Shown piece by piece: positions 1-38,988 of a stretch of 38,988 nt of DNA. Location: contig JAGRJP010000080.1 in NCBI GenBank assembly GCA_020442665.1, forward strand, positions 1 to 38,988, given 5' to 3'. The translations under genes and the position numbers were made by a program. This DNA comes from Lysobacterales bacterium. Its GTDB lineage: Bacteria > Pseudomonadota > Gammaproteobacteria > Xanthomonadales > Marinicellaceae. Within the stretch, counting starts at the first letter, position 1. Every line of letters begins with the position of its first letter. A model generated the notes under the pieces. That model worked only from the letters and a program-made list of their open reading frames with translations, ran no database searches and was not told where the DNA came from.

Positions 1-28
1 CAAACGCCGCTGAACTCAGGCGTTAGGC
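1..28. repeat. 3' end of an integron attC site (partial)
   Basis: The first bases contain an arm ending in GGCGTTAGGCC. GTTAGGC at 22-28 fits the right-hand attC core GTTRRRY exactly. The other half of the site lies before the window. Its position 11 bases ahead of the cassette ORF start, together with the second attC-like site at 961-1041, is what makes the call; the fragment alone would be weak. Confidence 0.6.
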
Positions 29-1035
29 CTTAAAATGTCATGACCTTACTTGTAGCATGGACAGGGATAGATTCTCGAAGCCCTGCATCGGTATATATCG
101 CTACCGATAGCAGAGTTTCATGGGGTGATCAGGATTTTTTCGATCATTCCAATAAAACATTCGCATTACGGCAATTCCCCGCAATTCTAGGTTACTGTGG
201 TGACTCTTTAGCAAGTCAAATGCTAATTTCACAAGCCATGGCGGTGATCGAGGCAATGCCAGACTACGCGGGTAAAAACCTTGAAAATCTGGTCGATTTA
301 TTCATTCGTCTCATTGTAAGAAATTACACACAATACCCCGTTAAGTTTTCAACTGGCAACTTTACAGTTGTGATGTGCGGAAAGGCAACAATAGAATCTG
401 CTGGAGATTTCGAATGTTTTCGTATTGATTCAACGTTCAAGGATACGACAAAGAGTAAATTACTTCTTCCCAATAAATCAGGCCCCATTGTTGTTGCAGG
501 TAGTGGAAGAATTGATTTCGAAGAACAATACAAAATTCACCAATCATCAGAAAATCCAAACAAATCTACTAGTCGTGATGTATTTCACGCCTTTTACCAA
601 TCCATAAATAAGGGTGGTAATCCTACAGTAGGCCCTGCTCCGCAAATTGTCTCAGTTATTCGCAAGCCTAATTCAGGTGGCGCTCATTGCGGGGTTGTGG
701 TTAAAGATCAACGGTATATCTCTGGTCAGTTGGTGGATAAAGATATTGTCCCAGAAGGCTTGCAGTGGTTCAATGATAACTTCGAAATTACAAATCCGCA
801 TACGAAACGAAGAGAAGATGGAGCGCAAGTCCAACCACCGTTTCATTGCTAAAAGAGCAACTCCCTACGCCCTCCCAATCTATGAGGGTGCGAGGTGCTG
901 TCGGTCTAGTCCTCATCACAAGTTGGTGGTGAGGGCTAGGCCTAGTAGGGTCCAAATATGGCCTAACAAAGCCATAAACTCGGACCACAAAAAGCTACGC
1001 TGCGCTCCGCTTTTTGTGTCCGGTTATGGCAGGCG
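23..1035 (+). mobile_element. integron gene cassette
   Basis: This is the unit between the right-hand cores of two attC-like sites (cut after the first G of GTTRRRY). It has standard cassette anatomy: one ORF starting a few bases after the upstream core, read toward the attC, and an attC at the 3' end. The non-coding 853-960 stretch between stop codon and attC is longer than usual. It holds a hairpin at about 906-938 (arms TAGTCCTCATCAC / GTGGTGAGGGCTA, pairing if two G-T pairs are allowed). No integrase gene is visible; it would lie outside the window. Confidence 0.6.
40..852 (+). CDS. proteasome-beta-like Ntn-hydrolase carried in a cassette
   Basis: A 270-residue protein without signal peptide or membrane segment. 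Its N-terminus has the layout of a proteasome beta / HslV subunit: Thr2 directly after the initiator Met, a hydrophobic strand, TDSR at 22-25 (the Asp17 position of the proteasome), Lys39 in NKTFAL (the Lys33 position), and a Gly-Ser-Gly at 154-156 inside VVAGSG. Removal of Met1 would expose Thr2 as the N-terminal nucleophile. These residues are seen; fold and peptidase activity are inferred. The substrate is unknown. The ATG is 11 bases after the attC core and has only a weak AGG ahead of it, as is common in cassettes. It could instead be an inactive member of the fold. Confidence 0.7.
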   Translation: MTLLVAWTGIDSRSPASVYIATDSRVSWGDQDFFDHSNKTFALRQFPAILGYCGDSLASQMLISQAMAVIEAMPDYAGKNLENLVDLFIRLIVRNYTQYPVKFSTGNFTVVMCGKATIESAGDFECFRIDSTFKDTTKSKLLLPNKSGPIVVAGSGRIDFEEQYKIHQSSENPNKSTSRDVFHAFYQSINKGGNPTVGPAPQIVSVIRKPNSGGAHCGVVVKDQRYISGQLVDKDIVPEGLQWFNDNFEITNPHTKRREDGAQVQPPFHC

Positions 1036-1041
1036 TTATGT
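961..1041. repeat. integron attC recombination site
   Basis: The left core GCCTAAC (961-967) matches RYYYAAC. The right core GTTATGT (1035-1041) fits GTTRRRY except at one position. Between them lies an imperfect palindrome: GCCATAA and GGACCACAAAAAGC pair with GCTTTTTGTGTCC and TTATGGC, leaving unpaired bases on one side as attC sites do. The centre is a variable loop (CTACGCTGCGCTCC). This is the folded bottom-strand substrate expected of an integron integrase. Confidence 0.7.
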
Positions 1042-1111
1042 GCAAGGGAAATGACTATTAATGAATCAAGATTGGATTCTTCAAAAGAAAGAAACGCGCC
1101 GGACTTTTTAA

Positions 1112-1176
1112 TCTCGTTCCCACGTTCCGCGTGGGAACGTATGCTAAATACTCCAACGCTGAGCATTGGAGCGAGA
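1112..1176. repeat. REP-like element with two hairpins and paired ends
   Basis: TCTCG (1112-1116) and CGAGA (1172-1176) are complementary ends. They enclose a perfect 10-base stem (CGTTCCCACG / CGTGGGAACG, 1115-1139) and a second stem (CTCCAACGCT / AGCATTGGAG, 1151-1171). The whole can fold as a three-way junction. The sequence resembles a repeat class found between genes in many proteobacteria, often scattered by RAYT-type transposases; no such transposase is in the window. Confidence 0.6.
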
Positions 1177-1244
1177 TATAAAATTATTGAGATACCTGCC
1201 TACGCAGGTATGACGGTTTGGAACGTATGTCGGTTTATAAATAA

Positions 1245-1293
1245 AAAAGCTCTGTGCAACTCCGTGTCTTCTGTGTGATCTCTGTGTTCCTAA
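1245..1293 (+). repeat. CTCTGTG-rich intergenic repeat, copy 1
   Basis: This 49-base stretch aligns without gaps to the reverse complement of 13741-13789, with about 38 of 49 bases identical by hand count. Neither copy is coding, and both sit beside other palindromic repeats. Confidence 0.55.
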
Positions 1294-1453
1294 GACAACT
1301 TTGGCTAATGCCAACGACCCAAAAGTCATGTAATAAATCACGGAATCGTTAGGAGATGCTGAAATAAATTCAGCATGACTGTGTCTCTTTTGAGATACTC
1401 ACGATTTCGTGGACTTCGTCCACTTCGTTCAGTATGACGGCATTCTTATTAAA

Positions 1454-1592
1454 CCCCTTACTCTCACCGAAATATTTTTTAAAATTTGGAAATACGTTTG
1501 CTTATGTTTGAATGTCGCTTGCGACATGAGTTTCAAGCAAACGCCAAATTTTGAAGAAATATTAAGGGAAGCCAACGGCTGAGAGTTTGGGG
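1454..1592. repeat. large imperfect inverted repeat (about 139 bp)
   Basis: The centre is a perfect ATGTCGC-TT-GCGACAT hairpin (1512-1527). Pairing continues outward on both arms: CGTTTGCTT with AAGCAAACG, AAAATTTGG with CCAAATTTT, AATATT with AATATT, CTCTCA with TGAGAG, and CCCC with GGGG, with a few unpaired bases mostly on the right arm. It could be a MITE-like element or a structured dispersed repeat. No target-site duplication could be confirmed by eye. Confidence 0.55.
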
Positions 1593-1694
1593 TGTGTTTT
1601 GCGATACTTTTCGCACAAGCAAAAGTATCATAAAGTATTAAACTCCTATCAAGAGCCGGTCGCAAATACACTGAATATAAGCTCAAATACCTAA

Positions 1695-2573
1695 CTATTC
1701 CGTTTGCTTCTCAACACTTAACTTCCTGCCCAAATAGTCAATTCCAAACACTATCACAAAAGCTAAAATCATCATGGTAATTGCCAGTGTGGTTTGTGGT
1801 TGTGGATGAAGATTCGGGAGGATGTTGGTGGTTTCTGTTTTCCAGGGCCAGACTTTGACCAGTGAACCGAGCATGAGTCCGCTGAGAAAAAAAACAGAGG
1901 CTTCGTAAAATCTGGCGAGGACCAATTTAATCACTCGTGAAAAGATTAATAAGCCAATAACCGCTCCGGTTGCAAAAATTGCGAGAATTGCAAAGTTTCT
2001 ATTAGCAACTGCATTGATTAGGGTTTCATACATACCGATGAGCAACAATATAAAACTACCTGAAATTCCGGGTAATATCATTGCGCAAATAGCGATACCT
2101 CCGGCAACAAATACGGCGCTGTTGTTATCCGGGAATGGAATTGAAGTCATTGAACCAATCCAGTAACCAAAAGCAATTCCGGGAATGAGCCATAAAAAAT
2201 GAGCTGCTTTTTTATGTTTGATATGTTGAATGATTAAAATTGATGAAGCAATAATAAGACCGAAGAAAAACGACCATGTAGGAATCGGATGGTTGGCTAT
2301 TGCGAATTTAATGGTATGAGCCAGCAGAGCAAAAGCGGTCAAAATCCCTAAAAGTAATGGCAACAAAAAGCTACCGTCAATATGTTTCCAGAATTCTTTA
2401 AATCGTCCGCTGAAAAACAGTTTTATACATTCAATATCGAAACTGGCAATAGCATTGATTAAACGCGGATAAATTCCGGTCATTAATGCAATGGTTCCAC
2501 CGGAAACTCCGGGAACAACGTCAGCAGCTCCCATTGCGACACCTTTTGCCGCGATCAATAATTTATCAAACAT
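1695..2573 (-). CDS. DUF368 membrane protein, PopT-type polyprenyl-phosphate transporter
   Basis: A 292-residue polytopic membrane protein. The signature GAADVVPGVSGGTIALMTG lies at residues 15-33, and a second copy of the core, ILPGISGSF, lies in the middle, as expected for the internally repeated DUF368 fold. DUF368 proteins (PopT) are known to return undecaprenyl phosphate to the inner face of the membrane for reuse in envelope synthesis. The ATG at 2573 was chosen over a GTG at 2597 because family members begin just before this signature. That start overlaps the recQ stop by 8 bases, so the two genes are probably co-transcribed and translationally coupled. Confidence 0.85.
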   Translation of the reverse strand: MFDKLLIAAKGVAMGAADVVPGVSGGTIALMTGIYPRLINAIASFDIECIKLFFSGRFKEFWKHIDGSFLLPLLLGILTAFALLAHTIKFAIANHPIPTWSFFFGLIIASSILIIQHIKHKKAAHFLWLIPGIAFGYWIGSMTSIPFPDNNSAVFVAGGIAICAMILPGISGSFILLLIGMYETLINAVANRNFAILAIFATGAVIGLLIFSRVIKLVLARFYEASVFFLSGLMLGSLVKVWPWKTETTNILPNLHPQPQTTLAITMMILAFVIVFGIDYLGRKLSVEKQTE

Positions 2574-4704
2574 CAGAGGATAAGCCTGCCAATACACACC
2601 TTAAAACGCCGTAACTATATTCACCATCGAGCATATCGAATACCGGTTTCAACTTATTATCTTCAAGGTAGCCGGTAATTTCGGCAACTGATATGATTTC
2701 ATCAATTTCATCTTGAGGCAGTCCAACGACTTTTGTCAGTTCCAGAGAACCATATTTGACAGCTTCGGCGAGATGCGAATAAACCATGTTGAGATTGATA
2801 TCACGTTCTTCGGCAATATCTTCCGGTGTGTGTCCCTGATTGAAAAGGTAAATGGTTTCTTTACTGTTATCACTGAGCCTGGCGTTAACATCTTGCTGGT
2901 TGTCGAATTTATTGATTAATGCACAAAAACGGTCTCCATACTTTTCAGATTTGAATTCACCGACACCGGTAATGTATTTGAACTGATCTTTGTCGGTGGG
3001 TCTGGATTTGACCATTTGCAGCATGGATGCATCGGTAAAAATAATGTATGGTGGTACACCTTGTTCAGTGGCTAATTCGGTGCGAAGTTCTTTCAAGGCT
3101 TTCCATAACGGCTGGTCATAATTTTTCAACTCATAATCGCTGGCATGTTCTTCCTTGCTAACTGTTTTCTTGGTTTTCTTTGTGACTTTCTTTATGAAGA
3201 ATTCGTCATCACCATTAAGCAGTTGTTCGCACTTGTCGGTGAGATTGAGCGCATTGTGCTGTTCTTCGTTGATAAGCAAGTATTGATGAGTAATGAGTTG
3301 CCTGAAAATCGTTCTCCAGCAACCTTTGGTTTCATTCCCACCGACACCAAAAATACTGAGCTTATCATGTTTGTTTTCAAGAATTCGCTCATCTTTTTTA
3401 CCTGTGAGGACATCAATCAGGTACATGATCCCAAATCTTTCTCCGGTGGCTTTTACGACAGATAAAGCAGTTTTGGCAGACTCGGTGACGTTGATTTTTT
3501 CCGGTGGATTGAGGCAATTATCACAATTGCCGCAAGGTTTTTCCATTTCCTCACCAAAGTAAGCGAGAAGTGTTTGTCTTCGGCAAGAGCTTTGTTCGCA
3601 TAAGTCTATCAATGAGTCAAGTTTATTGTTGAGAACACGTTTATGCGCATCCTCAGCATTGGAACCGGTGATAAATTGGCGCAACAATACCACGTCTTTG
3701 TAGCTATATGCCATCCAGGCATTTGAAGGTAATCCATCACGACCGGCACGACCGGTTTCCTGATAATAGGATTCAATATTTTTGGGCAAGCTGTAATGTG
3801 CCACAAATCGCACGTCCGGTTTGTCGATTCCCATGCCAAAGGCAATTGTCGCAACAATGATTATATTATCCTCTGCCAGAAACCTTTTTTGATACTCTGC
3901 TCGTTTGGATGAACTCATTCCGGCATGATAGGGCAGAGCATTCCGACCTTTTTTATTGAGGAAGTCAGCAGTTTCTTCGACTTTTTTACGGGAAAGACAA
4001 TAGACAATCCCAGAATCATTGGGATGGTTATTCTTTAAAAATTTGTTTAACTGTTGAAAACCACTTTCTCTTTCGACAATTTCATATTTAACATTTGGAC
4101 GATCAAAACTATTAACAAAAATTTTCGTGTTTTGTAATTTTAATTGCTTAACGATTTCATTTTTAATTTTTTCATCAGCCGTTGCTGTTAAAGCAATTTT
4201 TGGAGTCTCGGGAAACTTATCGGTCAGGACTTTGAGTTCCTGATAAACTTGTCTGAAATCGTGTCCCCATTCCGAGACACAGTGAGCCTCATCAATGGCA
4301 AATAAGGAGATTTTAGAATTTTTGAGTAACTCCATCGTTTCATCTTTCAGAAGTCTTTCCGGCGATAGATAGAGCAAATCCAGTTTATCATCCAGGAGCA
4401 TTTGTTTGACTTCGTCATTTTGTTTAACGGTTTGGCTGGAATTGATGAATGCGGCTCGAATTCCTAATTGTTGAAGTGCTTCAACCTGATCTTGCATGAG
4501 CGCTATCAGAGGCGATATAACAATTCCAGTACCTTTTAAAATAAGGGATGGAATTTGATAGCAGATTGATTTACCGCCACCGGTTGGCATTAATACCAAT
4601 ACGTCTGAATCTGAATTCAGAACAGTGTCGATAATATTTTCCTGATGATGTCTGAATTCACTGTAGCCAAACACATCTTTTAAGACTTTTCTTGCTCGTT
4701 GCAT
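2566..4704 (-). CDS. recQ: ATP-dependent DNA helicase RecQ
   Basis: A 712-residue 3'-5' helicase for recombination and fork repair. Walker A (MPTGGGKS) is at 39-46, DEAH at 138-141 with the aromatic-rich HCVSEWGHDFR after it, and motif VI ETGRAGRDG follows near residue 330. Four cysteines near 370-400 (CEQSSC...CGNCDNC) bind zinc, followed by the RQC winged helix. An HRDC domain lies around 530-605 (PLWKALKELRTELA). The extra 100 residues at the C-terminus include an HTH_40-like segment (LFNQGHTPEDIAEERDI). It is longer than the roughly 610-residue E. coli protein because of this tail. The 3' end overlaps the DUF368 gene. Confidence 0.95.
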   Translation of the reverse strand: MQRARKVLKDVFGYSEFRHHQENIIDTVLNSDSDVLVLMPTGGGKSICYQIPSLILKGTGIVISPLIALMQDQVEALQQLGIRAAFINSSQTVKQNDEVKQMLLDDKLDLLYLSPERLLKDETMELLKNSKISLFAIDEAHCVSEWGHDFRQVYQELKVLTDKFPETPKIALTATADEKIKNEIVKQLKLQNTKIFVNSFDRPNVKYEIVERESGFQQLNKFLKNNHPNDSGIVYCLSRKKVEETADFLNKKGRNALPYHAGMSSSKRAEYQKRFLAEDNIIIVATIAFGMGIDKPDVRFVAHYSLPKNIESYYQETGRAGRDGLPSNAWMAYSYKDVVLLRQFITGSNAEDAHKRVLNNKLDSLIDLCEQSSCRRQTLLAYFGEEMEKPCGNCDNCLNPPEKINVTESAKTALSVVKATGERFGIMYLIDVLTGKKDERILENKHDKLSIFGVGGNETKGCWRTIFRQLITHQYLLINEEQHNALNLTDKCEQLLNGDDEFFIKKVTKKTKKTVSKEEHASDYELKNYDQPLWKALKELRTELATEQGVPPYIIFTDASMLQMVKSRPTDKDQFKYITGVGEFKSEKYGDRFCALINKFDNQQDVNARLSDNSKETIYLFNQGHTPEDIAEERDINLNMVYSHLAEAVKYGSLELTKVVGLPQDEIDEIISVAEITGYLEDNKLKPVFDMLDGEYSYGVLRCVLAGLSSDV

Positions 4705-4864
4705 GCGATATTCTCAATACTGTTATCTTATGGTTTTTTGAAGGTGAACCAGACAGATAATCATATAAATCAATTGGGTTCGGGTTTACAATTTTAATTA
4801 GTATACAATACCAAGAGCCTTTTTACCATACCTGAAATAGATGCTTTTTACGGCAATAAATGAT

Positions 4865-7669
4865 TTAGTGGGCAATGCTAAATTGTATATGTTGAGAATC
4901 GGCTGGAATTTCTGCATTTGCTTTTAGGAAAATTCTGTTCTCAGATATGTTGAATTCTTCAATGAGTTTATTTTGAACAATTTGCAGACGGCTTTTGGCA
5001 AGAGTTTGTAGTTGCTCAGCAGGATGTTCTTCATTGATCAGTTGTTCCCATAAATATTGTGAGAATATAGCTTTATCGAGTTGATTTTCATTGGTGAATT
5101 GAACTTCGGCTTCTTCGAATTTATCTTTACCAAAAATAGTGATAAATTGTTGTTTCAAAGGCTTTAATTCAATTTCTTGTGAAAACTCAGGTTTTTCGGA
5201 GATTCCCAGTTTTTGTAATAAAGACTTTTGTTTTATGGCTTGAATGTCTTCAACTGAATTCGGGTTTGATGACATTTCAAGAATTAATGCAGGTCTTTTT
5301 TTGAGAATTTCATCAATTGCATTGAGTTTATTGCTTTCTGCTTCGCTTAACTGATCTGAACCCGGGATGAAGTTAATTCCGGAAAGGTCGATATTGTCAC
5401 CATTTGGAACCAATTTGCCCAAAATTTTAAATGGCGAGGCTACAATTCCAGTGATCAGTTTAAAGAAAGCTTTGATGACAAGTCCACCATAACTAAAATC
5501 AGGGTCATCAATATTGCCGCTTACCGGTAAATTTATTTTCATAATACCTTTACCATCAGTGAGAAGACTTACAGCTAGTTTTAAAGGAATATTAACAGCC
5601 TCTTTGCTATTTGTTTTATCTCCTAATTGCAACTGCTTAAATTGCAGATTGTTTTCGCCTTTGAGAATATTTTTGTTCAATTTATAGGATAAGTCTAAAT
5701 CCACTTTGCCACGATTCACCGGAAACCCCAGATATTTTCCGCTATAAGCACTAAAATTTTGCAGACCTAAATCCTGAACCTGAATTTTGATATCTGTGTA
5801 TGCCTCGTCTGAAAGAGGATTGATTTGTCCATTAATTTTTAAATCGGCATATTCATCAAGTAATCCGGTTAAATCAACATCTGCTTTGCTGAGATTTTCA
5901 CTGGATAACCCTTTAATCGTCCCATTTAATTTGCTTAGTTGAGCTGAATAATTTGGCGAAATGCTTTTATCTAGTAACCGGGTTTGTCCATCGACAAACT
6001 CAATTTGCTTGATTTCAATTAACCAGTCTTTTTCAGAAGAGTTACTTTCATTTTCTTCATTGTTAGTAATCCCTGAGAGGTTGAGTTGTTTATCTTCTGA
6101 AATAGTCAAGTTTCCGCTGGCTTCATTAATCTGGATTTGATTGAGCATGATTGACTTTTGAATAAAATCAACGGATGATTCGTTGATAGACAGGTTGTTG
6201 ACACCGAGAAATAATTCATTATTGTTATCTAAAAGTTTAAGTTCATCCACTCCTAATGTTCCGGACGAAGTGAATTGTTTGTCATTGAAACTCACTTTTT
6301 GTTGGGCAGATAACACACCTTTCTCAACAGATAATTTAACAGCCTCAGGAATCCACGAGTTGTATTCTTCGATGGAAACATTTTGTACATTGAGATTAGA
6401 ATCTAAAGTAAAAGGATCCAGCGTCAACTCACCGGAAACATCAATATTTTGATTAGCACCGGAGTTAATTAAAGTTGCAATAGTTGCTTTTTGTGAATCC
6501 TGATTTGTCAGGTTGTTGATTTCCAGCGATTGAAGCGTAAAATCTTGTTGAAATGTTTCACTCTGTTTAAGTTTATTGGTTTTTAATAATGTGTTTTCAG
6601 CATTGATATTATTGATTCTAAAAGAAAATTCTTTGGATGGATTCGATTCATTTTCAACTGGTGAAGAATGAATGCCTAAATCTTTCATTAATAGCTGATA
6701 ACTTTCGTCAATAGTGACAGAAAACTTGGCATCTGTACTTGAGATAGATTCAATTGTTAGATTATTTTTTTCTGATTCTAAAGTTGCATTGTTGATTTGG
6801 ATTCGAGGAATCTCGACTTTAGGGTGTTGTTCATCATTTGGATTTGCCTTAAAGTTTGAAACAACTAAATTTTGAATACTTATCAGTGGAGGATTATTCA
6901 CAAGATTAGTTGTAGAAACAGTACCATTTGAGTCTATCTGACCTGAAAACTCATTAAATCCCATCAATTCGTTTTCGGAATCACTGATAAACTCGCTAAC
7001 AGTCTTTACTTTCCAATTTTCGAGCTGCCAGTCTGCAATTAAATTGAGTTTAGCAAAATTCAATGTTCCGTGTATGTTTGCTTTTTCATCATGATTGGTG
7101 ATGAAAGATAAATTAAAGTTCGTATCAACATCAGCTGTTGTAAACTTTTGATGATTAAAGAGAATTTGTTTTAATTCAAGATTGATGGTTTTATTTTGAC
7201 TGGAGTCGATATAATCAACAGAGCCCTTGTCAATACCAATTTCACCGATGTATAAGGCAAAATCATCAGTGCCGTCACTAGACTTTTGAGTTGATAATTG
7301 CGGATATTTTGCCGAGTTATTTTCAGTTTGAAGCCTGTAATGTGGCTTCTCAAACTGAATTGATGAAAAGCTAAAATCTGAAAAGATTGTTTGCCAGAAA
7401 TTCAGATTGGCATAAATTTTATCGGAATGAAACCAAGGTGTTCCGTCATTTGATTTTAATTCAATGTCTTCAATGGTCGTAGAAAAGCTAAATGGATTAA
7501 ATTTGAAACTTTTATAAGTAATTGATGAATTTAGATTTTTTGAAACAAAATCCTGAAGCGGATTTTTTGCAAAATATGGAACAGTAAAAAACCCGAGAGA
7601 AGAGTAGAGGAGTATTAAAACCACAATCCAAAAAGGGATGGATTTGTAGATTGGCTTTTTACTGTCCAT
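4865..7669 (-). CDS. DUF748 / AsmA-like envelope protein
   Basis: A 934-residue protein with one N-terminal membrane anchor (residues about 12-32) and a long periplasmic part rich in beta strands. The opening SSITYKSFKFNPFSFSTTIE and the repeated 'linking' strands are typical of DUF748, a relative of the AsmA/TamB bridge-like proteins thought to help lipids cross or settle in the envelope. The C-terminal third carries INFIPGSDQLSEAESNKL, an OmpA-like stretch usual in DUF748 members. Base composition is AT-rich like its neighbours. It is read in the same direction as metG, 55 bases downstream of the metG stop. Function in this organism is inferred from the family only. Confidence 0.8.
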   Translation of the reverse strand: MDSKKPIYKSIPFWIVVLILLYSSLGFFTVPYFAKNPLQDFVSKNLNSSITYKSFKFNPFSFSTTIEDIELKSNDGTPWFHSDKIYANLNFWQTIFSDFSFSSIQFEKPHYRLQTENNSAKYPQLSTQKSSDGTDDFALYIGEIGIDKGSVDYIDSSQNKTINLELKQILFNHQKFTTADVDTNFNLSFITNHDEKANIHGTLNFAKLNLIADWQLENWKVKTVSEFISDSENELMGFNEFSGQIDSNGTVSTTNLVNNPPLISIQNLVVSNFKANPNDEQHPKVEIPRIQINNATLESEKNNLTIESISSTDAKFSVTIDESYQLLMKDLGIHSSPVENESNPSKEFSFRINNINAENTLLKTNKLKQSETFQQDFTLQSLEINNLTNQDSQKATIATLINSGANQNIDVSGELTLDPFTLDSNLNVQNVSIEEYNSWIPEAVKLSVEKGVLSAQQKVSFNDKQFTSSGTLGVDELKLLDNNNELFLGVNNLSINESSVDFIQKSIMLNQIQINEASGNLTISEDKQLNLSGITNNEENESNSSEKDWLIEIKQIEFVDGQTRLLDKSISPNYSAQLSKLNGTIKGLSSENLSKADVDLTGLLDEYADLKINGQINPLSDEAYTDIKIQVQDLGLQNFSAYSGKYLGFPVNRGKVDLDLSYKLNKNILKGENNLQFKQLQLGDKTNSKEAVNIPLKLAVSLLTDGKGIMKINLPVSGNIDDPDFSYGGLVIKAFFKLITGIVASPFKILGKLVPNGDNIDLSGINFIPGSDQLSEAESNKLNAIDEILKKRPALILEMSSNPNSVEDIQAIKQKSLLQKLGISEKPEFSQEIELKPLKQQFITIFGKDKFEEAEVQFTNENQLDKAIFSQYLWEQLINEEHPAEQLQTLAKSRLQIVQNKLIEEFNISENRIFLKANAEIPADSQHIQFSIAH

Positions 7670-7724
7670 ATTTTGTATTCTACCTAATCGTGAGTTAATA
7701 ATATGTTAATTTGAAGTTAAAGTT

Positions 7725-9758
7725 TTATTTAACTCTCATTCCGGGTTCTGCGCCATTATCCGGATTCAGAATAAAAATATCTTCACCCCCGGGACCTGCT
7801 GCCAATACCATACCTTCAGAAACCCCAAAACGCATTTTTCTGGGAGCAAGGTTTGCAACCATAACTGTATTTTTGCCGATTAAATCTTCCGGTTTGTAGG
7901 CTGATTTGATTCCGGCAAAGACATTTCTTTTTTCACCACCTAAATCCAAAGTTAGTTGCAATAACTTATCCGCCCCATCAACGTGCTCAGCATTGATGAT
8001 TTTCACTACTCTTAAATCGACTTTGGCAAAATCATCAAAATTTATGGTTTCATTTATCGGGTCGTTTGTTAAATGTTCGGATAAATTGCCGGTTTCTTGC
8101 TCTAGCGATTCTAAATCTTGCTTAGAATCTTCGATAATACTTTCAACGGAAGACATTTCAATTCGCGTAATCAATGGTTTGAATTTGTTAATCGTGTGAT
8201 TAAAAAGTGGTTGATTAATATCATGCCAGTTGGCAAAACTGATATTTAAAAATTCTTCGGTTTTTTGGGCAGTATCCGGAACAACCGCAGAAAGCCAAGA
8301 CATCAGTACACGGAACAGATTGATTCCATCGGAACAAACTCTATGAACTAATTCTTTCTTGCTTTCATCCTTGATAGCCTGCCAGGGTTCCATATCTGAA
8401 ATGTACTGATTGGCGGAATCTGCTAATGACATAACAATTTTGATGGCTTTGGAATATTTTCTTTCCTTAAATAACTGCAAAATTTCATCTGAACTATCCA
8501 TAAATTGTTGATAAAGCTCTGAATTATTCATCTCTGAAGAAAGAGTTGAATCAAACTTCTTGGAAATAAAACCCGCACAACGACTGGCGATATTAACAAT
8601 TTTACCAACCAAATCGGAATTGACTTTTGCCACAAAATCTTCCAGATTGAGGTCAATATCAACGATGTTTTCTGATAATTTAGAAGCGTAGTAATATCTC
8701 AAATAATCCGGTTGTAAGTGTTTCAAATAGGTTGATGCGTTGATGAAAGTTCCGCGAGATTTAGACATTTTTTTGCCGTTAACGGTGATAAATCCATGCA
8801 CATAAACCGAATCTGGAACTTTGATTCCTGAGCCGTATAACATCGCCGGCCAGAATAAACTGTGAAAATAAAGTATGTCCTTACCAATAAAATGAACCAT
8901 TTCTGTATTTGCGTTCGGTGCAATCCAGTCCTCTAAATCTTCATTATTCTCTTCGCAATAATATTTCAAACTGCCCAAATAACCCACCGGCGCATCCAAC
9001 CAGACATAGAAATACTTATCCTCTGTTTCTGGGATTTTAAAACCAAAATAGGGAGCATCACGGGAAATGTCCCATGATTGCAAGCCCATTTCGAACCATT
9101 CTTGTAGCTTGTTGATGACTTGCTCTTGTAAAGCTCCCTGATTCATCCAATCTTTGAGCATATCTTCAAAATTTCGTAAATTGACGAAATAATGGAGCGA
9201 CTCTTTAATAATTGGTGTTCCGCCTGATATGACGGATCGTGGATTTTTTAGCTCAGTGGCATTGTATGTCGCGGCGCAGTTTTCGCAATTGTCACCATAT
9301 TGATCTGCTGTTCCGCATTTTGGGCATTCACCTTTAACAAAACGATCAGCGAGAAACATATTTTTTTCGGTATCAAAAAGTTGTTCAACAACTTCAGTTT
9401 CTATATGACCGTTGGCATTCAGTCCATTATAGATGCGATTGACCATTTCCTGATTTTCAGGAGAGTGAGTGGTATGGTAATGATCATAAGAAATATTGAA
9501 ACCTTGCAGAATCTGCCAATGTTCTTCACGGGTTCCTGCAACAAATTCCTCAGGCGTGACTCCTTCTTTTTCGGCACGCAACATAATCGGTGCACCATGA
9601 GCATCTTCCGCACACAAATAACGAACTTTACGACCGATTGAACGATGAATCCTCGCCCAAATATCCGACTGAGTGTGCTCCAGAATATGACCTAAGTGCA
9701 AAGCTCCATTTGCATAAGGCAAAGCTGATGTAATAAAAAGTTTCTTTTCTTTTTGCAT
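7725..9758 (-). CDS. metG: methionyl-tRNA synthetase
   Basis: A 677-residue class I aminoacyl-tRNA synthetase that charges tRNA-Met. HLGH (21-24) is the HIGH motif and [10 protein letters not shown] is the KMSKS loop. A zinc knuckle CPKCG...CENC sits in the connective peptide near 145-160. The C-terminal 100 residues (from [13 protein letters not shown]) form the EMAPII/Trbp111-type tRNA-binding domain of the long dimeric form. It starts 65 bases from the divergent sulfatase-fold gene. Confidence 0.97.
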
Positions 9759-9775
9759 TAATATTTGTGATTTAA

Positions 9776-9793
9776 AATACCGAATTTGGTATT
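9776..9793. promoter_or_regulatory. AATACC-N6-GGTATT dyad between divergent genes
   Basis: A perfect six-base dyad with a six-base spacer lies in the 65-base gap between metG and the sulfatase-fold gene. The position suits an operator for either gene. No regulator is known, and dyads this short can occur by chance in AT-rich DNA. Confidence 0.3.
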
Positions 9794-9823
9794 ATCTCAT
9801 TTATTGATTATTTTGTATATTTA

Positions 9824-11611
9824 ATGACTTATAAAACAATAAAGCCAATCAATAAAACCTTTTTCTACATCTTTTCAATCTTAGTACTCATCATGATTAA
9901 TTATCGTGGGGTGACGGTTGATAAGACACTTGGAAAACTGACAGATTGTTTAGGTTGTTATAAATATTGGATTATCAGTGTTGATTCCAGAGTGGCAATA
10001 TTTGCATTTGTTATCTTGTTATTTGGCTTTTTTTCGAAAACTTATTTGATTAGAACGAGTGCAAGATTAATTTTTGTTATTTATCTCATTTATAGTTTGG
10101 TTGACATTTATCTGTATAAGTTTTTGAACCAAAGGTTAATGTTTTCAGATATTTGGATTTACTTTAATTTTGATTTAATTATTGAAACATTAAATAAAAA
10201 TAATAAAGTTATATCAATTATTATTTTGTTAATCAGTTTCATTAGCATTTTCTTTTTTGTATTTAAACACCAACAATCGACTTTCCAAAATATAGATAAA
10301 TTTTTTTCAGGAATACTCTTTCTCACTCTATTGGTAATGGTGTTTTTTGTAAAAAGAATTGATTATATTAATGATGTAACCATAAGAAATATTGTTGAAA
10401 TAAACTTAAAATCAACTCTGGATGTTCAGTATTCTCTTGAAAAAGAAAAAGAAATAATCGATCAAATTGGAAGATATGAGGCGACTTCATGTTCTCAAAA
10501 GGAGATTGTCAATCAACCGAATGTTATTTTGGTGGTTTGGGAGTCTTTATCAATGTATCAAAGTAAATTGTTCTCAGGTTTAAATAATTGGACGCCTAAT
10601 CTCGATAAAATTGCATTGGACAATCGTTATTATACTAATTTCTTTGCAAACAACTTCACTAGCTTAGAAGGGCGCTTAGCATTATTAACAGGCGAAAAAA
10701 CATTTAGAGATATTGCAGCAATGACAAAAGAAAGAGGACGAGTTGGATATTGGAATCTTGAAAGAAGTGTGCCACAAATTTTTAATGAAAACGGATATCA
10801 TACTGCATTTCTTGATGGAGCCAGTTTGAAATTTACTAACACCGGTGAATTTATGAGAAATTTAGGGTTTGATTATGTGGAAGGCCAATCATACAAAGGC
10901 TATAAAGGGTTTCCAAGATTTGGATTCAGATCTGTTGCTGACAATGTTTTGTATGATAGAGTGATTGACTATATCAATAGCCAAAAACAGAAATATTTTA
11001 TAACTATTATTACAGTTTCAACTCATGCTCCATATATCGACCCGGTTACTAAACAAAAATCAATCGAAAAAACAACAAGATTTGCAGATAAAAGCTTATA
11101 CGAATTTTATTTAAAACTAGAACAAGAAAACTTTTTTGAAGATGGTATTTTAGTCATTACAAGCGACCATAGAAGTATGACACCGGTTTCAAAACAAGAA
11201 TTGGAGAAGTTTGGCAGAGAAGCTGTATCAAGAATTCCTTTAGTTGTAGTGGACAGAAAAGCAGTTTCGAGTCAGATAAGTGAGCAATACCTGCAACAGT
11301 CTGATTTTTTAAACTCTTTTGAATATTTAATTTCGGAGCAATATTGTAAGAGAAACGGGGAAGGAAATATATTCTCAGAACCGGCGATGCCCACTGAATG
11401 TATTTACCATAGCAGAGGAGATTTTAGAGATGAAATTGATGTTTATTGTGATAATGGCAAGGAATCAGCAATAATTAAACTTGATGGTGATAACACTAAG
11501 GTAATCGATGGAAAGCTAAATAAAGAGAATGAGATTATTGATTATATAAACGCTTCGAGAATTTCTGCACGGAAAAGACATGAGGAATATCTCAGAATGC
11601 AGACAAAGTAA
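9824..11611 (+). CDS. membrane sulfatase-fold protein (LtaS / phosphoethanolamine transferase type)
   Basis: A 595-residue protein with about five N-terminal membrane helices (near 12-28, 56-71, 80-100, 129-147 and 160-178) and then an alkaline-phosphatase-superfamily domain facing the periplasm. Catalytic-site features seen are VILVVWES (Glu240, metal), NFTSLEGR (Thr279/Ser280, nucleophile region), TVSTHAPY and ITSDHRS (Asp-His metal pair, near 448). Relatives transfer phosphoglycerol or phosphoethanolamine to envelope lipids or glycans; which one applies here cannot be told. The ATG lacks a clear Shine-Dalgarno sequence. The gene lies 55 bases before trpE and is probably transcribed separately from it. 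Confidence 0.75.
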   Translation: MTYKTIKPINKTFFYIFSILVLIMINYRGVTVDKTLGKLTDCLGCYKYWIISVDSRVAIFAFVILLFGFFSKTYLIRTSARLIFVIYLIYSLVDIYLYKFLNQRLMFSDIWIYFNFDLIIETLNKNNKVISIIILLISFISIFFFVFKHQQSTFQNIDKFFSGILFLTLLVMVFFVKRIDYINDVTIRNIVEINLKSTLDVQYSLEKEKEIIDQIGRYEATSCSQKEIVNQPNVILVVWESLSMYQSKLFSGLNNWTPNLDKIALDNRYYTNFFANNFTSLEGRLALLTGEKTFRDIAAMTKERGRVGYWNLERSVPQIFNENGYHTAFLDGASLKFTNTGEFMRNLGFDYVEGQSYKGYKGFPRFGFRSVADNVLYDRVIDYINSQKQKYFITIITVSTHAPYIDPVTKQKSIEKTTRFADKSLYEFYLKLEQENFFEDGILVITSDHRSMTPVSKQELEKFGREAVSRIPLVVVDRKAVSSQISEQYLQQSDFLNSFEYLISEQYCKRNGEGNIFSEPAMPTECIYHSRGDFRDEIDVYCDNGKESAIIKLDGDNTKVIDGKLNKENEIIDYINASRISARKRHEEYLRMQTK

Positions 11612-11666
11612 TTGAAATCTTTTTGACTATCTATTCAAATACAATAAATATTAGAAGTAGCTAATT

Positions 11667-13145
11667 ATGTTAACTCAACAACAATTCGAAAATTTCAGAC
11701 AGCAAGGTTACAACAGGATTCCTGTTTATAAATGTGTTTCAGCTGATTTGGACACACCATTAAGCGCATGGCTTAAGCTTGCAAACGGACGCAATACATT
11801 TTTGTTGGAGTCTGTTGTTGGTGGTTCTCGTTGGGGTCGCTATTCGATTATCGGTCTTTCTGCCGACACCAATTATGTCGCCAGAGGGGGTGAAATCACC
11901 AAATATGTTCTAAGTGAAATTGAGGAATCATACACTTGTGATAATGTACTTGATGAACTCAGAAGCATTAAGCAGGAATATAAAGTCCCTAAAATCCCTG
12001 AGTTACCCGCCTTTAACGGAGGATTGGTAGGTTATCTTGGGTATGAAATCATCGAACACATAGAAGATAAGCTCAAAAACAAAACACCAAAAGACAAATT
12101 GAAAATTCCTGATGTTAATCTGATGGTAGCGGAAGAAATTGCTGTTTTTGATAATCTGTCAGGTAAAGTCTGGATAATTATCCATGTCAACCCTGAAGAT
12201 GATCTGGCCTATGCAAAAGGGCAGAAAAGACTGGAAGAACTCACACACCGTCTTCGTAGTGGCTCATCAGGTTATGCGGAAATGATTAATCATGGTTTGC
12301 CAAAAGAGTCTGATATCGAGATGAGTTTTTCGCAAACTGAATTTGAAAAAGCCGTTTCTGATTGCAAAGAACTGATTGCCGCAGGTGATATTATGCAGGT
12401 TGTTCTTTCACAACGCATGAGTATGCCTTTCACAGCGCGACCGATGGATGTTTATCGGGCATTACGAGCATCTAATCCCAGTCCTTACATGTATTTTATG
12501 GATTTTCAGGATTATCAGGTTGTGGGTTCATCTCCTGAAGTATTGGTGCGTAAGCACGATGATAAAGTTACCCTCAGACCGATTGCGGGAACACGTCCAA
12601 GAGGTGTAACTGCTGAAGAAGATGAAAAATACGAACAAGAATTGCTCAATGATCCTAAAGAGCTGGCAGAACACCTGATGCTGATTGATTTGGGTCGAAA
12701 TGATGTTGGCAGAGTGGCAAAAATTGGTTCGGTTGAGTTGGTTGATAAGATGATAATTGAACACTATTCACATGTGATGCATATTGTTTCAGAGGTTCAA
12801 GGTGAATTACAAGAGGACAAAGACAATATTGATGTCATTAAAGCGGTATTCCCTGCGGGAACACTTTCGGGAGCAGCAAAAGTTCGTGCGATGGAAGTGA
12901 TTGCCGAAATGGAACCAGTGAAACGCAATGTCTATGCCGGAGCGGTTGGATATTGGGGCTGGCATGATGATATGGATTGGGCGATTGCGATTCGTACCGC
13001 AGTAATTAAAGATGAAAAACTGCATGTTCAAGCAGGTGCAGGTATCGTTGCTGACAGCAATCCGACAAAAGAATGGGAAGAAACTATAAATAAAGGTAAA
13101 GCCGTATTTAAAGCCGTTGAAGTGGCTGCAAAAGGAGAAATTTGA
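11667..13145 (+). CDS. trpE: anthranilate synthase component I
   Basis: A 492-residue chorismate-binding enzyme that forms anthranilate for tryptophan synthesis, using ammonia supplied by TrpG. It shows the N-terminal LLES (feedback tryptophan site region), [10 protein letters not shown], and the C-terminal chorismate motifs [21 protein letters not shown] and the GGA-type GAGIVADS. The stop codon overlaps the trpG ATG by one base (TGATG), with AAAGGAG as ribosome binding site inside its end. No leader peptide rich in Trp codons was seen upstream. Confidence 0.97.
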
Positions 13146-13729
13146 TGCTATTGATGATTGATAATTATGATTCATTTACTTACAACCTGGTGCAATATTT
13201 TGGTGAGCTCGGCTGTAAGGTTAAGGTTTTTCGAAATGATGAAATCTCCGTAGAAGATGCTTTGGCACTCAATCCCAAACAGGTTGTAATTTCTCCTGGA
13301 CCTTGTGATCCGGATTTGGCTGGAATTTCCATGCAGATGATTAAAGCCTGTGCCGGAAAGATTCCGGTTCTGGGTGTTTGTCTTGGTCATCAGTCCATAG
13401 GACAGGTTTTTGGCGGGAAAGTGATTCGTGCTAAACAAATCATGCATGGCAAGACATCTCCGGTTTATCATAAAAATAATTCAGTTTTCACCGGAATTGA
13501 AAATCCGGTTAAAGTCACGCGTTATCACTCACTGGTGGTTGAAAAAGAAACCTTGCCCGATTGTCTGGAAATCACCGCCTGGACCGAAGATGAAAATGGT
13601 GATTTTGATGAAATCATGGGTTTTCGTCATAAAGAATATGCCATCTCAGGAGTTCAGTTTCATCCCGAAAGTATTTTGACAGAGCAGGGGCATCAGATGT
13701 TGCAGAATTTTCTGGACGGGAAGTATTAG
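13145..13729 (+). CDS. trpG: anthranilate synthase component II (glutamine amidotransferase)
   Basis: A 194-residue class I glutamine amidotransferase. The catalytic Cys79 is in GVCLGHQ, and His173 and Glu175 are in VQFHPES. The ATG at 13145, with AAAGGAG seven bases before it, is preferred to the in-frame TTG at 13142. It is translationally coupled to trpE. The rest of the trp pathway does not follow; no trpD or trpC is seen. The domain could also serve p-aminobenzoate synthesis, but pairing with a TrpE-type partner favours tryptophan. Confidence 0.95.
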
Positions 13730-13953
13730 TTTTTTGAAATTAAGGAACACTGAGTTCACAAAGGATACATAGAGTTTCACAAAGATTTTTTAATTAATAC
13801 TCCGTCATTTCGTACAAGCCTATGTGCGATATGGAATTTCATTAGGAATCGTGGTTTCGCTTGTAAAAATATTCGCACAGTGATACGAAGACACAGCGAA
13901 ATTTGTTTTGTCATTTTGATTGAGTGAAACGAGTAGAAAAATCTGAAAATAAT
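13730..13953. repeat. intergenic repeat patch, with copy 2 of the CTCTGTG repeat
   Basis: No gene is seen. Positions 13741-13789 are the inverted partner of 1245-1293. Positions 13910-13944 (GTCATTTTGATTGAGTGAAA and onward) look like a decayed member of the widespread GTCATTCTGA-type dispersed repeat. It lies between convergent genes, a usual place for such elements. No strong terminator hairpin was recognised after trpG. Confidence 0.5.
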
Positions 13954-14286
13954 CTATTTAATTTGTTCCATCCTCATTTTTTCATTTTCATAATAAATTA
14001 GATAGTACTCAATATCATTATATCCTAATTTCTCGAAAGAAAAATTATCAATAATTTCTATAATTTTTTCATTATCACAAGTAATTTCTTTTTCTTCAAA
14101 AATGTTTATTTTGATATATGTGATTTTATTATTTATTTGCCCCCACCCTAACAGGATTTCCGGTTCACATTTTTCATTCAGTACTGTTTCTAAATCTGAT
14201 ATAAAGGAACGAAATTTAGCATTCATCTCATTAAAATTACATGATGATAAGATAATTAATATTATGAATATATAATTTTTTGTCAT
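13954..14286 (-). CDS. small putative lipoprotein of unknown function
   Basis: A 110-residue protein starting with a Lys, a hydrophobic stretch and a lipobox LSSC with Cys16, so it is probably lipidated and exported. The mature part is acidic and hydrophilic, with two further cysteines (in NEKCEPE and EITCDNE). It is very AT-rich, more so than its neighbours. I do not recognise a family. It is read leftward downstream of ywbE, after a 71-base gap. Confidence 0.6.
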   Translation of the reverse strand: MTKNYIFIILIILSSCNFNEMNAKFRSFISDLETVLNEKCEPEILLGWGQINNKITYIKINIFEEKEITCDNEKIIEIIDNFSFEKLGYNDIEYYLIYYENEKMRMEQIK

Positions 14287-14357
14287 ACTGAAATCTTTGA
14301 GTCAAAAATTTTATAAGTATCTGAATATTCAATAAATTTAAAACATTGTTTCCATAT

Positions 14358-14552
14358 TTAGTTTAAAACCTCTTTCACTCTCCCAACAACTCCCGATTCC
14401 AATCTCACTTTAATTCCATGAGGGTGATTGGGTGAATTTGTGAGAATGTTTTTCACAATTCCTTGGGTGAGTTCACCAGTTTTTTGGTGGTGTTTTTGCA
14501 CTACCGAAACAGAAGAGCCTATTAGGATATTTTTTCTTGATTTTCCGTCCAT
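14358..14552 (-). CDS. YwbE family protein (DUF2196)
   Basis: A 64-residue protein matching the YwbE family closely across its whole length: RKNI near the start, TGELTQGIVKNILTNSPNHP in the middle and HGIKVRLESGVVGRVKEVL at the end. The compact beta-rich fold suggests an RNA- or protein-binding module, but the function is not established. It begins two bases after the alaA stop, so the two genes are almost certainly one transcript. Confidence 0.9.
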   Translation of the reverse strand: MDGKSRKNILIGSSVSVVQKHHQKTGELTQGIVKNILTNSPNHPHGIKVRLESGVVGRVKEVLN

Positions 14553-14554
14553 AG

Positions 14555-15766
14555 CTAAATCTTCTGTTGATAATCGCTGAAAAAATCCGCCATGCGGTTG
14601 ATGGCTTCTTCAAGGACTTCTTTGTGTGGCAGAAAGACAAGGCGGAAGTGGTCGGGTTTGGGCCAGTTGAATCCTGTTCCGTGAACCAGCAGAATTTGCT
14701 TGCTTTTTAATAAATCCAGAATCATTTGCTCATCATTTTTTATATTGAATCTTTCTGTATCCACTTTCACAAAGCAATACATAGCACCCTTTGGTTTGGT
14801 TGTAGAAACACCGGGAATATTGTTTAACATATTGTATGCAGTGAGCCTTTGTTGATTGAGACGACCCTCTCCTGCAACTAATTGATTAATGCTTTGAAAG
14901 CCTCCAAGTGCTGTTTGAATGGCAAATTGGGTGGGAACATTCGCACACAAGCGCATTGAAGAGACCATTTCTAATCCCTGAATATAATCTGCGGCATCTT
15001 CTGTTTTGCCACTGATGACCATCCATCCGGTTCGGTAACCGGCGGCACGATAGTTTTTTGATAAACCGTTGAAAGTAACAAACATCAAATCATCAGCGAG
15101 AGAAGCTGTTGAGGTAAACTGCGTATCGTCATACAGGACTTTGTCATAAATTTCATCGCTAAAGACTATCAGATTATGTTTTCTGGCAACTTCAATGATT
15201 TTGAGCAGAGTTTTTTCAGAGTAAACTGCACCAGTTGGATTGTTGGGGTTGATAACTACAATTCCTCTGGTTTTGTCAGTGATTTTAGACTCAATATCAT
15301 CTAAATCGGGTTCCCAGTCTTTTTCTTCATCACAAAGATAATGAACGGCTCGACCTCCAGAAAGATTGACTGCGGCTGTCCACAGCGGATAATCGGGAGC
15401 AGGAATCAATATTTCGTCCCCGTTATTCAATAAAGCCTGCATCGCCATGAGAATCAGTTCGCTGACACCATTACCGATAAAAATGTGTTCAAACTTAAAC
15501 TTTGAGATTTTTTCCTGATAATGCTGATAAATCGCCACTCTTGCTGAATACAGACCCTTGGAGTCACAATAACCTTCAGCATTCGGCAGGTTGTGAATCA
15601 CATCCTTGACAATATCTTCAGGAGTTTCAAAGCCAAAAGCTCCCGGATTACCAATGTTCAATTTTAATATCTTCTGGCCGTTTTTTTCCATGGCATTCGC
15701 CGCATCGAGAACAGGACCGCGTATATCGTAGCAAACGCCCTTGAGTTTATCGGATTTTTTTATCAT
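14555..15766 (-). CDS. alaA: alanine aminotransferase AlaA (class I PLP enzyme)
   Basis: A 403-residue fold-type I aminotransferase that makes alanine from pyruvate and glutamate. It shows the N-terminal DIRGPV, the PAPDYPLWTAAVNLSGG segment typical of AlaA (YfbQ/YfdZ type), NPNNPTGA (173-180), SDEIYD (203-208) and the PLP lysine Lys237 in NGLSKNYRAAG. Length is standard. It is the first gene of the alaA-ywbE pair. Confidence 0.93.
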   Translation of the reverse strand: MIKKSDKLKGVCYDIRGPVLDAANAMEKNGQKILKLNIGNPGAFGFETPEDIVKDVIHNLPNAEGYCDSKGLYSARVAIYQHYQEKISKFKFEHIFIGNGVSELILMAMQALLNNGDEILIPAPDYPLWTAAVNLSGGRAVHYLCDEEKDWEPDLDDIESKITDKTRGIVVINPNNPTGAVYSEKTLLKIIEVARKHNLIVFSDEIYDKVLYDDTQFTSTASLADDLMFVTFNGLSKNYRAAGYRTGWMVISGKTEDAADYIQGLEMVSSMRLCANVPTQFAIQTALGGFQSINQLVAGEGRLNQQRLTAYNMLNNIPGVSTTKPKGAMYCFVKVDTERFNIKNDEQMILDLLKSKQILLVHGTGFNWPKPDHFRLVFLPHKEVLEEAINRMADFFSDYQQKI

Positions 15767-15871
15767 GAATTAATTAGTATTGTTTCATTCAAATACATTG
15801 CTATTGTAGCAAAAAAATATTGATAGACGGCATTAGAACTTAATTTGTTTTTGGTAAATCTTTCTTGTTAA

Positions 15872-16708
15872 TTATTTCGTATAAGTGTAAACAAGATTCA
15901 AGCGAGTTTGTTTGAGTAATTGATAACCTGATTCCGAAAGTGTGTTTAATAAATCGTATTTCCATTGTTGGTGGTTATTTTCGAAAATAATAATTTCAGG
16001 CAATAATTCTTTAGGTGAGTTTTGCAGAAAGGGGACAAGAGCCTGATCTTCAGCTCCTTCAATATCACACTTTATGGCGTTAATTTGCTTGAGTTTTGCT
16101 TCTTCAACAATTTGCATCAGAGTTTTGCATTTGATTTTGATAGTGTTTCCGGAGTTTTTTTCGACAAGGGAACTTGCACCGAGGTTCTTTGAATCTAAAT
16201 AGAGGTCGAACTCACCAGATTTATCACTGACACCGTAAGATAAAACTTCAAATTGAGGAGATCTGCTTTTGTTTTCAGTAGTCGCAGTGAGGTTGAATCT
16301 CAATCTTTCTGCAACTATCGGATTAGGTTCAATAGCGATAACTCTTCCGTTGTCACTGAGATGCGTTGCGGCAATGCATGAATATATGCCGACGTTAGCG
16401 CCGATATCGATAAACACTCCATCCTTTGGAAGGAATTCTAATAATTGCTTTCTTTCTTCGAAATCATATCGCCAGGGCATGAATACGAAGCCTCTTTCAG
16501 ATATATTGTCAGTCAAATAACAGCGCATTTTAACTTTTTCCAAGGTTAAATCTAATGGCATCTTGTTGTTTTTAATGACTTTCTTGCGTATATATTGAGC
16601 TAATTGCTTTCCCAGCCAATTATTTGAAAGTTTTCGGCAAAAATTGATTTGCTTTTGAGCTTTTATAGTCGGGGTGTATGTTCCAAATGGCTTTTTGATA
16701 TCGTTCAT
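15872..16708 (-). CDS. FkbM family methyltransferase
   Basis: A 278-residue SAM-dependent methyltransferase. Motif I is FIDIGANVGIYS (99-110), followed by IAIEPNP, and the FkbM-type CDIEGAEDQAL sits near the C-terminus. Family members O-methylate sugars, glycans or secondary metabolites; the substrate here is unknown. A strong hairpin (16716-16734) stands 8 bases before the ATG, and no good Shine-Dalgarno sequence is visible, so a start farther inside is possible. Confidence 0.85.
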   Translation of the reverse strand: MNDIKKPFGTYTPTIKAQKQINFCRKLSNNWLGKQLAQYIRKKVIKNNKMPLDLTLEKVKMRCYLTDNISERGFVFMPWRYDFEERKQLLEFLPKDGVFIDIGANVGIYSCIAATHLSDNGRVIAIEPNPIVAERLRFNLTATTENKSRSPQFEVLSYGVSDKSGEFDLYLDSKNLGASSLVEKNSGNTIKIKCKTLMQIVEEAKLKQINAIKCDIEGAEDQALVPFLQNSPKELLPEIIIFENNHQQWKYDLLNTLSESGYQLLKQTRLNLVYTYTK

Positions 16709-16715
16709 AAAAGTT

Positions 16716-16734
16716 GCGGGGAATAAATCCCCGC
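16716..16734 (-). terminator. GC hairpin between the membrane protein gene and the FkbM gene
   Basis: A perfect seven-base stem, GCGGGGA / TCCCCGC, with a five-base loop. Read leftward it is followed by AACTTTT; read rightward it has TTTTTT nine bases later. It most likely ends transcription of the 16750-17754 gene. It also lies in the leader of the FkbM gene and could hide that gene's ribosome binding site. Confidence 0.55.
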
Positions 16735-16749
16735 AGTAAATTTTTTAAA

Positions 16750-17754
16750 TTATGCTTGTGGAGGCAAGTCGGCATCCGGATTTTGTGGTTTATCTTTACC
16801 ACCGAATTTAGAAGAAACCCACGCTGCTGCTTTGTCTTTCATTTCACGGAATTTCTTCGAGCCTTTTTCCAGTTTGGCTTCCCATTCAGGGTTGGGTTCT
16901 TGTCCTTCTGTGACTTTAAAAAACACCTGCATCAACGCAGTCATAGCAAATGGATCAATGATTGCTGCTTTAATACTTATGGAGGCAACAATGATGATAA
17001 TTAATGGCAAATATCCGGGATCAAAATTACCGATAGCAAACATTGCTGTGACCGGCGCCCACAAAATAATTACCATCAATAATGTCAAAATCCAGCTAAA
17101 GATGGTTACAAATACAGCATTTTTCAGAAATGTTTTATAATTTTGGGCATATAAAACGACTGCTTTTTTCGAGCCTTCCCAAGGATTATCAACTTCGTTA
17201 CGAATGTTGTAAGCTAAAATAATTTCATCCACATAAGTGACTGAATTCTTAACAACGGTATTGATAAAATTGACAATTGGTTTGGGGATAATCGGCAAAA
17301 AGCTCATTATTCCTGAGAATAATCCGGTGATAAATTTAACCACTTTCTTAATCGCCTGATCGACCAGAAATAATACAGAGGCTTCTTTGAAACGCTCTTT
17401 GACTATACCTTGTGCATAAGTAATCTGGCTTTTACCGGATGGAATTTTTTCACCATCCATGTGTTTCATGATCACGGCGATGTGTCCGGCTTTGACCATA
17501 TAAAGCAAGTATTCACGGACGTAATAAAGCACACCGGACACGACTGCAAAGCCACCAAACATGCCATACATTAAGCCTGTTGCCTGACTTTGCTCGTCAC
17601 CGGCACTGCCAATCGTCCAGCCAATGCCGGCTCCGGTTCCTGTGCCAATCACATAAGCCAATGTGATTGCAAAATAAATTAAAAATCGAAAAATCATAAA
17701 CTCTTTGGTTTTCCAAAGAGTGGAAATCACTGTTCCAAGTTTAAAGTCCATCAT
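16750..17754 (-). CDS. polytopic membrane protein of unknown function
   Basis: A 334-residue protein with hydrophobic segments at about 21-46, 60-80, 168-182, 222-248 and 253-273, and a charged C-terminal tail (about residues 285-334) that ends in a Pro-rich stretch. The Gly-rich first helix (GTGTGAGIGWTIG) is notable. GAGGT lies eight bases before the first of two adjacent ATG codons, supporting this start. I do not recognise the family. It lies 48 bases after the trpS stop in the same direction and may share its transcript. Confidence 0.7.
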   Translation of the reverse strand: MMDFKLGTVISTLWKTKEFMIFRFLIYFAITLAYVIGTGTGAGIGWTIGSAGDEQSQATGLMYGMFGGFAVVSGVLYYVREYLLYMVKAGHIAVIMKHMDGEKIPSGKSQITYAQGIVKERFKEASVLFLVDQAIKKVVKFITGLFSGIMSFLPIIPKPIVNFINTVVKNSVTYVDEIILAYNIRNEVDNPWEGSKKAVVLYAQNYKTFLKNAVFVTIFSWILTLLMVIILWAPVTAMFAIGNFDPGYLPLIIIIVASISIKAAIIDPFAMTALMQVFFKVTEGQEPNPEWEAKLEKGSKKFREMKDKAAAWVSSKFGGKDKPQNPDADLPPQA

Positions 17755-17802
17755 TTGTTGTTACCTCATATCAAATTTAATCGCCGGAACTGTAAAATAC
17801 TG

Positions 17803-18807
17803 TTATGTGATTTTACGAATTCCGACTGCTTTCTTTAATTTTTGCAAAAACGGGGCAGAAAACTGTCTGGCTCTTTCAGCTCCTTTTAGCAGTTCTTTTT
17901 CTATCAGTTCCGGTTGTTGAATTAATTCATTGTATCGTTCTCTCGGTTCTGATAATTCTTTGTTAATCAATTCAAAGAGCTCCTGTTTGGCAGCTCCCCA
18001 GGAAATTCCGTCTAAATAGGCTTGTCTGAATTGTTCGGTTTGTTCTTTTGTTGCAAATGCTTTGTAAATATCAAACACATGCGAATCATTCGGATCTTTG
18101 GGTTCACCCGGCTCCAAAGAGTTAGTGATGATTTTCATAATATGTTTGCGGAATTGCTTCTCAGGTAACCACAACGGTATGGTGTTATCATAACTTTTAC
18201 TCATCTTACGACCATCAAGACCGGGAAGAATCGCCTGATCTTCAGAAACAACCGTTTGTGGCATTTTAAATTTGTTACCAAAATGATGATTGAATCGTCC
18301 TGCAATGTCTCTTGCCATTTCAAGATGCTGTATCTGGTCTTTGCCAACAGGGACTTCATCGGCATTAAACATCAAAATATCAGCAGTCATTAATATCGGA
18401 TAGGAAAACAATCCCATTGTGATTCCTTTATCCGGGTCATTTTCACCATTTTCCGTGTTTTCTTGAACTAATGCTTTATACGCATGAGAGCGATTCATCA
18501 GACCTTTCGCACACATACAGGTCAGTAACCATGTGAGTTCAGGAATTTCAGGAATATCAGACTGACGATAAAATACCGCTTTATCAGTATCCAGTCCTAA
18601 TGCCAACCAGGTTGCGGCGATTTCTTTGGTTGATTGAGCAATTTGTTTAGGGTCCCAGCATTTAATTAATGCATGCAAATCAGCCAAAAAGAAAAAACTG
18701 CGATAATCTCCAGTTTTGCTTTTTTCAATTGCAGGTTTAATCGCACCAACATAGTTGCCTAAATGTGGTGTTCCTGTCGTTGTTATTCCTGTCAGTACAG
18801 TCTTCAT
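17803..18807 (-). CDS. trpS: tryptophanyl-tRNA synthetase
   Basis: A 334-residue class I synthetase charging tRNA-Trp. PHLGN (14-18) is the HIGH-equivalent and KMSKS is at 201-205. [21 protein letters not shown] is typical of bacterial TrpS. The ATG at 18807 is chosen because it begins exactly at the conserved KTVLTGI strand; the open frame extends 18 codons further upstream without family support. Confidence 0.96.
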
Positions 18808-18972
18808 TAATGAATTTTTCCGTAATTTTAAAAAACGTAAATCATAAGCATTGTTCTTCAAATAATCAATTTTTCAGCAAAATGAGGAAAAACTATTTCC
18901 TCCCAACTAATACGTTAAATTCAAACAAACGGTGACAATCTCTTGAAATTATCACAAATGAACATAAATGCT

Positions 18973-18994
18973 TGATATAATGAGAATCGTTTTT
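18973..18994 (+). promoter_or_regulatory. extended -10 promoter with overlapping Fur-box-like sequence before sodB
   Basis: TGATATAAT (18973-18981) is a perfect extended -10 element (TGnTATAAT). No good -35 lies 17 bases before it, as is usual for such promoters. The 19 bases at 18976-18994 match the Fur consensus GATAATGATAATCATTATC at 14 positions and cover the -10 and likely start point. A repressor bound there would block transcription. Fur control of an iron superoxide dismutase makes biological sense, but is inferred. Confidence 0.5.
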
Positions 18995-19023
18995 ATTTAC
19001 ATCTTAAATTCAGGAGAAAAAGA

Positions 19024-19602
19024 ATGAGTTTTGAATTACCGGCTTTGCCTTATGCACAAGACGCCCTTGAACCCCATATTTCCGCAGAAACTTTGAGTTA
19101 TCACCATGGAAAGCATCATAATGCTTATGTTGTGAATCTCAATAACTTAATCAAAGGTACTGATTTTGAAGGGAAATCTTTAGAAGAAATCATCATGAAC
19201 TCTGATGGTGGTGTTTTCAATAATGCAGCTCAGGTTTGGAATCACACTTTTTATTTTGAAGGGTTCTCTGCAAACGGTGGCGGCGAACCTACAGGTGAAC
19301 TTGCAGATAAAATCAACGCGAAATTTGGCTCATTTGCAGAGTTTGTAGCAAAATTTAATGCATTAGGATTGGCAACTTTTGGTTCGGGCTGGGTTTGGTT
19401 GGTTCAAGATGATAATGGTGAACTGGAACTGGTGAATACGTTCAATGCCGGAACTCCAATGACCGATGGAAAACACGCACTTTTAACCTGTGATGTCTGG
19501 GAACACGCCTACTATGTTGATACTCGCAATGACAGAGGCGGTTACATCAAAAACTTCTGGAATATTGTTGATTGGGGTAAAGTGGCTTCCAGAATGAAGT
19601 GA
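19024..19602 (+). CDS. sodB: superoxide dismutase (iron type)
   Basis: A 192-residue cytoplasmic enzyme turning superoxide into peroxide and oxygen. Metal ligands His27, His74, Asp157 and His161 are all present (in [16 protein letters not shown] and CDVWEHAYY). Gln70 in AAQVWNH and the overall length point to the Fe rather than the Mn form. AGGAGAAAAAG precedes the ATG. Confidence 0.96.
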
Positions 19603-19634
19603 TTTTTTGGAAGAATTGATTGAGAGTAATTGCT

Positions 19635-20189
19635 ATGAACGAATTATCGAAAACAGCAATCATTCTTGAACGAATAGTTAAGGGTGACAAAGACGCTACC
19701 AATGATTTGGTTAAGCATTGTTACCCTTTACTTTTAAAATGGGCTCATGGAAGAGTTCCATATACCGAAAAAAGTTTACTGGATACCACCGATTTGGTTC
19801 AGGAAACGATTCTAAGAGGAATTCAAAGAATAGAGTCTTTTCAATCTCTTCGTGCCGGCGCATTTTTAGCCTATTTGCGAAGAATCTTTATCAATTGTAT
19901 TAATGAATCTGTCAGAAAGCCCAATAAGTCTGATGATATTGATGACTTTCTAAATCGTCGAACCAATTTTTCGACAGAACTCAATGTTGATGAATATATT
20001 TTTTACGAAAAAGCATTGGAAAAGTTGAGCGAAGTTGAGCAGGAAGCCGTTATTCTTCGAGTTGAATTTGGCTTTACTTATGCCGAGATTGCAAAAGAAA
20101 TGGAAAAGCCAACCGAAGACTCTGCTAGAATGTATGTCAATCGAGCTTTGGTTAAGTTGGCAAAATTTATTAAACAGCATGAACGATAA
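19635..20189 (+). CDS. ECF-type RNA polymerase sigma factor
   Basis: A 184-residue sigma factor with only regions 2 and 4. Region 2 covers about 20-90 (LLDTTDLVQETILRGIQRIESF, where the -10 helix lies) and region 4 covers about 125-180 (LSEVEQEAVILRVEFGFTYAEIAKEM, a helix-turn-helix for the -35). The ATG at 19635 is chosen over an upstream TTG because region 1.2-like homology begins there. Its stop codon lies 11 bases inside the kinase gene, so the two are translated together. ECF factors of this style are often paired with Ser/Thr kinases that switch them on, and no anti-sigma factor is seen here. The promoters it reads are unknown. Confidence 0.88.
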   Translation: MNELSKTAIILERIVKGDKDATNDLVKHCYPLLLKWAHGRVPYTEKSLLDTTDLVQETILRGIQRIESFQSLRAGAFLAYLRRIFINCINESVRKPNKSDDIDDFLNRRTNFSTELNVDEYIFYEKALEKLSEVEQEAVILRVEFGFTYAEIAKEMEKPTEDSARMYVNRALVKLAKFIKQHER

Positions 20190-22629
20190 AAGTGACAAAC
20201 ATAAGGAGTTTCTAAAGATTGCTGAGAGTATTTCGGCGGATCGAAATGAAGACAGTCAATTTCAGAGTGTTAAAAATAACGAATTGGCAAGCGCTTTTGA
20301 AATTATCAGCAAAGTAAAATCTTCTTTTCAGCGTTCCAATGCCAATTTTGATGAAGTTGTCACTATTGAAACAGGAGAAACCTGGGGACACCTTAGAGTT
20401 GAGGAGAAAATTGGCTCGGGTGGAATGGGGCTGGTTTATCAAGCCTACGATAATATTCTTGACAGACAAGTCGCTGTTAAATTTTTAAACCCAAAATCCA
20501 GCCAATACATCAGTTCAAATAACTTTATTAAAGAAGCCAGAAGACTAGCAAAAGTCAGACATCCTAATGTTCTGGCGGTTTATGGTGCAAACACTTTTCA
20601 AAATGTGACCGGCTTTTGGAGCGAACTTTTAAGTGGTCAAACACTTGAGGATTTGGTTAAGAAAAACCTCAATCAACAACAAATTTTAGATATCGCAAAA
20701 GATTTAGCATCTGCTGTCAAAGAAGTTCATGACAATAATATTATTCATGGTGATATTAAACCACAGAATATTATGCTGAGCGAAGAGGGAAGAGTTGTGT
20801 TGATGGATTTTGGCTCGGGTTCCGACCTTAATTTTGAAGATTTTAATATTTCCAGTTCCACGCCAATTATTATGGCTCCCGAACTATTTCGAGGACATCC
20901 CAAAACTAAAGCGAGTGATATTTATGCTTTGGGTGTTGTTTATTATTTTCTTTCAACAAAAGGTGAGTATCCCTATAAATCACATTCATTGGAAGAGCTT
21001 AGAAAGCAAATATTGTTACGAAAACCTATTGATTATAAGAATTTATCCGGCAGAAAAAAGTGGAAGCAATTGATTAAAAATATGCTTTGCTATAATCCGG
21101 AGGATAGCCCGACAATTGATGAAGTCATTGATGATATTGAGTTTATAGACAATATTCCCAAAAAGAAAAAAAAACGCTTCACGATTATTTCTATTTTAAG
21201 TTTATTAATTTGTGTGATTGTGGTTCTCATTTACAGTAATTTGAAACTGGATAAAGCCAATAAATCCACCCGACAGGCATTAAGTGAAACATCAGAAATC
21301 AATGATTTAATGTTTAATATGCTGTCTTCGGTTTCACCCGGTGTTAAGGGTAAAGATGTATTAATGGTCGATGTTTTAGATGACTTAATTTCAGAGACCA
21401 AATCGAATGAAAAAATTTCAAATGGTACAAAAGCTAAAACACTTTATACACTGGCTTATTCATTGAAAAATTTGAAATATATCGACAAAGGTTCTGCTTT
21501 GTTAGATGAGATATTAACTTATCCTGAATTAAATGATTTACTTCGGGTTCAGATACTCTATGGCAAAGCAATATTTGTTATGCGGAAAAATATTGACAAG
21601 GAGTCAAATATAAAAGCCAGAGAGTATTTATCTCAGGCTTCTGAAATCTATTCTTCGAAAAAAATCTCGGAACCCTCTGTTTTTGCTCGTTTGGAGTATT
21701 CATGGGCATTATTGTTGGACAGAGAGAATGATAATGAAGCGGCGATACATCATTTGGAAAACTCATTAAAATATTGGAACTCTCAATTACCATCATTGAA
21801 TGTGAATCGTGAAAAAGGGCTCATTTATATGCTGCTTGGTAATTTATATTCCGCTAAAAGCCAGTTTGATGATTCAATGGAATATTACAGTTTAGCGGAA
21901 CAAAACTTCGAATCATTTGCTCAAAAAACAAACAACAATTTATTGGCAGTTAAAAATAATATGGCCCAGACTCTGGCTCAAACCGGTGATACCCAACAAG
22001 CTCTTAAAATATATCAGGAACTTGTCAGAATCGGTGAAGAATATCTGGGTCAATCACATCCCGATTTCATTGTGTTTAAGTTAAATCTGGCGAATGCTTA
22101 CTATGAGAATAACAAACCCAATGACTCAATAAAAGAATTGGACGAAGTTATGCAAGTGACCATCGATTATTTCGGAAAGGAATCTGTTGCTTATCTTTAC
22201 AGTCAATCTGTTTATGCTTCTTCATTGAAGTTGCTGAAACAATTTAGTGAAGCTGAGAGAATATTTCAGAAGATTATTCAGATATCCAAAAAAATACTTG
22301 GTCAGTCCAATCCACAAACGCTCACACATCAGTACAATCTGATTGAACTTTATGTTGACTCTGAAAATCCCCATAAAGCATTGAAACTAATTGAAGAAAT
22401 CAGAGATATAGCTTATGAAAATCTGAATCCTGATAATTTAATTATTCTTGAATTGGAAGAAGCAAAAGCATGGTCGGATTTTTTGATTGGGAATTATCAA
22501 ATTGCAGAGACTGAAATGGTTGATGTAATTTCTCACAAAACTAAAGTTTTTGGAAAAGATAGTGAAAAGTTAACTCTGCCAAATGAACGCTTAAAACAAA
22601 TCAGAAAGCGAATTAAATCCGGAAATTAA
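20179..22629 (+). CDS. membrane Ser/Thr protein kinase with TPR sensor domain
   Basis: An 816-residue Hanks-type kinase. The glycine loop GSGGMG is at 79-84, the ATP Lys at 101 (AVKFL), the catalytic loop HGDIKPQN at 190-197, DFG at 210-212 and APE at 233-235. The usual HRD reads HGD, so it lacks the Arg that ties the activation loop in RD kinases. One membrane helix lies at about 334-354, preceded by a Lys-rich stop. The remaining 460 residues are helical TPR repeats (the TPR_12-like LAVKNNMAQTLAQTGDTQQAL is one), presumably periplasmic. The ATG at 20179 lies inside the sigma gene. The likely role is sensing a signal and controlling the co-encoded sigma factor. Confidence 0.88.
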   Translation: MNDKSDKHKEFLKIAESISADRNEDSQFQSVKNNELASAFEIISKVKSSFQRSNANFDEVVTIETGETWGHLRVEEKIGSGGMGLVYQAYDNILDRQVAVKFLNPKSSQYISSNNFIKEARRLAKVRHPNVLAVYGANTFQNVTGFWSELLSGQTLEDLVKKNLNQQQILDIAKDLASAVKEVHDNNIIHGDIKPQNIMLSEEGRVVLMDFGSGSDLNFEDFNISSSTPIIMAPELFRGHPKTKASDIYALGVVYYFLSTKGEYPYKSHSLEELRKQILLRKPIDYKNLSGRKKWKQLIKNMLCYNPEDSPTIDEVIDDIEFIDNIPKKKKKRFTIISILSLLICVIVVLIYSNLKLDKANKSTRQALSETSEINDLMFNMLSSVSPGVKGKDVLMVDVLDDLISETKSNEKISNGTKAKTLYTLAYSLKNLKYIDKGSALLDEILTYPELNDLLRVQILYGKAIFVMRKNIDKESNIKAREYLSQASEIYSSKKISEPSVFARLEYSWALLLDRENDNEAAIHHLENSLKYWNSQLPSLNVNREKGLIYMLLGNLYSAKSQFDDSMEYYSLAEQNFESFAQKTNNNLLAVKNNMAQTLAQTGDTQQALKIYQELVRIGEEYLGQSHPDFIVFKLNLANAYYENNKPNDSIKELDEVMQVTIDYFGKESVAYLYSQSVYASSLKLLKQFSEAERIFQKIIQISKKILGQSNPQTLTHQYNLIELYVDSENPHKALKLIEEIRDIAYENLNPDNLIILELEEAKAWSDFLIGNYQIAETEMVDVISHKTKVFGKDSEKLTLPNERLKQIRKRIKSGN

Positions 22630-22686
22630 ATAAATGTAAATAAGCATGTAAAAAGTTGTATTACCAATTATCGGGGGGAAGTAGTA

Positions 22687-22743
22687 ATGAAAAACAATAT
22701 TTTACAATACTTATCTACATTTATATTCCGCAAAAATATTTAG
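22687..22743 (+). CDS. 18-residue open frame with a strong ribosome binding site
   Basis: CGGGGGGAAG lies just before an ATG that opens MKNNILQYLSTFIFRKNI and then stops. The first residues resemble the start of the signal peptide of the 35147 protein (MKNNKIQNFL). It may be a true small protein, a leader peptide, or the stub of a lost exported gene. Its 3' end overlaps the end of the convergent Arg-rich gene by four bases. Confidence 0.3.
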   Translation: MKNNILQYLSTFIFRKNI

Positions 22744-23021
22744 TCACGATTATTACTTCGATTCCAACTGAGATTGGGTTTGCGCCGGTCTTTTATTTGC
22801 CTGCGAGGCAATTTATCCGGCTCCCAGCGAATGCTCATTCTTCTGTCTTCCGCATTAACTCTTCTATCAACCCCTGAACGTCTTTCTCTTATGGGGTTGC
22901 CATTATCGTCTGTTACCAGTTTTCCATTGATGTCAAAAACAAATGCAAGTTTATTGTTATTGGAAGAATCATCAATGGCTTGATGCTTTTGGTAACGATT
23001 TTTAATTATTTTTCTAAACAA
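22740..23021 (-). CDS. small Arg-rich protein with repeated (D/E)RR motifs
   Basis: A 93-residue basic protein. Residues 46-80 carry ERRSGVDRR, EDRR, LPRR and KDRR; residues 24-43 hold a hydrophobic strand and a DINGKLVTDDNGNPI turn. The start is a TTG at 23021, chosen because AGGAG lies seven bases before it and no ATG fits. I know ERR/DRR repeats from uncharacterised proteobacterial proteins only, and no function is assigned. It has TGTTCG 55 bases before its start, like the exported-protein genes to the right. Confidence 0.6.
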   Translation of the reverse strand: MFRKIIKNRYQKHQAIDDSSNNNKLAFVFDINGKLVTDDNGNPIRERRSGVDRRVNAEDRRMSIRWEPDKLPRRQIKDRRKPNLSWNRSNNRD

Positions 23022-23043
23022 AAAAATCTCCTGCTAGTTTTTT

Positions 23044-23076
23044 GATTAAAAGTGTAGAGAGTCACAAAAGCGAACA
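23044..23076 (-). promoter_or_regulatory. TGTTCG-N17-ACTTTTAATC promoter-like element
   Basis: Read leftward, TGTTCG starts at 23076, 55 bases before the TTG of the Arg-rich gene, and ACTTTTAATC follows after 17 bases. The flank AAATGTTCGCTT is identical to that of the element at 23320. Confidence 0.4.
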
Positions 23077-23081
23077 TTTAT

Positions 23082-23261
23082 TTAGCAACCTATACAAATA
23101 ATGTTCGCAATTTCGACAACGATTTCATCAAACTGCTGGTTCTTTCCAATGAGCAGACGAGAGTCAATTTTCGTTATAATACAAGGTATTACATGCCCAT
23201 CTTTCAGGAATAAATGAACGGTTTTTTGATTTTCCATACAATAGATTAGTTTTTTATACAT
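23082..23261 (-). CDS. possible Sm/Hfq-like small protein
   Basis: A 59-residue protein (from the ATG at 23261). Its strand pattern TVHLFLKDGHVIPCIITKID...EIVVEIANIICI follows the Sm1/Sm2 layout of Hfq (a strand, then a polar-Gly turn, then a strongly bent strand, and a final ISTV-like strand). The YKH motif of Hfq is absent. Two more starts exist upstream in frame (23321 and 23486). I prefer 23261 because CGGGAAAA precedes it and the shared TGTTCG element then lies 59 bases upstream, as in the neighbouring genes. With the 23321 start it would have 79 residues and an N-terminal basic helix as Hfq does. The fold is inferred from the pattern. Confidence 0.45.
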   Translation of the reverse strand: MYKKLIYCMENQKTVHLFLKDGHVIPCIITKIDSRLLIGKNQQFDEIVVEIANIICIGC

Positions 23262-23287
23262 ATATCGGTTTTCCCGTAATAATTTTT

Positions 23288-23320
23288 CATAGAAATGATT
23301 TTTTCTTTTAGAAGCGAACA
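23288..23320 (-). promoter_or_regulatory. TGTTCG-N17-CATTTCTATG promoter-like element
   Basis: Read leftward, TGTTCG starts at 23320 and CATTTCTATG follows after 17 bases. It lies 59 bases before the chosen start of the Sm-like gene and is back to back with the element of the first FG-GAP gene. Confidence 0.4.
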
Positions 23321-23336
23321 TTTTTTTGAAAAAAGA

Positions 23337-23369
23337 TGTTCGGATTGTTCGTGGTTTTGACTTTCTAAA
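23337..23369 (+). promoter_or_regulatory. TGTTCG-N17-ACTTTCTAAA promoter-like element
   Basis: TGTTCG begins 58 bases before the ATG of the first FG-GAP gene. ACTTTCTAAA follows after exactly 17 bases. Six other genes nearby have TGTTCG or TGTTCA at a like distance. A second TGTTCG starts at 23346, so the exact register is uncertain. Confidence 0.45.
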
Positions 23370-23394
23370 AATAATTACACTTTGGGAAGTTATT

Positions 23395-25944
23395 ATGAAA
23401 ACATTGAAATCAAACAAAAAGAATTCATTTTTTATCATTATTTTTACGTTGCTAATGAGTTTGCAAGGATTTGCCGGTGAAAGCAAAGAAGAGGATCAAT
23501 TACAGTCCTTAAAGGCTGCACTTATGGAGCAAAAACTAATTGTCAGAGATGGTTTTGTAACCGAATTTGGTACAGCAGTCAGTATGGATCCGATATTAAA
23601 TCGAGCGGTTGTTGGTGCCAGAAGCTCCAGAGATGGAGGTAGCCTTTCGGGGGTGGCCTACATTTTTGAGCAAGATAATGGCAATTGGACTCAAACAGCT
23701 AAACTGATTTCATACGACAGCCAATACGGTCAATATTATGGTAACTCTGTTTCCATCGATGGTGATTGGGTCGTGGTTGGTGCACCAACTATTTCATCAC
23801 AAACAAAAGGATTTGCCGATATTTTTCACTATAACGGAACACAATGGCAGTTTCACAGCCGTTTGTTTTCCAATGATGTTACCAATGGCAATGACTTTGG
23901 GCGTTCGGTAAGCATTGTTGGCAATAGCTTGCTTGTCTCAGATCCCTTGGGTTTGGATGATTCCAATCCGCAAGTGAGTACAGGTTCAGTCTCTGAATTT
24001 CAATATGATAGCAATACAGACTCATGGCTTCTTGTGACCAAGATATTTGCTGCTGATAAACAGGAAGGAGATCATTTTGGTATTAACATCGACTTAGATT
24101 TTGGTGGCAATCGCGTGGTAATCGGTGCTTTTGAAACCGATGATAATGGCACAGGTTCGGGTTCAGTCTATGTATTTGATAAGTCAGGTTCTATCTGGCT
24201 TCAATCGGCAGAGTTATCAGGTTCAGAAACCGGAGCTGGAGATTCGTTTGGAGGTAAGGTGGCAATTTCCGGTGACATAATTGTTGCAACTACTTTTGAT
24301 CCGAGTGATTTTACGAACAACAAGGTTTATATTTTTGAGAATCTGGGAGGAACATGGCAGGAAACCGCACAGTTGTCCGATGCCAACAACGATGTGGACT
24401 TTGGTTCTGCCATTGATGTTGATAATGGCATCGTTGTTGTCAGTCGATATTATAACAGTCAATTGCAAATATCACCCGGTTACTTTTTTTATCAGAAGAA
24501 TGGATCACAGCAGTGGCAGCTAGAGCAGTCAATAGTGGATACTGCAAATAAAATAGGTTCAAACGCAATTGATATTCACGAAGATCGAATGTTCTCAGCA
24601 AGGCGAAGCTATCAGGCATACTATCATGAAAACATTCCGGATGTATTAAAAAGTGGTAGTTCAATTGAAGGTTCATTGTGTTCAATCAACCCTTGTACAT
24701 GGACATTGCAACAAACCTTTTATGATAATGATGTGACCAATGGAGATGGATTCGGTATTGCTATGGACATTTCCGGTAATTTTGCCATCGTTGGTGCTTA
24801 TCAGGATGATGACAGAGGAGTGGATGCTGGAGCAGCTTATATCTTTGAATATTCGGAACAGTTAGATAACTGGTATCAGGCTCGAAAACTCACAGCTTTG
24901 GATGGTGCTGATAATGATGCTTTTGGGCGTTCGGTGGCAATCGACGGTAATCGTGCCGTCGTTGGAGCTTTTGCTGATGATATTTATAACCCTGTGACAA
25001 TGACTGATAATGTCAATGCCGGGTCGGTTTATGTTTTTGATTATGACGGAACAAAATGGTTACAATCAGCTAAACTGACTGGTGATGGGTTTATAAACTC
25101 AGCCGGGGACTTATTTGGTTATGCAGTCGATGTTAAAGGCAATAGAATCATTGCCGGAGCTCATCTGGACAATGAAAATGGAAATGATGCCGGTTCTGTA
25201 TTTGTGTATGATTTTGATGGTAACAACTGGATTGAAACTCAGAAAATCATGCCGGCAGACAGTAATCCCGGTGATGAATTTGGATATTCTATCAGCATGG
25301 ATGGTAATCGAGTGTTAATCGGTGCTTATAAGAATGATGAAAGAGATACAAACACCGGAGCAGCATATCTCTATCAATACGATCCTATAATCGCTATGGG
25401 ATATTTACTGCAAGACAAACTCCTTCCAAACAATATTGTGGGTGATGCCGGTGAATATTTCGGAACGGCAGTCAGTCTAAAAGGCAATCATGCAATGATT
25501 GGAGCATTTTATGATGATACCCCAACAACAAATGATGATGCCGGGAGTGTTTATTATTTCAGAAAAAGTTCAACGACCAATGATTGGAATCAATCTCAAG
25601 TATTAACAGCAAGTGACCATGAGCCAAATGATCGTTTTGGCTATTCTGTGAGTCTTTTTGGCAATCAAGTACTAATTGGTTCGTGGCTGGATGATGACAA
25701 TGGAACTGATTCCGGTTCGGTCTATTTGTTTAATCAAAATCCAAAAACATTATACTGGACGGAATATGAGAAAATAGTTCCGGATGATGGTGGTTCTACC
25801 GATTATTTCGGAGTTTCAGTGGCATTAACGGATCAATGGACCATGGTTGGGGCCCATCGTTTTGATCAAATTAGTAATACAGATGATTCAGGGACAGTTT
25901 ATGTGTTTGTTGATGATGTGATTTTCAAAAACGGTTTTGAGTAG
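23395..25944 (+). CDS. exported FG-GAP protein: two seven-bladed propellers, C-terminal NGFE tag
   Basis: An 849-residue protein. Signal peptide about 1-27 (basic start, hydrophobic core, ending SLQGFAG). I count 14 FG-GAP-like repeats of the form GDxFGxSVxIxGNRxxVGA(F/Y); the seventh is worn. They fall into two sets of seven, joined by a hinge near residue 427 with a Cys pair (SLCSINPCTW). Acidic turns such as DDDNGTDSG could bind calcium, as in integrin alpha propellers. The protein ends VIFKNGFE, a tail shared with four neighbours. The ATG at 23395 starts the signal peptide; the frame is open 23 codons further upstream, over the promoter-like region. It is a paralogue of the 27501 protein. 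A surface or secreted binding role is inferred. Confidence 0.85.
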   Translation: MKTLKSNKKNSFFIIIFTLLMSLQGFAGESKEEDQLQSLKAALMEQKLIVRDGFVTEFGTAVSMDPILNRAVVGARSSRDGGSLSGVAYIFEQDNGNWTQTAKLISYDSQYGQYYGNSVSIDGDWVVVGAPTISSQTKGFADIFHYNGTQWQFHSRLFSNDVTNGNDFGRSVSIVGNSLLVSDPLGLDDSNPQVSTGSVSEFQYDSNTDSWLLVTKIFAADKQEGDHFGINIDLDFGGNRVVIGAFETDDNGTGSGSVYVFDKSGSIWLQSAELSGSETGAGDSFGGKVAISGDIIVATTFDPSDFTNNKVYIFENLGGTWQETAQLSDANNDVDFGSAIDVDNGIVVVSRYYNSQLQISPGYFFYQKNGSQQWQLEQSIVDTANKIGSNAIDIHEDRMFSARRSYQAYYHENIPDVLKSGSSIEGSLCSINPCTWTLQQTFYDNDVTNGDGFGIAMDISGNFAIVGAYQDDDRGVDAGAAYIFEYSEQLDNWYQARKLTALDGADNDAFGRSVAIDGNRAVVGAFADDIYNPVTMTDNVNAGSVYVFDYDGTKWLQSAKLTGDGFINSAGDLFGYAVDVKGNRIIAGAHLDNENGNDAGSVFVYDFDGNNWIETQKIMPADSNPGDEFGYSISMDGNRVLIGAYKNDERDTNTGAAYLYQYDPIIAMGYLLQDKLLPNNIVGDAGEYFGTAVSLKGNHAMIGAFYDDTPTTNDDAGSVYYFRKSSTTNDWNQSQVLTASDHEPNDRFGYSVSLFGNQVLIGSWLDDDNGTDSGSVYLFNQNPKTLYWTEYEKIVPDDGGSTDYFGVSVALTDQWTMVGAHRFDQISNTDDSGTVYVFVDDVIFKNGFE

Positions 25945-25963
25945 GAAGTAGGAAAAAGGAAAT

Positions 25964-26023
25964 AAAGATAGCAATCTTCACGATTGTTCATACCTAAATT
26001 TATGGTGAAGATTGTTTATCTTT
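25964..26023. terminator. long hairpin between the first FG-GAP gene and the CSLREA gene
   Basis: AAAGATA-CAATCTTCAC (25964-25981) pairs with GTGAAGATTG-TATCTTT (26005-26023) around a 23-base loop, followed by a short T run. It would act as a terminator after the FG-GAP gene 20 bases upstream. The loop holds TGTTCAT (25985-25991), the upstream element of the next gene. Confidence 0.45.
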
Positions 26024-26043
26024 TAGAAATGTTTCAACTTATT

Positions 26044-27432
26044 ATGAAATTGTTTATTGCGGTTTTGATATTTAACACATCATTCTCATTCGCTGTAATT
26101 TTTAATGTGACTACAACTGATGATTTACCTGATAATATGCCGGGAAATGGGATATGCTCGGTGAATAATTCTTCAGATTGCAGTCTCAGAGCCGCCATTA
26201 TTGAGGCGAATCTCAATGCGGGTATTGATATAATTAATATCCCCAATGGAGTCTATCAACTCACTTTTGTGGGCGCATTTGAAAACTCAGCAGTTAGTGG
26301 TGATTTGGATATTACGGACTCTGTTAATATCAATGGTAGTGATGAAAATTTAACCATTATTGATGGGATATTGGCAGATCGGGTTTTTCATTTACATGGA
26401 GGTCAAGGAGTTAATGCAAATACACTAAGTTTGTCAAACTTATCAATAATCAAAGGAAAACCACCACAACAAACCATTAATGATTTCAGTAAATTGGGAA
26501 GTGGTGTTTTTGTTGAATACGATCAATTGCTTGAACTCAATCATGTGACATTTAAAGAGAATGAAAATGGCTCCGTCATTCTTAACAAAGGAGGAGTCAA
26601 TGCTGATAATATTAGTTTTATTCAGAACCAATCTGATTCATCTTTGCCTTTTATAGCATCAGGAATCACAAACATTCATGAGTATTCCGAAACGACTAAT
26701 GTCAATGCTATTTTGAATATTCAAAACTGTGTATTTAAAAATAATTTTAGTGAAGGAGTCGCTATCATTGGCTCTCAAAACACCCGAACATTTCCTTTAC
26801 CGGTTTCTCATGTTGAAGTATTTATGGATAGATGTAGCTTTATTGGTAACCAAGGTCATAGCGTATCAGTTATTTACAATGACTCCAAGATTGATATGAA
26901 GATTTATAATTCAACATTCTCACAAAATATAAACTTAGGAGGTCAAAATTCATCAGGTATTTTATTTCTGAACGATGGAGGTTCTGAAATATTGATTGCG
27001 AATTCAACCCTTTATGATAATTCTGGGTCTGTATTACTTGATGTTCATGGTGGCTTTGGTTTTATCACCATTCAAAATAGTGTTATAGAATTGGATGATA
27101 ACCCAATATTCATCACTAGTTTTAATTCAAACGGAGGTAATTACATATCTCCAATTAATATGAATGACAGAATTAATATTCAGCCAACAGATTTATTAAG
27201 TGGTGATTTAAACCTTTCGCACTTAATCACAAGTGACACAAGGCATTACTCACTCAAACCACTTCCAGGTAGTATTCTTGTTGATTCAGCATTGAATCAG
27301 AATTGTACCCTTCATGATATCAATGGCACACTTCGCCCGTTAGATGGTGATAGTGATGGAATTCAGGTTTGTGACATTGGGGCTGTTGAGGTCAATCCAG
27401 ACTTGATTTTTCAATCCGGGTTCGAGATATAA
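26044..27432 (+). CDS. exported CSLREA-domain beta-helix protein with NGFE-like tag
   Basis: A 462-residue protein. Signal peptide about 1-17 (MKLFIAVLIFNTSFSFA). The CSLREA motif appears as CSLRAAIIEAN (46-56), preceded by TTTDDLPDN and GICSV, which fits the domain start. The rest shows short repeating turns (LSNLSIIKG, ITIQNSVIE, ILIANSTLYDN) of a right-handed parallel beta helix. The end is LIFQSGFEI, a variant of the tag with Ser for Asn and one extra Ile. The ATG at 26044 is chosen for its signal peptide; the frame is open 20 codons upstream through the hairpin, and no clear Shine-Dalgarno sequence marks either start. Confidence 0.8.
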   Translation: MKLFIAVLIFNTSFSFAVIFNVTTTDDLPDNMPGNGICSVNNSSDCSLRAAIIEANLNAGIDIINIPNGVYQLTFVGAFENSAVSGDLDITDSVNINGSDENLTIIDGILADRVFHLHGGQGVNANTLSLSNLSIIKGKPPQQTINDFSKLGSGVFVEYDQLLELNHVTFKENENGSVILNKGGVNADNISFIQNQSDSSLPFIASGITNIHEYSETTNVNAILNIQNCVFKNNFSEGVAIIGSQNTRTFPLPVSHVEVFMDRCSFIGNQGHSVSVIYNDSKIDMKIYNSTFSQNINLGGQNSSGILFLNDGGSEILIANSTLYDNSGSVLLDVHGGFGFITIQNSVIELDDNPIFITSFNSNGGNYISPINMNDRINIQPTDLLSGDLNLSHLITSDTRHYSLKPLPGSILVDSALNQNCTLHDINGTLRPLDGDSDGIQVCDIGAVEVNPDLIFQSGFEI

Positions 27433-27440
27433 AAAATAAT

Positions 27441-27473
27441 TGTTCGGTTTTTCGAAGTTTTTACCTTTTAAAT
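27441..27473 (+). promoter_or_regulatory. TGTTCG-N17-CCTTTTAAAT promoter-like element
   Basis: TGTTCGG begins 60 bases before the ATG of the second FG-GAP gene and only six bases after the stop of the CSLREA gene. CCTTTTAAAT follows after 17 bases. Confidence 0.45.
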
Positions 27474-27500
27474 ATTGTATGAACAAAAAAGGTATGAGCA

Positions 27501-29981
27501 ATGAAAAGCAAATTTTTATCTATAATTTATTTTTTTATATTTTTTCAACTCGGTTTTGCATACGGAAATCCAAAATTGGACTCTATGCTCAATGCAATAA
27601 AACCTGATAACATCGAAGCATCAAGCTGGAGTGATTTAAAATCGGCCATATTTGATTATAAGATTTTCGCAGATAATGTCTTTGGGCAACCGGCATCTAT
27701 TTCATTGGATGGAAACAATGGTCGAGCTGTTATTGGTGCCATCGGAGCACAGGATAATGGTTTTATCTCCGGAGCTGCCTATGTCTTTGAACTTAATAAT
27801 GGTCAATGGTCGCAAGTACAAAAATTAGTAGCAAGCGATGGTGTGAGTTATCAGTTTTTTGGCAAATCCGTTGCTATAGATGGAAATATGATTGCTGTAG
27901 GCTCAGGTGGCAGTTCTGCAATCGGAGCGGTCTATATTTTTCAATTGCAAGGAAGTCAGTGGATAGAAACAGATAAATTAAAACTTTCGTCTTCAACGAA
28001 TTTATTCTCAGAATCAATTGATTTAGCCAATAATCGACTGATTGTCGCAGATCGCAATGCAAAAAATAACACCAACCCACAAATTGTTACCGGTGCTGTT
28101 TATGTGTACACATACGACTCGAATAATAGCACCTGGAGCAATCCAATTAAAATTTTGGCAAATAACCCTATAGAGTTTTCCGGTTTCGGCAGTGATTTGG
28201 CTTTGGATTCGAGTGGTAATCGGTTTGTTGTGGGCGCGAACTCAGAAGACAATGAATTTGGTGCCGATGCTGGTGCGGTTTATGTTTATGATTTTAATGG
28301 AATCAGTTGGTCGCAGTCTCAACGCATCACCGCCAATGATGCGGCAGCTGGCGATGAGTTTGGAGATAATGTTGCTATTGATGGTGATATTATTTCTGTT
28401 TCAGGTGTTTTATCTAAAGCCTATATTTTTGAGTTGGCAATCAATAATTGGTTTCAATCATTTTTAGTGATTGATGGAAATCCCAATTCCGGTTTAGGAT
28501 TTGATTTAGATATGAGCAATGACAAAGTGGTTTTTGCAAGAACGAATCCTAAAAGTTTATTGGTTTATAAGAAAAATAGCACTATTTGGTCGCTTGAAGA
28601 AACTATATTTACTCCAAACTCACCACAATCTCTCATTGTATCATTGGAAGGAGATGAAATGTTGTTAGGAGAATACAATATTGCATCACAATATTACAAA
28701 TTTGAAACCGATATTAGCTGTAACTCTTCTCCTTGCTGGAATCATAATCAGGAATTTAATATCGAAGACAATACGGAGGAAGATGCATTTGGTGTGAGTT
28801 TGGATATTTCCGGTAATCGAGCGGTAGTTGGTGCTTTTCGAGATGATGATAAGGGAAACAACGCCGGCGCCGCCTATGTTTATGAGTATAAAAATATTGG
28901 CAATACCAGCGAGTGGACTTTAGTTAAAAAACTGCTTGCAACTAATGGAGCAACCGAAGATGAGTTTGGCCGTTCGGTAGCTATTGATGGGGATAGGATT
29001 GTTATCGGTGCTTTTAAAGATGATTATATCATTTTTAATGGTGGTATTCCTGTGCCGGTATCTAACGCCGGTTCCGTTTATGTTTTTGAATATGATGGTT
29101 TTAAATGGGTTGAAACTCAAAATATTCGCTCGGGTGAGGGTTTGCTTGCACAAAATGACTTATTCGGTTTTGCTGTAGATATTCACGGTGATCGAATAGC
29201 AATTGGCGCCTATAGTGATGATGAAAACGGTATCAACAGTGGAGCCGTTTATATTTATCAAGCTGTAAATAATAATTGGGAGTTGTCCGAAAAGATTATG
29301 CCCAATGATGGTGATCCGGATGACTCATTTGGCTATGCTATTAGTTTGGATTCTTCTCGTATATTGATTGGAGCTTATCAGGATGATGATATTGCCAACA
29401 ATGCCGGAGCAGCATATATTTATCAGTACAACCCTGTGTTTCAAGGTTGGAATTTTCAAGATAAATTACTACCCTTGACATTTGGTAATCCAGACGATTT
29501 TGTAGGTACTGCAGTCAGTTTACAAGGTGATAAAGCCATAGTTGGGGCGAATTGGGACAATGTTGGTCAACATTTGGACAATGGTCGTGTTTATTATTAT
29601 AAAAAAGATGAACTTCAGACTTCTTGGAGTCAAATTCAATCTATAGTCTCACAAAACAGTAGTGATGGTGACAGATTCGGGTACTCAGTAAGTATTCATG
29701 GCAAGAAATTGCTGGTGGGTGCTTGGCGCGAAGACCATGATACAAAAGTTGACAATGGAGCAGCCTACTTGTTGTCTCTCAATGAGACGACAGGTTTATG
29801 GGAGCATGAAGAATTACTTAGAGCCAATGATTTTGATACAGAGGATTATTTTGGCGTTTCGGTCAAATTAACCGATCAATGGATGATGATTGGTGCTCAT
29901 CAAGAGGACACTCCCAGTATCAATGCTGGCTCTGTTTATGTGTACAGAACTGATTTGATATTTGAAAATGGGTTTGAATAA
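27501..29981 (+). CDS. second exported FG-GAP double-propeller protein with NGFE tag
   Basis: An 826-residue paralogue of the 23395 protein with the same plan: signal peptide about 1-22, seven FG-GAP-like repeats, a Cys-pair hinge near residue 410 (ISCNSSPCWN), then seven more repeats, ending LIFENGFE. The second propeller is better conserved between the two paralogues than the first; whole phrases such as FGRSVAIDGDRIVIGAF and LTDQWMMIGAH recur almost unchanged. In the first propeller several blades have lost the FG dipeptide. It probably arose by duplication of the neighbouring gene, with the CSLREA gene now between them. Confidence 0.85.
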   Translation: MKSKFLSIIYFFIFFQLGFAYGNPKLDSMLNAIKPDNIEASSWSDLKSAIFDYKIFADNVFGQPASISLDGNNGRAVIGAIGAQDNGFISGAAYVFELNNGQWSQVQKLVASDGVSYQFFGKSVAIDGNMIAVGSGGSSAIGAVYIFQLQGSQWIETDKLKLSSSTNLFSESIDLANNRLIVADRNAKNNTNPQIVTGAVYVYTYDSNNSTWSNPIKILANNPIEFSGFGSDLALDSSGNRFVVGANSEDNEFGADAGAVYVYDFNGISWSQSQRITANDAAAGDEFGDNVAIDGDIISVSGVLSKAYIFELAINNWFQSFLVIDGNPNSGLGFDLDMSNDKVVFARTNPKSLLVYKKNSTIWSLEETIFTPNSPQSLIVSLEGDEMLLGEYNIASQYYKFETDISCNSSPCWNHNQEFNIEDNTEEDAFGVSLDISGNRAVVGAFRDDDKGNNAGAAYVYEYKNIGNTSEWTLVKKLLATNGATEDEFGRSVAIDGDRIVIGAFKDDYIIFNGGIPVPVSNAGSVYVFEYDGFKWVETQNIRSGEGLLAQNDLFGFAVDIHGDRIAIGAYSDDENGINSGAVYIYQAVNNNWELSEKIMPNDGDPDDSFGYAISLDSSRILIGAYQDDDIANNAGAAYIYQYNPVFQGWNFQDKLLPLTFGNPDDFVGTAVSLQGDKAIVGANWDNVGQHLDNGRVYYYKKDELQTSWSQIQSIVSQNSSDGDRFGYSVSIHGKKLLVGAWREDHDTKVDNGAAYLLSLNETTGLWEHEELLRANDFDTEDYFGVSVKLTDQWMMIGAHQEDTPSINAGSVYVYRTDLIFENGFE

Positions 29982-29984
29982 ATT

Positions 29985-30017
29985 TGTTCGGTTTATAATT
30001 AAAATTTCATTTATAAA
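29985..30017 (+). promoter_or_regulatory. TGTTCG-N17-CATTTATAAA promoter-like element
   Basis: TGTTCGG begins 58 bases before the ATG of the exported Sm-like gene and three bases after the previous stop codon. CATTTATAAA follows after 17 bases, leaving about 25 bases to the start codon, a normal distance for a promoter. Confidence 0.45.
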
Positions 30018-30042
30018 ATTATAAACAAAAATATACCAAATT

Positions 30043-30354
30043 ATGAATTGGCAAAAAAACTCTTTATTTATTGTCGTGATATTTATCAATTTTTTGTTTT
30101 CTGTACACAATTTGCAGGCAAAGATGACTGTCAATCATGAAAAGATAAGTGTTAATTATTCAATTTATAAAAATTTAACTTTACTTAAGGGTCAAATAAT
30201 TAGTGTTGAATTAAAGTCAGGTAAAGTTTATGAAGGTGTTGTAAAGTCTGTCAGTGATAAGTATCTGTATATTGAAAAAATAACAAACAAAGAATATTAT
30301 GATGGGCTTATAGCAATATCAGAAATTGAAGCAATTGTAGTCCGAGCCAGATAA
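30043..30354 (+). CDS. small exported protein with Sm-like / SH3-like barrel
   Basis: A 103-residue protein with a signal peptide about 1-26 (ending NLQA). Residues 50-101 read GQIISVELKSGKVYEGVVKSV, then a polar turn, then strands ending ISEIEAIVV; this is the strand-turn pattern of Sm/LSm domains. An exported Sm-like domain would not be expected to bind RNA, so a protein-binding barrel is likelier. It lacks the NGFE tag. It is 25 bases ahead of the HzsA-related gene, which has no upstream element of its own, so the pair is probably one operon and the products may work together. Confidence 0.6.
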   Translation: MNWQKNSLFIVVIFINFLFSVHNLQAKMTVNHEKISVNYSIYKNLTLLKGQIISVELKSGKVYEGVVKSVSDKYLYIEKITNKEYYDGLIAISEIEAIVVRAR

Positions 30355-30379
30355 TTGCCATAATGTTGAATTAAATAAT

Positions 30380-32731
30380 ATGATAAGATTCTATTTTATA
30401 TTTGCTTTTATTGTAGCATATTCAAATTCTGCTAGTTCGCAGATTTATCTTGAAAGATGTCTCAATTTACAACCACAAAACAATCTGCAAATTCCTGTAT
30501 CAGCAAATAACATATCAAATCCTTTGATATTTGTGACTCAACAGCCACTGGCGGCTGATTTTGGAGTGTCCACATCGACATTTGGAAATCATGCACCGAC
30601 AACTGCGGAAGCAGGAAGAGGTGGTGATTTATGGATTATGTATCCTCCTGATTATTCTCCCGAAATTCCTTCGGGATGTTTAAGAAATTTAACTGCTGAA
30701 GCCGGACAAGGTATAAATAATAATCCAAACCAATTTGGTCCTGATACAATTTCAATCCGTTCGCCATCGCTGAACTGGGATGCAACTTGTGTTTTATTTT
30801 CTATGGTAAAAGGCTCTCCTTCCGGATTGTTTGACTCAAGCAACAACAATGGTAAATGGCAATTGTATGAAATTTGCGGACTGGGATTGGCTGACAACCC
30901 GACTTTTATGAAGATTCCTCAACAAAATAGTAGCTATAATTATGTCGAAGGGATTTATGGGGTTGAATCCAATCAAATTATAGTCACAACAGATATTCCT
31001 CCCTCAGGCATGAATGCGACTCATCTTTTACCTTTAAGAGATGAATACGATCGGGCCGTTACAACAAGTGGAGTTTGGATGTTAGATCGGATTAGCGGAG
31101 AACACAAAATAATATTCAATTCTCCTTCGGGTGTTTTTGACCCAATGATTGATTCATTCGGTCGATTGTTATTTAGCAGTTGGGATCACTTAGAGCAGGA
31201 TTTATTTTTGGAACAAGGTTTTGCATTTGATTGGGATAGTGAGTCGGTAAATGCAACAATTCTGAATCAAACTTCAGAATTCTTTCCAGAACCCAGAGGT
31301 GGTGAACTGGATCAATTCATGACACCATATGGATTGATGTCAGAGTACAATATGAAATTGTTTTTTACTTGGCAGGTTGATGCTTTTACATTTAATAATG
31401 CTGAAACCATAAATCATATTGGAAGGCATGAATTATCGCGTTATCTTTGGGCAAATTTCCAGAATGATTCCGCTTTAACTCCTCTGAGCCATTTGCCTGA
31501 GATGTCGGCTCATATGCTAAGAACAAAGCAGAATCCAACCAATCTGAATGAGTATTATTTTATTGACGCTCCTCATTTTGGGTCGCAAGGAAGTGGTCGG
31601 ATATTTAAAATGTTAGCAGAGCCGGGTAGAAATGCCGATAATATGCCACTGCAACAAGTATCGGATTATTCAGGTCAATTTGTGATACCCGATGCTCAAA
31701 ATAATTGCGACCATCCTCAAAACGGCTACAAAGGAAAATTTAGACATGTTGTTCCCTTAAACAATGGACAAATCATCGTCTCACATTCACAATCTGGAGT
31801 GTATTTTTCCGGAGGTCAGTGTACCGATTATACGACAAATCAGGCAACAGCGAATGATTCTCCCAATTTAGTACCAAACTTTAATTTTCAGATAAAAACA
31901 CTCATCTCAGACGGTCAATTTATGAAAGCCGGTGATCCGGTCACTCCAATTATTTCAAAAGAAATCAATCATTGGGGAAATGGAGATGGAGTGCTTAATA
32001 GTAATTTGCAGCATGTTCCAATTAGTTTTTCAGGGGCAATGTGGCAATTATATCCGATTGAAGTTAAGCCGATGTCACCACCGACGGCTCAAGCTGATGC
32101 GTTAGAACTTCCTGAAACTCAGGTATTTCAGACAGCAATGGTTGATGTTATTGAATTTAAGAATTTTTTACAAAATTCAAATTTGGCTTTGATAGTCAGT
32201 AGAAATGTCACCACCAGAGATGAAAATGATAAACAACAACCTTACAATCTGTCAGTTCCCGGAGGTGTTTCTAGCGTGGTTAATCAGAATGATACTGTTT
32301 ACCAAGTGCCTTTTTTTCAGATATTTCAGGGAGATTTGGTGAGAGATCATGTTAACAAGCCCGGACGAGCTGTAAAACCGGTGCCATTGCATACCAATCA
32401 GAGCTATGCTCAACCTGTCAGTAATGTTCCGGATAATCAATATTCCAATTCCTATTTTAAGATTGCATCTGATGGTTCGATGGCTGCGATGGTTCCGGCA
32501 CAAAAGGCATTAACATGGCAGTTAACAGATGCCGATGGATTTGGAATTGTTAAAGAACGAGTTTGGGTGACGCTTCAACCCGGAGAAATCAGAGTTTGCA
32601 CATCATGTCATGGATTGAATGAAATGGATCAATTGGATCGAAGTCAACCTGAAAACCCACCTTTGGCACTACTTGAATTATTGGAATACTGGAAAAGTAA
32701 TGATTTGATTTTTCAAAATGGTTTTGAGTGA
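30380..32731 (+). CDS. exported HzsA-related c-type haem protein with NGFE tag
   Basis: A 783-residue protein. Signal peptide about 1-20. The last 70 residues before the tail carry PAQKALTWQLTDADG, VTLQPGEIRVCTSCHGLNE and a Pro-rich end, the pattern of proteins related to the hydrazine synthase alpha subunit. Cys740-Thr-Ser-Cys743-His744 is a CxxCH haem c site. The upstream part is rich in beta strands (SPSLNWDATCVLFSM, FDPMIDSFGRLLFSSW), suggesting a propeller. It ends LIFQNGFE. Anammox-type hydrazine synthesis is not implied: the other subunits are absent, and HzsA relatives occur widely. The haem needs periplasmic cytochrome c maturation. Confidence 0.75.
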   Translation: MIRFYFIFAFIVAYSNSASSQIYLERCLNLQPQNNLQIPVSANNISNPLIFVTQQPLAADFGVSTSTFGNHAPTTAEAGRGGDLWIMYPPDYSPEIPSGCLRNLTAEAGQGINNNPNQFGPDTISIRSPSLNWDATCVLFSMVKGSPSGLFDSSNNNGKWQLYEICGLGLADNPTFMKIPQQNSSYNYVEGIYGVESNQIIVTTDIPPSGMNATHLLPLRDEYDRAVTTSGVWMLDRISGEHKIIFNSPSGVFDPMIDSFGRLLFSSWDHLEQDLFLEQGFAFDWDSESVNATILNQTSEFFPEPRGGELDQFMTPYGLMSEYNMKLFFTWQVDAFTFNNAETINHIGRHELSRYLWANFQNDSALTPLSHLPEMSAHMLRTKQNPTNLNEYYFIDAPHFGSQGSGRIFKMLAEPGRNADNMPLQQVSDYSGQFVIPDAQNNCDHPQNGYKGKFRHVVPLNNGQIIVSHSQSGVYFSGGQCTDYTTNQATANDSPNLVPNFNFQIKTLISDGQFMKAGDPVTPIISKEINHWGNGDGVLNSNLQHVPISFSGAMWQLYPIEVKPMSPPTAQADALELPETQVFQTAMVDVIEFKNFLQNSNLALIVSRNVTTRDENDKQQPYNLSVPGGVSSVVNQNDTVYQVPFFQIFQGDLVRDHVNKPGRAVKPVPLHTNQSYAQPVSNVPDNQYSNSYFKIASDGSMAAMVPAQKALTWQLTDADGFGIVKERVWVTLQPGEIRVCTSCHGLNEMDQLDRSQPENPPLALLELLEYWKSNDLIFQNGFE

Positions 32732-32750
32732 TAAGTCGATACTATGAATT

Positions 32751-32786
32751 TGTTCACAGTAAATCCTAATAATCCAATTTATAATC
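32751..32786 (+). promoter_or_regulatory. TGTTCA-type upstream element of the pectate-lyase-like gene
   Basis: TGTTCAC begins 64 bases before the ATG. AATTTATAAT starts 19 bases after it, so the spacing is two bases longer than in the TGTTCG examples. The match is weaker than for the FG-GAP genes. Confidence 0.3.
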
Positions 32787-32814
32787 TGAAATTAATTTTT
32801 CAAAGAAACTTTAA

Positions 32815-34242
32815 ATGAAAAATACTTTTGTGAGCATTTTATTGATAATTCCGGTTGTGATTACCACGAATGTTTTTGCTCAACTGAAATCTTTCCCAGA
32901 AGCTGAAGGTTTTGGAGCAAATGCAAGTGGCGGCAGGAATGGAGCGGTTTTGAAAGTGATTAATTTAAATGCTTCGGGAACCGGTTCATTGCAATGGGCA
33001 TTAAATCAATCCGGTGCCAGAATTATCGTTTTTGATGTTTCGGGAATAATTACCGGTGATGTACATATTCCTCATGGTGATGTCACTATCGCCGGACAAA
33101 CTGCACCTGGAGCAGGAATCACCATTGTTGGGCATCTTTATACCACTTATGGAAGTGATACAAATAATATTATTATCAGACATATTCGTGTCAGACCGCC
33201 TGATCCTGATGCTTCATGGCCTTCCAGTCAGCATGATGGAATCCAGTTTTCAACGGCAAACAATATTATTCTGGATCATGTGGATGTTTCGCACGGTGCT
33301 GATGAAAATATCGACTTCTGGGGTGGAGCAAACCATATAACGGTTCAGTGGTCGAATATATCCTATCCCATCTATGATGTTGCTAACGGATGGACACACA
33401 ATAAAGGCATTCTAAACCACAGACCTTGTCTGGATGATAACAGTTGTGATGGTTCTTCACTTCCGGGAGGTTTTATTTCCATTCATCATAATTATTTTGC
33501 TCATGCTCGTAATCGAACACCGGCTTTATCAGTTGGCCCCGCTGATGTGCGAAATAATGTGATTTACAATGGCAGAGAAGGATTTGTTCATCATAATATT
33601 GTTGCGAGCGATAAATTTAATATTATCGGTAACAAATATATCGCAGGTCCGAGTATTTCTCTGGCGCCATTTTGGTTTGATCCTGAAAATCCGGCTCCTC
33701 CAATATTAACTGAATACTGGATGGAGGATAATCTTGTTGAAGATCCGGGTGTATTTAATGGAGTTGTGAATAATCCATGGACCAATACATTATTTCAGAA
33801 TGAATACACATTTGCTTGTTGCGGAATTGTTTCCGGTCAGTTCAATCAATCGGGTGAATTTGATTTTACCTCTGATGGAAGTGTTTCAATTTTAACTCAT
33901 AGCAGTAATGAAATTGAAGATTTGTTGGCTCAGCAGGTTGGAGCTTTTCCAAGAGATATTGTATCCAGAACATCTATCAATGATTTACAAACCCGAAGCG
34001 GGCAGTGGGATAATTTTCGCCCAGCGGATTTGATGGATGGATTAACCGTTTTACCGCCACCACTGGACTCAGATAATGACGGAATGCCCGATAGTTGGGA
34101 AAATCAGAACGGTTTAAATCCAAACAACGGAAGTGACCACAATACAATTATGCCATCCGGTTACACAGCTATTGAAGAATATATCAATGGTCTTGCGACT
34201 GCGATGGTGACTGATTTGATATTTCAGAATGGTTTTGAATAA
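32815..34242 (+). CDS. exported pectate-lyase-like beta-helix protein with NGFE tag
   Basis: A 475-residue protein. Signal peptide about 1-22 (ending NVFA). It opens with FPEAEGFGANASGGRNGAVL and GTGSLQWAL, then IIVFDVSGIITGD and TIAGQTAPGAGI, which are hallmarks of family 1-type pectate lyase relatives, followed by HDGIQF, LDHVDVSHGADEN and a beta-helix core. Near the end DSDNDGMPDSWENQNGLNP is a calcium-binding type 3 repeat often attached to polysaccharide lyases. It ends LIFQNGFE. Action on pectin or another uronic acid polymer is inferred. It lies seven bases from the convergent phnA stop. Confidence 0.8.
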   Translation: MKNTFVSILLIIPVVITTNVFAQLKSFPEAEGFGANASGGRNGAVLKVINLNASGTGSLQWALNQSGARIIVFDVSGIITGDVHIPHGDVTIAGQTAPGAGITIVGHLYTTYGSDTNNIIIRHIRVRPPDPDASWPSSQHDGIQFSTANNIILDHVDVSHGADENIDFWGGANHITVQWSNISYPIYDVANGWTHNKGILNHRPCLDDNSCDGSSLPGGFISIHHNYFAHARNRTPALSVGPADVRNNVIYNGREGFVHHNIVASDKFNIIGNKYIAGPSISLAPFWFDPENPAPPILTEYWMEDNLVEDPGVFNGVVNNPWTNTLFQNEYTFACCGIVSGQFNQSGEFDFTSDGSVSILTHSSNEIEDLLAQQVGAFPRDIVSRTSINDLQTRSGQWDNFRPADLMDGLTVLPPPLDSDNDGMPDSWENQNGLNPNNGSDHNTIMPSGYTAIEEYINGLATAMVTDLIFQNGFE

Positions 34243-34249
34243 ATTCTAA

Positions 34250-34825
34250 TCAGGATTTTTTAACGTATTTTGTTAAAATTACGATAGTTTGTCCGTTCAC
34301 TTTTCCAGAAATATGTTCAGGATTGTCCAGTTCTAAGGAAATTTTACGAACTGCTGTTCCTCTTTTTGCAGTGAAGCTGGTTCCCTTAACATTCAAATCT
34401 TTAATTAAAACTACCGTATCGCCACTCTCAAGTTGAACTCCATTGCTATCTTTATGAATAAGCGACTCATCTTTTTTCTGACCGTCTCCGGTTGCTTTTG
34501 CCCATGCCAATGCATCATCATCCAGATACATCATGTCAAGTGCATCTTGCGCCCAACTTTCTGAATTTAATCGTGAAAGCAAACGATAGGACATAACTTG
34601 AACAGGTAAATTTTCGTTCCACATACTTTCAGTTAGACAACGCCAATGGTTGGAGTCCATCGGTTCATCTTGGTTGATTTGCTTCATGCAATTATCGCAT
34701 ACCAGAATGCTTTTATCGAAACTAGGGATGTTGTCCGGAGGTAAAGTATAAGAATCCAGATTATTAGTGTTTCCACATAATTCACATTTGTTATCACTTC
34801 TTTCTAATAGAGCAGTTTGAGTCAT
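34250..34825 (-). CDS. PhnA / YjdM-type zinc ribbon protein
   Basis: A 191-residue protein. An N-terminal zinc ribbon has Cys14, Cys17, Cys43 and Cys46 (CELC and CDNC). The C-terminal PhnA domain shows HKDSNGVQLESGDTVVLIKDLNVKG and KVNGQTIVILTKYVKKS. The middle part (MWNENLPVQVMSYRLLSRL) is shared with longer PhnA proteins of proteobacteria. Despite the historic name, a role in phosphonate use is not established. The ATG at 34825 begins MTQTALLERSDNKC; the frame is open 17 codons further up without support. It does not carry the TGTTCG element. Confidence 0.88.
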   Translation of the reverse strand: MTQTALLERSDNKCELCGNTNNLDSYTLPPDNIPSFDKSILVCDNCMKQINQDEPMDSNHWRCLTESMWNENLPVQVMSYRLLSRLNSESWAQDALDMMYLDDDALAWAKATGDGQKKDESLIHKDSNGVQLESGDTVVLIKDLNVKGTSFTAKRGTAVRKISLELDNPEHISGKVNGQTIVILTKYVKKS

Positions 34826-35146
34826 ATTAATTTCACTGTTATCAAGAGAGTGCGGATAATAAATGCAAATGACCAAAATTTACACAATAGCCATTATATT
34901 ATTTGGTTTTGGATCAACTTATGTTGTTGATACATAGAATAGTTGTTAAAAAAGTGAAACTCATCACATATTAGCAAAATTTATGATTTTATGTTTTCCC
35001 AGAGCGATTTTAACTGCTAGAGTTACAGTTGTGGGGGCATCTTTGGGTTAAAAGATTCATTTTGTAAATAAATATTTGTTTGCAATAGAATCATTTGTTG
35101 AAATGTGTGTATAATTAATAAGTTACTAAATGGATCGGGAATTTTC
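34826..35146. other. intergenic region between divergent phnA and the DUF11 gene
   Basis: About 320 AT-rich bases without a gene. A TATAAT hexamer at 35110-35115 lies 31 bases before the DUF11 start and may be its -10, but no good -35 was found at the right distance. TTGTTGAAA at 35095 is a poor match to the TGTTCG element and sits closer to the start (51 bases). No hairpin with a T run was noticed. Confidence 0.4.
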
Positions 35147-38100
35147 ATGAAAAACAATAAAATACAAAATTTTCTTAAAGTACTTGTTCTGATTTTTATT
35201 GCTAATAGTGCGTTAGCATTAGATTTGTCAGTATCAAATTTTCAAATTAATCCAGGAACAACAATTAATGCAAGCACAAGTTATTCGCTTCTGATTGATA
35301 TTGCGAATACTGATGATTTGTCGGGAGTAACAACATCCACAGGACAAAGAATAATTATAAATATGGATGGATCAACACCATCAAATATTTTAGACCAGTC
35401 TACATTAGACTCAGTTGTTGGTGGAGATTGGACCGACGAATCGACGATTCCCGGTGAAATTGTTGTCGAATCAGCATCAATTTTAAATGCTGCAGGTTCG
35501 AAATCTGTACAAATCAATTTAACTGCAGGAGCAGGTTCTCTTGGCCCAGAAGCAATAACTGTAAGGGTCGAAGATTTCGTCGAAACGGATACTAATGCAT
35601 TAAATGATTCGTCGGCAATAAACGTGACGATATTAGGCTCAGAGCCGGATTTGGATTTTAATGATTCGGCCACACTCGCAACTTATAATGCAGTAGAAAA
35701 TCAAGCAACTCCAGTGAGTATAGATTTTAAAGTTGACAATCTTGGGGGAGATGCAACTTCAGGAGTTGGTATAACAATTATTTATGATGACTTTAATCTA
35801 ATATTTGAACAAGGATCTAGTATTATTCCTACAGGTTGGTCGTGTACCCCATCAACTGGAATTCTGGATTGTTCGACATTTAATCCAGTATTATCAGGGT
35901 CAGCGACTAATTTCACGCTAGACTTTTCAGTGAGCTCAAATGGTACATTTAATCTAAATGCCACCCTATTGGATTTTGGTGGGACAGAAACCAATACTTC
36001 AAATAATACAATATCTACGAGTATTGATGTTGTTGCCGGAAATTATGACTTGGCACTGACACGATTAAACCCTGTATCAGTTCCATTGTCAATTCCGCTG
36101 GGAACTATTACTTCCACACCGTTAGTCTATGAAGTTCGAAATATTGGAAATGCCAGTTTCACTTCTGACGTGGAGATTTTTTTAGGTTTTGACCCAGCAT
36201 TTAGTGTCACCAATACAAGCGTTCTACCTGCTCAGGTTGCCGGAGTCTGGGATTGTGCTCCACAAACAGGAGGAACATTGTGTACTCTTCAAGATGATTC
36301 AATAAATCCCGGAGATGTACTAACCCTGACAGCTGATATATCGTCATACCCAGCAACAGCAGGTGTTTACGGTAATTCAATTAACGTCCAAGTTTCAGAT
36401 TTGTCTGGTAACGAAGTCAATTTGTCAGACAATATGGACGCATTTGATATTGAAATGACTGAATTATTAACTGATTTAAGATTAACTAAGTTTGTAAAAG
36501 ATTTAGGTGGAACACTGATTACTGACGTCGATGTCGGAGTTGATTTTGCTTATCATATCCATGTCGATAACTTGTCTTTAACATCAGCTACAAATGTAAT
36601 AGTTACTGATCCGCTTCCAGCCGGTGTAAAATTTGTTGGAGATATTTCGACAGGAAACTGGAGTTGTACTGCCGACCCATTTGTTGATCAGAATACATCG
36701 CAAGGTGTCCAGTGTATACATCCTTCAATTCCTGCAAGTTCGCCAAATTTTGCTGATGTGATTAAACTTCAGGTTGTTGGTCTGACGACAGGTTTAAAAG
36801 AAAACACCGCAGTTGCTGCAAGTGATGAGTTAGACTCTAACCCATTTGATAATGACAATATTGGCAATCCTGCAACAGTGAATATTAATCAGCCTGCGTC
36901 TGATCCTGATATTACTGTAATAAAAACAATTCAATCCGGTGTTTCAGGTGGTGCTGGTGCTTTTGTAGCAATGCAAGGAGATAAAGTTGTATATAAAATA
37001 CTTGGGAAAAACTTAAGCAGTGCTTCGCCTGCCGGGTCTAATGTTGTAATTACTGATGTTTTACCAGCTGGAGTGACATACTTTTCACATAGTGCTTTAG
37101 GTCCAAATTTTGTTTGTGATCCATTCGATTCAGTAAATAATAAGGTAACCTGTACAGCAGCGTCATTACCTTTTACAACGGCAGATGATGGTGTGGAAAT
37201 TACTGTTGAAGTCACCGGAAATGTTGGAACATTTGTTGTAAATACAGCAAATATAACGGCTGACGCAGATGCTGATCCTGGTAATAACTCTTCATCCAGT
37301 GATTCATTTGAGATAATAGCCATTCCAATGGGTGAAATATCAATTGATAAAACTGTTACAGGTGGAGTAGCGGCAGGAAGTGCGAGTGGTGCTACCAATG
37401 AATTTGCAGTTGGAGATACAGTTTTTTATCAAATTTCAGCTACAAATAATTCAGCTGCAATTGATTATAATGATCTACTTATTAAAGACACATTACCTGT
37501 GAATGTGGCTTTTGATAGCTTTTCTGCAACTATGGGATTTAACTGTAATTATGATACTAATAATCATGAAGTTTCGTGCCAGAACGACGCCAATAATACC
37601 CTAAGTCCAGGACAAACTGTTACTATTGATATCAATGCAATCGCATCAGTACCTGGTTTGGGAATCCAAAATATAGCTTCAGCTTCAAGTTTAACAAACG
37701 GTGATAATTTAAGTTCTGCGCCGGCTATTATTGATATTGTGAATCCAACTGTTAACCCAACTGTGCTAACAATTACGAAGCAAGCATTATTGGATAATGT
37801 GCCAATCGCACAAATATCAAGAGGTTCCAGTTTTGTTTATCGAATTGATGTAGTAAATGCAGGAACTGAAAACGCTCAAGGGCTTCATTTGAGCGATTTA
37901 ATGCCCGATTCTCTTACAGTCGATTCTTTAGCTACACAAGAGTGGAGTTGTTCAAACACAGCATTGCAGTATGACTGTTTATTTATAGGAGATTTGTCAC
38001 CTGGTACAGGTAGCACCATTGAGTTTTTTGTTACAAATGATGCAAACTCGACAAGTTTACAACTGATAAATGTTGCTACTGTTGTAGCGGAAAATGCGGT

Positions 38101-38988
38101 TACACAAACAGCTCAAAATACATTATTAGTTACTGATACATCAGCTTCGTTATCAGTAATTCAAAATCCAAATCCCGTCGATGAGGGTAGTTTATTTGAT
38201 TTGCAATTGATATTAAACAATACCGGAACTGAAGACATTGAAAACCCTGTATTGGTCAATACTTTGCCTGTAGGATTTACATACACAACATTACCAACGA
38301 CTCCGAACTGTACGTCTAGTGGTTTAGTGATGACTTGTTTGTTTGATTCTGCTTTGTCAGTCGGCAGCAGCGAAATGATAACAGCTCAAGTTCAGGCGAT
38401 TTCCCCGGCTGTTATTGGAACAGATTATATCAATAACGCAGTTCTGACAGGTACAAATTTATTACAGCCGGTATTGAATAACTCGATTCTAAATGTGAAT
38501 CAAATCAATACGCAAGTACATGATGTGAGCATAGCAAAAACAGCTTCTTCAACGAGCATGTTGCCTTCGTCTGAATTTCAATATATTTTGACTGTTTCAA
38601 ATTTAGGATCTGCGGATGCAAGCTCAATTGTTGTAACTGATAGCTTACCTCAAGGTATTACTTTACAATCCATAGATGCCGCGGGATGGTCTTGTTCGGG
38701 ATTAGCTCAAGTAATTTGTAGCCTTGCAACATTAACTCCGGCGTCTGCTTCACAGATTAAACTGAATGTCATAGCACCGGCAGATTTAGGCCTGATACAA
38801 AATACTGCTGATGTCAGTATGTTAGATACCGATCAAAACTCCGCAAATAATACTTCACAAATAAGTGTCGATATCACAAACAGTCCGGTGACACCGCCGG
38901 TTGACCCGCCAATAGGAAATGCCGTTGCTGATTTGCAAGTTACTAAGTCAGCAGATAATGATATAACAAGTGGTGGTGAATTTGATTG
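35147..38988 (+). CDS. large exported DUF11-repeat protein, cut by the window end
   Basis: The frame is open from the ATG at 35147 to the last base: 1280 full codons without a stop. Signal peptide about 1-24 (ending NSALA). The rest is a chain of DUF11-type Ig-like repeats, e.g. FVYRIDVVNAGTENAQGLHL and VTDPLPAGVKFVGDISTGNW. At least eight repeats carry a Cys pair in the form WSC...C(S/T)L (near WSCTPSTGILDC, WDCAPQTGGTLC, WSCSGLAQVIC), probably disulphides that show it folds outside the cytoplasm. Such proteins are surface stalks or adhesins. Since the 3' end is missing, it cannot be told if it carries the NGFE tail. The ATG has a weak GGGA upstream. Confidence 0.85.
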   Translation, partial: MKNNKIQNFLKVLVLIFIANSALALDLSVSNFQINPGTTINASTSYSLLIDIANTDDLSGVTTSTGQRIIINMDGSTPSNILDQSTLDSVVGGDWTDESTIPGEIVVESASILNAAGSKSVQINLTAGAGSLGPEAITVRVEDFVETDTNALNDSSAINVTILGSEPDLDFNDSATLATYNAVENQATPVSIDFKVDNLGGDATSGVGITIIYDDFNLIFEQGSSIIPTGWSCTPSTGILDCSTFNPVLSGSATNFTLDFSVSSNGTFNLNATLLDFGGTETNTSNNTISTSIDVVAGNYDLALTRLNPVSVPLSIPLGTITSTPLVYEVRNIGNASFTSDVEIFLGFDPAFSVTNTSVLPAQVAGVWDCAPQTGGTLCTLQDDSINPGDVLTLTADISSYPATAGVYGNSINVQVSDLSGNEVNLSDNMDAFDIEMTELLTDLRLTKFVKDLGGTLITDVDVGVDFAYHIHVDNLSLTSATNVIVTDPLPAGVKFVGDISTGNWSCTADPFVDQNTSQGVQCIHPSIPASSPNFADVIKLQVVGLTTGLKENTAVAASDELDSNPFDNDNIGNPATVNINQPASDPDITVIKTIQSGVSGGAGAFVAMQGDKVVYKILGKNLSSASPAGSNVVITDVLPAGVTYFSHSALGPNFVCDPFDSVNNKVTCTAASLPFTTADDGVEITVEVTGNVGTFVVNTANITADADADPGNNSSSSDSFEIIAIPMGEISIDKTVTGGVAAGSASGATNEFAVGDTVFYQISATNNSAAIDYNDLLIKDTLPVNVAFDSFSATMGFNCNYDTNNHEVSCQNDANNTLSPGQTVTIDINAIASVPGLGIQNIASASSLTNGDNLSSAPAIIDIVNPTVNPTVLTITKQALLDNVPIAQISRGSSFVYRIDVVNAGTENAQGLHLSDLMPDSLTVDSLATQEWSCSNTALQYDCLFIGDLSPGTGSTIEFFVTNDANSTSLQLINVATVVAENAVTQTAQNTLLVTDTSASLSVIQNPNPVDEGSLFDLQLILNNTGTEDIENPVLVNTLPVGFTYTTLPTTPNCTSSGLVMTCLFDSALSVGSSEMITAQVQAISPAVIGTDYINNAVLTGTNLLQPVLNNSILNVNQINTQVHDVSIAKTASSTSMLPSSEFQYILTVSNLGSADASSIVVTDSLPQGITLQSIDAAGWSCSGLAQVICSLATLTPASASQIKLNVIAPADLGLIQNTADVSMLDTDQNSANNTSQISVDITNSPVTPPVDPPIGNAVADLQVTKSADNDITSGGEFD

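Follow-up and report, generated by a model that had tools for sequence, protein, structure and literature searches.

A TGTTCG-N17 element ahead of exported-protein genes as the predicted target of a kinase-linked ECF sigma factor

Seven genes on a 38,988-nucleotide contig of a Lysobacterales bacterium (JAGRJP010000080.1, assembly GCA_020442665.1; the whole stretch is called the window hereafter) carry the hexamer TGTTCG or TGTTCA at a similar distance from their start codons. Which protein may read this element, and what the marked genes have in common, are the questions raised by the locus. According to the original prediction, the hexamer and a second box would form a two-part promoter shared by genes encoding proteins with an NGFE tail. 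The seven positions and their distances from the start codons (55–64 bases) were all confirmed on recheck, as was the presence, in five of the seven sites, of a second box exactly 17 bases on.

The sigma-kinase pair and the adjoining gene cluster

The window hosts a sigma factor gene, a kinase gene and eight cluster genes.

19635..20189, plus strand: gene for a 184-aa ECF sigma factor with DTTD as sigma2.2 motif (Pfam Sigma70_r2, Sigma70_r4_2 and Sigma70_ECF above cut-off; orthologues)
20179..22629, plus strand: Ser/Thr kinase gene, TPR repeats, one hydrophobic segment (Pfam Pkinase 5e-44, TPR)
22740..23021, minus strand: gene for a small Arg-rich protein (start codon taken to be TTG)
23082..23261, minus strand: gene for a small Sm-like protein of 59 aa (Pfam: nothing above cut-off)
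23395..25944, plus strand: exported FG-GAP_2 protein gene 1, NGFE tail (Pfam FG-GAP_2 2e-142)
26044..27432, plus strand: gene for an exported CSLREA-like protein with an SGFEI tail (NCBIfam CSLREA_Nterm falls slightly short of its cut-off)
27501..29981, plus strand: exported FG-GAP_2 protein gene 2, NGFE tail (Pfam FG-GAP_2 7e-123)
30043..30354, plus strand: exported Sm-like protein gene (weak LSM / SM-ATX, below cut-off)
30380..32731, plus strand: gene for an HzsA-related, NGFE-tailed protein, 25 bases downstream of the exported Sm-like gene (Pfam HZS_alpha 7e-11)
32815..34242, plus strand: gene for an NGFE-tailed pectate-lyase-like protein (sub-threshold NCBIfam PelZ match, 1e-27)

The sigma factor has the architecture of the ECF (group 4) proteins, being made only of the sigma2 and sigma4 domains (Sigma70_r2, residues 25–95; Sigma70_r4_2, residues 125–175). 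The start of the kinase gene overlaps the sigma stop codon, and the hydrophobic segment of the kinase spans residues 334–352. The pair directly adjoins the cluster of exported-protein genes, and is separated from sodB by 32 bases only. A kinase-sized gene is found right behind the sigma gene also at orthologous loci. A sigma gene next to the kinase which switches its product is the layout of the EcfP-PknT and EcfK-PknS pairs (PMC8103513, PMC8999054, PMC13147305). DTTD is the sigma2.2 motif of the window protein, and most relatives have [DE]TxD; Thr is conserved at position 2 in all aligned relatives, and the third position varies. No second close copy of this sigma is present in the window genome, where the next best match shows 26% identity.

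Most predicted targets are exported repeat proteins ending with a GFE tail, and two small proteins complete the set; a surface or secreted response is the likely role of the putative regulon. GFE-like tails were found in 48 of 495 genes around sigma-kinase pairs vs 2 of 111 genes in stretches taken arbitrarily from the window genome (P 0.004); the comparison relies on a loose pattern and a single control genome, and both control matches are unconvincing as tails.

Composition and placement of the element

The motif TGTTCG-N17-(A/C)(A/C)TTT occurs at five sites in the window, 55–60 bases ahead of start codons; two additional sites, both TGTTCA, are doubtful.

23044..23076, minus strand: putative promoter site of the Arg-rich gene, TGTTCG-N17-ACTTTTAATC, start 55 bases on
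23288..23320, minus strand: putative promoter site of the Sm-like gene, TGTTCG-N17-CATTTCTATG, start 59 bases on
23337..23369, plus strand: putative promoter site of FG-GAP gene 1, TGTTCG-N17-ACTTTCTAAA, start 58 bases on
27441..27473, plus strand: putative promoter site of FG-GAP gene 2, TGTTCG-N17-CCTTTTAAAT, start 60 bases on
29985..30017, plus strand: putative promoter site of the exported Sm-like gene, TGTTCG-N17-CATTTATAAA, start 58 bases on
25985..25990, plus strand: doubtful site TGTTCA, 59 bases ahead of the chosen start of the CSLREA gene
32751..32756, plus strand: doubtful site TGTTCA, 64 bases ahead of the pectate-lyase-like gene

The putative −10 boxes vary in the window (ACTTT, CCTTT, CATTT). 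The spacer measures 17 bases in all 12 TGTTCG sites which have been aligned from the window and related loci. Sites of FG-GAP gene 1 and of the small Sm-like gene are arranged back to back, and the site ahead of the exported Sm-like gene probably serves also the HzsA-related gene downstream. At the two TGTTCA sites (2/7 of the set), AAGATTGTTT (CSLREA) and CCAATTTATA (pectate-lyase-like) occupy the position of the second box, and no second box is found in register. Gene starts are mechanical calls; those of the CSLREA (26044) and Sm-like (23261) genes have been chosen, not proven, as has the TTG start of the Arg-rich gene.

The best 5-mer shared at −50 to −66 by the cluster genes is TGTTC, found in 7 of 8, a score matched by none of 3000 random eight-gene sets from the same genome. 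The best two-part word, GTTCG-N19-TTT, is found in 5 of 8, and was matched by none of 1000 random sets; in these tests, in which each set is made of eight genes of the window genome, the choice of the word is left free. Genome-wide distribution has been analyzed by pattern searches and in a sample of stretches. The motif TGTTCG-N17-MMTTT has 14 matches in the 2.86 Mb assembly, vs 9 for the reversed control. Five of the 14 are packed into a 7-kb part of the window (Poisson P about 4e-11, relative to the control rate). The remaining nine all reside inside ORFs, and none is placed as a promoter before a gene. Promoter-like copies of the strict motif in the assembly are restricted to the five of the window, beside the sigma gene. 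By itself, the hexamer TGTTCR shows no enrichment in the window (39 observed vs 56 expected). TTTnTA, the second box originally proposed, shows no genome-wide excess (8 sites vs 7 in the control), and has been replaced by (A/C)NTT(T).

Related loci and covariation with the sigma factor

A search for relatives of the sigma factor, covering 200 genomes from the order and 33 from the family, yielded four loci which encode proteins 49–61% identical to it. At all four, exported-protein genes lie by the pair, with TGTTCG 53–63 bases before start codons and (A/C)NTT 17 bases on. At locus G154:C203 the element precedes an LRR protein gene at 59 bases and a FG-GAP_2 protein gene, whose product ends with FFNGFE, at 67. 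Another FG-GAP_2 protein gene is preceded by the element at 58 bases at locus G096:C10, where a second site faces a divergent gene at 115. Three tandem paralogues encoding proteins which start like the CSLREA-type proteins of the window carry the element at 53, 63 and 58 bases at G154:C218, and one protein with the same type of start is encoded in G120, with the element at 58. Motif searches in the G154, G096 and G120 genomes highlighted one distal target in G096, encoding an exported CSLREA-like protein ending with IFEDGFD, with the element at 56 bases; other matches fall mostly inside ORFs, and few are intergenic with no gene start in range. Altogether, the two-part element is located at −50 to −68 in 10 of 31 genes of TGTTC-type neighbourhoods (4 in the window, 6 outside) vs none of 522 other genes, the set being made of five loci of one family, two of which are near copies. 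A scan of named genomes retrieved one relative, Marinicella meishanensis (37% identity).

More distant sigma factors (36–45% identical) are encoded at sixteen paralogous sister loci, fifteen in the family and one in another. GFE-tailed neighbours at these loci are marked by a different element, TGTG(C/T)N-N17-C(A/G)T(T/C), which features the same 17-base spacing in nearly all sites, as in TGTGTT-N17-CATTTA at L076. The TGTG element precedes 9 of 21 GFE-tailed genes vs 2 of 164 others at the sixteen loci (P 2e-8). Further families of the order have it too (L109, L111, L115). The TGTTC element is found before none of 185 genes at the sixteen sister loci, the sister form of TGTG before none of 52 genes at the four TGTTC loci.

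The type of −35 box follows the sigma tree, in which all five TGTTC sigma factors group together (clade support 99/97). The predicted sigma4 recognition helix features D plus N/K in the TGTTC sigma factors vs N plus S/T/A in the rest of the family. The G154 genome provides an internal control, as it holds both sigma types, and TGTTC and TGTG promoters each reside beside the matching sigma gene. Outside the family, the D..N helix predicts TGTTCG with mixed results. L121 is positive, with the element before its own sigma gene; no TGTTC element was found at L102 and L117, which have the D..N helix, and TGTTCG lies ahead of the L115 sigma gene, which has no such helix.

Interpretation and comparison with known systems

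Most window target genes are GFE-tailed, and the element had been viewed as the promoter of the NGFE-tailed class throughout the genome, a notion now scarcely credible. NGFE followed by a stop occurs, as a strict pattern, at 17 sites in the assembly, 3 of which are in the window. Among the 14 outside the window, nine combine a complete ORF with upstream DNA readable over 120 bases; TGTTCR is present within these 120 bases in none of the nine, which refutes the genome-wide rule. All other two-part matches are inside ORFs, moreover, and the targets include tail-less genes. The trait common to motif-bearing genes is location, not the NGFE tail. The element could be a functionless by-product of local duplication, with upstream DNA alike by descent: FG-GAP genes 1 and 2 are paralogous, as are the three tandem CSLREA-like genes at G154:C218. 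This is very improbable: upstream DNA beyond the two boxes is dissimilar between genes and species, the boxes are common to unrelated genes (Arg-rich, Sm-like, FG-GAP, LRR, CSLREA-like), and persist beside sigma genes whose products are just ~50–60% identical.

The same local genes might be controlled by an ordinary DNA-binding regulator, or by an activator site combined with a vegetative −10 box. Divergent copies near 23071–23109 and 23315–23342 are indeed arranged as operator-like inverted repeats (CGAACAT...ATGTTCG), but FG-GAP gene 2, the Sm-like gene and most relatives are preceded by single sites, not by dyads. The second box lies exactly 17 bases on, and its sequence is conserved. The −35 type tracks the clade and the sigma4 helix of the adjoining sigma gene, and no other regulator gene is common to the gene lists of the orthologous loci. 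All this makes an ordinary regulator unlikely.

The analysis shows the element itself, its position, genome-wide specificity and conservation, and its covariation with the sigma clade. Very likely, the element is the −35/−10 target of the kinase-linked ECF sigma factor encoded at 19635–20189, which would control a local regulon of exported proteins. TGTTCG would be the −35 box, contacted by sigma4, and (C/A)(A/G/C)TTT, 17 bases on, the −10 box, contacted by sigma2; this sigma would bind the element, and transcription would start there. Upon sensing a signal, the membrane Ser/Thr kinase whose gene overlaps that of the sigma factor probably phosphorylates and thereby activates it, and the active sigma would turn on the adjacent genes, encoding two FG-GAP proteins, the Sm-like and HzsA-related proteins and two small proteins. 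The original prediction of a two-part promoter with unusual boxes is supported by position, fixed spacing, conservation across species and genome-wide specificity; the two TGTTCA sites are doubtful. The sigma gene had been listed among those lacking the motif. No such element is present at the sigma operon in the window, so autoregulation of the pair has been rejected there. The gene is more than another motif-less gene: when orthologous and paralogous loci are compared, it emerges as the probable reader of the motif.

In the Marinicella family and order, it is rather probable that ECF-kinase pairs make up parallel insulated units, each kinase being wired to its own neighbouring GFE-tailed exported proteins via a −35 box (TGTTCG, TGTGTT, TGTGCG) co-evolved with the sigma4 helix; such boxes would define a non-AAC class of ECF promoters. 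Kinase-switched ECF sigma factors are a kind of signalling recognised recently, for which few targets are known. Here comparison alone gives a candidate promoter with its regulon, as well as a sister set in which the −35 box differs, and specificity could be tested via two sigma4 residues. The analysis also offers a regulatory handle on uncharacterised GFE-tailed exported proteins, and candidate sigma factor–promoter pairs insulated from one another.

Canonical ECF promoters, as those of sigma-E and sigma-H, are similarly made of two short boxes, GGAAC and CGT/GTT, set at a rigid distance of about 17 bases (PMC6411747, PMC8103513). For M. tuberculosis sigma-H promoters the boxes are GGAACA and GTT, and a 17-bp spacer is best (PMC6411747). 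The fixed spacing of 17 bases fits ECF promoters, and supports reading the element as one of them (PMC6411747). The −10 boxes of the relatives, CGTT or CATT, resemble the canonical CGT/GTT (PMC6411747, PMC8103513). In contrast, the AAC core of canonical −35 boxes (PMC8103513) is missing, and is replaced by TGTTCG here and by TGTG(C/T) in the sister clades.

The ECF43 pairs, EcfP-PknT of Vibrio parahaemolyticus and EcfK-PknS of Xanthomonas citri, likewise consist of an ECF sigma gene and a neighbouring Ser/Thr kinase gene. PknS features a transmembrane segment and C-terminal TPRs, as the window kinase (PMC13147305), and a Thr in the sigma2.2 motif and nearby target genes are shared as well. In ECF43, however, the uncharged consensus QTTA replaces DxxD in sigma2.2 (PMC13147305): the motif is QTTA or STTA, whereas both Asp residues are kept in the DTTD of the window sigma. 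As DTTD does not fit the QTTA signature, the protein has not been filed as ECF43, and its function is likened to that of kinase-linked groups in general. It scores 36.9 bits against NCBIfam TIGR02999, a family which may differ from ECF43 and has a cut-off of 126. The groups ECF59, 61, 62, 217 and 283 are also linked to Ser/Thr kinases, and are reported to keep a charged, DAED-like motif which contains Ser/Thr or has it close by (PMC8999054); their named representatives are from Planctomycetes and Nocardioides. The ECF43 pairs control a type VI secretion system or polymyxin resistance, whereas the predicted targets here are GFE-tailed exported proteins.

Exported protein genes at the end of the window

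Two genes for exported proteins deserve separate mention:

30380-32731, HzsA-related exported protein gene, 25 bases behind the exported Sm-like gene
35147-38986, long gene for an exported protein, shortly after the phnA-like gene and running off the window end

The HzsA-related protein carries a CTSCH motif, of the haem-binding type, close to its C-terminus, and ends in the NGFE tail. No TGTTCG element precedes the long gene.

TGTTCG elements ahead of sigma genes in relatives

At L121, a sigma gene locus at position 7976 of contig C1 of genome G018, TGTTCG-N17-CATT lies 52-58 bases ahead of the likely start of the sigma gene itself. This sigma factor is distant, from another family, and features a D..N recognition helix; its gene may be autoregulated via the same -35 (TGTTCG). 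L115 (G019, contig C3) is an exception to the helix rule, as its sigma factor has the other helix type, not D..N, despite TGTTCG-N17-CGTT about 91 bases upstream of the called sigma start at 6103. The GFE-tailed neighbour at this locus is preceded by TGTGCA-N17-CGTT.

Sigma-kinase pairs and GFE tails

In the window genome (G000), other, distant sigma genes also adjoin kinase matches, on contigs C355 (positions 14628 and 15422) and C75 (4368 and 5138); an NGFE-tailed gene on C355 ends at 22278. Several families within the order have GFE-tailed exported genes next to ECF-kinase pairs (L106, L107, L109, L113, L115-L117), which suggests that signalling of this type and the tail are linked in general.
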